Positions 1 to 64,000 of a stretch of DNA of 64,000 nt are shown piece after piece. Origin of the DNA: Sulfuricaulis limicola (GTDB lineage Bacteria > Pseudomonadota > Gammaproteobacteria > Acidiferrobacterales > Sulfurifustaceae); contig NZ_AP014879.1 of assembly GCF_002355735.1 (NCBI RefSeq), forward strand, positions 558,001 to 622,000, in the 5' to 3' direction. The notes beneath the pieces are model-generated. The model had not been told where the DNA came from. It did not search any database and saw nothing but the letters and a program-made list of their open reading frames with translations. Positions within the stretch are counted from its first letter, which is position 1. Every line of letters begins with the position of its first letter. The translations under genes were made by a program, and so were the position numbers.

Positions 1-97
1 TTCGGTAAATTATATTGCCTTAAATCAAAGTATTTCATTTAAATTCCTTTTAAATTCATAATATTACTGTTAACTGTCTAAAAATGAGGAGTTAATC

Positions 98-520
98 ATG
101 TCAAAGCTCAAAGGAAGCAAGACCGAAACCAGCCTGAAGGAGGCCTTTGCCGGCGAATCCCAGGCCAACCGTCGTTATCTGTATTTCGCCGCCAAGGCCG
201 ACGTGGAAGGCTTTAACGACGTTTCGGCCGTATTTCGCTCCACCGCGGAAGGCGAAACCGGCCACGCCCACGGTCACCTGGAGTACCTGGAGCAGTGTGG
301 CGATCCGGCCACCGGCATGCCGATCGGCGCAACCTCGGACAACCTGAAGGCCGCCATTGCCGGCGAGACTCACGAGTACACCGACATGTACCCGGGCATG
401 GCCAAGACCGCGCGCGACGAAGGCTTTGCCGAAATCGCCGACTGGTTCGAGACGCTGGCCAAGGCCGAGCGTTCCCACGCCAATCGGTTCCAGAAGGCTC
501 TCGATACCCTGGGCAAGTAA
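98..520 (+). CDS. Rubrerythrin (diiron domain only)
   Basis: A 140-residue ferritin-like four-helix protein with the rubrerythrin diiron ligands in [13 protein letters not shown] (about residues 15-27), ExxH in the second helix ([10 protein letters not shown]) and later AGETHEY and [11 protein letters not shown]. It lacks the C-terminal rubredoxin domain of classical rubrerythrin, so electrons must come from a partner. Family role: reduction of peroxide in the cytoplasm. The start follows a good GAGGA site 7 bases upstream. It heads a short cluster with a CCG-type Fe-S oxidoreductase and a DUF3501 protein, although a terminator-like hairpin separates it from them. The preceding ~97 bases are very AT-rich and presumably hold the promoter, but I see no consensus hexamers. 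Confidence 0.95.
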
Positions 521-536
521 ATCTCGGAAATGAATG

Positions 537-572
537 AACGGCGGGGTTGGTACTCCAGCCCCGTTGTTTCAT
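537..572 (+). terminator. Terminator-like hairpin after rubrerythrin
   Basis: The stem CGGGGTTGG pairs with CCAGCCCCG around a short loop and is flanked by AAC and GTT plus a short T-run. It lies 16 bases after the rubrerythrin stop. It may act as an attenuator, since the next genes point the same way. Confidence 0.6.
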
Positions 573-657
573 TATTGCCGGCTTTGATTGCTATCAAAGC
601 TGCGCGCACCCCCTGAGAGCAGGATGTTCTGAATTCATTGATCAGGCAGACACGACC

Positions 658-2004
658 ATGAGCCAACCGACTGAAGGCCGACGTGAAGGCAGTCTCCAGG
701 CGCCGACAAGGCATCCTCTGGAGTGGCGCGATCCCGGGTTTTACAACGAAGAAGCGCTCATGGAAGAGCTCGAGCGCGTGTTCGATATCTGCCACGGATG
801 CCGTCGCTGTGTCAGTCTGTGCCATTCTTTCCCCTCACTATTCGACCTCGTCGACAATTCGCCGACGCTGGAAATGGACGGCGTCAAGAAGGAGGATTAC
901 TGGCAGGTCGTCGATCACTGCTATCTGTGCGACCTGTGTTTCATGACCAAGTGCCCGTACGTGCCGCCGCACGAATGGAACATCGATTTTCCGCACCTGA
1001 TGCTGCGCGCCAAGGCGGTGAAGTTCAGGAAGGGTGACATCAAAAAGCGTGACAGGCTGCTGACCAGCACCGACATGGTCGGCAAGCTGGCCGGTATTCC
1101 GGTGATTGTGCAGACGGTGAATGCCGCAAACCGGTCCGGCGCCATGCGCAAGATGCTGGACAAGGTATTAGGCGTACATCCGGATGCGGTATTGCCGGAG
1201 TATCACAGCAAGACGCTGCGCAAGCGCATGAAGAACCGGAATGGTGACGTGTTGACACCCGAGCCGGCCGGACGCACACGCGGCAAGGTCGCGCTGTTCG
1301 CCACCTGTTACGGTAACTATAACGAACCGCATGTCGGCGAAGATCTGATCGCCGTTTTCGAGCACAACGGCATTCCCGTGACACTGGCGGAGAAGGAACG
1401 TTGCTGCGGCATGCCCAAGCTGGAACTGGGTGACCTCGAGGCCGTGGCGCGCGCCAAAGAGGCCAATATCCCGGTGCTGGCCAAACTCGTGGACGCGGGC
1501 TGGGACATCGTCGCGCCGGTGCCGTCCTGCGTGCTGATGTTCAAGCAGGAACTGCCGCTCATGTTTCCCGACGATCCCGAGGTGGCCAGGGTCAGGCAGG
1601 CCATTTTCGATCCGTTCGAGTACCTGATGCTGCGGCACAAAGAGGGGAAACTGAAAACCGATTTCAGGCAGGAGCTGGGGTCTGTGGCGTACCACGTGCC
1701 GTGTCACCTGCGCGTGCAGAACATCGGTCTCAAGACCCGCGAGGCGCTGAGCCTCGTGCCCAACACCAAGATCGACACCATCGAGCGCTGTTCCGGGCAT
1801 GACGGCACCTACGCGGTGAAAAGCGAGTGCCACAAGATTTCCATGAAGATCTGCAAACCCGTGGTGAACCGGGTGGAGCAGGCCAAGCCGGATCATTATT
1901 CCAGCGATTGCCCCATGGCCGGGCACCAGATCGAGAACGGCCTGGAGGGCGACATGAAGCCGGAACATCCGATGTCGTTGTTGCGCCAAGCCTACGGCAT
2001 TTAA
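658..2004 (+). CDS. Heterodisulfide reductase/GlpC-like Fe-S oxidoreductase (CCG domains)
   Basis: The protein has about 448 residues. Two [4Fe-4S] motifs lie in the N-terminal third ([12 protein letters not shown], then [13 protein letters not shown]). Two cysteine-rich CCG domains follow: [10 protein letters not shown] with ERCCGMP, then YHVPCHLR with a variant [10 protein letters not shown] in place of the usual CCG, and a final SDCPMAGHQ. This architecture matches GlpC/HdrD-type electron-transfer subunits, usually soluble or membrane-associated. I chose the ATG at 658 because an upstream in-frame extension would run through the terminator hairpin; its ribosome site is weak. The neighbouring rubrerythrin and DUF3501 genes form a recurring trio, so I infer a role in electron delivery for peroxide or redox defence. 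The substrate is unknown. Confidence 0.9.
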
Positions 2005-2020
2005 ATAATGAGGTGATGCG

Positions 2021-2644
2021 ATGAATATACAGACTTCCATGAGCGAGAGGATTTCCATGAAGAAGCTGACCCGCGATGATCTCTATTCGCTTGAAAAATA
2101 TGCCGAGGTCCGTCCCGGATTTCGCGCACAGGTCATGGCGCACAAGCAAAACCGTCGAGTCGTCATCGGCCCGAACGCTACGTTGTATTTTGAAGACCGG
2201 CTCACCATGCAATACCAGGTGCAGGAAATGCTCCGCATCGAGCGCATTTTCGAATCCGGCGGCATCAACGATGAGCTGGAGGCCTATAACCCCCTCATCC
2301 CGGACGGTCATAACTGGAAGGCGACGTTTATGGTCGAGTTCCCGGATGTCGAGGAGCGCCGCGCGTCCTTGAGGCGTCTGAAAGGCGTGGAAAAACACGT
2401 ATGGGCGCGCGTGGCCGGTTTCGAGCCGGTGCGTCCGATTGCCGACGAAGATCTGGAGCGCGAGGACGAGGAGAAAACGTCTTCGGTCCACTTCCTGCGC
2501 TTCGAGCTGACACCCGACATGGTCAGGGCGGTCAAGCAGGGTGCGGCGATTTCCATGGGCATCGATCATCCGGCCTACAACCATCAGGTCGATCCCGTCC
2601 CGGTCGCGACACGCGACTCCCTGGCGCAGGACCTGTCCGGCTGA
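2021..2644 (+). CDS. DUF3501 family protein
   Basis: A 207-residue soluble protein whose conserved start MKKLTRDDLYSLEKYAEVR is typical of DUF3501. The family has no known biochemical role but is very often encoded beside CCG-type Fe-S oxidoreductases, as here. The ATG at 2021 has AGGTGAT just upstream; an internal ATG at 2057 matches the family N-terminus and could be the true start. It lies 16 bases after the Fe-S oxidoreductase, so the two are almost certainly co-transcribed. There are no membrane segments or cysteine clusters. Confidence 0.9.
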   Translation: MNIQTSMSERISMKKLTRDDLYSLEKYAEVRPGFRAQVMAHKQNRRVVIGPNATLYFEDRLTMQYQVQEMLRIERIFESGGINDELEAYNPLIPDGHNWKATFMVEFPDVEERRASLRRLKGVEKHVWARVAGFEPVRPIADEDLEREDEEKTSSVHFLRFELTPDMVRAVKQGAAISMGIDHPAYNHQVDPVPVATRDSLAQDLSG

Positions 2645-2737
2645 CGCGCAGCATCGGACGTAATGTCATCGCGCCCTGACATGCGCGCGGCGTGATGTCT
2701 CGTGCGCGGCGCGCATCTGCTGTATACTGCGCGCCCG

Positions 2738-3307
2738 ATGCAAGGAGCCACCCGTTTTATCTCTCAGCGAGTCGGGGAAAAAAGATTTTTCTTCGCCCGC
2801 CTGCTGCTGTTCATGGCGGTGTTCGCCGCCATTTCTCCAGTCCACGCCAAGCGCGATGCCTACGGGATGGAAAAGGAGTATTTCGATTTCGACGAGAGCC
2901 AGGCGGAGCGGTGGAAGGAAAGCGATATTACCCTCCCACCATACCCCCGGGACGAGAATCTCCTGGCGGTCCTCCTGCCCGCGACGGACACTCTTAAAAT
3001 CTATATCGACCGCGCGTCGCTGTCGCGCGGCCCGGATCGCGTCGCGCGGTTTTCGCTCGTGGTGCAAAGCCCCTCCGGTGCGCGCAGTGTTTTCTACGAC
3101 GGCCTGCGCTGTGAAACCCGGGAATACAAGACCTATGCCATCGGCAGCCCGGAACAGACGTTCACGCCGGTCAAGCATGCCGCGTGGCGTGCCATACCGC
3201 GGCCCGCGAGCAATGCCTTTCGTTATCATCTCTACCAGGATTACATCTGCGATGCGCATGCCTCTGCCCGGACCCCCGAGGACCTTGTGCGCCTGCTGAC
3301 CCGGTAA
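2738..3307 (+). CDS. CNP1-like family exported protein
   Basis: About 189 residues, starting with a basic stretch and a hydrophobic segment (FFARLLLFMAVFAAISPVHA) that reads as a signal peptide cleaved after VHA. The mature part carries features of the CNP1-like family (WKESDITLPPYPRDENLLAV; RFSLVVQSPSGARSVFYDGLRC). Two cysteines remain, which could form a disulfide in the periplasm. Function is unknown. An in-frame GTG start at 2702 is possible, but the ATG at 2738 gives a more normal signal peptide. It is followed closely by parE on the same strand. Confidence 0.8.
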   Translation: MQGATRFISQRVGEKRFFFARLLLFMAVFAAISPVHAKRDAYGMEKEYFDFDESQAERWKESDITLPPYPRDENLLAVLLPATDTLKIYIDRASLSRGPDRVARFSLVVQSPSGARSVFYDGLRCETREYKTYAIGSPEQTFTPVKHAAWRAIPRPASNAFRYHLYQDYICDAHASARTPEDLVRLLTR

Positions 3308-3348
3308 CGCCGATGAACTTCGTTTATTTCAGGATTGCCTGACCGCCC

Positions 3349-5241
3349 ATGAGCGCCGCCTACGATTCCTCCGCCATTGAAGTCCTGACCGGCCTCGAGC
3401 CGGTGCGCCGCCGTCCGGGTATGTATACCCAGACCGACCGTCCCAACCATCTCGCCCAGGAGGTCGTCGACAACAGCGTGGACGAGGCCATCGCGGGGCA
3501 TTGCAGCGCCATCGACGTCACGCTGCACGGCGACGGCTCGCTCTCGGTCGCGGACAACGGCCGCGGCATGCCGGTGGACAAGCACAAGGAAGAGGGTGTG
3601 TCGGGCGTCGAGGTGATCCTCACGCGTCTGCACGCGGGCGGAAAATTTTCGAACAAGAATTACACCTACTCCGGCGGCCTGCATGGCGTCGGCGTGTCGG
3701 TGGTCAACGCGCTGTCGCACAAGCTGGAAGTCACGGTGCGGCGCGACGGCAAGGAATACCGCATGGCCTATGCCGACGGCCAGAAGACCTCCGAACTGAA
3801 AGCGGTTGGCAAGGCGGAAAAAAACGTCACCGGCAGCATCATCCGTTTCTGGCCCGACGCCCAGTTCTTCGACACGGTGAAATTCCATGTCCCGCGCCTG
3901 AAGCACGTGCTGCGCGCCAAGGCGGTGCTGTGTCCGGACCTGTACATCAGCTTCACCAACGAGGCCGACAGCAAGGACAACGAGGAGTGGCATTACGAGG
4001 ACGGCCTCACGGATTACCTCAAGACCCAGATCGAGGGCTGGGAGTATCTTCCCGACGAGCCCTTCGTCGGCCACCATAAAGGCGACGACGGCGAGGTGGA
4101 CTGGGCCATCGTGTGGCTGCCGGCGGGCGGCGAGCCGATCATGGAGAGTTACGTCAACCTCATCCCGACCACGCAGGACGGTACGCACATCAATGGTTTC
4201 CGCGCCGGCCTGACCGACGCCATGCGCGAGTTCTGCGAGTTCCGCGACCTGCTGCCGCGCGGGGTGAAGCTCGCGCCCGAGGACATCTGGGGCAAGTCGA
4301 GTTACGTGTTCTCGCTCAAGATGCGCGACCCGCAGTTCTCGGGCCAGACCAAGGAGCGCCTGACCTCGCGCGAGGCCGCCAGCTTCGTGCAGGGCGTGAC
4401 CAAGGACTCTTTCAGCCTGTGGCTCAACCACCACGTGGCCGACGCCGAGAAGATTGCGGCACTCGCCATCGAGGCCGCGCAGGAACGCCAGCGCGCCGAC
4501 AAGAAGGTGGCGCGCAAGAAAATCGGCACCGGCCCGGCGCTGCCCGGCAAGCTCGCCGATTGCGTGGCCCAGGATCTGTCGCGCACCGAGCTGTTTCTGG
4601 TGGAGGGTGATTCCGCCGGCGGCTCGGCCAAGCAGGCGCGCGACCGCGACTTCCAGGCCATCATGCCGTTGCGCGGCAAGATCCTGAACACCTGGGAAGT
4701 GGACCCGGCCGAGGTGCTGGGCTCGCAGGAGGTGCATGACATCGCCGTGGCGCTGGGCGTGGACCCGGGTTCGAGCAATCTCGAAGGCCTGCGTTACGGC
4801 AAGGTCTGCATCCTGGCCGACGCCGATTCCGACGGCGCACATATCGCCACGCTGCTGTGCGCGCTGTTCGTGCGTCATTTCCGGCCGCTGGTGGCGGACG
4901 GGCGCGTGTGCGTCGCCATGCCGCCGCTGTACCGCGTCGACGTCGGCAAGGAGATTTATTACGCGCTCGACGATGAGGAGAAACAGGCGCTGCTCAAGCG
5001 CATCGAGTCGAGTGGCGCGCGCGCCAAACCGATGGTGACGCGCTTCAAGGGCCTGGGCGAGATGAATCCCGAACAGCTGCGTGAGACCACCATGGACCCG
5101 AAGACACGCCGGCTGGTGCAGCTCGAAATCGCGGCCGGCGACAACACCAGCAAGATGCTCGACATGCTGCTCGGCAAGAAGCGCGCCGCCGATCGCAAGA
5201 GCTGGCTCGAGAAGAATGGCAACAAGGCGGAGGTGCTCTGA
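3349..5241 (+). CDS. parE: DNA topoisomerase IV subunit B
   Basis: A 630-residue type IIA topoisomerase ATPase subunit. GHKL ATPase motifs are visible in order: EVVDNSVDEAIAG (residues ~31-43), DNGRGMPV (~66-73) and GGLHGVGVSVVNALS (~106-120). The TOPRIM metal-binding motifs are VEGDSAGGSAKQARDRDFQ (~418) and DADSDGAHI (~490). With ParC it decatenates daughter chromosomes after replication. The length and the lack of the GyrB insertion fit ParE rather than GyrB. Its TGA stop overlaps the ATG of the next gene, so translation is probably coupled through the SRPBCC gene to parC. Confidence 0.97.
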   Translation: MSAAYDSSAIEVLTGLEPVRRRPGMYTQTDRPNHLAQEVVDNSVDEAIAGHCSAIDVTLHGDGSLSVADNGRGMPVDKHKEEGVSGVEVILTRLHAGGKFSNKNYTYSGGLHGVGVSVVNALSHKLEVTVRRDGKEYRMAYADGQKTSELKAVGKAEKNVTGSIIRFWPDAQFFDTVKFHVPRLKHVLRAKAVLCPDLYISFTNEADSKDNEEWHYEDGLTDYLKTQIEGWEYLPDEPFVGHHKGDDGEVDWAIVWLPAGGEPIMESYVNLIPTTQDGTHINGFRAGLTDAMREFCEFRDLLPRGVKLAPEDIWGKSSYVFSLKMRDPQFSGQTKERLTSREAASFVQGVTKDSFSLWLNHHVADAEKIAALAIEAAQERQRADKKVARKKIGTGPALPGKLADCVAQDLSRTELFLVEGDSAGGSAKQARDRDFQAIMPLRGKILNTWEVDPAEVLGSQEVHDIAVALGVDPGSSNLEGLRYGKVCILADADSDGAHIATLLCALFVRHFRPLVADGRVCVAMPPLYRVDVGKEIYYALDDEEKQALLKRIESSGARAKPMVTRFKGLGEMNPEQLRETTMDPKTRRLVQLEIAAGDNTSKMLDMLLGKKRAADRKSWLEKNGNKAEVL

Positions 5242-5678
5242 TGCCGACCATCAAGACAGCCGTGGACGTCGCCACCTCGGCCGAGATCGTGTGGCGCGTG
5301 TTGACGGATTTCCCGTCCTATCCGAAATGGAATCCGTACCTCGTATCCGTCCAGGGAAACTCCTCATCGGGCGCGCGCCTGAAAATCCAGGCGCGTTTTC
5401 CGAACAGCCATGCATTTAAATTTTCAGCGCGCATCGTCAAGGCCATCCCCGCCACCGAACTGCGCTGGCGCCGCCGGCGACTGCTGGAAGGCGTGTTCGA
5501 CCGCGAGCAGGCGTTCTTTATCATACCGAACGGCATCAAGGGCGTGCGCTTCATCCAGCGCGAGCATTTCTCCGGTCTGCTGGCGGCGCTGATCATGCCC
5601 TTCATTTCCGGCAAAACAACCAAGGCCTTCAACCTGATGAATCTGGCGTTGAAACGGACCGCCGAGGCGAAACACTGA
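5241..5678 (+). CDS. SRPBCC (START/polyketide cyclase-like) domain protein
   Basis: A 145-residue protein with the pattern of the SRPBCC fold: a first strand ([31 protein letters not shown]), a central set of strands, and a C-terminal helix. The family binds small hydrophobic ligands, but individual substrates cannot be read from sequence. It is sandwiched between parE and parC with one-base overlaps at both ends (TGATG), so all three are likely translated as a unit. That position makes a link to topoisomerase IV possible, but co-expression alone is equally likely. Confidence 0.85.
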
Positions 5679-7996
5679 TGGCGAAGAAAACCACGGGCAA
5701 GGGAAACGGCGCGACCAAGAAGACCCGGGCCACGCGCGGCAAGGCGCAACCCATCACGCGTCCGCGTGTGGCTTCGATCGAACGCTTGCCGCTGTCAACA
5801 TTCACCGAGAAGGCGTACCTGGACTATTCCATGTACGTCATCCTCGATCGCGCGCTGCCGCATATCGGCGACGGCCTCAAGCCGGTGCAACGGCGCATCA
5901 TTTACGCGATGTCGGAGCTTGGGCTCAGCGCCGCCAGCAAGCACAAGAAATCGGCGCGCACCGTGGGCGACGTGCTCGGCAAGTTCCATCCGCACGGCGA
6001 CACTGCCTGTTACGAGGCCATGGTGCTGATGGCCCAGCCGTTCAGCTACCGCTATCCGCTCATCGACGGCCAGGGCAACTGGGGCTCGCCCGACGATCCC
6101 AAGTCGTTCGCCGCCATGCGCTACACCGAGTCGCGGCTCACGCGCTTCGCGCAGATCCTGCTGTCCGAGCTGGAGCAGGGCACGGTGGAATGGGCGCCCA
6201 ACTTCGACGGCACGCTGCAGGAGCCGCGAACCATGCCGGCGCGCCTGCCGCATGTCCTGCTCAACGGCACCACCGGCATCGCCGTCGGCATGGCCACCGA
6301 CATCCCGCCGCACAACGTGCGCGAGGTGGCCGCGGCCTGCGTGCACCTGCTGGAGGAGCCGGACGCCGGTCTCAAGGACCTGTTCAAGCACATCAAGGGC
6401 CCGGACTATCCGACCGAGGCCGAGATCATCACCCCGAAGAGCGAAATCCGCGCCATCTACGAAACCGGCAACGGCTCGATCCGCGCCCGCGCCCGCTGGG
6501 AGAGCGAGGACGGCAATATCGTGATCACGGCGCTGCCGTACCAGGTGTCGGGCTCCAAGGTCATCGAGCAGATCGCGCAGCAGATGCAGCAAAAGAAGCT
6601 GCCCATGGTCGAGGACCTGCGCGACGAGTCCGACCACCAGAACCCGACGCGCCTGGTGATCGTGCCGCGCTCCAACCGCATCGATCCGGTGGAGCTGATG
6701 TCGCACCTGTTCGCCACCACCGACCTCGAGCGCAGCTATCGCGTGAACCTGAACATGATCGGCCTCGACGGCCGGCCACGGGTGTACAACCTCAAGGAAC
6801 TGCTCAAGGAGTGGCTCAAGTTCCGCACCGAGACCGTGCGCCGGCGCCTGCAGCACCGCTTCGAGCGCGTCGAGGCCCGGCTGCACATCCTCGACGGCCT
6901 GCTGGCCGCGTTCCTGAACCTGGACGAGGTCATCCGCATCATCCGACGCGAGGACGAACCGAAGCCGGTGCTCATGAAGCGCTTCAAGCTGACCGAGATC
7001 CAGGCGGAAGCGATCCTCGAAACCCGCTTGCGTCACCTCGCCAAGCTCGAGGAAATGAAAATCCGTGGCGAGCAGGACGAGCTGACCCGTGAGCGCCAGC
7101 ACCTGGAGAAGACACTCAAATCCGCACGGTTGCTGAAGCAGGTGGTGCGTGACGAACTCATCGCCGACGCGCATGAATACGGTGACGCGCGCCGCTCGCC
7201 GCTGGTCGAGCGCGAGGCCGCGCAGCAGATCGACCAGACCGCGCTGCTGCCGACCGAACCGGTGACCGTGATCCTGTCCGAGAAGGGCTGGGTGCGCGCC
7301 GCCAAGGGCCACGACATGGACCCGCGCACGCTCGACTACAAGGCCGGTGACAAATTCCACCAGGCCGCGCGCGGCAAGAGCAACCAGCTGGCGGTGTTCA
7401 TTGACTCCACCGGCCGCACCTATTCATTGCCGGCGCACAAGCTGCCGTCGGCGCGCGGCCACGGCGAACCCCTGAGCTCGAGCCTCAATCCGCCGCCGGG
7501 CGCCACCTGGGCTGGGACCATGATGGGAGCCCCGGAGGATCTGTACCTGCTGGCGACCAACGCGGGTTATGGTTTCGTCGCGAAGCTCGAGGACCTGGTT
7601 TCGAACAAGAAGGCCGGCAAGACGGTGCTCAAAGCCACCAAGGACGCGAAAGTCCTGCCACCGCAGCCGGTCAGTGACCTTAAAAAGGACCTGCTCGCGG
7701 CCGTCACCAGCACCGGCCAGATGCTGGTGTTCAAAGTGAAGGACCTGCCGCAGATGCCCCGGGGCAAGGGCAACAGGATTCTCAACGTCCCCACGGCGAA
7801 ATTCGCCAAGCGCGAGGAGGCCGTTGCCGGCGTCGCGGTTTTCGGCGAAGGCAAGCCGCTCGTGGTCCACACTGCCAAGGGCGATCTCACCGTGTCGCGC
7901 GAGGAGGTCGAGCTTTACGAGGGCGAACGCGCCCAGCGCGGTTCGCGGTTGCCGAAGGGATACCAGGAAGTACAGGGAATCGAAGTAAAGGAGTAA
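5678..7996 (+). CDS. parC: DNA topoisomerase IV subunit A
   Basis: A 772-residue DNA cleavage-religation subunit. The catalytic tyrosine sits in [10 protein letters not shown] at about residue 149, and the quinolone-determining stretch [15 protein letters not shown] is intact. The N-terminus starts with a Lys/Arg-rich tail before [20 protein letters not shown]. The C-terminal part forms the degenerate beta-pinwheel (e.g. [13 protein letters not shown]), shorter than in GyrA and without a GyrA box. It is the last gene of the parE-SRPBCC-parC unit and is followed by a strong hairpin terminator. Confidence 0.97.
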
Positions 7997-7997
7997 A

Positions 7998-8032
7998 CAT
8001 AAACGCCGCGAAAGCGGCGTTTATGTTTTGGG
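7998..8032 (+). terminator. Rho-independent terminator after parC
   Basis: A near-perfect hairpin with stem ATAAACGCCGC, a GAAA loop and GCGGCGTTTAT, followed by GTTTT. It begins right after the parC stop codon. Confidence 0.9.
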
Positions 8033-8144
8033 TTCGGGTAATTTCCTTCTCCAATCCATTGATGCCAATCCTGGCGGCGCAACAAAATGCCCGGCTTGCG
8101 CGTACAATGGAGCCCACGACGTAGTGCACGGAGAGCACTGACCC

Positions 8145-10829
8145 ATGGGCCCGCATTATCTTGATCGATTGTTTGCCCCGCGCGCCATCGCGGTTTTCGG
8201 CGCGTCGGACCGCAAGGACTCGGTCGGCGGGCATGTTCTGCGCAACATACTCGCGGCCGGTTTCGACGGGCCGGTGTTTCCCATCAACCCCAAGCACGAG
8301 AGCGTCGCGGGACGGCGCTGTTTCCGCTCGATCGGTGAAACGGAAGCATCCATCGACCTCGCGGTGATTGCCACGCCGGCCGCCACGGTGCCGGCGATCA
8401 TCCATGAATGCGGCGAACATGGCGTGCGCGCGGCGATCATCCATTCCGCGGGGTTCGCCGAAGGCCAGGAAAAGACCACTGGCATCGAGCTCGAAACGGC
8501 GCTGCTGGCCGAGGCGCGGCGTTACCACATGCGCCTGCTCGGGCCGAACTGCCTCGGGCTGATACGCCCCGCGTCAAAACTCAATGCCACGTTCACCAAC
8601 AATTCCGCGCGCTCCGGCTCGCTCGCGCTGGTGTCGCAATCCGGCGCGCTGTGCACCGCGATTCTCGACTGGGCCGAGGCGCATCGCGTGGGTTTCTCGG
8701 CGGTGGTGTCGCTCGGCGACGGGGCCGATATCAATTTTGGCGACCTGCTGGATTACCTGGCGGTGGATCCCGCCACGCGCAGCATCCTGCTCTACATCGA
8801 GGGCATCCGGCGATCGCGCCGGTTCCTGAGCGCGCTGCGCGTGGCCGCGCGCCTGAAGCCGGTCGTGGTCGTCAAGGCCGGCCGGCACGCCGCCGGGTCG
8901 CGCGCCGCGCTGTCGCATACCGGCGCCCTGGTGGGGGCGGACGACGTGTTCGACGCCGCGCTGGCTCGCGCCGGCGCGGTGCGCGCCATGACCATCGAGC
9001 AGCTGTTCTCCGCCGCGGAGTTGCTGGCCACGAAGTACCGCGCGCGCGGTCACCGGCTGGCGATCGTGACCAACGCGGGCGGACCCGGCGTGCTCGCCGC
9101 GGATCGCGCGGCCGACCTCGGGGTCGAACTGGCGGCCTTGTCGGAGACCACCATGGCGCGACTCAACAAGCTGCTGCCTTCGCACTGGTCGCACGGCAAC
9201 CCGGTGGACATTCTGGGTGACGCGGATCCATTGCGGTTTCGCGCCGCCGCCGAGGCTTGTCTGGCCGATTCCAACGTGGATGGGCTGCTGGTGATGCTGA
9301 CCCCGCAGGCCATGACCGACCCGCTCGCGGCGGCCAGGCATGTCGTGGAACTCGCGGCCGGCACCGACAAGCTGGTGCTGGCTTGCTGGATGGGCGAGGC
9401 GCATGTGCTGGTGGCGCGCGCGTTTTTTACCGAGCATCAGCTCCCGGAATTTCCCAGCCCCGAGGCGTCGGTCGAGGCCTTCGCCTATCTCGCCAATTAC
9501 CAGCGCAACCAGCAGCTGCTGCGCCAGGTGCCGGGCCCGCTGTCGCCGCACAGCAGTCCGGACGTCGAGGGCGCCCACCTGATCATCGACACCGCGCTCG
9601 CCGAACGCCGGGCGCTGCTGACCGGCATGGAAGCGCGCGCGGTGCTGAGCGCGTTCGGCATTCCGCAGTTGCCGGCGATGGAGGCGCACAGCGGGAACGA
9701 GGCGCTGGTGATGGCGGAGTCGATCGGTTACCCGGTGACGCTCAAGATCGCCTCGCCCGACATCACGCACAAGTCCGATGTCAACGGCGTGCGTCTCAAT
9801 ATCGGCAACGCCCAGGCGGTGCGCACGGTGTACCACGAGCTGGTCGAGTCGGTGCAGCGCCAGCGGCCGCAGGCGCACATCACCGGAGCGACCGTGGAGC
9901 GCATGTACAAGAATCCGCATGGACGCGAGCTGCACGTGGGCGTGATACGCGACGAGGTTTTCGGGCCGGTGATAAGTTTCGGGCTGGGTGGCGTGGCGAT
10001 CGAGGTGCTGCGCGACCGCGCTTGCGCGCTGCCACCGCTCAATACCTTCATCGTCCGGGACCTCATCCGCAATACGCGCGCCGCCAGACTGATCGGGGCG
10101 TTTCGTCACATGCCGGCCGTCAATCATGCCGCGCTCGAGCAGGTGCTGCTGGCGGTGTCGGAAATGGTCTGCGAACTGCCGCAAATAAGGGAGCTCGACA
10201 TCAACCCGCTGGTGGCCGACGAGCAGGGGGCCGTGGCGCTGGACGTGCGCATCGTGGTGGAAACGCCGCCGCCGCGGCGCGACCGCTACGGGCACATGAC
10301 GATTTACCCGTACCCGACCCACCTGGTTTCGCACATGCAGCTGCCGGACGGGACCGATATCGTGTTGCGGCCAATCCGCCCGGAGGACGCGGACATCGAG
10401 GCGGCGTTCGTGCGCAACCTGTCGCCGCAGGCGCGTTACATGCGCTTCATGCAGACGCTGGAGGAACTCAGCCCGGAGATGCTCGTGCGCTTCACGCAGA
10501 TCGACTACGACCGCGAACTGGCGCTGATCGCCGTGGTGATGCAGGACGGCAAGGAGGTCGAAATCGCGGTGGCGCGCTACGGCGTCAACCCGGACGGCGA
10601 CAGCTGCGAGTTCGCCATCGTGGTCGACGACGAATGGCAGACCAAAGGGGTCGGCGCGCGGCTGCTCACGTTGCTGATGGAAGCCGCCAAGGCCAAGGGG
10701 TTCAAGATCATGGAGGGCGAGGTGCTGGCCGAGAACGGCGCGATGCTTTCGCTCGTCAAGCGGCTCGGCTTCTCCGTGAGTGCCATGCCGGATGAGCCGG
10801 CGATTTTCGCGGTACAGCGCAATCTGTGA
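8145..10829 (+). CDS. Acyl-CoA synthetase (ADP-forming)-like protein with C-terminal GNAT domain (Pat/YfiQ type)
   Basis: 894 residues. Domain order: CoA-binding Rossmann domain (~1-130, FGASDRKDSVGG), succinyl-CoA-ligase-like domains (~140-440), ATP-grasp domain (~470-690, including GYPVTLKIASPDITHKSDVNGV) and a C-terminal GNAT acetyltransferase (~735-890, FAIVVDDEWQTKGVGARLLTLLM). This layout and length match Pat/YfiQ protein lysine acetyltransferases, which acetylate acetyl-CoA synthetase and other proteins. The SHTGAL motif near residue 265 keeps the histidine that is phosphorylated in true ADP-forming synthetases, so synthetase activity cannot be excluded. It appears to be transcribed alone after the parC terminator, with a weak ribosome site. 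Confidence 0.9.
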   Translation: MGPHYLDRLFAPRAIAVFGASDRKDSVGGHVLRNILAAGFDGPVFPINPKHESVAGRRCFRSIGETEASIDLAVIATPAATVPAIIHECGEHGVRAAIIHSAGFAEGQEKTTGIELETALLAEARRYHMRLLGPNCLGLIRPASKLNATFTNNSARSGSLALVSQSGALCTAILDWAEAHRVGFSAVVSLGDGADINFGDLLDYLAVDPATRSILLYIEGIRRSRRFLSALRVAARLKPVVVVKAGRHAAGSRAALSHTGALVGADDVFDAALARAGAVRAMTIEQLFSAAELLATKYRARGHRLAIVTNAGGPGVLAADRAADLGVELAALSETTMARLNKLLPSHWSHGNPVDILGDADPLRFRAAAEACLADSNVDGLLVMLTPQAMTDPLAAARHVVELAAGTDKLVLACWMGEAHVLVARAFFTEHQLPEFPSPEASVEAFAYLANYQRNQQLLRQVPGPLSPHSSPDVEGAHLIIDTALAERRALLTGMEARAVLSAFGIPQLPAMEAHSGNEALVMAESIGYPVTLKIASPDITHKSDVNGVRLNIGNAQAVRTVYHELVESVQRQRPQAHITGATVERMYKNPHGRELHVGVIRDEVFGPVISFGLGGVAIEVLRDRACALPPLNTFIVRDLIRNTRAARLIGAFRHMPAVNHAALEQVLLAVSEMVCELPQIRELDINPLVADEQGAVALDVRIVVETPPPRRDRYGHMTIYPYPTHLVSHMQLPDGTDIVLRPIRPEDADIEAAFVRNLSPQARYMRFMQTLEELSPEMLVRFTQIDYDRELALIAVVMQDGKEVEIAVARYGVNPDGDSCEFAIVVDDEWQTKGVGARLLTLLMEAAKAKGFKIMEGEVLAENGAMLSLVKRLGFSVSAMPDEPAIFAVQRNL

Positions 10830-10850
10830 CCGGACGTTTCCGCGCGTTCA

Positions 10851-11213
10851 ATGAAAAAACCCGCACTGGTATTTGTCTACAACGCCGACAGCGGTTTCGT
10901 CAGTACACTGCTCGACATCGGCCACAAGATCGTTTCGCCGCAAACCTATGCCTGTAATCTTTGCGCCATCACGCACTCGACGTTCAGCATGCGTGACGAA
11001 TGGAAAAATTTCGTCGCCGGGCTCGGGGTGCCGGTGGAATTCCTGCACCGGGACGAACTGGTGGAGCGCCATGGCTTGCGTGACGTGAAGCTGCCGGCGA
11101 TTTTCCTGAAAATGGAAGACGGCCTGAAACCGTGGATAAGCCGAGAGGAAATCGACCGGTGTCGCTCGCTCGGCGAGCTGAAGCGGCTCGTGGAGCAGAA
11201 ACTCAAGGCGTGA
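10851..11213 (+). CDS. Conserved hypothetical protein (thioredoxin-fold-like?)
   Basis: A 120-residue soluble protein beginning PALVFVYNADSGFVSTLLDIGHK, with a CxxC pair in TYACNLCAITHS and a C-terminal pattern LPAIFLKMEDGLKPWISREEI. Such proteins occur in many proteobacteria without an assigned role. The strand-helix start and the CxxC could suggest a thioredoxin-like fold, but the CxxC sits later than in thioredoxin, so this is weak. It lies 21 bases after the acetyltransferase and 37 bases before a DUF599 gene on the same strand. Confidence 0.7.
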   Translation: MKKPALVFVYNADSGFVSTLLDIGHKIVSPQTYACNLCAITHSTFSMRDEWKNFVAGLGVPVEFLHRDELVERHGLRDVKLPAIFLKMEDGLKPWISREEIDRCRSLGELKRLVEQKLKA

Positions 11214-11250
11214 GACAGTGTCGTCCACACACTGAACAACGGAGGCAGGC

Positions 11251-11925
11251 ATGTTCGACATCCCCACCGCCGATATCCTGAGCTTGGCCTGGTTCGTCGC
11301 CATCTGGGTCGGTTATACCTGGTACGCGGACCGCGGCGTCTGGCGCAAACGCTCGCTGCGCGCCGTCATGCACGCGCACCGCGAGGAGTGGATGCGCCAG
11401 ATGGCGCTGCGCGACAACCGTGTCGCCGACGTCAATATCCTGCGCAACCTGTTGCAGGGCGTGTCGTTCTTCGCCTCGACCACGCTGCTGATTCTGGCCG
11501 GACTGCTGGCCATGCTCGGCGCCAGCGACCGCGGCATCGAGATCGTGCGCGCACTGCCGTTCGCGGCCGGCACGACGCTGGGTCAGTGGGAACTGAAACT
11601 GCTGGTGCTGGGCGTGGTTTTCGTGCACGCGTTTTTCAAGTTCACCTGGGCGCTGCGCCAGTTCAATTACTGCTCGGTGCTGATCGGCGCCGCGCCGAAA
11701 TCCACTGATAACGATTATGCGCGTCGCGCCGCCGAGGTCAGCACCCATGCCTCGAAGGATTTCAATCAGGGGCTGCGCGCCTATTATTTCAGCCTCGCGG
11801 CCCTCGGCTGGTTCGTGCACCCGTGGGTGTTCGTGGCTGCGACCACGCTCGTGACCGTGGTGTTGTACCTGCGTGAGCATCATTCAAAGACCATGAAAAT
11901 GCTGCTGCCCGGCGGCATCGACTGA
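11251..11925 (+). CDS. DUF599 family membrane protein
   Basis: 224 residues with about four predicted membrane segments: ILSLAWFVAIWVGYTWY near the start, GVSFFASTTLLILAGLLAML, LKLLVLGVVFVHAFFKFTWALRQFNYCS, and AALGWFVHPWVFVAATTLVTVVLYL at the end. The motif HAFFKFTWALRQFNYCSVLIGAAP is characteristic of DUF599. Inner-membrane location is likely; function is unknown. The ribosome site GGAGG lies a few bases upstream of the ATG. Confidence 0.88.
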   Translation: MFDIPTADILSLAWFVAIWVGYTWYADRGVWRKRSLRAVMHAHREEWMRQMALRDNRVADVNILRNLLQGVSFFASTTLLILAGLLAMLGASDRGIEIVRALPFAAGTTLGQWELKLLVLGVVFVHAFFKFTWALRQFNYCSVLIGAAPKSTDNDYARRAAEVSTHASKDFNQGLRAYYFSLAALGWFVHPWVFVAATTLVTVVLYLREHHSKTMKMLLPGGID

Positions 11926-11983
11926 ATGCGCCGGCGGTTTTAGTTCCACTCCGGTGAGATCGAGCGGGTAGAATACGCCCCTT

Positions 11984-12772
11984 ATGCGTATCGCCGCGAT
12001 TCTCGAATACGACGGTTCGGCCTTCTCCGGCTGGCAACGGCAGGAGCAGGCGCGTTCGGTGCAGGCCGCCGTCGAAGCGGCCTTGTCCAAAGTAGCGGAC
12101 CAGCCGATTCACGTGACGGTGGCCGGGCGCACCGACGCCGGCGTGCACGCGCTGGCGCAGGCGCTGCACTTCGACACCAGCGCCATGCGCAGCGAATATT
12201 CCTGGGTGCGCGGCACCAACACGCACCTGCCGCCGGACGTGGCGCTGCTGTGGGCTGCGCCGGTGGACGAGGGCTTCCACGCGCGTTATTCCGCCACCGG
12301 CCGGCATTATCATTACATCATATTGAATCGCCCGGTCCGGCCGACGTATCTGGCACGGCGCGTCACGCATGAGTACCGCCTGCTCGACGTGGCGCCCATG
12401 CAGGCGGCGGCGAAACACCTGATCGGCGAACACGATTTCACGTCGTTCCGCGCTATCGAGTGCCAGGCCAAAAGCCCGGTGCGCGTTTTACGCGCACTCG
12501 AGGTGCAGCGCCACGGCGAGTTCGTGCACATCCGTGCCCATGCCAACGCCTTCCTGCACCACATGGTGCGCAACCTGGCGGGTGTGCTCATGACCATCGG
12601 CGCCGGCGAGCGTGAACCGGGCTGGGCCAGGGAAGTGCTCGAGGCCCGTGACCGCCGGGCCGGCGGCGTTACCGCATCGCCCGACGGTCTTTATCTGGCA
12701 TCGGTCACGTATCCGGCCGCGGCCGGCATCCCTGATCTGGCCCGGGGGATGGCATTTCCGGATATGAATTGA
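11984..12772 (+). CDS. truA: tRNA pseudouridine synthase A
   Basis: 262 residues. Converts U38-U40 in the anticodon arm of tRNAs to pseudouridine. The catalytic aspartate is in VAGRTDAGVHALAQ (about Asp51), and the conserved FSGWQRQEQARSVQ and HHMVRNLAGVLMTIG motifs are present. Length is normal for the family. Lying just upstream of trpFBA-accD-folC is the usual gammaproteobacterial order, except for the inserted Rieske-flavodoxin gene. Confidence 0.97.
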   Translation: MRIAAILEYDGSAFSGWQRQEQARSVQAAVEAALSKVADQPIHVTVAGRTDAGVHALAQALHFDTSAMRSEYSWVRGTNTHLPPDVALLWAAPVDEGFHARYSATGRHYHYIILNRPVRPTYLARRVTHEYRLLDVAPMQAAAKHLIGEHDFTSFRAIECQAKSPVRVLRALEVQRHGEFVHIRAHANAFLHHMVRNLAGVLMTIGAGEREPGWAREVLEARDRRAGGVTASPDGLYLASVTYPAAAGIPDLARGMAFPDMN

Positions 12773-12818
12773 TGGAACTATCATGGACGCCTTCGCCGGG
12801 CGACAGCAGGAGAGCAGG

Positions 12819-13922
12819 ATGATGGACAAGAAATCATGGCACGATCTCGGCGCCGCCGGGAACTTCCGGAAAGCACCGGTCACGGAAGTCAGCGCGGGAA
12901 ATACCAAACTCGCGATTACCTGGCAGGACGGAAAATTCGGCGCGGTCTCCGGCATCTGCAATCACGCCGGCGGCCCGCTGGGACAGGGCCATCTGGATGG
13001 CGAGTACGTCGTGTGTCCCTGGCATCACTGGAAATTCCACTGCCGCACCGGATTGGGTGAACCCGGCTACGAGGAAGACGCCGTGCCCAGCCATGCCGTG
13101 AAGGAAGAGGGCGGTCATCTCTTTGTGCAACTCGAACCGCAGACGCCGCGCCGCAAGAAGCCGCATCCGCCGCATCCGCTCGAACGCCCGATCCGGCGCC
13201 AGGAAGGACCGATACGCGTGGCCGGCATTTCCGCGACGACCATGGACCGCGACCACCCGCGCTATTCCACTTCCGAGGCGCTGTTGCAGGTGGCGCTCGA
13301 TCATGCCACCACCGAACTCCAGTGCGAGACACGCTTGATCCGGCTGGATGAGCTGCGTTTCCGCCATTGCGAGGGTTATTACTCCAAGAGCGCGCGCGCC
13401 TGCACCTGGCCGTGTTCCATCACGCAGATGGACCCGGAAGACCAGATGGATCAGGTGTACGAAGCACTGGTGCACTGGGCCGACGTGGTGCTGCTGGCCA
13501 CGCCGATACGCTGGGGCGCCTCGGGCTCGCTGCATTACAAGATGGCCGAACGGCTTAACTGCGTGCAGAACCAGATCACCATCAGGGATCGCGTATTGAT
13601 TCAAAACAAGGTCGCCGGATTCATCATTATGGGCGGACAGGACAACGTGCAGGACGTGGCCGGACACCTGCTCGGATTTTATTCCGAGCTGGGTTTCCAG
13701 TTCCCCCAGTTTCCCTACATCGCGCATTCGCGCGGCTGGTCGGCGGAGGACATGGAACGCAATGTGCAGCATGTGCAGCACAGCGAGGAATTGCGCCGCG
13801 GCGCGCGCGAGCTGGTTCACCGCAGCGTGGATTTTGCCCGCCTGATGCTGCAGCACGTTGGCGCGGTCGAGAAGACCGAGCGCGGCGGTCGCAAGGCCCA
13901 CCGGCTGGATATCGAGACCTGA
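12819..13922 (+). CDS. Rieske [2Fe-2S] domain fused to NAD(P)H-dependent FMN reductase-like flavodoxin domain
   Basis: About 367 residues. The N-terminal Rieske ferredoxin domain has both ligand pairs: Cys47-x-His49 in CNHAGGPLG and Cys66-x2-His69 in CPWHHWKFH. A basic Pro-rich linker (~residues 107-130) leads to a flavodoxin-like domain starting RVAGISATTMDRDHPRYS, with the FMN-binding type stretch LLATPIRWGASGSLHYKMAERL. I infer a soluble flavin oxidoreductase with a built-in Rieske electron carrier; the substrate is unknown. The start at 12819 (or 12822) follows AGGAG at 12808; an earlier in-frame ATG at 12783 lacks a good site. It sits between truA and trpF on the same strand. Confidence 0.88.
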   Translation: MMDKKSWHDLGAAGNFRKAPVTEVSAGNTKLAITWQDGKFGAVSGICNHAGGPLGQGHLDGEYVVCPWHHWKFHCRTGLGEPGYEEDAVPSHAVKEEGGHLFVQLEPQTPRRKKPHPPHPLERPIRRQEGPIRVAGISATTMDRDHPRYSTSEALLQVALDHATTELQCETRLIRLDELRFRHCEGYYSKSARACTWPCSITQMDPEDQMDQVYEALVHWADVVLLATPIRWGASGSLHYKMAERLNCVQNQITIRDRVLIQNKVAGFIIMGGQDNVQDVAGHLLGFYSELGFQFPQFPYIAHSRGWSAEDMERNVQHVQHSEELRRGARELVHRSVDFARLMLQHVGAVEKTERGGRKAHRLDIET

Positions 13923-13996
13923 TCATTGCCGCGGGATCTTCACGGCTTCCGCCGGTTTCCGGGCTCTGGTAAGCTTCGCGGCCGTTCGAGGACAAC

Positions 13997-14614
13997 ATGC
14001 GCACGCGCGTCAAAATCTGCGGCATCACCCGCATCGAGGATGCCACGGCCGCGGCGCGCGCCGGGGCCGATGCCATTGGTTTCGTGTTTGAGCCGAAAAG
14101 CCCGCGTTACGTGAAGCCGGAGCAGGCGCAGACGATCATGCGCGCCTTGCCGCCGTTCGTCACCGTGGTGGGCCTGTTCGTGAATGCCGCGCCCGATACC
14201 GTGGAAACCGTGCTCAACCGCGTATCGCTCGATCTGTTACAATTTCACGGCAACGAGACCCCGGAACAGTGCCGCCGTTATCACCGGCCCTACATCAAAG
14301 CCATTCACATGCGACCCGACGTCAATCTGCATGACCAGGCGCATCGATACGCCGATGCCGAAGGCCTGCTGCTCGACACGGCGGCGTTGAATGTCGCCGG
14401 CGGTTCCGGCCAGACTTTCGACTGGAGTCTGGTTCCGGCCGATCTGGGCAAGCCGGTGATTCTGGCCGGCGGCCTGACGCCGGAGAACGTCGCCGAGGCG
14501 GTGCGCAAGCTGCGTCCCTTCGCCGTGGATGTTTCCAGCGGGGTGGAGAGTGGCAAGGGCATCAAGGACGCGCAGAAAATTTCCGCTTTCATCGAGGCAG
14601 TACGAAACGCATGA
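13997..14614 (+). CDS. trpF: Phosphoribosylanthranilate isomerase
   Basis: 205 residues, a TIM barrel of tryptophan biosynthesis. The general-base cysteine is in RVKICGITR near the start, and the acid aspartate near [17 protein letters not shown]. The phosphate-binding loops [10 protein letters not shown] and [15 protein letters not shown] are intact. It is a stand-alone enzyme, not fused to TrpC. Its stop overlaps the start of trpB by four bases (ATGA). Confidence 0.97.
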
Positions 14615-15810
14615 GCGCCTACGATCTCCCCGACAAACGCGGCCATTTCGGCGCTTACGGCGGCATTTTCGTTTCCGAAACCCTGATGCAGCCGCTCAAG
14701 GAACTGCGCGAGGCCTATGAGCGCCTGCGCGACGACAAGGACTTCCAGAAGGAATTCGACGACGACCTGCGCCAGTACGTCGGACGCCCCAGCCCGCTGT
14801 ACCTGGCGAAACGCCTGACCGAAAACTGGGGCGGGGCGAAGATTTACCTCAAGCGCGAGGACCTGAACCACACCGGCGCACACAAGATCAACAACACCAT
14901 CGGCCAGGCGCTGCTGGCACGCCACATGGGCAAGAAGCGCGTGATCGCCGAGACCGGCGCCGGTCAGCATGGCGTGGCCACCGCCACGGTCGCGGCGCGC
15001 TTCGGCATGCAGTGCGTGGTGTACATGGGTTCCGAGGACATCAAGCGCCAGGCGATCAATGTGTTTCGCATGAAGCTGCTCGGCGCCGAGGTGGTGCCGG
15101 TCGAGTCCGGCTCGAAGACGCTGAAGGACGCGCTCAACGAGGCCATGCGCGACTGGGTGACCAACGTCGAGAACACCTTTTACATCATCGGCACCGTCGC
15201 TGGCCCGCATCCCTACCCGATGCTGGTGCGCGATTTCCAGAGCGTGATCGGGCGCGAGACGCGCACCCAGATCAAGGCGCAGGAAAAGCGCCTGCCGGAC
15301 GCGCTCGTCGCCTGTGTCGGCGGCGGCTCCAACGCCATCGGCCTGTTCTATCCCTTCATCAAGGACAAGGACGTGGCGATGTATGGAGTCGAAGCAGCAG
15401 GCGAGGGTGTGGCGACCGGGCACCATGCGGCGACCCTGTGCGCCGGACGGCCCGGCGTGCTGCACGGCAACCGCACCTATTTATTGGAATCCGAGGACGG
15501 CCAGATCACCGAGACCCATTCCATCTCCGCCGGACTCGATTACCCGGGCGTGGGCCCGGAGCATGCGTATCTGAAGGATTCCGGCCGCGCACAATATGTT
15601 TCCATCACCGACAAAGAGGCGCTCGAAGCTTTCCATGAGCTGACCCGCACCGAGGGTATTATGCCGGCGCTGGAATCCAGCCACGCGCTGGCTTACGCCA
15701 AAAAACTTGCGCCGGAACTCGGGAAAGACAAGATCATCGTGGTCAATCTCTCCGGCCGTGGCGACAAGGACATCCACACGGTCGCGAACCTGGAAGGAAT
15801 CAAGATCTGA
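14611..15810 (+). CDS. trpB: Tryptophan synthase beta subunit
   Basis: 399 residues. The PLP lysine is Lys92 in [12 protein letters not shown], and the phosphate-binding glycine loop GGGSNAIG is present. It condenses indole with serine in the complex with TrpA. Overlaps trpF (ATGA) and shares one base with the start of trpA, indicating tight translational coupling. N-terminus [19 protein letters not shown] is typical. Confidence 0.98.
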
Positions 15811-16652
15811 TGTCACGCATCGCGCAGAAATTCGAGGCCTTGAAGCAGGATGGCCGCCGCGCCCTCATACCTTATATAACGGCGGGCGACCCCGCGCCGT
15901 GGGTGACGGTGCCGTTGATGCACGCGCTGGTCAAAAGCGGCGCGGATGTCCTGGAGCTGGGCGTGCCGTTCTCCGACCCGATGGCCGACGGCCCGGTGAT
16001 CCAGCGCGCCGCCGAGCGCGCCCTGAAACATCACGTCAGCCTCGCGCAGGTACTGGCGCTGGTGCGCGAGTTCCGCGACAAGGACAACCTCACGCCGGTG
16101 GTGCTCATGGGCTATCTCAATCCCATCGAGGCCATGGGTTACACGCGCTTTGCCACCGAGGCCGCCGATGCCGGCGTGGACGGCGTGCTCACCGTGGACC
16201 TGCCGCCGGAAGAGGCGGAGGCCCTGCAGTCCGCGCTCAAGCCGCGACACCTGGATACCATTTTCCTGCTGTCCCCGACCAGCCCGGCCGAGCGCATCAG
16301 GCTCATCGCCCGGGCCGCGAGCGGGTTTATCTATTATGTCTCGCTGCGCGGCGTGACCGGGGCGGCCAACCTGGATGTGCGCGAGGTGACGGCCAAACTC
16401 AGGGAAATCCGCGCCCATACGAAGCTGCCCCTCGGCGTCGGCTTCGGCATCGGCAGCCCCGAGGCCGCGGCCGAGGTCGCCGTGGTGGCCGATGCCGTCA
16501 TCGTCGGCAGCGCCGTGGTCCGGCGCATGGAGGAAATGGCGGCGAATCCGGATAAAATCCTGAATGAGGTGCCGGCCTTCATCGCCCGCTTGCGCGAGGC
16601 CATGGACCGCGCCACTCTGACCCCGACTTCCGCCACCGGAGCAAGCCGATGA
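15810..16652 (+). CDS. trpA: Tryptophan synthase alpha subunit
   Basis: 280 residues. The catalytic residues Glu49 ([10 protein letters not shown]) and Asp60 (MADGPVIQ) are at the standard positions. Produces indole from indole-3-glycerol phosphate and channels it to TrpB. The phosphate loop [10 protein letters not shown] is intact. The end overlaps the accD start (ATGA). Confidence 0.98.
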
Positions 16653-17566
16653 GCTGGTTCGACAAGCTGGTCCCGCCCAAGATCAAGAGCCAGACCGGCG
16701 TCAAAAAGACCTCGGTGCCCGAGGGCCTGTGGAAAAAATGCCCCGCCTGCGCCACGGTGCTGTACAACGCCGAGATCGAAAGCAACCTCGACGTCTGCCC
16801 CAAGTGCGCGCATCACATGCGCATCGGCGCGCGCCGGCGGCTCGACATTTTTCTCGATCCGGAACCGCGCACCGAAATCGGCGCGACCCTGTTCCCGGTC
16901 GATCCCATGAAGTTCAAGGACACCAAGAAATACCGCGACCGCCTGGCCGAGGCGCAGCAGACCACCGGCGAGCGCGACGCGCTGATTGTTGTGGAAGGTG
17001 CACTCAAGGGCATGCCGCTGGTGGCGGGCGCCTTCGAGTTCGGCTTCATGGGCGGCTCCATGGGTGCGGTGGTGGGCGAGCGCTTCGTGCGCGGCGTGAA
17101 CACGTGCCTGGAAAAGAAAATCCCGCTGGTGTGTTTTTCCGCCAGCGGCGGGGCGCGCATGCAGGAGGCGCTGATGTCGCTGATGCAGATGGCCAAGACC
17201 AGCGCCGCGCTGACGCACCTGAGCGACGCCGGCATCCCGTTCGTTTCGGTGCTGACGGACCCGACCATGGGCGGTGTGTCGGCCAGTTTCGCCATGCTGG
17301 GCGATATCAACGTGGCCGAACCGCGCGCGCTCATCGGCTTCGCCGGCCCGCGCGTGATCGAGCAGACCGTGCGCCAGAAGCTGCCCGAGGGCTTCCAGCG
17401 CTCGGAATTCCTGGTGGATCACGGCGCCATTGACCTCATCATCGACCGGCGCGAAATGCGTGACAAGCTCGCCAGCCTGCTGGCGATGCTGACGCGCCAG
17501 CCCGCGCCCGCCGGCCAGCCGTCCCGGACTCCGGAAACCGAATCCGGGATCTCCGAATCCCCCTGA
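16649..17566 (+). CDS. accD: Acetyl-CoA carboxylase carboxyltransferase subunit beta
   Basis: 305 residues. An N-terminal four-cysteine zinc ribbon (Cys31, 34, 50, 53) precedes a crotonase-type carboxyltransferase domain with [21 protein letters not shown] and [14 protein letters not shown]. Forms the carboxyltransferase with AccA in fatty-acid synthesis. A Pro-rich tail of ~25 residues ends the protein. Its TGA stop lies inside the probable CTG start of folC. Confidence 0.98.
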
Positions 17567-18852
17567 ACCGGTCCACCGATTCCCTCAAGACGCGCACGCT
17601 GGCCGACTGGCTGGCGTGGATCGAGACGCTGCATCCGCGCGCGATCGAGCTCGGGCTCGAACGGGTGCACGCCGTGCTCGACAACATGGGACTGCGCCGC
17701 CCGCCGTACGCCGCCATCGCCATCACCGGCACCAACGGCAAGGGCTCGACCACGGCCATGTGCGAAGCCATCCTGCGCCGCGCCGGTTACAAGGTCGGCG
17801 CCTACACCTCGCCGCATCTCATCGCCTACAACGAGCGGGTTCGCCTTGACGGCCGCGACGCCACCGACGCTGAGCTGTGCGGCGCCTTCGAGCGCATCGA
17901 GGCCGCGCGCGGGACGGTGCCGCTGACCTATTTCGAATTCGGGACCCTCGCCGCCTTCGACCTGTTTCGGTCCGCGAACATCGACATCGCGGTGCTGGAG
18001 GTCGGCATGGGCGGGCGGCTCGACGCCGTCAACGCCATCGACCCCGATGTTTCCATCGTCACGGCCGTGGATATCGATCACGTCGCCTGGCTCGGTTCGA
18101 CGCGCGAGGCCATCGGCCGCGAGAAGGCCGGGATTTTCCGTGCCGGTCGCGCGGCGATCTGCGGCGATCCGAATCCGCCGGCAATCATCGCCGCCGAGGC
18201 CGCGCGTATCGGCGCCAGGCTGTTGCAGGTCGGACATGATTTCCAAATCGAGCGCAGCAACACGGACTGGACCTGGCGCAGCGGCGAGCGCCTGCGCGCC
18301 GGCCTGCCGCATCCCTCGCTGCGCGGTGATTACCAGCTGTACAACGCCGCCTGCGCGCTGACGGCGCTCGAGGCGCTCGTGGATCGTTTCCCGGTGACGC
18401 AGGCGGATGTCCGCGAAGGGCTGCTGTCCGGCGTGATCCCGGGCCGCTTCCAGGTGCTGCCCGGGCGGCCGATGTGCGTGCTGGACGTGGCGCACAACGC
18501 GCAGGCGGCGCGCTCGCTGGCGGCGACATTGAAACAGCAGCGTATCGAGGGCCGCACGCTCGCGGTGTTTGGCATGCTCAAGGACAAGGACATTGTTTCA
18601 GTTGTCGGCCCGCTGGCGGAGCTGGTGGATCGCTGGTATCCGGCGAGCCTGCACCTGCCGCGCGGGGCCACGGCGGTGCAACTGGTCGAGGCGCTGACGG
18701 CGGCGGGCGTGCCCGCACCCGCGCAGACATTCGACGACGTGCACCAGGCCTGGGCCACCGCCCGGCGTGACGCCGGCGAGGCGGACCGCATCGTCGTCTT
18801 TGGCTCCTTTCACACGGTCGGTGATATACTGGCCGCTCTCGGAAAAGCGTGA
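17563..18852 (+). CDS. folC: Bifunctional folylpolyglutamate synthase/dihydrofolate synthase, probable CTG start
   Basis: Adds glutamate to folates and makes dihydrofolate. The P-loop GTNGKGST, the SSPH-like segment [15 protein letters not shown] and the C-terminal domain with [14 protein letters not shown] are visible. Homologous N-terminal sequence ([23 protein letters not shown]) is encoded upstream of the first ATG/GTG/TTG (a GTG at 17665). No such codon exists in frame between the stop at 17461 and 17665. The CTG at 17563 overlapping the accD stop (CTGA) therefore looks like the real start, giving about 429 residues. Gene identity is certain; the start is inferred. Confidence 0.93.
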
Positions 18853-18857
18853 AGCCC

Positions 18858-19460
18858 ATGGCGGACAGAGACGACGCCCGTCCCGAATTCAACCCCAAAC
18901 ACCGCATTGTCGGCGCGATCGTACTGGTCGCGCTGGTGGTGATTTTCGTGCCCATGATCCTGAGCGGGCGTGAGCCGCCGCCGGAACTCAAGGGCGAGCG
19001 CGAAGCGCCGCCGCGCGCGGAAGTCACCGAGACCAGGATGGTCGTTACACCGGTGCCTGTAGAAGATCCGAAACCGCCGGAAAGCAGCGATGCGGTGAAA
19101 GTTGTGCAGGTGCCGGTCGAGCCCATGCCCGTGCCGGAGACCAAATCCGCTTTGCCGGCGGAGAAGCCGGCCGAGGCGAAAAAACCGGAGCCGGCCTCGG
19201 TTAAAACCGCCGCCGTGAAACCCGAAGACGGCTGGATGGTGCAGGTCGGCACCTTCACCAATCTCCAGAACGCCGCGCGCCTGCGCGACAAGCTCAAGAC
19301 GCTGGGGCATTCGGTGCACGCGGATTCGGTCACGGTCAGCGGCAAGAAGGCCATGCGCCTGCGCGTCGGGCCGTTCGCCGACCGCGCCAAAGCGGACAAG
19401 GCGCAGGCGCTGATCCGCAAGGAAACCGGCGTGACCGGTGTGGTGCAGTCGCCTTCGTGA
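18858..19460 (+). CDS. SPOR-domain cell-division protein (DedD-like)
   Basis: About 200 residues. One N-terminal membrane helix (IVGAIVLVALVVIFVPMILSG) is followed by a long Pro/Glu/Lys-rich periplasmic linker and a C-terminal SPOR domain (~residues 125-200, WMVQVGTFTNLQNAARLRDKL). SPOR domains bind denuded glycan at the septum. Position between folC and cvpA matches dedD in Gammaproteobacteria. A GTG start at 18849 overlapping the folC stop is an alternative to the ATG at 18858. Confidence 0.92.
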   Translation: MADRDDARPEFNPKHRIVGAIVLVALVVIFVPMILSGREPPPELKGEREAPPRAEVTETRMVVTPVPVEDPKPPESSDAVKVVQVPVEPMPVPETKSALPAEKPAEAKKPEPASVKTAAVKPEDGWMVQVGTFTNLQNAARLRDKLKTLGHSVHADSVTVSGKKAMRLRVGPFADRAKADKAQALIRKETGVTGVVQSPS

Positions 19461-19466
19461 GCGCGC

Positions 19467-19961
19467 ATGAACGGTTTTGATCTGCTGATCCTTGCCACGC
19501 TCGCGCTCTTCGTCGCGCTTGGCGCCTGGCGCGGCCTGCTGAGCGAGGCGATTTCGCTGCTGACCTGGGTGCTGGCCTGCGTGCTGGCCTGGTTTTATGC
19601 CGCACCGCTGTCGCGCCTGTTGCGGGGCCTGGTACAGGACGAGGCGCTGCGCCAGTTGTCCGCCTTCGTGCTGATCTTTGCCGTGGTGTTTGTGCTGGGC
19701 GTGGTAGCTTCGTGGCTGCTGCACAAGTATTTCCCTCTCCGGCGCGGCTTCCGGCTCGCCAATACCGTGCTCGGCGGCCTGGTGGGCGCGGCGCGCGGCG
19801 CCGTGGTGGTTGTCGTGGTATTCCTCGTCGCCGGCCTGACGCCGTTCCCCCAGCGCGACTGGTGGCGCGAGTCCGCGATGGCGCCGGTTTTCGAGCGCGC
19901 CGCGCTCTATGTAGCAGGCTATATCCCGCGTGATATTGCCCAGCACATCCGCTACGGCTAG
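19467..19961 (+). CDS. cvpA: CvpA family inner-membrane protein
   Basis: 164 residues with four membrane segments and the family start NGFDLLILATLALFVALGAWRGLLSEAISLLTWV. CvpA proteins are linked to colicin V export and envelope homeostasis; the molecular function is unclear. Seven bases separate it from the SPOR gene and 33 from purF, the usual cvpA-purF pairing. Confidence 0.95.
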   Translation: MNGFDLLILATLALFVALGAWRGLLSEAISLLTWVLACVLAWFYAAPLSRLLRGLVQDEALRQLSAFVLIFAVVFVLGVVASWLLHKYFPLRRGFRLANTVLGGLVGAARGAVVVVVVFLVAGLTPFPQRDWWRESAMAPVFERAALYVAGYIPRDIAQHIRYG

Positions 19962-19994
19962 AATTGCGTTTTAAGTGAAGGAGATTCCCTCGGC

Positions 19995-21521
<1,527 letters not shown>

Positions 21522-21583
21522 TTTTTTCTTATCTCTACTGTAGGGCGGGTTAGGCGCCAATAATAAAATCGCCGTATCGCCAA

Positions 21584-21626
21584 CTCTCCCTCTCCCGCGC
21601 GAGCGGGAGAGGGCAAGGGGTGAGGG
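21584..21626. repeat. Palindromic C/T-rich - G/A-rich short repeat (copy 1)
   Basis: CTCTCCCTCTCCCGC facing GCGGGAGAGGGCAAGGGG around a short loop. Similar elements occur at 39963-39999 and 54983-55025, where they lie inside genes. The flanking bases to the terminator hold nothing else I recognise. Confidence 0.75.
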
Positions 21627-21644
21627 GCGCGCCGTAACCCGCCG

Positions 21645-21692
21645 AACATATAAAAGCCGCCTCATGGGCGGCTTTTATATTTTTATATCTCT
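21645..21692. terminator. Hairpin terminator downstream of purF
   Basis: The stem ATATAAAAGCCGCC pairs with GGCGGCTTTTATAT across the loop TCATG and is followed by a T-rich run. The rest of the 21.52-21.87 kb gap shows only the short repeat and the leader of the next gene. Confidence 0.85.
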
Positions 21693-21869
21693 CCCTTCCC
21701 GGAAACCCGGTTTCGCGCATGGCGCGTGAGCATCCCTGACCGGAATACTCGGATATTTTAATTCTGGTCAATCTATCCCGGGACAGCGCGGCTAGAATAG
21801 TGCCACGGCACGCGTCGATCCGGGCAGTGCGACACGGCAACCGCTTTCCTGTTAACGGAGGACCTATCC

Positions 21870-22352
21870 ATGAGCCAGCCAGTGCAAGCCGATCTCGTGC
21901 GCGCCTCCGCGCTGGGCGACGAACTCGACAAACCCGAGGCCGAGGCCCTGGCCGCCCTGATGGGCAGCCGCACGCTGAAAGACGGCGAGACGCTCGTGCG
22001 TGAAGGCGGTCCGGAACGCACCCTGTTCGTGCTGGTGGCGGGCCAGCTCGCCGTGAGCAATACCCGCGACGGCACCGAGCAGGTCGCCTACATGATGAAC
22101 AAGGGCGAGTGCGCCGGCGCGCGCTCGTTCGTCGACGCCATGCCGCGCCGCACCACCCTGCGCGCCGTCGGTCCGGCCACGGTGTACACGCTCGCGCCCG
22201 ACCGCTTCGAGACGCTCATCGCCACTCACCCGCGCATCGTCTACAAGGTCATGCGCGCGATGTTCCGCATCACGCACGCCAACCTGCTGCGCATGAACCA
22301 GGAGACGCAGCAGCTCACCGACTACGTGACCCGGACCCACGGGCGCTACTGA
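21870..22352 (+). CDS. Stand-alone cyclic-nucleotide-binding (Crp-like) domain protein
   Basis: 160 residues forming only the cNMP-binding jelly roll (LKDGETLVREGGPERTLFVLVAGQLAVS ... NKGECAGARSFVDAMPRRTTLRAVGPATVYTLAPDRFETLI) and a C-terminal helix. The helix-turn-helix of Crp/Fnr regulators is absent, so it is unlikely to bind DNA by itself. The phosphate-binding cassette is degenerate (GECAGARSF in place of GE-x-GE), so cyclic nucleotide binding is uncertain. AACGGAGG lies upstream of the ATG. Monocistronic, convergent with dmeF. Confidence 0.85.
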   Translation: MSQPVQADLVRASALGDELDKPEAEALAALMGSRTLKDGETLVREGGPERTLFVLVAGQLAVSNTRDGTEQVAYMMNKGECAGARSFVDAMPRRTTLRAVGPATVYTLAPDRFETLIATHPRIVYKVMRAMFRITHANLLRMNQETQQLTDYVTRTHGRY

Positions 22353-22430
22353 GTCGCCCGGGGTCCGCGAGAGAATCTGACCCGGCTTGCTGCCGCTTCA
22401 AACGCTCTTCGGCGTTGACCGGACGGCGCG

Positions 22431-23375
22431 CTAACAGTTTGTGCAGACGTGAATCTCGATGGTCGTATGCGCGATCTCCTCGTGTTCCGAGAGCCACTCG
22501 CGCACGCGAGCGGGGGTAAGACCGGTATCGTGCGTGACGAGGCTGATGGCGCAGGCGTACGATTGCTTGCCGACGCGCCAGACATGCAGGTCGGTAATAT
22601 CCACATTGCCACGACCGGCGCCGGATTCGATCGCCCGGCGCACTTCCTCCACGACTGGATGGTCCATTTCGCGGTCCAGCAGCACCTTTCCGGTTTCCGT
22701 CAGCAGCTTCTTCGCCCACAACGCCACCAGCCCGGCGCCGACAATGCCCATGACCGGGTCGAGCCATGACCAGCCATAGAGCCAGCCGCCGGCCAGCGCG
22801 ATGATCGCCAGCACCGAGGTGGCGGCGTCGGCGAGGACGTGCACGTAGGCGGATTTGAGATTCAGATCGTGGTGATGGTGGTCGGCGTGCCCGTGATGTT
22901 CATGCCCGCCGTGATCGTGGTGGGCGTTGCCGAGGATGACCGCGCATACGACGTTCACCGCGAGGCCGACGGCCGCGATGATCATGGCCTCGACATAGTG
23001 GATGGGTTGGGGCGACATCAGCCGTTCCACCGAGCCGACGACCATCATGACCACGACGCCGAGCAGGAAAATCGCGCTGGTATAACCTCCGAGCACTTCG
23101 ATTTTCCACGGGCCGAAGGCGAAACGCGCGTCGCCGGCGTGACGGCGCGCGGCCGCATAGGCAAACGCGCTCAAGCCGATGGCGACCGCGTGCGAGCTCA
23201 TGTGCCACCCGTCCGCCAGCAGCGCCATGGAGTTGTACCACCAGCCGGCGGCGATCTCGACGACCATCATGACGGCGGTGATCCACATCACCGCGCGCGT
23301 GCCGCGCTCCGCCGCGGGGTTGCCGGCATGAAACGCGTGATCGTGGGTCCAGCGGGAAAGATCGTGGGCAGGCAT
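22431..23375 (-). CDS. dmeF: CDF-family Co/Ni (Zn) efflux transporter DmeF
   Basis: 314 residues, six membrane segments, inner-membrane proton/metal antiporter. The metal site motifs are in LLADGWHMSSHA (second membrane helix) and HVLADAATSVLA (fifth). A His-rich loop between helices 4 and 5 (HHDHGGHEHHGHADHHHHD) and the N-terminal HDHAFHAG are typical of DmeF/CzcD-type transporters. The C-terminus ends HVCTNC. I chose the ATG at 23375 since the family N-terminus begins there. The DmeF call rests on the neighbouring RcnR/CsoR-family repressor and operator; zinc or cobalt specificity cannot be decided from sequence. Confidence 0.9.
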   Translation of the reverse strand: MPAHDLSRWTHDHAFHAGNPAAERGTRAVMWITAVMMVVEIAAGWWYNSMALLADGWHMSSHAVAIGLSAFAYAAARRHAGDARFAFGPWKIEVLGGYTSAIFLLGVVVMMVVGSVERLMSPQPIHYVEAMIIAAVGLAVNVVCAVILGNAHHDHGGHEHHGHADHHHHDLNLKSAYVHVLADAATSVLAIIALAGGWLYGWSWLDPVMGIVGAGLVALWAKKLLTETGKVLLDREMDHPVVEEVRRAIESGAGRGNVDITDLHVWRVGKQSYACAISLVTHDTGLTPARVREWLSEHEEIAHTTIEIHVCTNC

Positions 23376-23392
23376 GGCTCGGCTCCGGGTTA

Positions 23393-24406
23393 TCAGTCGC
23401 CCGCCAGCGCGGCTGACGCGGGTTTCTCCAGCAGCAGGAACCAGAATCCGTTGAAGTGGCCCTGGTCCCGTATCTGAAAGCCGGCGCGGTTTGTGAGCTG
23501 TTTCCACTCGCGCTTGCCGGTCAGGAAGAACGCCAGCACGCTGGCGATGGCGAACATCGCCCAGCCCGGCACCCACACGACCAGCAGGAAACGCCCGCCC
23601 GGTTTCAGGACGCGCCGCATTTCACTCAGCCCTTGGATAATTTGCGGCCCAAGATGATCCATGGCGTGAGCGCTGACGGCGCTGTCGAAGGTCCGGTCGG
23701 GGAATGGCAGTTGGGTGAGGTCGCCCTGTCTGATCTCCACGCGCTCGTCGAGCGCGGCCAGACGCAGGTTCCGTTCCAGCAGCGCGCGGCCGCCGCCTTC
23801 GATATAGTCGGAATCGAAGCGGTCGAGCGCGACGATGCGTCCTTTCTTCAGGGCGCGACCCAGGGCGACGGTCGTTCTTCCCGCGCCGCAACCGCCGTCG
23901 AGAACCAGATCGGACTCGCCCGACAGCAAATCGACCATCGGCAGAACGGCATGATCGGGCCGCGTCGATGACGCGGTGATCAGCGCCCCCGCGAAGAAAC
24001 TCGCGGCGAGCAGGGTGAACAGGAACGCGAACGGCCACCAGGCGGGAGCGGCCGCGTACACCGCCACGGTGGCCGAGGCCATGACGAGCGCTGCAATCCA
24101 GGGTCCCAGCGTCCAGGCCGGCGCCCAGCCGAAATCGTATTTCGCGGCGTCATCGTTAGCGTTTCTACGCCGTGACCAGCGCCGGAAAATTCCCCGGCCC
24201 GCCATGACGTAAATCGAGGCGGCCAGCACGACCGCACCCACGAGGTGAAACCCCGCGAAAAGAAAAAGCACGTTCGAGACGGGCTTGAGGGAGGGGACGT
24301 AAACCATCAGCACGAGCCCCGCGATCACGCCGAGCGCGCCCACTAGCCACATATGACCGTGAGCGTGTTGGGGTGTCGGGTTGGTGCGTGGCGTCGACGG
24401 TTCCAT
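23393..24406 (-). CDS. Membrane-anchored SAM-dependent methyltransferase of the dme operon
   Basis: 337 residues. The His-containing N-terminus (QHAHGHMW) leads into four predicted membrane helices (up to ~residue 150). A cytosolic class I methyltransferase domain follows, with motif I DLVLDGGCGAGRTTVALGRAL, an acidic residue after strand 2 (IVALDRFD) and post-motif MRRVLKPGGRFLLVVW. It sits 6 bases after the repressor gene and 17 before dmeF, so all three probably form one mRNA. The target of methylation is unknown; context suggests a role in metal response. Confidence 0.88.
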   Translation of the reverse strand: MEPSTPRTNPTPQHAHGHMWLVGALGVIAGLVLMVYVPSLKPVSNVLFLFAGFHLVGAVVLAASIYVMAGRGIFRRWSRRRNANDDAAKYDFGWAPAWTLGPWIAALVMASATVAVYAAAPAWWPFAFLFTLLAASFFAGALITASSTRPDHAVLPMVDLLSGESDLVLDGGCGAGRTTVALGRALKKGRIVALDRFDSDYIEGGGRALLERNLRLAALDERVEIRQGDLTQLPFPDRTFDSAVSAHAMDHLGPQIIQGLSEMRRVLKPGGRFLLVVWVPGWAMFAIASVLAFFLTGKREWKQLTNRAGFQIRDQGHFNGFWFLLLEKPASAALAGD

Positions 24407-24412
24407 ACGGAG

Positions 24413-24673
24413 TTACAGGTATTTCGTGAGTTGTTTGAGTTCTTTCAGGCTGGACTTGCCGTCCGAACCCGTGCCGTCCTCGAGGCAATGCTCGATGTGA
24501 TCGTGGATCAGCTCGCGTTTGGCGTTGCCGACGGCTTTTTCGACTGCGTGTAGTTGCTGCGCCAGGTCGAGGCAGCTTCGACCTTGCTCCAGCATGGTCA
24601 CGATGCTGCGCAGGTGGCCGTCGACCCGCTTCAGTCGTTGGATGATCTTGGGATGGGATGCGTGTTTCTTCAT
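24413..24673 (-). CDS. dmeR: Metal-sensing transcriptional repressor, RcnR/CsoR family (DmeR-like)
   Basis: 86 residues, all-helical. It has the family pattern HPKIIQRLKRVDGHLRSIVTMLEQGRSCLDLAQQLHAVEKAVGNAKRELIHDHIEHCL with the metal-ligand set His/Cys/His/Cys expected for this family (Cys in GRSCLD; HDHIEHC). Binding of Ni/Co would release the operator and derepress the operon. First gene of the methyltransferase-dmeF operon; the operator palindrome is just upstream of its ATG. Confidence 0.92.
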   Translation of the reverse strand: MKKHASHPKIIQRLKRVDGHLRSIVTMLEQGRSCLDLAQQLHAVEKAVGNAKRELIHDHIEHCLEDGTGSDGKSSLKELKQLTKYL

Positions 24674-24680
24674 GGCGGCA

Positions 24681-24704
24681 TATCCTATCCAGGGGGATAG
24701 GATA
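24681..24704. promoter_or_regulatory. Operator palindrome of the dme operon
   Basis: A perfect inverted repeat TATCCTATCC - AGGG - GGATAGGATA lies 7 bases upstream of dmeR. AT-rich ends around a G-tract core resemble RcnR/DmeR-type operators, so auto-repression by DmeR is likely. Confidence 0.8.
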
Positions 24705-24833
24705 AATCAAGGCCGCGCGCCAAGGCGCGGATAGCGCCAGCCAGGTCCCGGAAAAACAGTTCAAAATCGTCGAATCCACGGGCCCGCGGTTTTCCTGTTG
24801 CCGCGTGGCGTTTTGCGGAACAATAGGACCGCC

Positions 24834-26888
24834 ATGAACAAGACCCGCCAGGTCGCGGCGATTCCGCTGCGCGAACCGCTCTACCGCGGCAAGCGGAGGC
24901 TGCGCATCGCGCTCGTGGGCATGCCCAACAGCGGCAAGAGCACGCTGTTCAACGCCGTTTCCAGCACCTCGATCCGCACCGGCGAGCTCGGCGGCACGCG
25001 CCGCGCCTACAACGAATGCGCGGTGCAGATCGGGCTGGACGAGGCGCGCGTGGTTGAGCTGCCGAGCATCCAGACGCTGCACGACCTGCCGCCCGACGAC
25101 CTGGTGGCGCTGCAATACCTGCTGTGGGGTGACGAGCTGCCGCCGGTGAAGGTGCACGAACCCGGCGCTCCGCCGGCCCCGTTTGCCCCGCCCGATGTGA
25201 TCATTCAGGTCATGGACGCGACCGCGCTGGCGCGGCATCTGGAACTCACCCTGGAACTCAGTCAGCTCGGACGGCCGATGGTGATCGCGCTCAACATGAT
25301 GGACGAGGCCTGGAAGAAGGGACTGCACATCAAGCCCGCGGCCTTGAGCCGGCAATTGGGCATCCCGGTGGTGCCGACGGTTGCGCTGATGGGGCAGGGC
25401 ATCGCGAAGCTGTTCAAGACCGCCGTCGAGGCGGTGCGCGGGAAGGCCTGTCCGCTGCCGCATCCGGCGAGCAAGCACCTCTGCGAAAAACTCCAGCCCC
25501 TGAGCCAGGCGCTCAACCGCCCGGAGATCCAGACGGCGTTCCGCGTGCCGCACCCGCTGCTGGTCATGCAACTGGCGCAGAACGACAGCTACTTCCGCGC
25601 CGAGATGCAGCAGCACTTTCCCGAGCTGCTGCCGCAACTGATGCAGTTGCGCAGTGCGGCCGAGCAAGCCCTGCCGCGCCCGCTCGCCGAGGAACTGCAC
25701 GCCGACCGGCATCACCGCGCCGCCATGCTGGTTGAGTCGGTAACCCGCCTCGGCGCGCCGCACCCGGGCCGCGGCTGGCGCTACTGGCTCGACGAACTGT
25801 TCCTGCATCCGCAGTGGGGCCTGCTCGGGAGCCTCGCGGTGTTCGCCGTGGTGCTGTTCGTGGTGTTCGAGGTCAGCGTCTGGATCGACTCCGTGACCTC
25901 GGCCAGGCTGGTCGAGTGGATTTCGCCATGGCAGCCGCAATCGACCGGCGGCGTGATCGGGCGCGCGGTGGCGGACGGTCTCATCGGCCTCATCGGCATC
26001 GTCGTGCCGTACATGATCCCGCTGGTGCTGCTGCTGGTGGCGCTGGAGGAGTCCGGGATCATGCAGCGCATCGCCTTTGTCGTGGACCGCGGCTTCCATC
26101 ACCTCGGCCTGCACGGCGGCGTCGCCGTGCCGTTCCTGACCGGGCTCGGCTGCAACGTGCCGGCGCTTTCCGCGGCGTCCCGCGTCACCCGCGGCCGCGA
26201 ACGCCTCATCGCCTCGCTGCTGATCACCTTTGTGCCATGCTCGGCGCGCTCCGCCATCATCCTCGCGATCGCCGGCAAATATCTCGGTGGGCTCGGCGTG
26301 TTCGCGATCTTCCTGCTGAGCATGATCGTAATCGCGCTGCTGGGGAAGTTTCTCACGCGCCGTTATCCCGAGAGCGGCCCCGGTCAGGTGCAGGAGATTC
26401 CTTCCTACGCGCTGCCGCGACTCGCCACGCTGCTGCCCGCGACCTGGGAGCGCACCCGCGACATTCTCACCATCGTGACGCCGCTGCTGGTCGGCGGCAG
26501 CGTGGTGCTGGCGTTGCTGTCGCATGTGGGCGCCGACGACGCCATCAATACCGCGTTCACGCCGATCACCGTCTGGTGGCTCGGCCTGCCGGCGCTGCTC
26601 GGCGTGCCGATCCTGTTCGGCGTGCTGCGCAAGGAGCTGTCGCTGCTGATGGTGTACCAGGCGCTTGGTACCTTCGACATCGGCGCGCACCTGGACTGGG
26701 TGCAGATCATGACGTTTCTGATTTTTCTCACTTTCTACTTTCCGTGTGTGTCGACCTTCGCGGTGATGCTCAAGACCATCGGCCGCCGCCAGGCGCTGGC
26801 GTCGGTGTCGCTGTCGATCGGCGTGGCGCTGGTGGTTAGCGGGATCGTCCGGTGGGTGCTGGTCGGGGTGCAGCAGGTCGGCGCCTGA
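24834..26888 (+). CDS. feoB: FeoB-like ferrous iron transporter with variant GTPase domain
   Basis: 684 residues. An N-terminal small-GTPase domain carries an intact P-loop (GMPNSGKST, ~29-37) and NMMD (~154-157). The G3 DxPG motif is replaced by ELPS (~75-78) and the switch I region is unlike normal FeoB. The membrane part has the two Gate/core repeats with GLGCNVPAL and FVPCSARSAI cysteine motifs, and 8 or more hydrophobic helices. It presumably moves Fe2+ or another divalent metal across the inner membrane. There is no feoA or feoC neighbour. It is divergent from the dme operon and was started at the ATG at 24834, which fits the family better than an upstream ATG at 24798. Confidence 0.88.
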   Translation: MNKTRQVAAIPLREPLYRGKRRLRIALVGMPNSGKSTLFNAVSSTSIRTGELGGTRRAYNECAVQIGLDEARVVELPSIQTLHDLPPDDLVALQYLLWGDELPPVKVHEPGAPPAPFAPPDVIIQVMDATALARHLELTLELSQLGRPMVIALNMMDEAWKKGLHIKPAALSRQLGIPVVPTVALMGQGIAKLFKTAVEAVRGKACPLPHPASKHLCEKLQPLSQALNRPEIQTAFRVPHPLLVMQLAQNDSYFRAEMQQHFPELLPQLMQLRSAAEQALPRPLAEELHADRHHRAAMLVESVTRLGAPHPGRGWRYWLDELFLHPQWGLLGSLAVFAVVLFVVFEVSVWIDSVTSARLVEWISPWQPQSTGGVIGRAVADGLIGLIGIVVPYMIPLVLLLVALEESGIMQRIAFVVDRGFHHLGLHGGVAVPFLTGLGCNVPALSAASRVTRGRERLIASLLITFVPCSARSAIILAIAGKYLGGLGVFAIFLLSMIVIALLGKFLTRRYPESGPGQVQEIPSYALPRLATLLPATWERTRDILTIVTPLLVGGSVVLALLSHVGADDAINTAFTPITVWWLGLPALLGVPILFGVLRKELSLLMVYQALGTFDIGAHLDWVQIMTFLIFLTFYFPCVSTFAVMLKTIGRRQALASVSLSIGVALVVSGIVRWVLVGVQQVGA

Positions 26889-26909
26889 CCCGGGATGATG
26901 TTTTTGTCT

Positions 26910-26940
26910 GTCATTCCCGCGCAGGCGGGAATCCAGTAAA
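26910..26940. repeat. Short palindromic repeat TCATTCCCGC..GCGGGAAT
   Basis: The stem ATTCCCGC-GCAG-GCGGGAAT is followed by CCAG. Related units occur at 41443-41505, 44864-44953 and 57925-57985. It lies between feoB and the DUF502 gene. Confidence 0.7.
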
Positions 26941-26972
26941 GTGCAGGCAACAGCGTCAGCAGAGGACATCCC

Positions 26973-27572
26973 ATGAAAAAAATCACTCGCACCTTCCTCA
27001 CCGGCCTCGCCGTGACACTGCCGGTGGTATTGACTCTCTATCTCCTGGTCTGGGTGACGCTCACGATCGAGCGCGTCCTGGACAAGGTGTTGCACCTCGT
27101 GTTGCCGGAGGCGGTCTTTGTCCCCGGCCTCGGCCTGGTTCTGGGCGTGGTGCTGATATTCTTCGTGGGCCTGCTGATGCGCACCTGGGCCGCGCGCAAT
27201 ATCTTTGCCTGGACCGAGAAGCAGATGTACCGGGTGCCGGTGGTCAAGACGGTCTACGGGGCGCTGCGCGACTTTACTGTTTTCCTGTCGCGGCCACAGA
27301 AGCAGGGCCCGCAGCAGGTGGTGCTGGTGCGCTTCGGCAACACCGACCTGCGCGTCATGGGCTTCGTCACGCGCGATGATCTCGCCGGCCTGCCGCCAAA
27401 TATGAGTGAACCCGGGATGATCCTGGTGTACCTGCCCATGAGCTATCAGGTCGGTGGCTACACCGTGCTGGTCCCGCGCGCGGCGGTGCAGCCGCTGGAC
27501 ATGTCGTTCGAGGAGGCCATGCGCTTTACCCTGACGGCGGGGCTCAGCGTTCCGGCCGCGAAAAGCAGTTGA
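26973..27572 (+). CDS. DUF502 family membrane protein, 3' end altered by insertion
   Basis: 199 residues. Two N-terminal membrane helices (FLTGLAVTLPVVLTLYLLVWV; LVLGVVLIFFVGLLMRTW) and the cytoplasmic DUF502 domain (EKQMYRVPVVKTVYGALRDF, VYLPMSYQVGGYTVLVPRAAVQPLDMSFEEAM). Function unknown. The last ~34 codons are repeated 826 bases downstream, after higBA. The present tail PAAKSS differs from the tail encoded by the downstream copy (PAAKGVQE), which suggests that a cassette entered here and swapped the 3' end. Confidence 0.9.
   Translation: MKKITRTFLTGLAVTLPVVLTLYLLVWVTLTIERVLDKVLHLVLPEAVFVPGLGLVLGVVLIFFVGLLMRTWAARNIFAWTEKQMYRVPVVKTVYGALRDFTVFLSRPQKQGPQQVVLVRFGNTDLRVMGFVTRDDLAGLPPNMSEPGMILVYLPMSYQVGGYTVLVPRAAVQPLDMSFEEAMRFTLTAGLSVPAAKSS
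27465..27566. repeat. Direct repeat, left copy: 3' end of the DUF502 gene
   Basis: About 102 bp matching 28291-28392. The central 64 bases (27496-27559) are identical. The copies flank the higBA cassette. Confidence 0.92.
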
Positions 27573-27631
27573 ACCCGGTTTCTTTAATTTCTGATTTTCC
27601 GGGTTTCACGGCTGACTGATAAATAAGGCTG

Positions 27632-27669
27632 TAACCCGTAAGGTTGCAGCCTGTTACCGCATAGGTTAC
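27632..27669. promoter_or_regulatory. Candidate HigA operators upstream of higBA
   Basis: Two ACC-N5-GGT units, GTAACC-CGTAA-GGTTGC and TTACC-GCATA-GGTTA, lie 22 bases apart, so on the same face of the helix. They end 13 bases before higB. The placement suits autoregulation by the antitoxin. Confidence 0.45.
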
Positions 27670-27681
27670 GCTTGTGGGTAC

Positions 27682-27960
27682 ATGATCAAGAGCTTCCGGC
27701 ACAAGGGCCTGGCGGACCTGTTCCACACCGGCAACGCCCGCAAGGTTCAGGCCAAGCACGTGAAGCGCCTGCGGCTGATCTTGACCATGCTCAACGCCGC
27801 CACCCAGGCACGGCAGATGGATGCCCCGGGGTTGCGGCTGCACCCCCTCAAGGGCAAGCCGGAAGGCCGCTGGGCGGTGGACGTGGATGAAAATTACCGC
27901 GTGATCTTCCGTTTCCAGGAAGGCCACGCCTGCGAGGTGGACTATGGCGACTATCACTGA
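27682..27960 (+). CDS. higB: HigB-type toxin (RelE superfamily)
   Basis: 92 residues: MIKSFRHKGLADLFHTGNARKVQ is a typical HigB start and the end WAVDVDENYRVIFRFQEGHACEVDYGDYH matches the RelE-fold core. The family cleaves mRNA at the ribosome. The toxin comes first, as usual in higBA, with the antitoxin start 13 bases after its stop. It is inside the repeat-flanked insertion at the end of the DUF502 gene. Confidence 0.93.
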   Translation: MIKSFRHKGLADLFHTGNARKVQAKHVKRLRLILTMLNAATQARQMDAPGLRLHPLKGKPEGRWAVDVDENYRVIFRFQEGHACEVDYGDYH

Positions 27961-27973
27961 GAAGGCTTCGCGC

Positions 27974-28258
27974 ATGCACAACCCCGCGCACCCGGGCGAA
28001 ATTCTGCGGGAGATGTACCTGAAGCCCCTGAATATTACGGTCACTCAGGCCGCCAAGGCGCTGGGCGTCAGTCGCAAGCACGTCTCGGCCATCGTGAATG
28101 GCCGCGCGCCGGTGACGCCGGACATGGCGCTGCGCCTGGCTTCGGCCTTCGCCACTGAGCCCGAGCTGTGGGTGAACATGCAGGCGCAGTACGACCTGTG
28201 GGCGGTGAGCCGGCAGGCACGGCCGAAAGTGAAGGTGCTGGTGAAGAAAGCGGCCTGA
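27974..28258 (+). CDS. higA: HigA-type antitoxin (Xre-family HTH)
   Basis: 94 residues from the ATG at 27974, where the conserved HigA start MHNPAHPGEILREMY occurs. A lambda-repressor-like HTH follows (VTQAAKALGVSRKHVSAIVNGRAPVTPDMALRLASAF). Neutralises HigB and probably represses the operon. A longer start at 27944, overlapping higB, is possible but does not match the family. Confidence 0.93.
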   Translation: MHNPAHPGEILREMYLKPLNITVTQAAKALGVSRKHVSAIVNGRAPVTPDMALRLASAFATEPELWVNMQAQYDLWAVSRQARPKVKVLVKKAA

Positions 28259-28290
28259 AAGACATTGTATTTGCGGGAGGCGGCGACACC

Positions 28291-28392
28291 GCGCTGATCC
28301 CGCGCGCCGCGGTGCAGCCGGTGGACATGTCGTTCGAGGAGGCCATGCGCTTTACCCTGACGGCGGGGCTCAGCGTTCCGGCCGCCAAGGGC
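28291..28392. repeat. Direct repeat, right copy: displaced 3' end of the DUF502 gene
   Basis: Encodes ALIPRAAVQPVDMSFEEAM...LSVPAAKGVQE then a stop at 28402-28404, the likely ancestral C-terminus of DUF502, now without its gene body. Begins 32 bases after the higA stop. Confidence 0.92.
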
Positions 28393-28433
28393 GTGCAGGA
28401 ATAATCGAGCCCGGCCGTTTCAAGCAACGCCTT

Positions 28434-28523
28434 TTATTTTATGATGTGGCGCGCGGGCAACTTTTCCATGTGCCATTCACCGGTTTTCGCATAGTACCGT
28501 GAGCCGGTGAACACGTGCCAGAA
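28434..28523 (-). pseudogene. aprA: Remnant of a second aprA (last ~29 codons and stop)
   Basis: Read on the minus strand this gives FWHVFTGSRYYAKTGEWHM then EKLPARHIIK and a TAA stop. It aligns without gaps to the C-terminus of the intact AprA at 31.5-33.4 kb: WHV-T-S, KTGE, MEK-P and H are shared. An in-frame stop lies just upstream (GTG TGA TTA), and no further similarity is seen beyond 28523. The remnant is clearly divergent from the intact gene, so it is not a recent local copy. The rest of the 28.26-28.59 kb gap holds the displaced DUF502 tail and the leader of the next gene. Confidence 0.7.
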
Positions 28524-28593
28524 TAATCACACAAGTAACAACTGGCATTACTGTTAACTGTTATGTCCACAAACAAATAATGAGGGTAAAACT

Positions 28594-29010
28594 TTGGCAA
28601 GTAATGAAGCGCGGGCCCACTTCACATTGGCGGGCTATCATTTCAATCCCGACCACGTGACACAGCATCTTGGTATACAGCCCACCTCGATCGATGCTTC
28701 CGGTGCCAACAGTGAGATGAACAAGCCGGTGCTGAGCTCTTGGGAGTTGTCGACCGAGACGGTTACCGACGATATCGACGTTTACAAGTTGACGGACGAG
28801 CTGATCAAGCAAATCGAACCGGCGAAGGACAAGATCCTGGAAATCTGTAAAAGCCATAACCTGTCACCGAGGATCGGTGTGGTCCTGGTTTTGTCCGTTG
28901 ATAAAAAAGAATCAGCGCCCGATGTCGGTTTCGGTGCCAGAACGATTCGCTTCCTGGCAGATATTGGTGCATTTATTAATGTGGATTACCGGCTTTCCAA
29001 GCGTATTTAA
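28594..29010 (+). CDS. DUF4279 domain-containing protein
   Basis: 138 residues starting at a TTG codon with a good GAGGG site 7 bases upstream. The start ARAHFTLAGYHFNPDHVTQHLGIQPT and the later SWELSTET are typical of DUF4279, a small family often found near contact-dependent or toxin/immunity loci; the molecular function is not known. Codon use is more AT-rich than in the core genes. It stands alone between the higBA insertion and the apr region. Confidence 0.85.
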   Translation: MASNEARAHFTLAGYHFNPDHVTQHLGIQPTSIDASGANSEMNKPVLSSWELSTETVTDDIDVYKLTDELIKQIEPAKDKILEICKSHNLSPRIGVVLVLSVDKKESAPDVGFGARTIRFLADIGAFINVDYRLSKRI

Positions 29011-29103
29011 GCTTTAAATTAAATTAGCATGTGTCTGCTGTCACTTGCTAGTACTCGGTGTACAAGTGGCTTAGCCGTATTCAATTTTTCGGATATAAAT
29101 AAA

Positions 29104-29122
29104 GCACGCTATAAAAGCGTGC
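29104..29122 (-). terminator. Hairpin downstream of the 53-residue gene
   Basis: Perfect 7-bp stem GCACGCT-ATAAA-AGCGTGC. On the minus strand it is followed by TTTATTTATA. Likely end of the minus-strand transcript from the apr region. Confidence 0.6.
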
Positions 29123-29186
29123 ATATCACAAACTAAATCTGCCTTGAGTTGCCGCGCGGCCTTGCCGGTGCGCGCGGCTGACTGAC

Positions 29187-29348
29187 TCAGGGCTTCTTGG
29201 GGGTTTTGTAGGGCACTTCTTTCTGGAAAGGTTCCCAGGTGGTTTTATAGCCGACGAAGCCCTTTGCATTAGGCGCTTGTTGAGTCGTTTTCACAAAACG
29301 TGATTTGCCCTCGGGAACCTTGGGCCGGGTTTTAGGTGCATCGCTCAT
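29187..29348 (-). CDS. Small conserved-looking basic protein, 53 residues
   Basis: ATG to TGA in 54 codons: starts MSDAPKTRPKVPEGKSRFVK and ends FQKEVPYKTPKKP. A clear AGGAG lies 9 bases upstream of the ATG and a terminator hairpin lies 65 bases past the stop, so it has the layout of a real gene. It is rich in Lys, Pro and Thr, has no cysteines or membrane segment, and is probably mostly unstructured. I do not recognise the family. It is downstream of the apr-associated genes on the same strand. Confidence 0.6.
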   Translation of the reverse strand: MSDAPKTRPKVPEGKSRFVKTTQQAPNAKGFVGYKTTWEPFQKEVPYKTPKKP

Positions 29349-29470
29349 AATCATTACTCCTGAATGGTTGAAACGGGAAGAGTGTAAACAGGTATGTCAG
29401 TCCCTCCCACTTAACTGACGTCAATAACAAAATCCAGCGCTCTCCGATTTTCCTCAATCATCTGCTAGAG

Positions 29471-30493
29471 CTAATGGCAAGTGCTAGCGCACTTTGCCTT
29501 GTGAATTTGCTCCTCGCAATGCTTTAAACACAGCGGTTGAAGGGCGTGCGGAAAACATTCGATAATCATTTCAAACTCATCGGCCACTTCGTGGGCAAGT
29601 GTAGTGTCTTTTGTTAACTCAGCCAGTACACTTCGTACAGTAGACCTGTTTACCCTGCAGAGTACGGCCAGATGAATGGGGAGCTGCTGCTCCAGGCATA
29701 CTGTCAACGCCGTCTCGTAAGATCTTATTGCCTCTTCCAGGCGATCCGGGTTTTCTTCTGATTCACCCAAATGTTGCAGTACCGCACCACAGTTATTGTG
29801 CGCAGCGGCTAATTCGAAAGCGTAATTATCGGCATCGAGCACGGCCAGTGCATTTTTGTACGCGACAACGGACTTTTGAAAAGTACGGTTACCTTTCAGA
29901 AGTTTGCCGTGCGCATGGAAAGTGGCGCCAAGTTGATGCATGGCGGATGCCCATTTTTCAGGGGTCTCTTTTCGGGACCATTCCAATAATGCATTTGTAT
30001 AAGCATCGATGGCTGCTTTCAATAATTTCGCGCCATCCATCTGCCGGCCCAGGGCTTGCATCGCCGTTCCCAGGTTATATTGGGTGGCGGCCCAGTCGAG
30101 GGGCGACTTTTCCCGGTTATACTCATCCAGCGCGTTGTTAAAACACTGAATGGCCTTTTCATACAACGAAGCGTCTCTCTGCTGTTGCCCCTGCGCCGCC
30201 AGAATATTTCCCAGACTGTTCTGAGTCTCCGCCCAGGCGGATGGCTCCTGGTGGCGATATTCGTCTGTCAGCGAAATTTCAAGTGCCTCACGCACGCTGT
30301 CAAGAATATTGGAGCTGAAACGGTGCTGTTCATAATTTCCCCGCGTGTAAAGAAAATTATCGGCGACGGTTACCTGGGTATCCGGCGCAGCCGCTTCAAC
30401 CCACTCGTCACCCAGCCTGCCGATAGAATTGGCTAAAGCATGTTCCAAGGCCTTATTGTGCGGGTAAAACAGGTAAGTCTGAGAGAGCTTCAT
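29471..30493 (-). CDS. Tetratricopeptide-repeat protein
   Basis: 340 residues. From about residue 80 onward it is built of TPR-like units of unusual length (WAETQNSLGNILAAQG, WAATQYNLGTAMQALG, WASAMHQLGATFHAHG, LAAAHNNCGAVLQHLG), each containing an N/Q-x-LG core; the last helices carry several cysteines (CFPHALQPLCLKHCEEQIHKAKCASTC). No signal peptide. TPRs mediate protein-protein contacts, and the partner is unknown. It starts one base after the stop of the SlyD-like gene, so the two are co-transcribed, probably as part of the apr-linked group. Confidence 0.85.
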   Translation of the reverse strand: MKLSQTYLFYPHNKALEHALANSIGRLGDEWVEAAAPDTQVTVADNFLYTRGNYEQHRFSSNILDSVREALEISLTDEYRHQEPSAWAETQNSLGNILAAQGQQQRDASLYEKAIQCFNNALDEYNREKSPLDWAATQYNLGTAMQALGRQMDGAKLLKAAIDAYTNALLEWSRKETPEKWASAMHQLGATFHAHGKLLKGNRTFQKSVVAYKNALAVLDADNYAFELAAAHNNCGAVLQHLGESEENPDRLEEAIRSYETALTVCLEQQLPIHLAVLCRVNRSTVRSVLAELTKDTTLAHEVADEFEMIIECFPHALQPLCLKHCEEQIHKAKCASTCH

Positions 30494-31000
30494 TTATGTC
30501 CGGTTCATAATTTCATTTATGTCCGGGTCGGCGCCAACCGCTCCACCAAGTTCGATTTCTTCATCGGTAGCGTCACGTATAGTCAAGACCTCCAACCTGA
30601 ATACTACTTCTCTGCCACACAATGGATTATTTCCGTCGACGGTTAATGTTTTGTCATCGAATCGGGTAACGATAAAGTTTCTGGGCTCACCCTTTTCATT
30701 TTCCATGGTGATGGTCATGCCAATTTCCCGATATTCCTCTGGAACATTGTCGATATGATCGGTAAACACCAGCGACTCGTCTCTCTCGCCGTATAACAAT
30801 TTTGTGTCGACCGGTACTTCAATGACATCACCCACTTTTTTGCCATCCAGTTCTTTTGTCACCTGTTCAGACAGAACATCATTAACGCCATGAACATATC
30901 CCAGAGGATAATCAACGGTAACCAGCACGTCACCGGTTTTTTGATCGATGACCTTATAATTTAATTCAACGAATTTTTCGTTTTGTATTGTGTCTGACAT
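30494..31000 (-). CDS. SlyD-like FKBP-type peptidyl-prolyl isomerase
   Basis: 168 residues with a short FKBP domain and an inserted flap domain: VELNYKVIDQKTGDVLVTVDYPLGYVHGVNDVLSEQVTKELDGKKVGDVIEVPV, then NFIVTRFDDKTLTVDGNNPLCGREVVFRLEV, which is the SlyD signature NHPLAGx-L-F with small changes. It lacks the His/Cys-rich metal tail of E. coli SlyD. Expected to act as a cytoplasmic folding helper. Coupled with the TPR gene, and downstream of aprA with one small gene between. Confidence 0.88.
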   Translation of the reverse strand: MSDTIQNEKFVELNYKVIDQKTGDVLVTVDYPLGYVHGVNDVLSEQVTKELDGKKVGDVIEVPVDTKLLYGERDESLVFTDHIDNVPEEYREIGMTITMENEKGEPRNFIVTRFDDKTLTVDGNNPLCGREVVFRLEVLTIRDATDEEIELGGAVGADPDINEIMNRT

Positions 31001-31032
31001 AACTCGAAAAGCCTATTATAGATAAAGCTGTC

Positions 31033-31386
31033 TTAAAACAGCGTAGCGCCAAAGATTTTTACCTGGTCCTTTTCATAACCCAGCACCAGTCTGCCCAGCC
31101 ATTCGCCTTTATCCTTGGTATTAGGCTGTTTATAGAGAACCGTTACATATTCACCACGACGTATGATGCCGAGATATTTGTAATCGGTTGACAAGTTTTT
31201 CGCCAGATCGCTTCTGGCAAACTGCTTGCCCATCTCGATTTCATTAGCGCCCATTTTCATCGCCGTTGAGAAATTCCGGGTGAATGCACCGTAGTTTTTT
31301 TCATTCGAGTATTTAACCAGATCGGCCCACATGGGGTGCGCCAGCGCTAAAATCTCTTCATCTGTTTTTTCAGTAATGTTCATCAT
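31033..31386 (-). CDS. Hypothetical protein downstream of aprA
   Basis: 117 residues (two adjacent ATGs at the start). Sequence such as WADLVKYSNEKNYGAFTRNFSTAMK and the end WLGRLVLGYEKDQVKIFGATLF resembles small alpha+beta NTF2/cystatin-like proteins that measure about 110 residues, but I cannot assign a family. No signal peptide, no cysteines. It lies between the aprA terminator and the SlyD-like gene, 32 bases before the latter, on the same strand. Confidence 0.75.
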   Translation of the reverse strand: MMNITEKTDEEILALAHPMWADLVKYSNEKNYGAFTRNFSTAMKMGANEIEMGKQFARSDLAKNLSTDYKYLGIIRRGEYVTVLYKQPNTKDKGEWLGRLVLGYEKDQVKIFGATLF

Positions 31387-31457
31387 TCAATTCTTCATTT
31401 AAAACACAGCAGGTATTTCAGGGTTATCCATCGATATTGGCTGCACACCACCAAGAA

Positions 31458-31492
31458 AAAAAAGGCCAACATATAAAAATGTTGGCCTTTTC
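31458..31492. terminator. Strong bidirectional terminator between aprA and the downstream gene
   Basis: The stem AAAAGGCCAACAT pairs with ATGTTGGCCTTTT and has A- and T-runs at its ends. It separates aprMBA from the small-protein/FKBP/TPR genes, so the latter need either read-through or their own promoter in 31387-31457. Confidence 0.9.
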
Positions 31493-31545
31493 TCATGCAA
31501 ATAAATTTACATGGCTTGTATGATCAAGCGCTTATTGGCTTAGCC

Positions 31546-33411
31546 CTATTTATCACTGACCAAGTGGTAAAGAGGCGCTTTTTCCATGGTGTATTCACCC
31601 GTTTTGCGATCACGCTGAGAAACTGTCAGTACGTGCCAGTTTTTATCATCCAGTTTCATCGCATCACCACGGTAGTAGTAACCAGGCCAACGCGTTTCCT
31701 TACGGAACAAAGTATGTTGGAACACACTTTCAGAAGTACGCACACGGTGATGCAATTCCCACGCACGCAACAGCTCGTGGATATCGCTAGCCGCAATCTT
31801 CTCCATGTCTTCCTCAAGGCTTTTAAGCTTCTTGAGACCGATTTGGAGAAGTTTTTCGTTGGTCATGTAGTTGACACCAAAACCACCACAATACTCATCC
31901 ATCAGTTTCTGCAAACGATCCAGACCCTGTCTTGGATTGATGAAGTTTGGATTGACTGAACCACCAACGACTTCATTGCTGTAAACCCGGTAGGTTTCCA
32001 GCGGCTTGTAGATCTTCTTTTTCAGATTGGCAATCTGCTCGTCCGAAACTCGAATGCCTTCGGCCTTGCCATCGTCAATATATTTACAGGCCGCTTTGGC
32101 CGCCAGACGGCCTTCCGTGAAAGAGCCTGATGAGAAGGCGTGCGGTGTACCACCTACGGCATCACCCGCACCAAACAGACCTTCGACGGTGGTCATACGG
32201 TTGTAACCCCAGTAGTACTCCGGAGGGGAAACATCTTCCGGACCTGAGCACCATGCACCGCAACCGGTGGCATGCGAACCCATGACGTAGGGCTCGGAAG
32301 TGGTTAATTCCGGGTTTTCGTATTTCGGATCAACGTCCGTGGCTGCCCAAAGCACCGCTTGACCAACGGTCATGCCGAGGAAGTTGTGCCAGCCGATCTC
32401 TTCAAGATGAGGATCCTGGAAGGCTTCCATGGTCACCATGTGAATAGGACCGCGACCGGCATTCACCTCGGAGATAAAGGCGTGGTTACGTAAACAGGTC
32501 GGTATGGGTTTGTGGGACAAGTGCTGTCCTTCCGTGTCCAGGTATTCTTTACCGACCATTTCCGCCAGAGCCGGGAACCACTTGGATTCATATTCTTCGC
32601 CCAGGCCGTTTTGGGTATAAGTCTTGAGGTGCAGGAAGTAGGCACCGACTGGACCGTAACCATCCTTGAATCGAGCCAGTACGATACGGTTTTCCATCTG
32701 AGTCATCTTCGCGCCTGCTTCGATCATCAGACCATACGCCGATCCCGATGACCACGGTGCGTACCAGACTCGACCGGCACCTTCACCGACGGAACGCGGC
32801 TTGAAGATATTGGAAGCGCCACCGGCGCCACAGATAACGGTCTTGGACTTGAATACGTGGTAGTTACCCGTACGAACATTGAATCCAACAGCACCCGCGA
32901 CGCGGTTCTCTTTGGAATCATCCATTAGCAGATGAGTTACACAGACACGGTTGAATACCTTGTCTGCTGATTTCTTCGCTGCTTCGGCAACAATCGGCTT
33001 GTAGGATTCACCATGAATCATGATCTGCCATCGCCCTTCCCGCATGTAAGTACCCTTCTTAGGGTCTTTCATCAACGGCAGTCCCCACTCTTCAAACAGG
33101 TGAACAGAGGAGTCAACGTGACGCGCCATATCAAAGGCCAGATCCTCGCGCACCATGCCCATCAGATCCATGCGAGCATAACGGACGTGATCTTCCGGAT
33201 TGTTTTCGCCGAAACGGGTACCCATGTAACAGTTGATCGCGTACAAGCCCTGGGCTACCGCGCCGGAACGATCAATGTTGGCTTTCTCGGCAATGACGAT
33301 TTTTTTGTCCTTGCCCCAATATCTGGCTTCAAATGCAGCACCGGTGCCACCGAGGCCCGCACCGACGACCAGAATATCGATGTTGTCTTCAATAATTGTC
33401 TTGTAGCCCAT
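31546..33411 (-). CDS. aprA: Adenylylsulfate (APS) reductase alpha subunit
   Basis: 621 residues, FAD flavoprotein of the fumarate reductase/succinate dehydrogenase fold. The FAD Rossmann segment IDILVVGAGLGGTGAAFEARYWG is near the start, and the AprA-typical NIDRSGAVAQGLYAINCYMGTRFGENNPEDHVRYARMDLMG follows. In sulfur oxidisers it runs in reverse, converting sulfite and AMP to APS; in sulfate reducers it reduces APS. With AprM present and no dsr/qmo genes here, the oxidative direction is likely. It overlaps aprB by one base. GC is about half, lower than the flanking core genes. Confidence 0.98.
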   Translation of the reverse strand: MGYKTIIEDNIDILVVGAGLGGTGAAFEARYWGKDKKIVIAEKANIDRSGAVAQGLYAINCYMGTRFGENNPEDHVRYARMDLMGMVREDLAFDMARHVDSSVHLFEEWGLPLMKDPKKGTYMREGRWQIMIHGESYKPIVAEAAKKSADKVFNRVCVTHLLMDDSKENRVAGAVGFNVRTGNYHVFKSKTVICGAGGASNIFKPRSVGEGAGRVWYAPWSSGSAYGLMIEAGAKMTQMENRIVLARFKDGYGPVGAYFLHLKTYTQNGLGEEYESKWFPALAEMVGKEYLDTEGQHLSHKPIPTCLRNHAFISEVNAGRGPIHMVTMEAFQDPHLEEIGWHNFLGMTVGQAVLWAATDVDPKYENPELTTSEPYVMGSHATGCGAWCSGPEDVSPPEYYWGYNRMTTVEGLFGAGDAVGGTPHAFSSGSFTEGRLAAKAACKYIDDGKAEGIRVSDEQIANLKKKIYKPLETYRVYSNEVVGGSVNPNFINPRQGLDRLQKLMDEYCGGFGVNYMTNEKLLQIGLKKLKSLEEDMEKIAASDIHELLRAWELHHRVRTSESVFQHTLFRKETRWPGYYYRGDAMKLDDKNWHVLTVSQRDRKTGEYTMEKAPLYHLVSDK

Positions 33412-33893
33412 TAGTAGTACACCCCTTCTTTAAGCTTCAAGCCAGCTGTTTTCAGCGAACGTAAATCTCCGTCATCCAGGCGGATGTACTTAGGCTCGTT
33501 AAACAATAGCTCGCTGTCGCGCATTGCCTGGCTTGGAGCAGGTATCTCTGCAAATTTTGGAAACGCCGTGCCCCACGGTTTTGTCGTGATAGGCGCCAAC
33601 AGTTCCATGTCTTTTTTGCCGTTGCGGAACTTGATGCGCCAGGCAATCGTGCCTTTTTCCTCATCACGATGCACTCGTACCGAGTGGCCCAGTGGAGCGA
33701 AATCGGCATAACCACGCACATCAATGGCGTGGTGCGGGCAGGCTTTTACGCAGGAATAACATTCCCAACACATGTTGGGCTCAATGTTGTAGGCACGACG
33801 AAGCGTTTTATCAATGTGCATGATGTCAGATGGGCAGATATCAACGCACTGTCCACAACCATCACAACGAGTCATATATACGAAAGTTGGCAT
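33411..33893 (-). CDS. aprB: APS reductase beta subunit
   Basis: 160 residues. Two ferredoxin-type [4Fe-4S] motifs: Cys10-x2-Cys13-x2-Cys16-x3-Cys20 (CDGCGQCVDIC) and Cys42-x2-Cys45-x2-Cys48-x3-Cys52 (CWECYSCVKAC). A C-terminal tail wraps the alpha subunit in known structures. Carries electrons between AprA and the membrane partner AprM. Its TAA stop overlaps the aprA ATG. Confidence 0.98.
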   Translation of the reverse strand: MPTFVYMTRCDGCGQCVDICPSDIMHIDKTLRRAYNIEPNMCWECYSCVKACPHHAIDVRGYADFAPLGHSVRVHRDEEKGTIAWRIKFRNGKKDMELLAPITTKPWGTAFPKFAEIPAPSQAMRDSELLFNEPKYIRLDDGDLRSLKTAGLKLKEGVYY

Positions 33894-33930
33894 AATGTTC
33901 TCTCTTACTTATGTAATAGTTAAATGAATG

Positions 33931-34782
33931 CTAATAGTGGTCTGCTGACTCACGCTTGATACCATGCCCCATGTAGGCCGGGTTCTTGCCCATGTATTCC
34001 GGGATATCCGGGAATTTTGCTTGTACTGCAGGATCCGTCAGATCGTATTCTGCGGGCAGATTTTCTCTTGAACCATCTGCACGGGTAACACGCTTTTGAA
34101 AAGCGGCGGCAGGCTTAAAGAACATGTGCGCGAATTTCGACCACAGTACGCTGCCAAAAAGTGTCGTGCTCGAGATGATGAACAGAACGAAGAACAGGGT
34201 TGACCATCCGGCAACACCATTTGACTGTGTAAAGGACCAGGCCAAGGCGAATGTCGCAGTAGTGAGCAGCGAGACGATAAATAAATCTGCGCGTTCAAAG
34301 CGCCACCACGTCAGGCCTTCTGCTGAGACATCAACCCGGATAAAGAACCAGAACCAGTAACCACCCAGACAGAGCATTATTGCGCCGATATGCCAGAGTT
34401 GTGGCAGGATGGAAGGTGCCGGAGTGGCTGGGGTTGGATAACCGAAAATCATGATCGCGGTCGTCGCGACGAAAATAACGAAGCCATACATGGTCAGCAG
34501 ATGGGAAAGTCGGCGCCTTACGTTGCAGAATTCACCAGACGTTAACACTTCGTTTGCCAGAACTTTAACTGCAATCGAAGTTTTTTCTCCGATGCCCACG
34601 CTACGTTTTGCGCTCTTCTTCGCTTTTTTCGCATTTTCGAAAAAGTACTGAGCGCTCTTCTTGTGCATCATGTCGAGCATGGTTCCGCCTACCACCAGCA
34701 GGACCATCAAAATGATATACCCCTGCATGACGGCAACGGGTATTTGTGCCGAAAGTTCGGCAAAGGGATTGCTCATAAACAT
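33931..34782 (-). CDS. aprM: APS reductase membrane anchor AprM
   Basis: 283 residues with about six membrane helices, distantly like QmoC/heterodisulfide reductase cytochrome subunits: VMQGYIILMVLLVVGGTML, LTMYGFVIFVATTAIMIFGY, LWHIGAIMLCLGGYWFWFF, LFIVSLLTTATFALAWSF, LFFVLFIISSTTLFGSVL. His residues in or near the helices may bind heme. Proposed to pass electrons from AprBA to the quinone pool. The ATG at 34782 follows AGAGGA; a TTGACA-like hexamer lies at 34901-34906 on this strand, but I see no clear -10 partner. First gene of aprMBA. Confidence 0.92.
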   Translation of the reverse strand: MFMSNPFAELSAQIPVAVMQGYIILMVLLVVGGTMLDMMHKKSAQYFFENAKKAKKSAKRSVGIGEKTSIAVKVLANEVLTSGEFCNVRRRLSHLLTMYGFVIFVATTAIMIFGYPTPATPAPSILPQLWHIGAIMLCLGGYWFWFFIRVDVSAEGLTWWRFERADLFIVSLLTTATFALAWSFTQSNGVAGWSTLFFVLFIISSTTLFGSVLWSKFAHMFFKPAAAFQKRVTRADGSRENLPAEYDLTDPAVQAKFPDIPEYMGKNPAYMGHGIKRESADHY

Positions 34783-34921
34783 TAGAATATCCTCTTAACT
34801 GTCTACGATTAAATTTTTGTGCTGCCCTGCGCCGGTATGAGGCAGTTCTTTTTGCGATGACGGCCAAAGCATAACAGTCGAAATGTTGCCATTACAACCA
34901 TGTCAATATTGGGAGTTTTGG

Positions 34922-35056
34922 ATGAATAAACGTTCACTTCGCTGGCTTCGCAAGGGTAATGCACGGTCACGGGCGGCTATTCGCCTTCGGACCCGCTGGT
35001 TTACGCGGTCATCGGCGCGGGCAGCGCGTTCCGCCGCCAGGGAAGGTAGGCGGTGA
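34922..35056 (+). CDS. Possible small Arg-rich protein (44 residues)
   Basis: ATG to TGA in 45 codons with GGGAG six bases upstream. The product begins MNKRSLRWLRKGNARSRAAI; about a third of residues are Arg. It lies divergent to aprM, in the 34.78-35.14 kb gap, which is otherwise only leader sequence. It may equally be an accidental open frame in GC-rich DNA. Confidence 0.3.
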   Translation: MNKRSLRWLRKGNARSRAAIRLRTRWFTRSSARAARSAAREGRR

Positions 35057-35135
35057 AAAGAATTTGGGTTTATTAATCACTCCGAATTAGTATTCGGACC
35101 GGGGCAAGCCGTTGAACAGTGGGGGAGGAGTTTCG

Positions 35136-35741
35136 ATGGCCATGGAGTTCTGGTTCGAATTCGCCAGCACCTATTCTTATCCGGCCGCGTTGCGCATCGA
35201 GGCGCTGGCCCGGTCGCAAGGCGTGCCCATCGTTTGGAAGCCGTTTCTGCTGGGCCCGATTTTCCGCACGCTGGGCTGGAGCGATTCCCCCTTCAATCTC
35301 CAGCCTGTAAAAGGACGCTACATGTGGCGCGACCTGGAGCGCATCTGCGCGGAGCTGGCTATCCCGTTCCGCCGCCCCTCGCAGTTCCCGCGCAACGGCC
35401 TGCTCGCGGCGCGCATTGCCTGCTGGTTTGAGGGGAAGCCCTGGGTTCCGGAGTTTGTGCGCTCCGTGTACCGGGCGAATTTCGCCGAAGATCTGGATAT
35501 TTCAAACGCCCCGTTGCTGGAGAGCTATCTCGACAGCCTGGGCCAGCCCGGCGCCGCCCTGATCCAGCAGGCGCAGTCACCCGAGAGCAAAGAGAAACTC
35601 CGCGCCCAGACCGAGCGCGCCGTGGCGCTCGGGATCTTCGGGGCGCCGATGTTCGTGGTCGGCCCGGAACTGTTCTGGGGAAATGACCGGCTGGAGGCGG
35701 CTTTAGCGTGGTACAAGTCTCATCCACAAGCGGAACATTGA
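35136..35741 (+). CDS. DsbA-family 2-hydroxychromene-2-carboxylate isomerase-like protein
   Basis: 201 residues from the ATG at 35136, which has GGAGGAG five bases upstream. Thioredoxin-fold/kappa-GST-like pattern: FWFEFASTYSYPAALRIEALARSQGVPIVWKPFLLGPIFRTLGWSDSPFNLQPVKGRYMWRDLERIC, ending in GIFGAPMFVVGPELFWGNDRLEAAL with the family cis-proline (GAPMF). No CxxC. Family members isomerise chromene carboxylates or act as glutathione-dependent enzymes; the actual substrate is unknown. Base use is core-like, unlike the apr genes just upstream. Confidence 0.88.
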   Translation: MAMEFWFEFASTYSYPAALRIEALARSQGVPIVWKPFLLGPIFRTLGWSDSPFNLQPVKGRYMWRDLERICAELAIPFRRPSQFPRNGLLAARIACWFEGKPWVPEFVRSVYRANFAEDLDISNAPLLESYLDSLGQPGAALIQQAQSPESKEKLRAQTERAVALGIFGAPMFVVGPELFWGNDRLEAALAWYKSHPQAEH

Positions 35742-35775
35742 CCGCGTTCTCAGCAATTCCGCCGCCAAGGGCGCA
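35739..35775. repeat. Possible degenerate third copy of the DUF502 3'-end repeat
   Basis: TTGACCGCG..CTCAGC..TTCC-GCCGCCAAGGGCG resembles the end of the right copy (28353-28391) with two small indels; further on, AATGATCGAGCCCAG (35829-35843) resembles AATAATCGAGCCCGG (28400-28414). Suggestive only. Confidence 0.35.
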
Positions 35776-35888
35776 TGATTTTCTGGTCAACGCAATGGCG
35801 TTGGCGGAGCAGGCTGGTGCTCTCGTAGAATGATCGAGCCCAGTCTTTAAATTCTCATGCTGGACCCAACAAGAAGGCGCATGGAGAT

Positions 35889-37058
35889 ATGGAAATCGAC
35901 GAAGCGTACAAAGGGCGGGAACACTCGCTGATAAAACATGAGTTGTTGAAGGGCTATCTTGAAGTTTTGTTGAGCATTGTGGGTGTGAGCGGGGTGAAAA
36001 AATTCACTTACGTGGATTGTTTTGCCGGGCCGTGGGGTGATGACACAGGTTCGCTTGCTGGAACATCCATTGCTATTTCGTTGGAGATTCTGACGAAGGT
36101 CCGACATACCTTGGAAGCAAAGCATGGAGTACACGGGCTTGAGTTTCGGGCAATCTATGTCGAAGCGGCAAAGAGACGATACCAACGACTTTCCGAATAT
36201 CTAGACAAGAATTCTCCGAAGGGAATCAGCTGTCACGCATTGAATGGCGATTATGCGGCGCTTCAGGATGATATATTAAAACTGTGTGGTAATGAGAGCT
36301 TTACCTTCTTTTTTGTGGACCCAATGGGGTGGGTGGACGTAGGAGTTCCAAGACTTGCCAAGTTGTTGCGCAGGCCAAAATCAGAGTTTCTGATCACGTT
36401 CATGTACGACTTTCTGAATCGCGCCATTGGTATGGCTGATTACCGTGAGCAGATTTCGCAGATGCTGGGAAAGCTTGGTGAAAAGGACTATGAACAATTG
36501 GACCGTCTGTCCACGCAGGACAGGGCGGATTGGGCAGTTCGTAAGTACCGTGAACAACTGAAAGCCATGATGGGGCCAGATGGCAAATATCCGGCGCGAG
36601 CATTCCATGCCGATGTGCTTCATAAAGCCAAAGAACGGGTACATTACCATATGGTCTATCTGACACGACATCACAAAGGTATTGTGGAATTTGCTAAGGC
36701 TTCAGAAAAGATCGATTCGCTGCAAAAGATTGTGAGGACTCAGACGAAGCTTGATTCGAGCAGACAAAGGAATCTGTTTTCGGCCGAACAGTGGGTTGAG
36801 CACGAGAATGGCGTTGCGACAAACCTGGACGATGTGAAGGCCTATTGGCTTAGGCAATTAACCGACCAACCGGTGCGATATGACGAAACGCGGTTAGCAA
36901 ATATGCTTGAAGAAACTGGCTGGTTGACCCGTGACTTTCAGGATGCGTTTCGGGAATTACAGGCTGCGAAGAAGGTCGAAAATCTCGATGGAAGTCCTCG
37001 ACGAACTAAGCACCCAATACATTTTAGTGATAGCGAACGACTCAGGAGGTGCGTATGA
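35889..37058 (+). CDS. tcmP: Three-Cys-motif partner protein TcmP
   Basis: 389 residues. The N-terminal half reads as a Rossmann, methyltransferase-like fold: YVDCFAGPWGDD (41-52) in the motif I position, IYVEAAKRRYQRL after strand 2, and FFFVDPMGW (~141-148) in the motif IV position. The C-terminal half is helical and could be a winged helix. TcmP proteins are always found next to a Gp37/Gp68 three-Cys protein, as here, with a four-base overlap (ATGA). Function is not established. GC is clearly lower than neighbours, indicating acquisition. The ATG follows a GGAG-like site. Confidence 0.9.
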   Translation: MEIDEAYKGREHSLIKHELLKGYLEVLLSIVGVSGVKKFTYVDCFAGPWGDDTGSLAGTSIAISLEILTKVRHTLEAKHGVHGLEFRAIYVEAAKRRYQRLSEYLDKNSPKGISCHALNGDYAALQDDILKLCGNESFTFFFVDPMGWVDVGVPRLAKLLRRPKSEFLITFMYDFLNRAIGMADYREQISQMLGKLGEKDYEQLDRLSTQDRADWAVRKYREQLKAMMGPDGKYPARAFHADVLHKAKERVHYHMVYLTRHHKGIVEFAKASEKIDSLQKIVRTQTKLDSSRQRNLFSAEQWVEHENGVATNLDDVKAYWLRQLTDQPVRYDETRLANMLEETGWLTRDFQDAFRELQAAKKVENLDGSPRRTKHPIHFSDSERLRRCV

Positions 37059-37801
37059 GCACAGTGTCTCGCATTGAATGGACCGAACAGACTTGGAACC
37101 CAACCACGGGTTGCACGAAGATTTCCCCAGGCTGCAAGCACTGTTATGCCGAAACTATGGCACGACGCTTGAAAGCCATGGGTGTGAAGGGCTATGAGAA
37201 CGGCTTCAAGCTAAACATTCTTGCAGAGCGATTGGCTGAGCCACTAAGGCGTCGTAAGCCAACTACATACTTCGTCAACTCTATGAGTGATCTGTTTCAC
37301 AACGAAATTCCATTTGAGTTTCTTGACCAAGTATTTGATGTTATTCGGAGCACGCCACAGCATACCTATCAAATACTAACCAAACGCGCGGTGCGGATGC
37401 ACAAATACTTCGTTCCGGGAGAGCGATTTGTGCCAGGGAATGTATGGTTGGGGGTCTCGGTCGAGAATCGGAAATACGGCCTACCTCGCATTGATGAACT
37501 GCGGGAGGTTGAGGCAAGTATTAGATTCCTCTCTGTTGAGCCATTACTTGAAGACCTCGGCCAGATCAACCTGACCGGCATTCATTGGGTAATTGTTGGT
37601 GGTGAATCTGGGCCGAAGGCACGACCCATGAAACCTGAATGGGTAGCAGATATAAAGGAGCAATGCGAAGAAGCAGGCGTGGCGTTTTTCTTCAAGCAAT
37701 GGGGCGGTTGGGGTGCAGATGGCAAAAGGAGGCATAAGAAAGAGAATGGACGTCTTTTCGATGGGAAGACGTGGGATCAGATGCCGGCTTTGATTGGGTG
37801 A
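37055..37801 (+). CDS. Phage Gp37/Gp68 family protein (DUF5131, three-Cys motif)
   Basis: 248 residues. The three-cysteine motif is Cys20-x6-Cys27-x2-Cys30 in TWNPTTGCTKISPGCKHCYAE, likely an Fe-S site; later motifs YFVNSMSDLFHNEIP, YQILTKRAVRM, NVWLGVSVEN, RFLSVEPLLEDLG, WVIVGGESGPKARPM and FFKQWGGW are all family hallmarks. The barrel-like pattern resembles radical-SAM-related folds, but activity is unproven. A perfect AGGAGGT lies 4 bases upstream of the ATG at 37055, which overlaps the tcmP stop. Confidence 0.93.
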   Translation: MSTVSRIEWTEQTWNPTTGCTKISPGCKHCYAETMARRLKAMGVKGYENGFKLNILAERLAEPLRRRKPTTYFVNSMSDLFHNEIPFEFLDQVFDVIRSTPQHTYQILTKRAVRMHKYFVPGERFVPGNVWLGVSVENRKYGLPRIDELREVEASIRFLSVEPLLEDLGQINLTGIHWVIVGGESGPKARPMKPEWVADIKEQCEEAGVAFFFKQWGGWGADGKRRHKKENGRLFDGKTWDQMPALIG

Positions 37802-37886
37802 CATAAAACAATCAGAGGCAGATCGAACGTAATTAGCACTAATTAGAGGACAGACCGAGCTGCCCCTATAAGTTGAGGACACGCAC

Positions 37887-38405
37887 GTGCCAACACCATC
37901 AGTGGACATCGCAACCAACATTTGGCCACTTCTGCAAGTAATAATCGGCGGCACTATTGCGAGCATCGGAGGATGGACTGTTGCCGTCGTCAATCAAAGA
38001 ATGACCCGAAAACATGAACAGCTTATAGTTGAACGTGAAAAGTTGGAAAATTTGGTCAGCGCAATTTTTGACCTTGAACTGTGGTTAAAGAAAGAAGAGA
38101 ACTGTTACTTGTTTAGCCACCCGGAGAATTTGGAACCATCTCCCGCTGCGAGGATCACAACAATCGCGGTTCTATATTTCCCAGATATGGAGCCAGCCGC
38201 CGCTCAGCTCATGGTAGCAACAGACAATCACCGAAGCTTATTAATGGACATCCGTCTGGACATGAATACAAAAAATCTACAAAAAGCAACGCCTGACCAT
38301 GTAGCTATATTAGCGAAGGAGAACACTATTGCGACGGTGAATGCAGCCCGACAAAAACTCCTCATACACGCGAAGACCAAGATGAAGGAATTGTTATCTA
38401 CATAA
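37887..38405 (+). CDS. Hypothetical single-pass membrane protein
   Basis: 172 residues: one N-terminal membrane helix (IWPLLQVIIGGTIASIGGWTVAVV, ~12-35) followed by a probable coiled coil (NQRMTRKHEQLIVEREKLENLVSAIFDLELWLKKEE) and an alpha-helical cytoplasmic part. No recognised domain. It shares the AT-rich composition of the tcmP pair and follows it after 85 bases, so it may belong to the same module. The single-pass helix plus coiled coil resembles small accessory or effector proteins of phage-defence loci, but this is only analogy. Confidence 0.7.
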   Translation: MPTPSVDIATNIWPLLQVIIGGTIASIGGWTVAVVNQRMTRKHEQLIVEREKLENLVSAIFDLELWLKKEENCYLFSHPENLEPSPAARITTIAVLYFPDMEPAAAQLMVATDNHRSLLMDIRLDMNTKNLQKATPDHVAILAKENTIATVNAARQKLLIHAKTKMKELLST

Positions 38406-38442
38406 AGACAATCGGGATCAGAGAACAATTACGCTTAACTCC

Positions 38443-39036
38443 CTAGGCAATCTGCTCCACCAGCGCCGCCAGCGAACCGGCGGGGCGCACCTCGGGCGTC
38501 ACGTTGTAACCCAGGAGCTTGCTGATCTGGCTGGTGGAGAACATGCCGATCACGCGTTGGGATTGCGTGGCCTTGTCGGTCTCCACCACCAGCGCGTGCT
38601 GGCGATTCTGGGCGTTCAGGGTCTCGACGATGTCGCCCACCCGCGCGTCGCGCACGGCCAGCGCATCGAGCGCGCAGATATCCGGTTGCGGCGTCATTAC
38701 CGCCGCCACCGTGATAGCAGCGCGCGGCACCTGCATCTGCCGGGTGATCTGGATCGGCCGCTCGCCCATGATGTCCTTCGCGGTAATGAGACCGATGATC
38801 TGATCGGCATTATTCATCACGAACAGCAAGCGCACGCCGGCGGTTTTCATTTTCTTGAGGGCCACGTCAATGGGGAGCTCGGGGTGCGTGGTGATTGGGT
38901 GCACCGTCTTGAAGCTGGTCATCACTGCCGCCGCGGGACTGTCGAGCTTCACCATCTCCGGCGGCGCGGTCGGGTGCCCCAGGGTCGACTGCGGCTTGAG
39001 CGAAATGCACTTGATGGTTTCGTATGAGTAGGGCAT
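38443..39036 (-). CDS. CBS-domain protein
   Basis: 197 residues from the ATG at 39036, preceded by AGGAGG. Two CBS units: PAAAVMTSFKTVHPITTHPELPIDVALKKMKTAGVRLLFVMNNADQIIGLITAKDIMGE and ITVAAVMTPQPDICALDALAVRDARVGDIVETLNAQNRQHALVVE...VIGMFSTSQISKLLG. Such pairs bind adenine nucleotides and sense energy state. No fused enzyme. Stands alone, convergent with the AT-rich membrane-protein gene; marks the return to core-like GC. Confidence 0.9.
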   Translation of the reverse strand: MPYSYETIKCISLKPQSTLGHPTAPPEMVKLDSPAAAVMTSFKTVHPITTHPELPIDVALKKMKTAGVRLLFVMNNADQIIGLITAKDIMGERPIQITRQMQVPRAAITVAAVMTPQPDICALDALAVRDARVGDIVETLNAQNRQHALVVETDKATQSQRVIGMFSTSQISKLLGYNVTPEVRPAGSLAALVEQIA

Positions 39037-39187
39037 GGAGAACCTCCTTAGTGTGGTTCGTGTTCCCTTGCCGCCAATATTACGCCTTGCGCCCGCCAAG
39101 CCAAGCCGCCCGGTAGAATTCGCCTCGATTCACGGGTAGACTGCGCCCCCTGCCTTGATACGGCGCCTTGGCGCCACCCCAGTTCCC

Positions 39188-41434
39188 ATGCAAACCGCGC
39201 GTGATATTTTTTCCTACCGCAAGTACTGGGCCAAGCGCTTCGGTCCGGCGCCGTTCCTGCCCATGTCGCGCGCGGAGATGGACGAACTCGGCTGGGATTC
39301 CTGCGACATTATATTGGTGACCGGCGACGCCTACGTGGACCTGCCGAGCTTCGGCATGGCCATCGTTGGGCGCGTGTTGGAGGCGCAGGGCTTTCGCGTC
39401 GGGATCATTGCCCAGCCGGACTGGAAGAGCGCCGAGGCCTTCAAGGCCCTGGGCCGGCCTAATCTTTATTTCGGCATCAGCGCCGGCAACATGGATTCCA
39501 TGGTCAACCGCTACACCGCCGACCGCAAGATCCGCTCGGACGACGCCTACACCCCGGGCGCGGAGGGCGGCAAGCGCCCGGATCGCTCGGTGATCGTGTA
39601 CGCCCAGCGGGCGCGCGAGGCCTATGGCGATGTACCTATTATTGTCGGCGGCATCGAGGCCAGCCTGCGGCGCATCGCGCATTACGATTACTGGTCCGAC
39701 AAGGTACGCCGCTCGATCCTGCTGGATGCCAAGGCCGACCTGCTGGTGTACGGCAATGCCGAGCGCCAGGTGGTCGAGATCGCGCATCGGCTCGCGGCCA
39801 AGGAGCCGATTGCCAGCATCACCGATATTCGTGGCACCGCCTTCGTGCGCAACGGCCTGCCGGAAGGCTGGAGCGAGCTGGATTCCACGCATCTGGATAC
39901 GCCTGGGGCGTTGAATCCGCCGGTGAATCCTTATGCGACTGAGGAAGAAATGCGCGGCGCGCCCCCTCCCCCTAGCCCCCTCCCGCGAGGGGAGGGGGGA
40001 TCAAGTGGTTCACGAGGGGAGAGGGATTCGACTATTAATGTCGTGCAATTACACAAGCGCGCGCCGAAACTCGACCGCGAAAAAACCGTGGTCCGGCTGC
40101 CGGCGTTCGAAGCCGTGGCCAACGATCATATTTTGTATGCCCACGCCTCGCGCGTGATGCATCTAGAAACCAACCCCGGCAACGCGCGCGCCCTGGTGCA
40201 GCGCCACGGCGACCGCGACGTGTGGCTCAACCCGCCGCCGCTGCCGCTCACGACCAAGGAAATGGACGGCATCTACGAGCTGCCATACCGGCGTCAGCCG
40301 CACCCGGCCTACGGCAAGGAAAAAATCCCGGCCTACGAGATGATCCGGTTTTCCATCGCCATCCAACGCGGCTGTTTCGGCGGCTGCACCTTCTGTTCCA
40401 TCACCGAGCACGAAGGGCGCATCATCCAGAACCGCTCGGAGGAGTCGATCATCCGCGAGATCGAGACCATCCGCGACAGCGTGCCGGGCTTCACCGGCGT
40501 GATCTCCGACCTCGGCGGGCCGACGGCCAACATGTACCGGCTGCACTGCAAGAGCAAGGAGATCGAATCCGCCTGCCGCAAGCCCTCGTGCGTGTATCCC
40601 GACATCTGCCAGAACCTGATTACCGATCATGCGCCGCTGGTGCATCTGTACAAGCGGGCGCGCGAGCTGCCGGGCATCAAGAAGGTGCTGATCGGCTCCG
40701 GCGTGCGCTACGACCTCGCGGTTCAGTCGCCGGCGTATGTGAAAGAACTGGTGCAGCACCACGTCGGCGGCTATCTCAAGATCGCGCCAGAGCATTCCCG
40801 CGAGGGCCCGCTCACCAAGATGATGAAGCCGGGGATGGGGGCGTACTACAAGTTCAAGGAGCTGTTCGACAAGTATTCGCGGGAGGCGGGCAAGGAACAG
40901 TACCTGATTCCCTATTTCATCGCGGCGCATCCGGGCACCACCGACGAGGACATGCTGGAGCTGGCCCTGTGGCTGAAACAGAACGGTTTCCGCGCCGACC
41001 AGGTGCAGGCCTTCCTGCCAAGCCCGATGGCGACCGCGACCGCGATGTACCACTCCGGCAAGAACCCGCTGCGCAAGGTGACGGCGAAGAGCGAGGGCGT
41101 GTACATCCCCAAGGGCCTGAAGCAGCGCCGCCTGCACAAGGCCTTCCTGCGCTACCACGACGCCAACAACTGGCCGATGCTGCGCGAGGCACTCCGGCGC
41201 ATGGGCCGGTCCGACCTCATCGGCTCCGGCAAGCACCAGCTCATCCCGACCTACCAGCCGGCCGGGACTGGCCAGGTGCATGAGGGACACCGCGGCGGCA
41301 AACGTTTCGCCACGCAGCACACCGGCCTGCCGAATTTCACCCCGAAGAAATCCGGCCAGCGCTCGCGTCATGGTCAGCGGCCGGGCAAGACGCTGCATCC
41401 CGGCAGCCCGACCGGCGCGGGGAAAAGGCGGTAA
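39188..41434 (+). CDS. ygiQ: YgiQ family radical SAM protein
   Basis: 748 residues. The N-terminal UPF0313 domain starts [21 protein letters not shown]. The radical SAM cluster is Cys396-x3-Cys400-x2-Cys403 (CFGGCTFCS), followed by [14 protein letters not shown] and [12 protein letters not shown]. The basic C-terminus is typical. The reaction is not known. Around residues 259-280 an in-frame insertion reads [13 protein letters not shown]; it is encoded by a palindromic intergenic-type repeat, in a poorly conserved linker before the radical SAM core. The ATG at 39188 agrees with the family N-terminus. Confidence 0.93.
39963..39999. repeat. Palindromic repeat (copy 2) inside ygiQ
   Basis: CCCTCCCCCTAGCCCCCTCCCGC opposite GAGGGGAGGGGGG, followed by AGGGGAGAGGG at 40015-40025. 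Same family as 21584-21626 and 54983-55025. Its length keeps the ygiQ frame open. Confidence 0.8.
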
Positions 41435-41442
41435 TCCCACGC

Positions 41443-41505
41443 CGTCATTCCCGCTCCCCGCCTACTGCATGCGGGGACAAGCTTCGCGGGAATGACGACA
41501 GGAGT
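41443..41505. repeat. Palindromic TCATTCCCGC repeat between ygiQ and dinB
   Basis: GTCATTCCCGC ... GCGGGAATGAC with an inner stem CCCCGC..GCGGGG. A two-stem unit of the same family as 26910-26940. Confidence 0.75.
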
Positions 41506-41599
41506 GGGCGCGTACCATGCGCCATCCTGTCGGTTGACGCGCACAGCCTGTCGGACATTCATTCCCGGGACGTACATTTCATTACGTGCTCATGTTACG

Positions 41600-42814
41600 A
41601 TGCACGTCCAACATGACCCGCTATTCCCGCAGGTTGAACCTCGAGAGATGATCCTGCACATCGACATGGATGCGTTCTACGCCTCCATCGAAGAGCGGGA
41701 TCGTCCGGGCCTTCGCGACAAGCCGATGGTCGTCGGCGGCAACCCCGACAAGCGCGGGGTGGTGGCGGCGGCGAATTACACCGCGCGGCGTTATGGCATC
41801 CACAGCGCCATGCCGACGGCACAGGCCAAGCGCCTTTGTCCCAAGCTGATCGTTCTCCCGCCGCGCCATTCCTATTACGCCCAAGTTTCGCAGCAGATCC
41901 GCGATATTTTTCACCGCTACACGCCGCTCGTCGAACCGCTGTCGCTCGACGAGGCGTTTCTGGATGTAAAACACAGCCATCTGCTGTTCGGCGACGCTAC
42001 CGAAATCGGCCGGCGCATCAAGCGCGAGATCCGCGATGAACTGAAACTCACCGCGTCGGTAGGCATTGCGCAAAACAAATTTCTGGCCAAGGTGGCCAGC
42101 GAGGCCGGGAAGCCGGACGGTTTTCTCGAGGTCAATCCCGCAGGCGTGCAGGCCTTTCTCGACAGGCTCCCGGTGACGAAGCTGTGGGGCGTGGGCAAGG
42201 TCGGCGCACGCAGCTTGCAGAAACACGGCATCCACACCGTCGGCGAATTGCGCGCCAGCACGCCGGCGCTGCTGGAGGAGTTGTTCGGGAGCTGGGGTGA
42301 GACGCTGTGGGAACTGGCGCACGGGCGGGATTCGCGCCCGGTGATTCCGGACCACAAGGCCAAGTCCCTGTCGCACGAAACCACCTTCGCCGAGGACATC
42401 ACCGATGCCGAGGCGCTGCGCGGCTGGCTGCTGGACCTGACGCGCCAGGTGGCCGCGCGTTTGCGCTGCAATCATCTGCGCGGGCGCGTCGTCATCGTGA
42501 AAATCCGCTTCGCCGATTTCCGCACCATCACGCGCTCGCGCACCTTGCCGCAGTCCACGGACGTGACGCAGGAACTGTGGGACACCGGACTGGCCTTGCT
42601 GCTGCCAAACCTTCCGCTGCGGCATCGCGGCGTGCGCCTGATCGGTTTCAGCGTGAGCGGGTTCGAGGGCGATGAATCACGGCAGGCGGACCTGTTCAGC
42701 GAACCGGCGCGGGCCAAAAACGTCCGGCTCGATACCGTCAGCGACTGGATCCAGGCGCGCTTCGGCGCGGCGGCGCTGACGCGCGCCGCCGAACTGGCTC
42801 ACACCGCGGAATAA
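41600..42814 (+). CDS. dinB: DNA polymerase IV (translesion, Y family)
   Basis: About 404 residues. Y-family motifs: ILHIDMDAFYASIEERD with the first catalytic Asp, PLSLDEAFLDV with the second Asp-Glu pair, YTARRYGIHSAMPTAQAKRLCP, and SVGIAQNKFLAKVASEAGKPDG. HhH region LPVTKLWGVGKVGARSLQKHGIHTVGEL; little-finger domain after ~245. The start is uncertain: ATG 41600 or ATG 41648 (just before ILHIDMD); an upstream ATG at 41492 would overlap a repeat. The C-terminal clamp-binding motif (Q-x-D-L-F) is visible as RQADLFS at about 20-25 residues before the end. Confidence 0.95.
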   Translation: MHVQHDPLFPQVEPREMILHIDMDAFYASIEERDRPGLRDKPMVVGGNPDKRGVVAAANYTARRYGIHSAMPTAQAKRLCPKLIVLPPRHSYYAQVSQQIRDIFHRYTPLVEPLSLDEAFLDVKHSHLLFGDATEIGRRIKREIRDELKLTASVGIAQNKFLAKVASEAGKPDGFLEVNPAGVQAFLDRLPVTKLWGVGKVGARSLQKHGIHTVGELRASTPALLEELFGSWGETLWELAHGRDSRPVIPDHKAKSLSHETTFAEDITDAEALRGWLLDLTRQVAARLRCNHLRGRVVIVKIRFADFRTITRSRTLPQSTDVTQELWDTGLALLLPNLPLRHRGVRLIGFSVSGFEGDESRQADLFSEPARAKNVRLDTVSDWIQARFGAAALTRAAELAHTAE

Positions 42815-42832
42815 ACCCCTGCGACGCTGCGC

Positions 42833-43030
42833 TCAGGCCGCGCGCCGCCTCTCGATCTTGGATGCCCGCATCAAGTGTGCACGCAGCTCCGGCGTGTCTT
42901 CATGTCCGTGGACGGTGATGGCGTGTTGCACGGCGGCTTCTATCAGTTCCGACTCGCTGTCGGCAAAGATGGCGACGGTGCAGTTAACCTCGCTGGGAAA
43001 ATCTCGGCAGTCTATGAACTTCCTGATCAT
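42833..43030 (-). CDS. DUF1059 small protein (paralogue A)
   Basis: 65 residues: MIRKFIDCRDFPSEVNCTVAIFADSESELIEAAVQHAITVHGHED. GGAGGAG sits just upstream of the ATG. DUF1059 proteins are small, of unknown role, with a conserved C-D/R-D pair and H-x-H near the end. A close relative lies 268 bases upstream on the same strand. Confidence 0.88.
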   Translation of the reverse strand: MIRKFIDCRDFPSEVNCTVAIFADSESELIEAAVQHAITVHGHEDTPELRAHLMRASKIERRRAA

Positions 43031-43297
43031 GGCTCCTCCATTTTATTGTTTCGAGTTTAACTTTCGGAAAAGACCAGCCAATTCAGGACCCCCCACATCC
43101 ATTTCGTGAGTCCTTTACCAAGCTTAATCCTCGAGAGAGGTGTGTCAAGCAACACGGTCTCGTGTCCTCGGTGTTGTCCTGTGACTGAATGACGCGCGGG
43201 GCAGGGATGACAAACTGTCAGAATATTCGACACAGCTTGAGGACTTCAGGTCAAAATGCGTACCAACCAGCCGGACACACCAGCTCAGGGCGGGCAA

Positions 43298-43498
43298 TCA
43301 GCTGCAGATGGCGCGGCGTTTCTCGATTTTAAAAAGCTGGCGCAGTCGTTCCCGCAGATCTGGCGTGTCCTTGCAGCCGTGGGCGCTGACGGCATGCTGG
43401 ATCGCGGCCTGCAGCAGTTCCCCCTCGTTTTCGGCGAAGATGGCTATGGTGCACTGGACGCCCGGAACGTCGCGGCAATCAATGAATTTCCTGACCAT
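43298..43498 (-). CDS. DUF1059 small protein (paralogue B)
   Basis: 66 residues: MVRKFIDCRDVPGVQCTIAIFAENEGELLQAAIQHAVSAHGCKDTPDLRE. About 60 percent identical by eye to the neighbouring DUF1059 gene, including IDCRD, C-T-AIFA and QHA. A GGGGGAGG site precedes the ATG. The 43.03-43.30 kb spacer holds no gene that I can support. Confidence 0.88.
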   Translation of the reverse strand: MVRKFIDCRDVPGVQCTIAIFAENEGELLQAAIQHAVSAHGCKDTPDLRERLRQLFKIEKRRAICS

Positions 43499-43571
43499 GC
43501 CTCCCCCATGCGCGGCCGGGTTGACCCGGCATCGGGAACATAGACGCGAACAGGGTTAGTCTCATTCCATT

Positions 43572-44825
43572 TCAGGAAAAACGGGCGAGACCGAGGCCAT
43601 TGAGGTCGATATCCGGGGAACGGCCCGAGATGATGTCGGCCAGGATTTTTCCCGAGCCGCAGGCCATGGTCCAGCCGAGGGTGCCGTGGCCGGTGTTGAG
43701 GAACAGGTTTTTGTAAGAGGTGGGGCCCAACAGGGGCGGATTGTCCGGCGTCATCGGCCGCAGCCCGCACCAGGGCTGGGCCTGCGCCGGGTCGCCGGCG
43801 CCCGGGAACAGGTCGGCCAGCACGTGCCGGAGGGTGGCGAGCCGCGAGGGCGGCAACGACAGGTCGTAACCCGCGAGTTCAGCGGTACCCGCGGCGCGCA
43901 GCTTGTCGCCGAGGCGCGAGACCACGACCTTATATGTAACATCAGTCACACTTCCGGCCGGTGCCGCCGCGGCGTTGGTGAGCGGCAGGGTGATGGAATA
44001 GCCCTTGACCGGATACACCGGCAGCCGGAGGCCGAGCGGGCGCGCGAGCAGCGGCGAGTAGCTGCCGCAGGCGAGCACGCAGGCATCCGCGGTCAGCACG
44101 CCCTGGTCGGTATGCACGCGCGTGATACGGTCGCCGTCGGCCTCCAGCCGCTCGATGCGGGTATCGAGCGCGAAGTTCACGCCCTGTGATTGAGCCAGCT
44201 TCGCCAACGACTGCGTGAACTGAAAACAATCGCCGGATTCGTCGCCGGGAAAATGCAGGCCGCCGATGATCTTTCCCTGCGACGGATGCAACGCAGGTTC
44301 CTGTGCGACGCAGCCGTTGCGGTCGAGCAGGCGGCAATCCACGCCCCATTGTTGGAGCAGGGCGGCATCGCGCATCGCATCATCCAGATCGCGCGCCGTG
44401 CGAAATATTTCAAGTATGCCGGTGGTGTGTTCGTCGTAACGGATACCGGTTTCCTGTCGCAGCGCTTTCAGGCATTCGTGGCTGTAGCGCGACAGCCGCA
44501 GCATGCGCTCGCGGTTGATCGTGTAGCGTTCGGAGGTGCAATTGGCGAGCATTTTGAACAGCCAGCGCCACATGGCCGGATCAAGGCGCGGGCGCAGCAC
44601 CAGTGGCGAATGCGGGCGCAGCATCCATTTGAGCGCCTTGAGCGGAATGCCGGGCGCGGCCCACGGCGTGCCCGCGCCCCACGACACCTGGCCGCCATTG
44701 GCCTGGCTGGTTTCCAGCCCCGGTGCCGCCTGCCGGTCGACCACCGTGACTTCGTGACCCGCCTGCCGCAGATACCAGGCGCTGGTGACGCCGATCACGC
44801 CGCCGCCGAGGACGAGGACTTTCAT
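43572..44825 (-). CDS. dadA: D-amino acid dehydrogenase
   Basis: 417 residues. FAD-binding start MKVLVLGGGVIGVTSAWYLRQAGHEVTVVD is immediately at the N-terminus (ATG at 44825), and the conserved ETSQANGGQVSWG and GHGTLGWTMACGSGKILADIISGR near the end match DadA. Oxidises D-amino acids to keto acids, feeding electrons to the quinone pool on the inner face of the membrane. No alanine racemase gene is adjacent. A TTG at 44843 would add six residues and has no advantage. Confidence 0.93.
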   Translation of the reverse strand: MKVLVLGGGVIGVTSAWYLRQAGHEVTVVDRQAAPGLETSQANGGQVSWGAGTPWAAPGIPLKALKWMLRPHSPLVLRPRLDPAMWRWLFKMLANCTSERYTINRERMLRLSRYSHECLKALRQETGIRYDEHTTGILEIFRTARDLDDAMRDAALLQQWGVDCRLLDRNGCVAQEPALHPSQGKIIGGLHFPGDESGDCFQFTQSLAKLAQSQGVNFALDTRIERLEADGDRITRVHTDQGVLTADACVLACGSYSPLLARPLGLRLPVYPVKGYSITLPLTNAAAAPAGSVTDVTYKVVVSRLGDKLRAAGTAELAGYDLSLPPSRLATLRHVLADLFPGAGDPAQAQPWCGLRPMTPDNPPLLGPTSYKNLFLNTGHGTLGWTMACGSGKILADIISGRSPDIDLNGLGLARFS

Positions 44826-44851
44826 GGGAGGTTGATGTAGCAATTAGTAGA

Positions 44852-44984
44852 TTGTTGAAAAACGTATCGTCACCCCGGCGGAAGCCGGGGTCCAGAATAT
44901 TAAAACCAAAGAAATCAGTATTAGACTGGATTCCGGCTTTCGCCGGAATGACAGATTCGGATGTTTTTTGGATTTTTTCAACAA
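44852..44984. repeat. MITE-like nested inverted-repeat element
   Basis: Outer arms TTGTTGAAAAA (44852-44862) and TTTTTCAACAA (44974-44984). Inner inverted units GTCACCCCGGC-GGAA-GCCGGGGTCCAG and CTGGATTCCGGCTTTCGCCGGAATGAC face each other. About 133 bp, no coding capacity, between dadA and a nitroreductase gene. Confidence 0.75.
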
Positions 44985-44988
44985 ACTG

Positions 44989-45654
44989 TTACTCATGCCA
45001 GGCAGTGAAACCGGCCACCGGCTCGCGCGCGGTGCGATAGTTGTTCACCGGCGCGTCGGCGTCGGGATAACCGAGCGCCATGCCGCAGACGAGGGCGCGG
45101 GTGTCGGGGACATTCACAATGTTGCGCACGATGTCGGGATACTCCGCGAGCGCGGCCTGCGGGCAGGTGGCGAGGCCGTGCCCGAGCGCGGCGAGCATGA
45201 CGTTCTCGATGAACATGCCCATGTCGATCCATGAGCCTTTTTCCATGACGCGGTCGAGAAAGAACAGCAGCCCCACCGGCGCGCCGAAGAAGGAATAATT
45301 GTTGTTCCAGGCCTTGAGGCGCGCATCCTTGTCCTCGCGCCCGATTTTCATGGCCTGGTAGAGCGCCAGCCCGCAGGCCACGCGCCGCGACTTGTAGGGC
45401 TCGACCCAGTGCTTCGGATAATAGGAATAATCGGGATTTTCCGGGCGGCCGGCCTGGCGCTCCGCCAGCAGCGCCGCGCTGATTTTCCGTTTGGTTTCGC
45501 CCGTGACTACCACGACCTGCCACGGCTGGGCGTTGGTGCCGGAAGGCGCCCAGCGCGCGGTTTCCAGGATCGCCTCGACCGTGGCACGGTCCACCGGTTT
45601 GTCGAGATAGGCGCGCGTGGAGGCGCGGCGGCGTATCGCTTCAAGGACATCCAT
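44989..45654 (-). CDS. Nitroreductase family protein
   Basis: 221 residues with the FMN-binding start MDVLEAIRRRASTRAYLDKPVDRATVEAILETARWAPSGTNAQPWQVVVVTG and the later VMLAALGHGLATCPQAALAEYPDIVRNIVNVPDTRALVCGMALGYPD. A soluble NAD(P)H:FMN oxidoreductase; substrate not predictable. Its stop lies four bases from the MITE-like element. Upstream sits a hairpin and then the PbpG gene, all on the minus strand. Confidence 0.92.
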   Translation of the reverse strand: MDVLEAIRRRASTRAYLDKPVDRATVEAILETARWAPSGTNAQPWQVVVVTGETKRKISAALLAERQAGRPENPDYSYYPKHWVEPYKSRRVACGLALYQAMKIGREDKDARLKAWNNNYSFFGAPVGLLFFLDRVMEKGSWIDMGMFIENVMLAALGHGLATCPQAALAEYPDIVRNIVNVPDTRALVCGMALGYPDADAPVNNYRTAREPVAGFTAWHE

Positions 45655-45741
45655 CGGCAGTCTCCGGGTAACGGAAGGTGTAATCCGTAATGTACCCTGA
45701 TTGGGTCAGCGGAAGAATTCCCGGATACACCGCATAACGAA

Positions 45742-45774
45742 ACAGCCCGGCATCTGCCGGGCTGTTTTTGGGAA
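45742..45774. terminator. Hairpin terminator between PbpG gene and nitroreductase
   Basis: AACAGCCCGGCA-TCT-GCCGGGCTGTTTTT. The T-run is on the plus strand; on the minus strand, downstream of the PbpG gene, the tail is TTTCGTT. Probably ends the PbpG transcript. Confidence 0.75.
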
Positions 45775-45786
45775 AAACTGTTCGAA

Positions 45787-46734
45787 TTAAATGTGGGAGG
45801 CGCTGGCGGTGATCGTCGGCGGGACGCGGCGCTCGGCCTTTTCCAGCCACTGCTGGATGCGGCGCGCGTCGCCGTAACGGCTGAGCTTGCCCCAGGAATT
45901 GAGCAGCACGATGGTGAGCGGCCGCTCGGCGATGGTGGTCTGCATGATCAGGCAATTGCCGGCCGCGGAGGTATAACCGGTCTTGCTGAGGGCGATGTCC
46001 CAGCTTTGGCGGTGCACCAGGCGGTTGGTGTTGCGAAACGCGATCTGCCGCCCCGAGGCTTGGTCGGTGACACGAAACGTGGGCGTGGTGGTCATGGCGT
46101 GAATCAGCGCATGCTTGTGCGTCTCGTTGACCAGCCGCACCAGATCGTTGGCGGTCGAGACGTTGCCGTTGTGCAGGCCGCTCGAATCCACATACCGCGT
46201 CTGCGTCATGCCGAGTTGCTGCGCCTTGGCATTCATGGCCTGGAACATGGCCTCTTCGCCACCGGGGTAGGTGCGCGCCAGCGCCGCCGCGGCGCGGTTG
46301 TCGGAAGCGCCGAGCGCGGCGTACAGCAGATCATGGCGCGTGAACACGCCATTGAAGCCCAGGCGCGATTTCGTGCCGCGCAGGCGGTCGCGGTCGTCGC
46401 GCGTGATCTTGATCGGTTCGTCGAGCGGCACGCCGGATTCGAGGATGACCAGCGCCGTCATGAGCTTGGTCAGGGAGGCGATGGGACGCTGGCGCTCGAT
46501 GTTGCGGCCGTAGAGCATGACGCCCTCGCGGTCGTCCACGATCATGGCCACGCCGGATTGCAGCGTGAGCCGGTTGGGTTGGCCGTACTCGATAATTTCC
46601 GCCGCCGAGGTGTACGAAGCCGCCGGCTTGTTTTCAACCGGCGGAGTGACGTTGGCGTCCGAGGTAACGTGTGATGTGGCGAGAACAAGCCCGACGAGAG
46701 TCGCCAGGCCGACCAGAATCCTTGTCGGTTTCAT
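45787..46734 (-). CDS. pbpG: D-alanyl-D-alanine endopeptidase (PbpG/PBP7 type, peptidase S11)
   Basis: 315 residues from the ATG at 46734, with GGGAGGGG upstream. A signal peptide (MKPTRILVGLATLVGLVLATSHV) leads to a periplasmic S11 domain. Active-site motifs: Ser87-x-x-Lys90 (ASLTK), SDN (GASDNRAAA) and KTG (LSKTGYTS). The length and lack of a C-terminal PBP5-type domain favour PbpG (endopeptidase cutting peptide cross-links) over DacA-type carboxypeptidase. Confidence 0.92.
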   Translation of the reverse strand: MKPTRILVGLATLVGLVLATSHVTSDANVTPPVENKPAASYTSAAEIIEYGQPNRLTLQSGVAMIVDDREGVMLYGRNIERQRPIASLTKLMTALVILESGVPLDEPIKITRDDRDRLRGTKSRLGFNGVFTRHDLLYAALGASDNRAAAALARTYPGGEEAMFQAMNAKAQQLGMTQTRYVDSSGLHNGNVSTANDLVRLVNETHKHALIHAMTTTPTFRVTDQASGRQIAFRNTNRLVHRQSWDIALSKTGYTSAAGNCLIMQTTIAERPLTIVLLNSWGKLSRYGDARRIQQWLEKAERRVPPTITASASHI

Positions 46735-46866
46735 CAAAATAACTACCCCTCCCTTTCGGTTTTTCGTTGCCACCACTTCATATTAGTAGTCTGTTGGCAG
46801 GACGCAACCTTAACCCGCCGGCACGGGTCTTGTGAAGCCGCGGGCAGGGGCGTATTTCCCCTCCCG

Positions 46867-46905
46867 ACCGCCATTCATCGGTGGGGCCTCCCACCGATCG
46901 GCGGT
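46867..46905. other. Stem-loop in the leader of the 47.0 kb gene
   Basis: ACCGCC-ATTC-ATCGGTGGG pairs with CCCACCGAT-C-GGCGGT across GCCT. No T-run follows, so it is not an intrinsic terminator. The rest of 46.74-47.00 kb shows only leader DNA. Confidence 0.4.
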
Positions 46906-47005
46906 TTCGGTCCCGGGCGGCGGCGGGTGTCGCTTGATACGGCGGGTCGGGGTTTATAAGCTGTGTCCGTCCTCTCCGTACCCATCACCGACAAGGAGCA
47001 GCATC

Positions 47006-47329
47006 ATGGCGCATACCTATCACGAACTGAAGGAAATGACTGTCGCGCAGTTGCGCGAGATCGCCAAGGACATGACGCACGAGGCGGTCAAGGGCGCGAC
47101 GCAGATGAACAAGGACCATCTGCTGAAAGGCCTGTGCACGGCGCTCAATATCGAGATGCACGAGCACCACGAGGTGGTCGGCATCGACAAGGCGGCGATC
47201 AAGATCAAAATCCGGACCTTGCGGAAAAAGCGCGATGAAATCCTGGCCACCAAGGAGCGCAAGGAACTCAGCGGCGTCCTGCGGCAGATTCACGCCCTCA
47301 AGCGCACCATCCGCCGCGCCACGGTCTGA
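47006..47329 (+). CDS. Small protein with SAP/Rho-N-like N-terminus
   Basis: 107 residues from the ATG at 47006 (AAGGAG about 8 bases upstream). The start HTYHELKEMTVAQLREIAKDM...MNKDHLLKGLCTAL resembles the SAP/Rho N-terminal helical fold that contacts nucleic acid; the second half is a basic coiled helix (IKIKIRTLRKKRDEILATKERKELSGVLRQIHALKRTIRRATV). Function unknown, but nucleic-acid binding is a reasonable inference. Convergent with rlmKL, with only 8 bases between their ends. Confidence 0.78.
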   Translation: MAHTYHELKEMTVAQLREIAKDMTHEAVKGATQMNKDHLLKGLCTALNIEMHEHHEVVGIDKAAIKIKIRTLRKKRDEILATKERKELSGVLRQIHALKRTIRRATV

Positions 47330-47337
47330 GCGTTATT

Positions 47338-49491
47338 TTATTTCCGGGTGATCCGGAAGCACTGGTGGATTTTCGGATCGCGCTCGAAGTCTTTGGGGAT
47401 GGTCTTGCGGGTGATGTCCTCGACATGCAGGCCGGCAAATGCCTCCCGTTCCATCTTGAAGCGGCGCAGATTGGTCGAGAAGATCAATACTCCGCCGGGT
47501 TCGAGCAGCGCCGCGGTGTCGGCAATGAGCGCTGCGTGATCGCGCTGCACGTCGAGCGTGTCCTCCATGCGCTTGGAGCGTGAGAAGGTCGGCGGGTCAA
47601 GGAAGATAAGGCCATAGCGCCGTTGCCGGTTTTCCTTGAGCCACACCAGCACGTCGGCCTGGACCCGTTCATGTTTGTTTCCCGCCAGCTTGTTCAATTC
47701 GAAATTCCGCTGCGCCCAATCGAGATAGGTGTATGACATGTCCACCGTCGTGGTGGCAACGGCCCCGCCGAGCGCCGCGTGCACCGTGGCGGTGCCGGTG
47801 TAGCCGAAGAGATTGAGAAAACGTTTTCCGCCCGCCAGCTGTCCCAGCATCGTGCGCGTATCACGATGATCGAGGAATAATCCCGTATCGAGATAATCGG
47901 TAAAGTTTACCAGGAAGCGGCAAGGTCCCTCGCGGACTTCATGAAACTCGCCGGTCTGGTCGAGTTTTTCGTATTGCGCCCCGCCTTTCTGGCGCTTGCG
48001 CACCTTGAAGAACATCTGCTCGCGCGGGATTTCCAGCACCAGCGGGATCACGCCGAGCGCGTGTTGCAGGCGCTGGCGCGCCTTGTCGGGGCTGATGGTG
48101 TCCGGCGCCTCGTATTCCTGTACGTGCACGTAACGCTTGTCCGACTCGTACACATCGATCGCGAGGTTGTACTCGTGCAGGTCGGCGTCATATAAACGAT
48201 AAGCGAAGATTTCCTGGCGCCGCGCCCAGCGCCCGAAATGCTGCAAGTCCTTGCGCAGGCGGTTGGCGAACATCTCGGCGCTCGAGCCGGGGCGGATCTC
48301 GAACGGCTTCGGCGCGCGTTCGACCACGGCATTTTCCGGCGTGATCTCGAAGTGCAGCAGCTTGCATTCGATGGCGCCGTTGTAGAGCGTGTGCATCCTG
48401 CCGGCGCGCAGGCCCATGACCTTGCCCAGTTCGGGATTGCCGGTGAATACCGCCCCGCGCCAGCCGGGAAAACATTTCTTGAACTGCGTGCCGAGTTCCG
48501 TGTACAGCGCCGGCAGCTCGGAACCCGGGCCCAGGCGTTCGCCGTAGGGCGGGTTGGCCACCACGAGTCCGGTCGGGGACTGTTCCGGGGTGCAGTCACT
48601 CAGCTCACGTTGCTGCGCGACGATGAGATTGCCCAGTCCCGCGCGTTTGATGTTGTCGCGCGCGGCGCGGATCGCCAGCGGATCATGGTCGTAGCCGTGG
48701 ATCGGTGGCAGCTGCGTGAGCCCGGTTTCGCGCCGCTGGTGGGCCTCGTCGAGCAGCCCCGCCCACACGGCGGCATCGTGCTGTTTCCAGCGGGTAAAGC
48801 CGAAGTATTCGCGCGCCAGCCCGGGCGCGATGTCGGCGGCGATCATGGCCGCCTCGATCGGCAGCGTGTCCGAGCCGCACATGAGGTCCACCAGCATGCC
48901 GCCCTGTTTGGCGATGGCGGGCCAGTTGGCGCGCAGCAGGATCGCGGCGGCGAGGTTTTCCTTGAGCGGCGCCTGCACCGTCTGCGTTCGGTAACCGCGC
49001 CGGTGCAGCGATTCGCCCGAGAGATCGAGACTGACCGTGGCTTGGTCGCGCAGCAGATAGACGTTGACCCGGATATCGGGCTGGGCCGTGTCTACTGACG
49101 GACGCACGCCGAACTCATCGCGCAGCTGGTCGACGATGGCGTCTTTCACCTTGAGCGCGCCGTAGTGCGAGTGGGTGATGGCCGATTGCGAAGTGGTGAG
49201 GTCCACCGCCAGCGTACCCTCGGCGGCGAGATGTTCCTTCCAGGCGATGGTTTGCACGCCGGCGTACAGTTCTTCCGGCGTGGGTGCCGGGAAACTGGCC
49301 AGGGGCAGCAGGATGCGGCTGGCCAGGCGCGACCACAGGCAGGCGCGATAACCGATGGTGAGTGCACCCTCGAACGCCACCCCGGCGCGGGTTTCCTTGA
49401 CCATTTCGGCGCCGAGGCTGCGCAACTCATCGGCCAGGAGCGGTTCGATGCCCTTGGGACAGGTGGCGAAGAATGGGCGCGTGGCGGTCAT
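47338..49491 (-). CDS. rlmKL: Bifunctional 23S rRNA methyltransferase RlmK/RlmL
   Basis: 717 residues. The N-terminal THUMP domain and RlmL methyltransferase (m2G2445) carry VDLMCGSDTLPIEAAMIA and VVANPPYGERLG. The C-terminal RlmK half (m7G2069) carries DTGLFLDHRDTRTMLGQLAGGKRFLNLFGYTGTATVHAALGG and LIFLDPPTFSRSKRM. The fused form is the gammaproteobacterial type. Start at ATG 49491 (MTATRPFFATCPKGIEPLL). Confidence 0.96.
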   Translation of the reverse strand: MTATRPFFATCPKGIEPLLADELRSLGAEMVKETRAGVAFEGALTIGYRACLWSRLASRILLPLASFPAPTPEELYAGVQTIAWKEHLAAEGTLAVDLTTSQSAITHSHYGALKVKDAIVDQLRDEFGVRPSVDTAQPDIRVNVYLLRDQATVSLDLSGESLHRRGYRTQTVQAPLKENLAAAILLRANWPAIAKQGGMLVDLMCGSDTLPIEAAMIAADIAPGLAREYFGFTRWKQHDAAVWAGLLDEAHQRRETGLTQLPPIHGYDHDPLAIRAARDNIKRAGLGNLIVAQQRELSDCTPEQSPTGLVVANPPYGERLGPGSELPALYTELGTQFKKCFPGWRGAVFTGNPELGKVMGLRAGRMHTLYNGAIECKLLHFEITPENAVVERAPKPFEIRPGSSAEMFANRLRKDLQHFGRWARRQEIFAYRLYDADLHEYNLAIDVYESDKRYVHVQEYEAPDTISPDKARQRLQHALGVIPLVLEIPREQMFFKVRKRQKGGAQYEKLDQTGEFHEVREGPCRFLVNFTDYLDTGLFLDHRDTRTMLGQLAGGKRFLNLFGYTGTATVHAALGGAVATTTVDMSYTYLDWAQRNFELNKLAGNKHERVQADVLVWLKENRQRRYGLIFLDPPTFSRSKRMEDTLDVQRDHAALIADTAALLEPGGVLIFSTNLRRFKMEREAFAGLHVEDITRKTIPKDFERDPKIHQCFRITRK

Positions 49492-49605
49492 GGGATGGGG
49501 GCGCATGTTACGTGCCCCGGTGTCTCTGGTAAATCTGTATGGTTGTTAGCCCCGGGATCGGGTGTGATAATCCTTTCATCGACAGCTGATTCCAGGTATT
49601 CGCTC

Positions 49606-49854
49606 ATGGCGCGCATCGGTCTCGATCCGGAAGGCAAGGTGGTCAACGAGGTTTTCGCGCTGATCTACGCGCCGGGTCGCAGCCGTGACCGCTTTCCGGA
49701 GAATTGCGTCACCGTAATGGAATCCGAGGCCGCCGTGCTCGAAGGCGCTGACCCCAAAAAGAATCTTTATCCCGCCCGCGTCATCGGGCCGTCCCGCTCT
49801 TCCGAAGGCTTCCGGCTCTATTACCTGGTGTGCTGGCTGGACGATGAAGAATGA
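49606..49854 (+). CDS. Small conserved hypothetical protein
   Basis: 82 residues from the ATG at 49606: MARIGLDPEGKVVNEVFALI...YAPGRSRDRFPENCVTV, ending GFRLYYLVCWLDDEE. No recognised domain, no signal peptide. Divergent from rlmKL and convergent with rpoH, with a bidirectional terminator after it. Confidence 0.7.
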   Translation: MARIGLDPEGKVVNEVFALIYAPGRSRDRFPENCVTVMESEAAVLEGADPKKNLYPARVIGPSRSSEGFRLYYLVCWLDDEE

Positions 49855-49882
49855 TCTTCCGGAGATGATTATGATAAAAAAC

Positions 49883-49914
49883 AAAAGGGCTTCCTCGCGG
49901 AAGCCCTTTTTATT
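49883..49914. terminator. Bidirectional terminator between the 49.6 kb gene and rpoH
   Basis: AAAAGGGCTTCC-TCGC-GGAAGCCCTTTT with A- and T-runs at the ends, shared by convergent genes. Confidence 0.95.
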
Positions 49915-49933
49915 TGCTATGCAAAACCGCCCG

Positions 49934-50800
<867 letters not shown>

Positions 50801-50849
50801 GTTTGGGTACCTCCTGCTGCTCATCCTTCCGGGTTCTCTTGGGTAAAGA

Positions 50850-50879
50850 ATTTTAGCACTCATGCCCTGTGAGTGCCAA
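50850..50879 (-). promoter_or_regulatory. rpoH promoter overlapped by a CIRCE (HrcA) operator
   Basis: Plus-strand TTAGCACTC-N9-GAGTGCCAA at 50853-50879 matches the CIRCE consensus (TTAGCACTC-N9-GAGTGCTAA) at 17 of 18 arm positions. On the minus strand, TTGGCA (50874-50879) and TAAAAT (50850-50855) are spaced by 18 bases like a sigma-70 promoter, so the operator spans it. It lies about 50 bases before the rpoH ATG. Confidence 0.85.
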
Positions 50880-50941
50880 ACGGAGGAAAAGTTCGCTTGG
50901 TTACCGGTTCTATGGGGCGGATGCAGGGGAATTCAAGGAGT

Positions 50942-51859
50942 TTAGCGTGGTTCGATGGCCCGCAGGTGTCGGCCGACCGCCAGCCGTGAGCCCAGCCAGC
51001 CCAGCAGTCCCCCGGTCCCGATCAGGGCCAGGGTCGCCAGGAAGCCCAAGTTCTCGAGCGTGAACAGGCTGCCGTAGAGGCTAGCGAGGTGGTGTACCGG
51101 GCCGGACAGGAGCAGCAGGCCGAGGCCGATCAGCAGCCAGGCCAGGACGCCGCCGAACAGGCCCTGGAGCGTGCCACTGTAGAGGAAGGGGCGGCGGATG
51201 AAGGCATTGGTGCCGCCGATCAGCTTGATGAGCTCGATTTCATCGCGCCGGTTGAGGACCGCGAGGCGGATGGTGTTGCCGATGATGAGCAGCACCGCCA
51301 CCGCCAGCCCCGCCGTCAGGATCAGCACGCCCTGCCGGGCCAGGTCGAGCATGGCGTAGAGCCGTTGCACCCATTCGAGGTCGAGCTGCGCCAGTTCGAC
51401 CTCATTGTAGCGGCGCAGGTCGCTCAACAGCGTTTGCAGCGCTTCGGGGCGGGCGTGTTTGGCGGCCGGATGCACCACCAGCACCGGAGGCAGCGGGTTG
51501 CGCTCGAGCGCGCCCAGTGCCTCGCCGAAGCCGGAGAGCTTCTTGAACTCGGCCAGCGCCGCCTCGCGCGAGACATAATCCACCCAGGAGACTGCCGGCA
51601 GTTTACGGATTTTGTCGGAGAGTTTTTCGATGGCCGGTTCGGAGAGATCCTGCTTCAGGAACAGCGAGATCTGGCCGTTGTCCTCCCAGCCGCCGGCGAG
51701 GCGCTGCACGTTCTCGATGGCGACATAAAGCCCTGCCGGCAGTGCCAACGTGATGCCGATGACGGCGACAGTGAGAGAAGTGGCCACGGGCGTGCGCCAC
51801 AGCTGGCCGAGGACGTAAAAGAAGACCTGCGCGTGACGCAGGAAATAATTCTTGATCAC
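50942..51859 (-). CDS. ftsX: Cell division ABC-transporter-like permease FtsX
   Basis: 305 residues with four membrane helices and a periplasmic loop between helices 1 and 2 (VAIENVQRLAGGWEDNGQISLFLKQDL...). Membrane partner of FtsE, which together activate septal peptidoglycan hydrolases. The C-terminal three helices (VLILTAGLAVAVLLIIGNTIRLAVLNRRDEIELIKLIGG) are typical. Starts within the ftsE stop (ATGA overlap). Confidence 0.96.
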   Translation of the reverse strand: MIKNYFLRHAQVFFYVLGQLWRTPVATSLTVAVIGITLALPAGLYVAIENVQRLAGGWEDNGQISLFLKQDLSEPAIEKLSDKIRKLPAVSWVDYVSREAALAEFKKLSGFGEALGALERNPLPPVLVVHPAAKHARPEALQTLLSDLRRYNEVELAQLDLEWVQRLYAMLDLARQGVLILTAGLAVAVLLIIGNTIRLAVLNRRDEIELIKLIGGTNAFIRRPFLYSGTLQGLFGGVLAWLLIGLGLLLLSGPVHHLASLYGSLFTLENLGFLATLALIGTGGLLGWLGSRLAVGRHLRAIEPR

Positions 51860-52527
51860 GTTTTGGCCCCCGTGTCGCGCGCGAGCTCGCCGTGATTCAG
51901 CTCGATGACGCGCCGGCGCGCGCGGTCGATGAGATGCAGGTCGTGGGTCGCGATCAGCACCGTCACGCCGTGGTGGTGAAAATCCAGGAACAGATCGAGG
52001 ATTTCATCCGAGAGCGTGCTGTCGAGGTTGCCGGTGGGCTCGTCCGCGAGTAGCAACGGCGGCTTGTTGACCACGGCGCGCGCGATGCCGACGCGTTGCT
52101 GCTCGCCGCCGGAGAGCGTCACCGGCAGCATGCGTTCCTTGTCGAGCAGTCCGACCATCTCGAGCGCGGCGCGCACGCGCTTGGGGATCTCCTTGTCGTC
52201 GGTGCCGGTGACGATCAGGGGCAGCGCCACGTTGTCGTAGACGGTGCGGTCGAACAGCAGCTTGTGGTCCTGGAACACCACGCCGATCTCGCGCCGGAAC
52301 CAGGGGATGCGCCGGCGCGGGAGTTTCGTCAGGTTTTTGCTGTTGACGGCGGCCTCGCCGCGCGTCGGGCGTTCGATGGCGGTGATGAGACGGAGCAGCG
52401 TGCTCTTGCCGGCGCCGGAATGTCCGGTGATGAAGGCCATTTCACCGGCCTCGATGCGCAGGTTGATGTCGCGCAGGGCGTCGAAGCCGCCGGGATAGCG
52501 CTTGAAGACGTGGATAAACTCAATCAT
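51856..52527 (-). CDS. ftsE: Cell division ATP-binding protein FtsE
   Basis: 223 residues, ABC ATPase. Walker [12 protein letters not shown], signature [14 protein letters not shown], Walker [14 protein letters not shown] and switch His (IATHD) are intact. First residues [21 protein letters not shown]. Drives FtsX at the division site. Overlaps ftsX by four bases and follows ftsY after 12. Confidence 0.97.
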
Positions 52528-52539
52528 GTCGCGGACGTG

Positions 52540-53502
52540 TCACGGGGCGGGCAGCAGCGCATCGACATACTCGGCCGCATTGAATTCGCGCAGGTCATCC
52601 ATGCCTTCGCCTACGCCGATGAAGCGGATGGGCAGCCCGGTCTGGCGCGCCATGGCCAGCAGGATGCCGCCCTTGGCGGTGCCGTCGAGCTTGGTCAGCG
52701 CCAGGCCGGTCACGCCCACGGCCTCGCGGAAATGCTTGAGCTGCGACAGCGCGTTCTGCCCGGTGCCGGCGTCGAGCACCAGCAACACCTCGTGCGGGGC
52801 GTCGGGGCGGGTTTTATTGATCACGCGCCGGATTTTGCGCAGCTCGTCCATCAGGCCTTCCTGCGTGTGCTGGCGCCCGGCGGTATCGACGATGAGGACA
52901 TCGGCCTTGCGCGCGACCGCGGCATTCATGGCGTCGTGCACCACCGCTGCCGCGTCGGCCCCGGTGTGCTGGGCAATGACGGGGATGTCGAGCCGTCCGG
53001 CCCAGGTCTTGAGCTGCTCGATGGCAGCGGCGCGGAAGGTGTCGGCCGCCGCCAGTGTCACCGTCAGCCCCTTGTTTTTGAGGTGGTTCGCCAGCTTGGC
53101 GATGGTGGTGGTTTTGCCCACGCCGTTGACGCCCACGACCATGATCACAAAAGGCCTTTCCGGGGCGATCGTCAGCCGCCGGTCACAGGGTTCGAGGATC
53201 GCCAGCATGCCCTGACGCAGCGCGCCGTACACGGCAGGCGCGTCTTTCAACTGCTTGCGCGAGACCTGGTCGGTGATACTGCTCACCAGGTGCCGGGTGG
53301 TTTCCACGCCGACATCAGCGGACAACAGCAGTGTTTCCAGTTCTTCGAACAGCGTGTCGTCGAGCGCGCGGTTCCCGAGCAGCAGATCGGAAAGCCCGCG
53401 GGTGAAGCTGCGCTGGGTGGCGGCCAGTTTGTCGCGCAGACGGCCGAACAGGCCGGTCGAACGGTTTTTTTCTGTCTGGCCTGATGGGTGCGACGGGCTC
53501 AA
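52540..53502 (-). CDS. ftsY: Signal recognition particle receptor FtsY
   Basis: 320 residues. GTPase motifs: GVNGVGKTTTIAKLA (P-loop), DTFRAAAIEQL (insertion box), DTAGRQHTQEG and TKLDGTAKGG. The long acidic A domain of E. coli FtsY is absent; only a short N-terminal lead precedes the NG domain. Targets ribosome-SRP complexes to the membrane. First gene of ftsY-ftsE-ftsX, divergent from the M16 peptidases. Confidence 0.97.
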   Translation of the reverse strand: MSPSHPSGQTEKNRSTGLFGRLRDKLAATQRSFTRGLSDLLLGNRALDDTLFEELETLLLSADVGVETTRHLVSSITDQVSRKQLKDAPAVYGALRQGMLAILEPCDRRLTIAPERPFVIMVVGVNGVGKTTTIAKLANHLKNKGLTVTLAAADTFRAAAIEQLKTWAGRLDIPVIAQHTGADAAAVVHDAMNAAVARKADVLIVDTAGRQHTQEGLMDELRKIRRVINKTRPDAPHEVLLVLDAGTGQNALSQLKHFREAVGVTGLALTKLDGTAKGGILLAMARQTGLPIRFIGVGEGMDDLREFNAAEYVDALLPAP

Positions 53503-53586
53503 GCGATGATCCTGAATCGAAACTTTTTCGGTTGGGCGGCTCTAAGCTATGGCACAATATTACAAGAGAATCATTCAGGAAACCCC

Positions 53587-54963
53587 ATGTCACATAAATT
53601 TTCATGGCTCCTGCTGTTGAGCCTGTGGCTGACAGCGTGCAATCAAACGCATGAAACCACCCTCGACAACGGCCTGCGGGTGATCGTGCACGAAGATCAT
53701 CGTTCCCCCGTGGTGGTTTCGCAGATCTGGTACAAGGTCGGCAGCCAGGACGAGCCCAAGGGCCTCACCGGCATCTCGCACGTGCTCGAGCACATGATGT
53801 TCAAGGGCACGGCCAAACACAAACCCAACGAGTTTTCGCGCATCATCGCCGAGAACGGCGGGCGCGAAAATGCCTTCACCAGTTACGACTACACCGCCTA
53901 CTTCCAGCAACTGGAAAAATCGCGTCTGCCGATCGCCTTCGAGCTCGAGGCCGACCGCATGCAGAATCTGGTCCTGACCGAGGAGGAGTTCGGCAAGGAG
54001 ATCAAGGTGGTGATGGAAGAACGCCGCCTGCGTACCGAGGACCAGCCCGAGGCGCTGGCCAGTGAAAAATTCATGACCACCGCCTACGAAGCGCATCCCT
54101 ACCGCAACCCGGTCATCGGCTGGATGGCGGACCTGCAATCCATGACGGTCAAGGACCTGCGCGACTGGTACGGCCGTTATTACACGCCCTCGAACGCCAT
54201 CCTGGTTGTGACCGGAGACGTGCAACCGAAGGAAGTGTTCGCGCTGGCGCAGAAATATTTCGGGCCGGTACCCGCGCGCCCCCCGGCGAAGGTCGACGCC
54301 GTGACGGAACCGCCCCAGAAGAGCGAGCACCGCGCGCGCATCGCGCTGCCGGCGGAGGTGCCTTACCTGCTGATGGGCTGGCACGCGCCGGTGCATGCCT
54401 CGGCCGGGCATGGCGACATCGCGGAATGGGAGCCTTACGCCTTGAGCGTTCTGGGAGGCGTGCTCGACGGCGGGCGGGCGGCGCGTTTCGAACGCGAGCT
54501 GGTGCGCGAGAACAAGATCGCGTCCAGCATCGACCTGGATTATTCGGCTGTCTCGCGCTCTCCCGCCATGTTGCTGATCGAGGCCACGCCGGCCAACGGA
54601 CACACCGCCGAGGAACTGGAACAGGCCATCCGCGCCCGGATCGGACGCGTACGGGACGAACCGGTATCGGCCGAAGAACTGAAGCGCGTGAAGGCGCAGG
54701 TGGTGGCGAGCAATGTTTATTCGCGCGACTCGGTGTTCTATCAGGGCATGCAGATCGGACGTTTGGCGGCGGTCGGCCTCGACTGGCGCCTGCTCGATGA
54801 CTACGTGAAAAATCTCAATGCGGTGACGGCGGAACAGGTGCAGACGGTGGCGCGCAAATACCTCGTGGACACGAACCTCACGGTCACCATTCTCGACCCG
54901 CAACCGATGGACAAGAACAAGCCGCGTCCCGCCCCGCGCATGGGAGGCAGCCATGTTCGATAG
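53587..54963 (+). CDS. M16 zinc peptidase, lipoprotein, catalytic member
   Basis: 458 residues. A lipoprotein signal with lipobox LTAC (Cys18) begins the protein. The inverted zinc motif His65-x-x-Glu68-His69 (ISHVLEHMMFKGT) is intact and a downstream Glu lies in FGKEIKVVMEERR. Pitrilysin family, periplasmic, degrading peptides or maturing a substrate; probably works with the next gene product, which lacks the motif. ATG 53587 starts MSHKFSWLLLLSLWL. The upstream AATC-rich DNA separates it from ftsY. Confidence 0.93.
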   Translation: MSHKFSWLLLLSLWLTACNQTHETTLDNGLRVIVHEDHRSPVVVSQIWYKVGSQDEPKGLTGISHVLEHMMFKGTAKHKPNEFSRIIAENGGRENAFTSYDYTAYFQQLEKSRLPIAFELEADRMQNLVLTEEEFGKEIKVVMEERRLRTEDQPEALASEKFMTTAYEAHPYRNPVIGWMADLQSMTVKDLRDWYGRYYTPSNAILVVTGDVQPKEVFALAQKYFGPVPARPPAKVDAVTEPPQKSEHRARIALPAEVPYLLMGWHAPVHASAGHGDIAEWEPYALSVLGGVLDGGRAARFERELVRENKIASSIDLDYSAVSRSPAMLLIEATPANGHTAEELEQAIRARIGRVRDEPVSAEELKRVKAQVVASNVYSRDSVFYQGMQIGRLAAVGLDWRLLDDYVKNLNAVTAEQVQTVARKYLVDTNLTVTILDPQPMDKNKPRPAPRMGGSHVR

Positions 54964-56353
54964 AAATTGGATTTTCTTCCGACTCCCCCTCTCCCGCCTT
55001 CGCGGGAGAGGGCAAGGGGAGAGGGTGGCAAACACAGGGATAAGAAAGTGTCTCAAGGCATCGATACTGGTGCTTTGTCTTCTCGCCTTCGTTCCTCAGG
55101 CCTTCGCCGGCCCCAAAATCCAGCACTGGACCCTGGGGAACGGCGCACGCGTCTTTTTCGTCGAAAGCCGCGAGTTGCCCATGTTGCAAGTGCGCGTGGT
55201 GTTCGACGCCGGTTCCAGCCGTGATCCCGCGGGTAAGGCGGGCCTGGCCAACCTGATGGCCGCCATGCTGGATGAAGGCACCGACGGCCTTAGCACGGAC
55301 GATATCGCCGGCCGTTTTGAGGGCGTGGGCGCTGAATTCAGCGCCGGTGTCGATCGCGACATGGCCAGCGTGAATCTGCGCAGCCTGTCGGACCCCAGCT
55401 TGCTCGACCCGGCGCTCGACCTGTTCGCGCAGATCCTGGCCAAGCCCGCGTTTCCGGCGGAAAACCTGGAACGCCTGCGGGCGCAGGTGCTGGTGGCGTT
55501 GCAGAAAGACGCGCAATCGCCGGGCGCAATCGCCGAGAAGGCGTTTTATCGCGAGCTCTACGGCAAGCACCCTTATGCCGGCGACCCGCCGGGGAACGAG
55601 AAAAGTCTCACATCGATCACACGCGAGGACCTGCTGGCTTTTCACCAGCGCCATTATGTCGGCGCCAATGCCTGGGTGGTGATCGTCGGTGACGCGAGCA
55701 GGCGCCAGGCACAGGGTATCGCCGAGCGTGTCGTCGCAAAACTGCCGGCCGGCAAGGCGCCGGATCCGTTGCCACCGGTGCGCATGCTCGACGCCGGCTG
55801 GCAGAAGCACGTGGATTTCCCCGCCACCCAGACCCACATCAACATGGGGCATCCGGGTGTGCAGCGCGGCGATCCGGATTATTTTCCGCTGTACGTGGGC
55901 AACTACATTCTCGGCGGCGGCGGGCTGGTGTCGCGCCTGTCGGTGGAGGTGCGCGAGAAGCACGGGCTGTCGTACAGCGTCTACAGCTATTTTTATCCCT
56001 TGCGTCTGCCCGGTCCATTGTTCATCGGCCTGCAAACGAAAAACACCCAGCGCGATCAGGCGCTCAAGCTGGTGCGCCAGGTCATTGCGGATTTTGTCGC
56101 CAAGGGTCCGACGGACCAGGAGCTGGAGGCCGCGAAGAGACACCTCACCGGCAGCTTCCCGTTGCGGCTCGACAGCGACGGCAAGATCGCCGAAAACCTG
56201 GCGGTGATCGCCTTCTACGGCCTGCCGCTCACGTATCTCGATGAATTCATTCCGCGTATCGAGGCCGTGACGGCAGAGCAGATCCGTGACGCCTTCCGGC
56301 GTCGCGTGCATCCGGATCAAATGGTGACGGTGACCGTCGGTGGCGCGCGCTGA
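54953..56353 (+). CDS. M16 peptidase-like protein, non-catalytic partner
   Basis: 466 residues with the M16 fold but no HxxEH (the region reads KAGLANLMAAMLDEGTDG), so it is likely the inactive partner of the adjacent enzyme. An R/Y pair typical of M16B partners is seen in GGGGLVSRLSVEVREKHGLSYSVYSYF. A hydrophobic segment at ~34-52 (ASILVLCLLAFVPQAFA) is a signal peptide, preceded by ~25 residues encoded by a palindromic repeat. Start ATG 54953 has GGAGG upstream and overlaps the previous gene by 11 bases; the in-frame GTG at 55025 would give a normal signal peptide. Confidence 0.9.
   Translation: MFDRNWIFFRLPLSRLRGRGQGERVANTGIRKCLKASILVLCLLAFVPQAFAGPKIQHWTLGNGARVFFVESRELPMLQVRVVFDAGSSRDPAGKAGLANLMAAMLDEGTDGLSTDDIAGRFEGVGAEFSAGVDRDMASVNLRSLSDPSLLDPALDLFAQILAKPAFPAENLERLRAQVLVALQKDAQSPGAIAEKAFYRELYGKHPYAGDPPGNEKSLTSITREDLLAFHQRHYVGANAWVVIVGDASRRQAQGIAERVVAKLPAGKAPDPLPPVRMLDAGWQKHVDFPATQTHINMGHPGVQRGDPDYFPLYVGNYILGGGGLVSRLSVEVREKHGLSYSVYSYFYPLRLPGPLFIGLQTKNTQRDQALKLVRQVIADFVAKGPTDQELEAAKRHLTGSFPLRLDSDGKIAENLAVIAFYGLPLTYLDEFIPRIEAVTAEQIRDAFRRRVHPDQMVTVTVGGAR
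54983..55025. repeat. Palindromic repeat (copy 3) at the start of the second M16 gene
   Basis: CTCCCCCTCTCCCGCCTTCGCGGGAGAGGGCAAGGGGAGAGGG, a close match in structure and sequence to 21584-21626. It lies between the ATG at 54953 and the signal peptide. Confidence 0.85.
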
Positions 56354-56984
56354 GCGCAAGCGCGCGCGCCGCATGCCGGCCGCGCCCGCCGCCGGACCGA
56401 AGACAGTTTCCGCAAAACCCAAGTCATCCTATCCGCGCAAGCTGCGCATCATCGGCGGGCGCTGGCGCGGGCGGCGCCTCGACGTTTCCGAATCGGAGGG
56501 TTTGCGCCCCACGCCCGATCGCGTGCGTGAAACGCTGTTCAACTGGCTGCAACCCTATATCGCGGGCGCCAGCTGCCTCGACCTGTTCGCCGGTACCGGC
56601 GCGCTGTGCCTGGAGGCGCTCTCGCGCGGCGCGGCGGGCGTGGTGATGATCGAAAAAGCTCCGCTTGTCGCGCAACGTTTGCGCCAGCACGTGGAACGGC
56701 TGGAGGCCACGGGGGCCGAGGTGGTGCTGGCCGATGCCGTGGATTTTCTGCGACGAACCCCGCGGGCATTCGATATCGTTTTTCTCGACCCGCCCTTCAA
56801 GAGCAATCTCATCGCCGACTGCGCGGCGCTGGTGGAGGCACACGGCTGGATCAGGCCCGGTGGGCTGATTTATGTCGAGGCGCCGAGCCGGATGAGTGAA
56901 CTGGCGTTGCCGGCGACATGGGAGCTGATTCGCAGCAAAAAGGCCGGGCAGGTGGGGTATCATCTGGCGCGAAAGACCGCATGA
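56340..56984 (+). CDS. rsmD: 16S rRNA (guanine(966)-N(2))-methyltransferase
   Basis: 214 residues. A basic N-terminal extension of ~32 residues precedes the family start LRIIGGRWRGRRLDV. Motif I is LDLFAGTGALCLEALSRGA and motif IV is FLDPPF. Methylates G966 of 16S rRNA. GTG start at 56340 overlaps the M16 gene by 14 bases; an internal ATG at 56373 is an alternative. Next to coaD, as often seen. Confidence 0.95.
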   Translation: MARAERKRARRMPAAPAAGPKTVSAKPKSSYPRKLRIIGGRWRGRRLDVSESEGLRPTPDRVRETLFNWLQPYIAGASCLDLFAGTGALCLEALSRGAAGVVMIEKAPLVAQRLRQHVERLEATGAEVVLADAVDFLRRTPRAFDIVFLDPPFKSNLIADCAALVEAHGWIRPGGLIYVEAPSRMSELALPATWELIRSKKAGQVGYHLARKTA

Positions 56985-57060
56985 GCCCTGGGTGTTCTTG
57001 ATTTCCGTCAATGAGGCGGCTATTGGCAATGATAAGCTTGGTTCCATTCCGAGGGGCTGA

Positions 57061-57540
<480 letters not shown>

Positions 57541-57545
57541 GATGA

Positions 57546-57833
<288 letters not shown>

Positions 57834-57852
57834 TTGGATTTTTTGTTTTTCG

Positions 57853-57881
57853 AAAAGGGCGGCCATGAGCCGCCTTTTTAT
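57853..57881 (+). terminator. Terminator after the ferredoxin gene
   Basis: AAAAGGGCGGC-CATGA-GCCGCCTTTTT, a perfect GC stem followed by T-run. Confidence 0.92.
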
Positions 57882-57924
57882 TTTGGGTTTTATTTATATC
57901 GAGCGGACTCCGTCTCTATAACTT

Positions 57925-57985
57925 GCTGTCATTCCCGCGATAGTGCTCTTTGTCGTCATTCCGGCGAAAGCCGGAATCCAGGAAA
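57925..57985. repeat. Palindromic TCATTCCGGC repeat, two units
   Basis: GTCATTCCCGCGATAG then GTCATTCCGGC-GAAA-GCCGGAATCCAG. Belongs to the family at 26910, 41443 and 44864. Confidence 0.75.
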
Positions 57986-58048
57986 TAAATACTCGAGCGG
58001 GCTGCGCCCGCGTTATTTGAATCTGGGATGCTCCGCCCCCGACCCAGG

Positions 58049-58530
58049 GTGACTTTCTTTGCTCGTGCAAAGAAAGTCACCAAAGAAACACGTGGCCCCG
58101 GAGCGCGCGACAGCCCCCTCCGTTCCTCGCCCGAGCGGGCGCTCGCCAACTCGTCGGCCGCATAAAACGCGGCTCGACTCAAACAGGGGCTCGCTTGAAA
58201 GCTCCCGCTCGGGCTGCGGTACTCGGCGCGCGCTACGGGGCCTAAAAAACCTCCCTATAAGTGGCTTCCCTGCAAACGATGAGCTGGGTGTTGAAAAAAT
58301 CTCCGCGTATCGGTCTGAGGTGGGTTGCTCACCTCCCCGTATGGCGCGCCCGAGCATCGCAGCCGGTCCCGGAGTAGTCGCGCGCCCCGTGTTCGAGCCC
58401 GAGGCGCGTTGTTTGCGCCCGGCGAGTTGAGGCGCGCGCCGGGACCGGTGAGAAGCGCAGGGGGTATTCGCGCCATCCGGGGTGTGTTTCTTTTGGTTAC
58501 TTTTCTTTGCACAAGCAAAGAAAAGTAACC
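58049..58530. repeat. Long imperfect palindromic intergenic element
   Basis: Bounded by hairpins GTGACTTTCTTTG-CTCGTG-CAAAGAAAGTCAC (58049-58080) and GTTACTTTTCTTTG-CACAAG-CAAAGAAAAGTAAC (~58494-58528), in opposite context. Much of the interior is GC-rich with partial inverted symmetry (e.g. GGTGTGTTTCTTTTGG near the right end versus CACCAAAGAAACACG near the left). Open frames on both strands arise from the symmetry and look non-coding. The flanks to 58628 hold no supportable gene. Confidence 0.7.
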
Positions 58531-58628
58531 TGCCGTGGGTCAGCCACCCACAAGCAATACGCGGGAGAAGCCCGCTCCATAAATACGAACTGCGCGCTTC
58601 GCGCGCGATAGTTTAATATTCACCCATC

Positions 58629-60299
58629 ATGTTCCATCTAACTCGCCTGCTAATCATTCTCCTGCTGTTGCCCCTGGCAACAACATATGCGGCGGAGCCG
58701 CGCCCGCCGCAAGCGGCCATCGCCAGCGCCCACCCGCTGGCGACCGGGGCCGGGCATGAAATCCTGGCGCGCGGCGGCAATGCCTTCGATGCCGCGGTCG
58801 CCGTCGCTGCGGCACTGGCTGTGGTCGAACCCTGGAATTCCGGTCTCGGCGGCGGCGGATTTTTCCTGCTGCATCGCGCGCGCGATGGCTTCGAGACCAT
58901 GATCGACGCGCGCGAGCGCGCGCCGCTGACCGCGACGCGCGACATGTATCTGCGCGACGGCCGTCCGGTGCCCGCGCTTTCCATCGACGGCGCGCTCGCT
59001 GCCGGCATCCCCGGCACGCCGGCGGGGCTGGCGCACTTGGCCAAAAAATACGGAAAACTCGGTCTTGACCAGTCGCTGGCGCCCGCGATCCGTCTGGCAC
59101 GCGACGGCTTTCCGGCAACGCCGGCGTATTCAAAAATTCTTCTGCGCCAGCACATGCGCCTGACCGACCAGTTTCCAGAAACCGCGCGCGCCTATCTGAA
59201 AGAAGAACTGATCCCGGCCCCGGGCGATATCGCGAAACAGCCGGAACTGGCGCAAACCCTCGAGCGTCTGGCGCAAAAGGGACAGGCCGGGTTTTATGCC
59301 GGAGTCACGGCCGAGCGCCTGGTGCAGGGCGTGCGCGCGGCAGGTGGCATCTGGAGCATGAAGGATCTCGCCGAATATCGCGTGATTGAACGCGCGCCGG
59401 TGCGCGGAACTTACCGCGGCGTCCGCGTGACCTCGGCGTCGCTGCCTTCGTCGGGCGGCGTGGTGCTGGTGCAGATGCTCAACCTGCTTCAGGGCTTCGA
59501 TCTGGACAGCATGCCGAAGGCGCAGCGCGATCACACCGTGATCGAGGCCATGCGCCTGGCCTATCGCGACCGCGCGCGTCATCTCGGCGATCCGGATTTT
59601 GTGCGCGTGGACGCGGCGCGCCTGCTCGATCCCGCCTACATCGCCAAACTTCGGGACGAAATGCGCCGGCCGGAACCGGCATCTGTCGGTCCTCCCGCCA
59701 AGGCCGCGGGCGGGGGCGCGAATACCACCCATTTTTCAATCATCGACCGCGAGGGCAACCGCGTGGCCGCCACGCTGAGCCTGAACACGCCCTTCGGCTC
59801 CGGCTTCATGCCGCCCGGCACCGGGGTGGTGCTGAACAACGAGATGGATGATTTCGCCGTCAAGCCCGATGCCCCCAACACCTACGGCCTGGTGGGCGGC
59901 GAGGCCAATGCCATCGCGCCGGGCAAGCGGCCGTTGTCGAGCATGACGCCGACGTTTCTGGAAACCGACGACGCCATCGTCGTGCTCGGCACGCCCGGCG
60001 GCAGCCGCATCATCAGCATGGTCTTGCTCGCCACGCTCGAATTCGCGCACGGCCATGGCGGACCGAAAGAATGGATGAGCCTGCCGCGCTTCCACCACCA
60101 GTATCTGCCCGATGCGGTGACGCACGAGGCGCATGCCTTCGATGCCGGTGAGATGCGCGCATTGCAGGGCTTCGGGCACCGGCTCGATGCCGTGCGCGGC
60201 AGCTACGGCAACATGCAACTGGTGTCGTGGTACAAGAAAACCGGCAGGCTGGAAGCGGCTTCAGACCCGCGCGGCGAGGGCGGCGCGCAAGTCAAATAA
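58629..60299 (+). CDS. ggt: Gamma-glutamyltransferase
   Basis: 556 residues with a signal peptide (MFHLTRLLIILLLLPLATTYA). The autoprocessing nucleophile is Thr366 in GANTTHFS, splitting large and small subunits; the first part carries AIASAHPLATGAGHEILARGGNAFDAAVA and the second the lid region, SMTPTFLETDDAIVVLGTPGGSRI. Periplasmic; hydrolyses or transfers the gamma-glutamyl group of glutathione. Convergent with the HD-GYP gene. Confidence 0.95.
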   Translation: MFHLTRLLIILLLLPLATTYAAEPRPPQAAIASAHPLATGAGHEILARGGNAFDAAVAVAAALAVVEPWNSGLGGGGFFLLHRARDGFETMIDARERAPLTATRDMYLRDGRPVPALSIDGALAAGIPGTPAGLAHLAKKYGKLGLDQSLAPAIRLARDGFPATPAYSKILLRQHMRLTDQFPETARAYLKEELIPAPGDIAKQPELAQTLERLAQKGQAGFYAGVTAERLVQGVRAAGGIWSMKDLAEYRVIERAPVRGTYRGVRVTSASLPSSGGVVLVQMLNLLQGFDLDSMPKAQRDHTVIEAMRLAYRDRARHLGDPDFVRVDAARLLDPAYIAKLRDEMRRPEPASVGPPAKAAGGGANTTHFSIIDREGNRVAATLSLNTPFGSGFMPPGTGVVLNNEMDDFAVKPDAPNTYGLVGGEANAIAPGKRPLSSMTPTFLETDDAIVVLGTPGGSRIISMVLLATLEFAHGHGGPKEWMSLPRFHHQYLPDAVTHEAHAFDAGEMRALQGFGHRLDAVRGSYGNMQLVSWYKKTGRLEAASDPRGEGGAQVK

Positions 60300-60309
60300 A
60301 CCGGATTTT

Positions 60310-62832
60310 CTATTCGAAGGTAAATCCCTTTTCCCGGAATAGGCGCAGGCAGATGTCCACCGCCTGCGGATCGTAAAGCACCCCGCGGTTCTGGCTGACC
60401 TCTTCCAGCGCGGCGTCCAGTCCGAGACTGGGGCGGTAGGGGCGGTGCGAGGCCATGGCTTCGACCACGTCGGCCACGGCCAGAATTCTCGCTTCCAGGC
60501 AAACCTCATCGCCTTTCAAACCTTGCGGGTAACCGGAGCCGTTCAGGCGCTCGTGGTGTTGCAGGATCATTTTCGCCACGTGCCAGGGAAACTCGATACC
60601 CTTGATGATCTCGTAACCCACCTGCGGGTGGGCCTTGATCAGATTGAATTCGGCCTCCGACAGTTTTCCGGGGCGGCTCAGAATTTCGGCCGGCACGTAG
60701 ATCTTGCCGACGTCGTGGATCAGGCTGCCCATGTAGATGCCTTCGACGGCTTCCTGCGGCAAGTGCATATCCTGCGCGATCGCGTGCGCCAGTTTGGCGA
60801 CCTGACGCTGGTGCCCGGCGGTGTAGGGGTCGCGCTTCTCCAGCGCCGAGCCGATGGCCTCGACGGTTTCGAGCAGGGCCTTCTGCATGCGCGCGGCGTT
60901 CTGCCGGTTTTCCTCCATGGCGTATTCGCGCTCGGCCTGGTTGCGCAAGGCGACGATGCCGTAGGTGAGGTCGTCGGCCAGTTCCATGAGCAGCTTGACC
61001 TCCTCCTCGTCGAAGGCGTCGGCCTCGGATGCGTAGATGGAGAGCACGCCCATGACCCGGTCGCCGTCACGCAACGGCAGGGCGGTGCACGAGAAGAAGC
61101 CGCGGCGCAGTGCCTCCTCGCGCGGCAGCAGCGCCGCCGAGGTTTCCTCGATATTGTGGATGCCCTGGCGGATGCCGGTGCGCACGGCCTCGCCGATGGG
61201 ATTGCGCCCGAATTCGTCGTCGGCCCAGCTGAAGCGCAGCGCGTCGAGGAAGCCCGTCTCCGCGCCGGCAAAGGCCATGGGACGCACCGTTTTGTGCTCA
61301 TCGTTTTCGGCGTAACCCACCCAGGCGAATCGGTAGCCTCCGGTATGCACGATCACCTGGCAGATGGCGGCGAGCAGCTCCTGTTCGTGCATGGCGTGCA
61401 CCAGCGACTCGTTGCAGGCGCTCAGGGTTTTCAGGGCGCGATTGAGCTTGCGCAGCGATTCGTCGGCCGCGCGCATTTTTTCCTCGGCCAGCTTGCGCGC
61501 GGTGATGTCGCGCGCATTGACGACGACGCCGCTTACCGGGGATTCGTTGAGGAAATATTTTCCGACGCTTTCAAGATGGCGCCAGACGCCGTCCCTGTCC
61601 TTGAAGCGGTGTTCAACATGTTGTGCAACGCCGGGATTTTCTGCGGCACGTGCCAGTGCATTCTTTACCCGGGGAAGGTCATCGGGGTGAATCAGCGCGG
61701 ATATATTCTGGCCGATCAGTTCGTCATCGCCGTATCCCAGCACGCGTCCGATTGACGGACTGGTGTAACGCACGCCCCCGTCACAGTCGAGCAGCGCGGT
61801 GATGTCCGAGGAATTCTCGATCATCGTGCGGAAGCGCGCCTCGCTGTTGCGCAGGGCCTGTTCCATGGCGCGCTGTTCGGTGATGTCAATGCCGGTGGCG
61901 AGCACGTATTGCACGCCCCCGTTCTCGCCGGTCAGGGCGGTATTGGACCAGCTAATCAGGCGGCGGCCACCATCCTTGGTACGCCAGTAATTTTCATGCT
62001 CGTTGGGGAACATGCCGCTGCGCAGGTTGTTGAAGACGGTGCGCACCGAATCCAGTTCCTCGGGCAGGAGCAGGATGTCCCAAACCGGCCTGTCCTGAAC
62101 ATCCGCGAAGGAATATCCGGTCGCTTCTTCGCAGGCGTGGTTGAACCGGATGATGCGGCCCTCGTGGTCGAGTACCAGCACCAGCGCGCCCAGCGTATCC
62201 ATGACGGTCGCGGTGAAATCGCGTTCCTGCTTGAGCGATTTTTCCATGTGCCGGCGCTCGGTGACGTCGGTCATGATATGCAGCGAGGCGAGATATTCAC
62301 CGGCGAGGTTACGGAGCGTAAAGAAACGACAACGGTATGTCTGTCCCGTCTCCAGCGTGAGATCTTCCTCCGCTGTATCCAGTTTTTCGGAGAGAATCAA
62401 TCTGCAGCATGAAAGCGGCCCGTCGTGCAGCGGGAACATCTGCCAATATGGCCGGCCGATGACCTGCCTGATGTCCATGCCGGCCATTTCCGCATACGCG
62501 CGGTTGGCGCGTACGACGCGACCCTGGTGGTCATGCATGAAAATGGGATCGACGATGGCGTCGAAGATTTCCACCCAGCCATGGTGGATGTGCTCGATAT
62601 GTTCTTCCCTGGTCGCCAGCGCGCGCAACTGGGAGGAGAGTGTGGCGCGGCTTTCATCGAGTTCGCGGATTTTGTGCTGCAGGTCGGCGATGCGGCCCTC
62701 GTAATCCAGCGTGCGGGCGCTCAGCGGGGCCGGGTCGCGCATACCGGCGCTCGCGCCCGCCGCGCGGCGCGCTCGCGCCACGCCGGGAGACTTGCGCCGG
62801 TCGTCATGTTCTGTGCCCTTGGCCCGTTTCAT
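60310..62832 (-). CDS. PAS-PAS-PAS-GAF-HD-GYP cyclic-di-GMP phosphodiesterase candidate
   Basis: 840 residues, apparently cytoplasmic. A short coiled coil (~40-70) is followed by three PAS domains (e.g. FDAIVDPIFMHDHQGRVVRANRAYAEMAG; LGALVLVLDHEGRIIRFNHACEEATGYSF; ENSSDITALLDCDGGVRYTSPS), then a GAF domain (~475-645) and an HD-GYP domain (~660-835). The HD pair is in LIHDVGKIYVPAEIL (~705) and the GYP triad in GSGYPQGLKGDE, so c-di-GMP hydrolysis is likely. The GAF and PAS domains give redox or ligand sensing. Convergent with ggt. Confidence 0.93.
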   Translation of the reverse strand: MKRAKGTEHDDRRKSPGVARARRAAGASAGMRDPAPLSARTLDYEGRIADLQHKIRELDESRATLSSQLRALATREEHIEHIHHGWVEIFDAIVDPIFMHDHQGRVVRANRAYAEMAGMDIRQVIGRPYWQMFPLHDGPLSCCRLILSEKLDTAEEDLTLETGQTYRCRFFTLRNLAGEYLASLHIMTDVTERRHMEKSLKQERDFTATVMDTLGALVLVLDHEGRIIRFNHACEEATGYSFADVQDRPVWDILLLPEELDSVRTVFNNLRSGMFPNEHENYWRTKDGGRRLISWSNTALTGENGGVQYVLATGIDITEQRAMEQALRNSEARFRTMIENSSDITALLDCDGGVRYTSPSIGRVLGYGDDELIGQNISALIHPDDLPRVKNALARAAENPGVAQHVEHRFKDRDGVWRHLESVGKYFLNESPVSGVVVNARDITARKLAEEKMRAADESLRKLNRALKTLSACNESLVHAMHEQELLAAICQVIVHTGGYRFAWVGYAENDEHKTVRPMAFAGAETGFLDALRFSWADDEFGRNPIGEAVRTGIRQGIHNIEETSAALLPREEALRRGFFSCTALPLRDGDRVMGVLSIYASEADAFDEEEVKLLMELADDLTYGIVALRNQAEREYAMEENRQNAARMQKALLETVEAIGSALEKRDPYTAGHQRQVAKLAHAIAQDMHLPQEAVEGIYMGSLIHDVGKIYVPAEILSRPGKLSEAEFNLIKAHPQVGYEIIKGIEFPWHVAKMILQHHERLNGSGYPQGLKGDEVCLEARILAVADVVEAMASHRPYRPSLGLDAALEEVSQNRGVLYDPQAVDICLRLFREKGFTFE

Positions 62833-63050
62833 GGTCCCTTGAATTTCCGCCGTTGCGAGTAAAAAGCATGCAAGATTCCTGCCTTGATGACAGGTGACAG
62901 GCTTGCCGGCGTACTGGACGAAGGAACTTTGCCAAAGAGCCGACAGGGAGGAAAAAACCTGCCAAAACCCTGAATTTCAAGGATAGCCGCCGGGACAGCG
63001 ACGGCAAGGAAGCGGTAACAGCCGAGTGAATTACTGCGGAATTGGTGGAA

Positions 63051-64000
63051 TCAGGCGGATTCGTGAGCCGCGGCGCGCTCTTCCCCGGATTTATCGAAGT
63101 TGATGACCTGCATCACCGCCTGAACGCGGCTTTCCAGGTTCTTTTCCTGTTCGCGGATGCCGTCGCGAATCTGCTCCAGTTCCTGCACCCGCTCTTCGAG
63201 CGTGTCGCTCGCCTGGTGGATGCGCTTGATGGATTCGAGCCGCCGGCGCAATTGCACCTGGTGCTCGCGCACCTGCGATTCCATCGGCGACATGATGGTC
63301 TTGAGCCAGTTGTCGGCGTCGCGGTTGGCCATCTTGTAGATGGCGCGCACCTTGGCCACGGAGGATTCGAAGAATTTGCGCGTCAGCGCCCGTTGCTCGG
63401 TGAACACCAGCGACACGCCTTTCATGTACTGGTCGTGCCGGTCCTGCAGCCGCTTGATTTCGCGCAGGTAGCGCGTGACCGAGAAAGCGCCCGGCTTGAT
63501 GTTGCCGAGGCCGTGCTCCTCCTGAAATTTCTTGTACACGCCTTCCATCATGGCCTTGATTTCCTGGGCCTGCTTGGCGGCCGCCTCCATGGTCTCGCGG
63601 GCGTGTTTGAAGAAATTGTCCATGCAGGTCGTGAGCCCGGCCGTGGTCAGACTGGTTTCCATTTCCTTCTTGGTCTGGGCGATCTGGGTGTCGAGGTTTT
63701 TCAGGTTCAGGTGCGTGTACAGCACGTTGGTCTGTTGCGAGAAAATGCTGCGCGTGGCCTGGAAGCGCTGCAGGCTCTTCTCGAAAACTTCCTTGTCGGC
63801 CTTGACCTTCTTCATCATGTGCTCGATGACGTCCATGTTCTTGCCCGACAGGCCGCCGAGTTCATCCATGTGCTCGTACACGTTCTTCGTGCGCTGCGAT
63901 ATGATCAGGCGCATGGCCTTGATGACGTCCTCCATGTCGCCGCTGATGTTGTCGCGCACGATCTCGCGCTTGGCCGGGACGATCTCGCTGCCGAGCGCCT
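63051..64000 (-). CDS. C-terminal part of a large coiled-coil protein (possibly dynamin-like), cut by window edge
   Basis: At least 316 residues, continuing beyond the window with no start in sight. Nearly all alpha-helical, Lys/Glu/Arg/Gln-rich with heptad patterns (DEEV-free repeats such as RRRLESIKRIHQASDTLEERVQELEQIRDGIREQEKNLESRVQAVMQVINF), and a short cysteine (TTCMDNFF). The visible part resembles the stalk regions of large bacterial proteins such as dynamin-like GTPases, but the GTPase part would lie outside the window, so this is a guess. A 220-base gap to the HD-GYP gene holds no gene I can support. Confidence 0.65.
   Translation of the reverse strand, partial: ALGSEIVPAKREIVRDNISGDMEDVIKAMRLIISQRTKNVYEHMDELGGLSGKNMDVIEHMMKKVKADKEVFEKSLQRFQATRSIFSQQTNVLYTHLNLKNLDTQIAQTKKEMETSLTTAGLTTCMDNFFKHARETMEAAAKQAQEIKAMMEGVYKKFQEEHGLGNIKPGAFSVTRYLREIKRLQDRHDQYMKGVSLVFTEQRALTRKFFESSVAKVRAIYKMANRDADNWLKTIMSPMESQVREHQVQLRRRLESIKRIHQASDTLEERVQELEQIRDGIREQEKNLESRVQAVMQVINFDKSGEERAAAHESA

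Follow-up and report, generated by a model that had tools for sequence, protein, structure and literature searches.

Nested traces of probable in situ replacement at an apr locus of Sulfuricaulis limicola

APS reductase, an enzyme central to sulfur-based energy metabolism, is encoded in the sulfur-dependent lake bacterium Sulfuricaulis limicola by an operon that lies between pieces of an operon of another type. In the window, i.e. the whole stretch of 64,000 nucleotides analysed here, an intact apr cassette of one AprA type (N-type) carries at its left edge the relic 3' end of an aprA of a second type (T-type) and at its right edge a short T-type sequence. The cassette is itself a mosaic with edges of the type found in the family and a core of a type otherwise found in other families (Table 1). 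This arrangement probably results from two nested in-place replacements at the apr locus. At first an entire aprM-aprB-aprA operon of the T-type (Thiobacillus-like, lineage I) would have occupied the site, and a family-type N-type apr cassette would have displaced it in place, leaving the last 28 aprA codons and ~70 bp upstream of aprM, one piece per side. Later, in the S. limicola line, the homologous segment of another family's cassette would have replaced ~5.8 kb of this cassette, with one crossover within the DUF4279 gene and the other within the 5' end of aprM; the likely mechanism is homologous recombination in the conserved ends. The position and type of every stratum can be read from the sequence comparisons; the order of events is suggested by the nesting of the strata, and the new operon would putatively have taken over the function of the old one.

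The sequence-only reading had proposed from the tail of the displaced gene that the locus swapped one apr lineage for another (xenologous replacement). The proposal is supported and can be extended, T-type DNA being present on both sides and the intact operon being a mosaic of two later arrivals. The tail is only half of the evidence for replacement; the far-side T-type fragment and the mosaic operon are the rest. Lateral transfer of aprBA has so far been argued from trees, and the layered scar in the S. limicola chromosome reveals the replaced operon type, the position of the joins and, through the nesting, the probable order.

Table 1. Features of the apr locus (positions in the window)
Feature	Position	Strand	Basis
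Relic 3' end of T-type (Thiobacillus-like, AprM-linked) aprA, 28 codons and stop, without start codon	28434..28520	-	Own-genome and 60-genome matches, DNA match to G014, profile scores, tail at the matching cassette edge in G003
Left family-type stratum: left flank of the cassette with the 5' part of the DUF4279 gene	28521..28869		60-base bins, site fit, tree; right limit estimated by best fit
DUF4279 protein, first gene of N-type apr cassette; left crossover inside (~28869)	28594..29010	+	Family search, site fit, tree
Foreign core, apr cassette type otherwise in other families (G387, G111, G136, G209)	28869..34716		Bins, site fit, AprA tree; limits are best-fit estimates
TPR-like protein of N-type apr cassette	29471..30493	-	Below Pfam cut-offs; beside N-type apr in relatives
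FKBP/SlyD-like peptidyl-prolyl isomerase-like protein of cassette	30494..31000	-	Below curated cut-offs; beside N-type apr in relatives
117-aa protein without family	31033..31386	-	Adjoins N-type aprA in 16/16 relatives' cassettes read
Intact aprA (N-type)	31546..33411	-	TIGR02061, 1077 bits, cut-off 642
Intact aprB, lineage I form without KGxD/E loop	33411..33893	-	TIGR02060, 215 bits, cut-off 136
aprM (SCL_0602); first ~22 codons in family-type stratum, most of the rest in foreign core	33931..34782	-	Family search, genome paper, site fit
Right family-type stratum: aprM 5' end and upstream region	34716..34829		40-base bins, site fit
T-type relic, 53/72 identical to G014 DNA situated 86-157 bp upstream of its intact T-type aprM	34830..34901		DNA comparison, 57-genome search

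T-type DNA at the two edges of the cassette

The minus strand of 28434-28523 translates as (F)WHVFTGSRYYAKTGEWHMEKLPARHIIK*, the stop occupying 28434-28436 and the 28 codons 28437-28520. The 90-base AprA-like C-terminus with stop codon that the sequence-only reading described is confirmed, its assignable part being 28 residues, as AprA homology stops at WHV and the F codon (28521-28523) lies beyond it. The frame has no ATG and stop codons stand immediately upstream. Searched in its own genome (G000, assembled as one contig of 2,864,672 bases), the tail matched itself and the intact aprA (E 3e-4), from which it is clearly different, as had been claimed, with 52% identity over 27 residues. Among 60 genomes, it aligned in register to the intact AprA C-termini of G014 (81%), G029 (79%) and G032 (70%), with E values of 2.8e-12 to 1.1e-10, and also to those of G019 (70%) and G030 (63%). 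At the DNA level, the match to G014 spans 28426-28521.

Profiles of the AprA types were built from 68 AprA rows, 10 of 78 rows having been dropped beforehand for want of an anchored tail; in a leave-one-out trial 67 of the 68 anchored tails were assigned to their own type. Many of the T-type loci among these rows came from a search with a profile that includes the remnant itself. The S. limicola tail scored 62.8 bits with the T-type profile, 50.4 with that of a third type, 31.7 with the N-type of the intact copy and 21.7 with lineage II. The tail is thus of another AprA type than the intact copy, given these scores and identities of 81, 79 and 70% against 52%, and it belongs to the T-type subgroup of the lineage I AprA of sulfur-oxidising bacteria (SOB). 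A chance match to AprA is ruled out, since shuffled tails reached at most 10.3 bits on the T-type profile (1676 scored of 2000 shuffles), and a lineage II origin is ruled out by its low score. The tail might also be taken for a diverged duplicate of the intact aprA 3' end, as a 110-bp duplicate of the end of a DUF502 gene is present ~1 kb away; such an origin is refuted by the profile scores and is extremely improbable, the DNA match to G014 moreover including the stop codon and the 8 bases that follow it.

On the right side, 34780-34829 matches the region upstream of the N-type aprM in G006, G007 and G011, and the match to G014 takes over from 34830. When 34826-34920 was compared with 57 genomes, the G014 site was found with E 9.9e-8 (best 50 bases), the next best hit outside the window having E 0.02. 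This right-hand match is a single 72-bp stretch in a single genome, G014 (represented twice, as L097 and L121), and was absent from the other 34 of the 36 T-type and third-type loci searched (some of them cut short of aprM), including G029 and G032. A coding remnant of a T-type aprM was ruled out on this side, as three T-type AprM proteins searched by tblastn in 34791-45000 gave no E value below 0.22. For AprA and AprB, the best tblastn hit in the same interval (E 0.018, 21% identity, ~6 kb away) was taken as chance. The intact T-type operons of G014, G029 and G032 are arranged aprM-B-A, and at the S. limicola site only DNA upstream of the T-type aprM remains of that end.

In situ replacement is indicated by an old and a new type of different lineages, by remains of the old type flanking the new operon left and right (on the right, the one match in one genome) and by a conflict between the gene tree of the new operon and the species tree. 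An alternative departing from this explanation in its first step only is that the T-type operon had decayed to a stub before the N-type cassette was inserted into or beside it, without any direct exchange. Remnants without replacement at their own site, as in G011 (orphan tail), G046 (aprM'-'aprA scar and a lineage II copy) and G049 (on another contig), speak for such a course. It is nevertheless rather unlikely, as T-type DNA is present at both cassette edges with the order and orientation expected (the tail on the left, 34830-34901 on the right), an arrangement that exchange explains more easily than an insertion that happened to hit a stub.

A mosaic cassette and its accessory genes

The order of the N-type cassette, as read in 16 relatives, is DUF4279 (+), a small ORF, TPR, FKBP-like, 117-aa ORF, aprA, aprB and aprM, and the block from TPR to aprM was complete in all 16. 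As variants, G007 and G187 have the small gene past DUF4279, and G111 has its DUF4279 gene on the far side of aprM; no match to the small gene was found in G011 and G353. The homology between the window and 13 cassettes starts at 28569-28603 in 10 of them, the T-type tail adjoining this left end, and stops at 34726-34825 in 12, and no other window neighbour tested was found in the cassette stretches of the 16 relatives. The accessory genes from DUF4279 to the 117-aa ORF (28594-31386), including the small ORF, the TPR-like and the FKBP-like genes, travel with N-type aprBA-aprM across families; around the operons of the other types that were read (three T-type, two of the third type) no match to them was found. 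They may contribute to the assembly of the N-type APS reductase. The intact operon presumably oxidises sulfite to APS.

The edges and the core of the cassette do not share one history, a single history for both being rejected by clade tests. In 60-base bins the left stratum is 88-97% identical to G003/G006 versus 67-77% to G387/G136/G209; G111, which carries its DUF4279 gene elsewhere, does not enter the left-edge comparison. Most bins of the core are foreign-type, and the last 110 bases are family-type again, the 40-base bins of the right stratum showing 78-100% identity to G006/G007/G015 versus 62-85% or no alignment to G111/G387/G136/G209. Over 1031 sites that separate family from foreign cassettes, the best inner segment was 28869-34716, with foreign-like sites amounting to 10/69 in the left edge, 683/942 inside and 2/20 in the right edge. 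This fit was reached by none of 100 permutations, in a test that takes sites as exchangeable and ignores the correlation between neighbours. Within the core, 33360-33660 and 34260-34560 are closer to the family type; the core is therefore not uniform and was patched further.

The trees agree with this partition. The DUF4279 DNA tree (17 genomes) places the window with G003, G006, G015 and G011 at 100/100, and a foreign grouping was rejected (p-AU 6.6e-5); the DUF4279 gene of the congener G007 falls outside the family group. In the AprA tree (38 rows), the window groups with G387, G111, G136 and G209 at 100/100, and a grouping with G006, G007 and G015 was rejected (p-AU 9e-4). The window AprA is 95-96% identical to those of the same four genomes, which are from other families, and 90% to those of the congeners G006 and G007. 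RpoB identities, obtained from nine of ten genomes (not G075), stand in the opposite order, with 96.8% for G006 and 95.6% for G007 against 71.9% for G387, 74.2% for G111, 78.1% for G136 (over 932 residues only) and 69.6% for G209. The history of the AprA gene therefore conflicts with that of the species, and aprA used on its own is a misleading taxonomic marker, since the S. limicola gene is closer to those of other families than to those of its congeners G006 and G007.

Since the crossovers of the second round lie inside shared genes, homologous recombination would account for it; at the first-round joins, an informal look revealed no clear homology. A broader reading, proposed tentatively and somewhat doubtful, is that the aprMBA cassette and its accessory genes constitute an exchange module that recombines across families via its conserved ends (DUF4279 gene and aprM 5' end), so that a central energy enzyme would be repeatedly swapped at one site, with the aprA 3' end possibly a preferred breakpoint. 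The relics of G000 and G003 start within ~3 bases of each other and that of G011 ~4-5 codons upstream.

T-type remnants in the order and the scar shared with a congener

The 57 genomes of the order (Acidiferrobacterales) include three with an intact T-type operon (G014, G029, G032), first found via full-length AprA, and six with a remnant (G000, G003, G011, G046, G047, G049). Comparison of synteny in relatives, which had been suggested as a check, favours the proposal, as the T-type is indeed intact in the former three, though in gene surroundings that differ from those of the window. The other suggested check, whether the tail groups with a different AprA lineage, likewise came out in favour through the profile scores given above. 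A search of the named genome collection with the T-type tail profile retrieved 31 loci, including Thiobacillus, Sedimenticola, Rhodocyclaceae and unnamed proteobacteria; the tail terminates a full or contig-cut aprA frame in 29 and the other two are the remnants of G046 and G049. The AprA tree, in which one row (G046) is out of frame on a false long branch, resolves the T-type as one group (SH-aLRT 80) and the N-type as another (100); one partial row (L125) was excluded from the AprA trees. A third AprA type (G013, G019, G025, G030; L016, L017, L018, L019) adjoins the N-type in the tree; the AprA of G013, 76% identical to the window copy, branches next to the N-type.

The remnants take several forms. 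In G046 the first aprM residues are fused to the last 116 residues of aprA in an open frame (L094:9931-10401), the T-type operon having undergone an internal deletion; this genome also carries a lineage II copy. In G049 a decayed aprA sits on a contig different from that of the N-type copy, and G047, in the same gene context, has a tail with an internal stop. G011 carries an orphan tail of ~32 codons far from its N-type operon. Counting G000 with G003 and G047 with G049 once each, there are at least four distinct scars. Six remnants among 57 genomes of the order allow one to count how often one type of APS reductase was given up.

The tail might be a small functional peptide gene, its frame being open over 27-28 codons in G000, G003 and G011; the absence of an ATG and the stops directly upstream make this very improbable. 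Furthermore, the differences between the tails of G000 and G003 are spread near-evenly over codon positions 1, 2 and 3 (8/5/10), unlike those between the intact genes of G014 and G029 (2/3/16), which points to relaxed constraint on the tails. The stop codon is lost in G003, and the internal stop of the G047 remnant also speaks against a peptide gene.

In the congener G003, the tail (L092:3542-3628) is 77% identical to that of the window at the DNA level and is followed by the matching cassette edge; its contig ends within the cassette, so only the left edge is readable. Between tail and cassette edge, G003 has ~100 bases that are absent from the window and match the left flank of the G006 cassette (90% over 98 bases). 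The endpoints of the T-type sequence in the window and in G003 agree within ~3 bases and the cassette-side junctions differ by ~100 bp. Most likely, if short of proof, both derive from one old junction, the window having undergone a ~100-base deletion. Past the tail the left flanks of G000 and G003 differ, the wider site thus having been rearranged: G003 carries there a gene with an alpha-amylase domain that has a match in G001 and none at E 1e-100 in G000, so that the left flank was rearranged in one of the two.

The composite of T-type tail and N-type cassette could instead have been assembled in another organism and have arrived ready-made, for G003 shares the tail and cassette edge with the window and has this other gene past the tail. 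Such an arrival is improbable: the stratum at the left edge has the type of the genus and family, the T-type piece on the right finds its match in a member of the family, and among the order's six remnant loci, in the stretches read, cassette genes stand next to the tail in G000 and G003 alone. Both this alternative and the prior decay of the T-type operon overlap in their later steps with the two nested replacements favoured here.

Known replacements and the surrounding segment

Gene displacement in situ, by which distant orthologues replace genes while the position is kept, is known to produce mosaic operons. Xenologous replacement of aprBA between sulfur oxidisers was reportedly described by Meyer and Kuever in 2007. 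The S. limicola locus likewise holds a distant orthologue at a kept position; it differs from such displacements in that a legible scar of the old operon persists and that the new operon was in turn overwritten inside its own edges. Displacement in situ being already known, the readable two-round scar around an operon of energy metabolism is the new part. With the terms used, the literature search found no published account of remnant aprA genes, nor of xenologous replacement involving pseudogenes. For Thioalkalivibrio sp. HK1, the available text of one study concludes from tree position that lineage II apr putatively replaced lineage I (PMC5099947). Lateral exchange of apr loci between sulfur oxidisers is common to that case and to S. 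limicola, in which, as far as that text allows comparison, the old and new types are both lineage I (with aprM), physical pieces remain on both sides and two rounds are nested. According to the same text, the S. limicola AprA clusters with lake clones (Ox16) previously assigned to Sideroxydans (PMC5099947).

SOB lineage I is characterised in the available portion of its description by aprM and lineage II by qmo and typically by a KGxD/E loop in AprB (PMC2211403). The intact operon of the window agrees with lineage I, having aprM beside aprBA and an AprB N-terminus without the loop (CDGCGQC); the genome's own second apr copy (C1:2519739, 46-50% identical to the window copy) reads CDGCKGQDK. T-type and N-type operons both have aprM and an AprB without the loop, hence the displaced and the present operon would be two subgroups of lineage I. 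Beyond that description (in its available portion), AprA identity between these subgroups is only ~60-65%.

The accessible text of the S. limicola genome paper reports two aprAB copies, SCL_0600-0601 (with aprM SCL_0602) and SCL_2474-2473, gives the number of pseudogenes as 'unknown' and does not mention the tail (PMC5024460). Judged by order, SCL_0600-0601 should be the window operon and SCL_2474-2473 the copy at C1:2519739. For Sulfurifustis variabilis, the available part of a proteome study reports products of both aprBA copies (PMC6397845).

The cassette lies in a variable segment (27573-39106) between the DUF502 gene and a YgiQ-like gene. In G006, other DNA (~4.2 kb) stands between these two genes and the apr cassette is on another contig. 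The last ~110 bp of the DUF502 gene are duplicated with 94% identity (27453-27562 and 28279-28388) and flank higBA (27682-28258), which looks as if this toxin-antitoxin pair had arrived at the 3' end of the gene with a spare copy of that end. In G007, an 88% identical higBA region lacks the DUF502 end and is located elsewhere, between the DsbA-like and 35889 genes.
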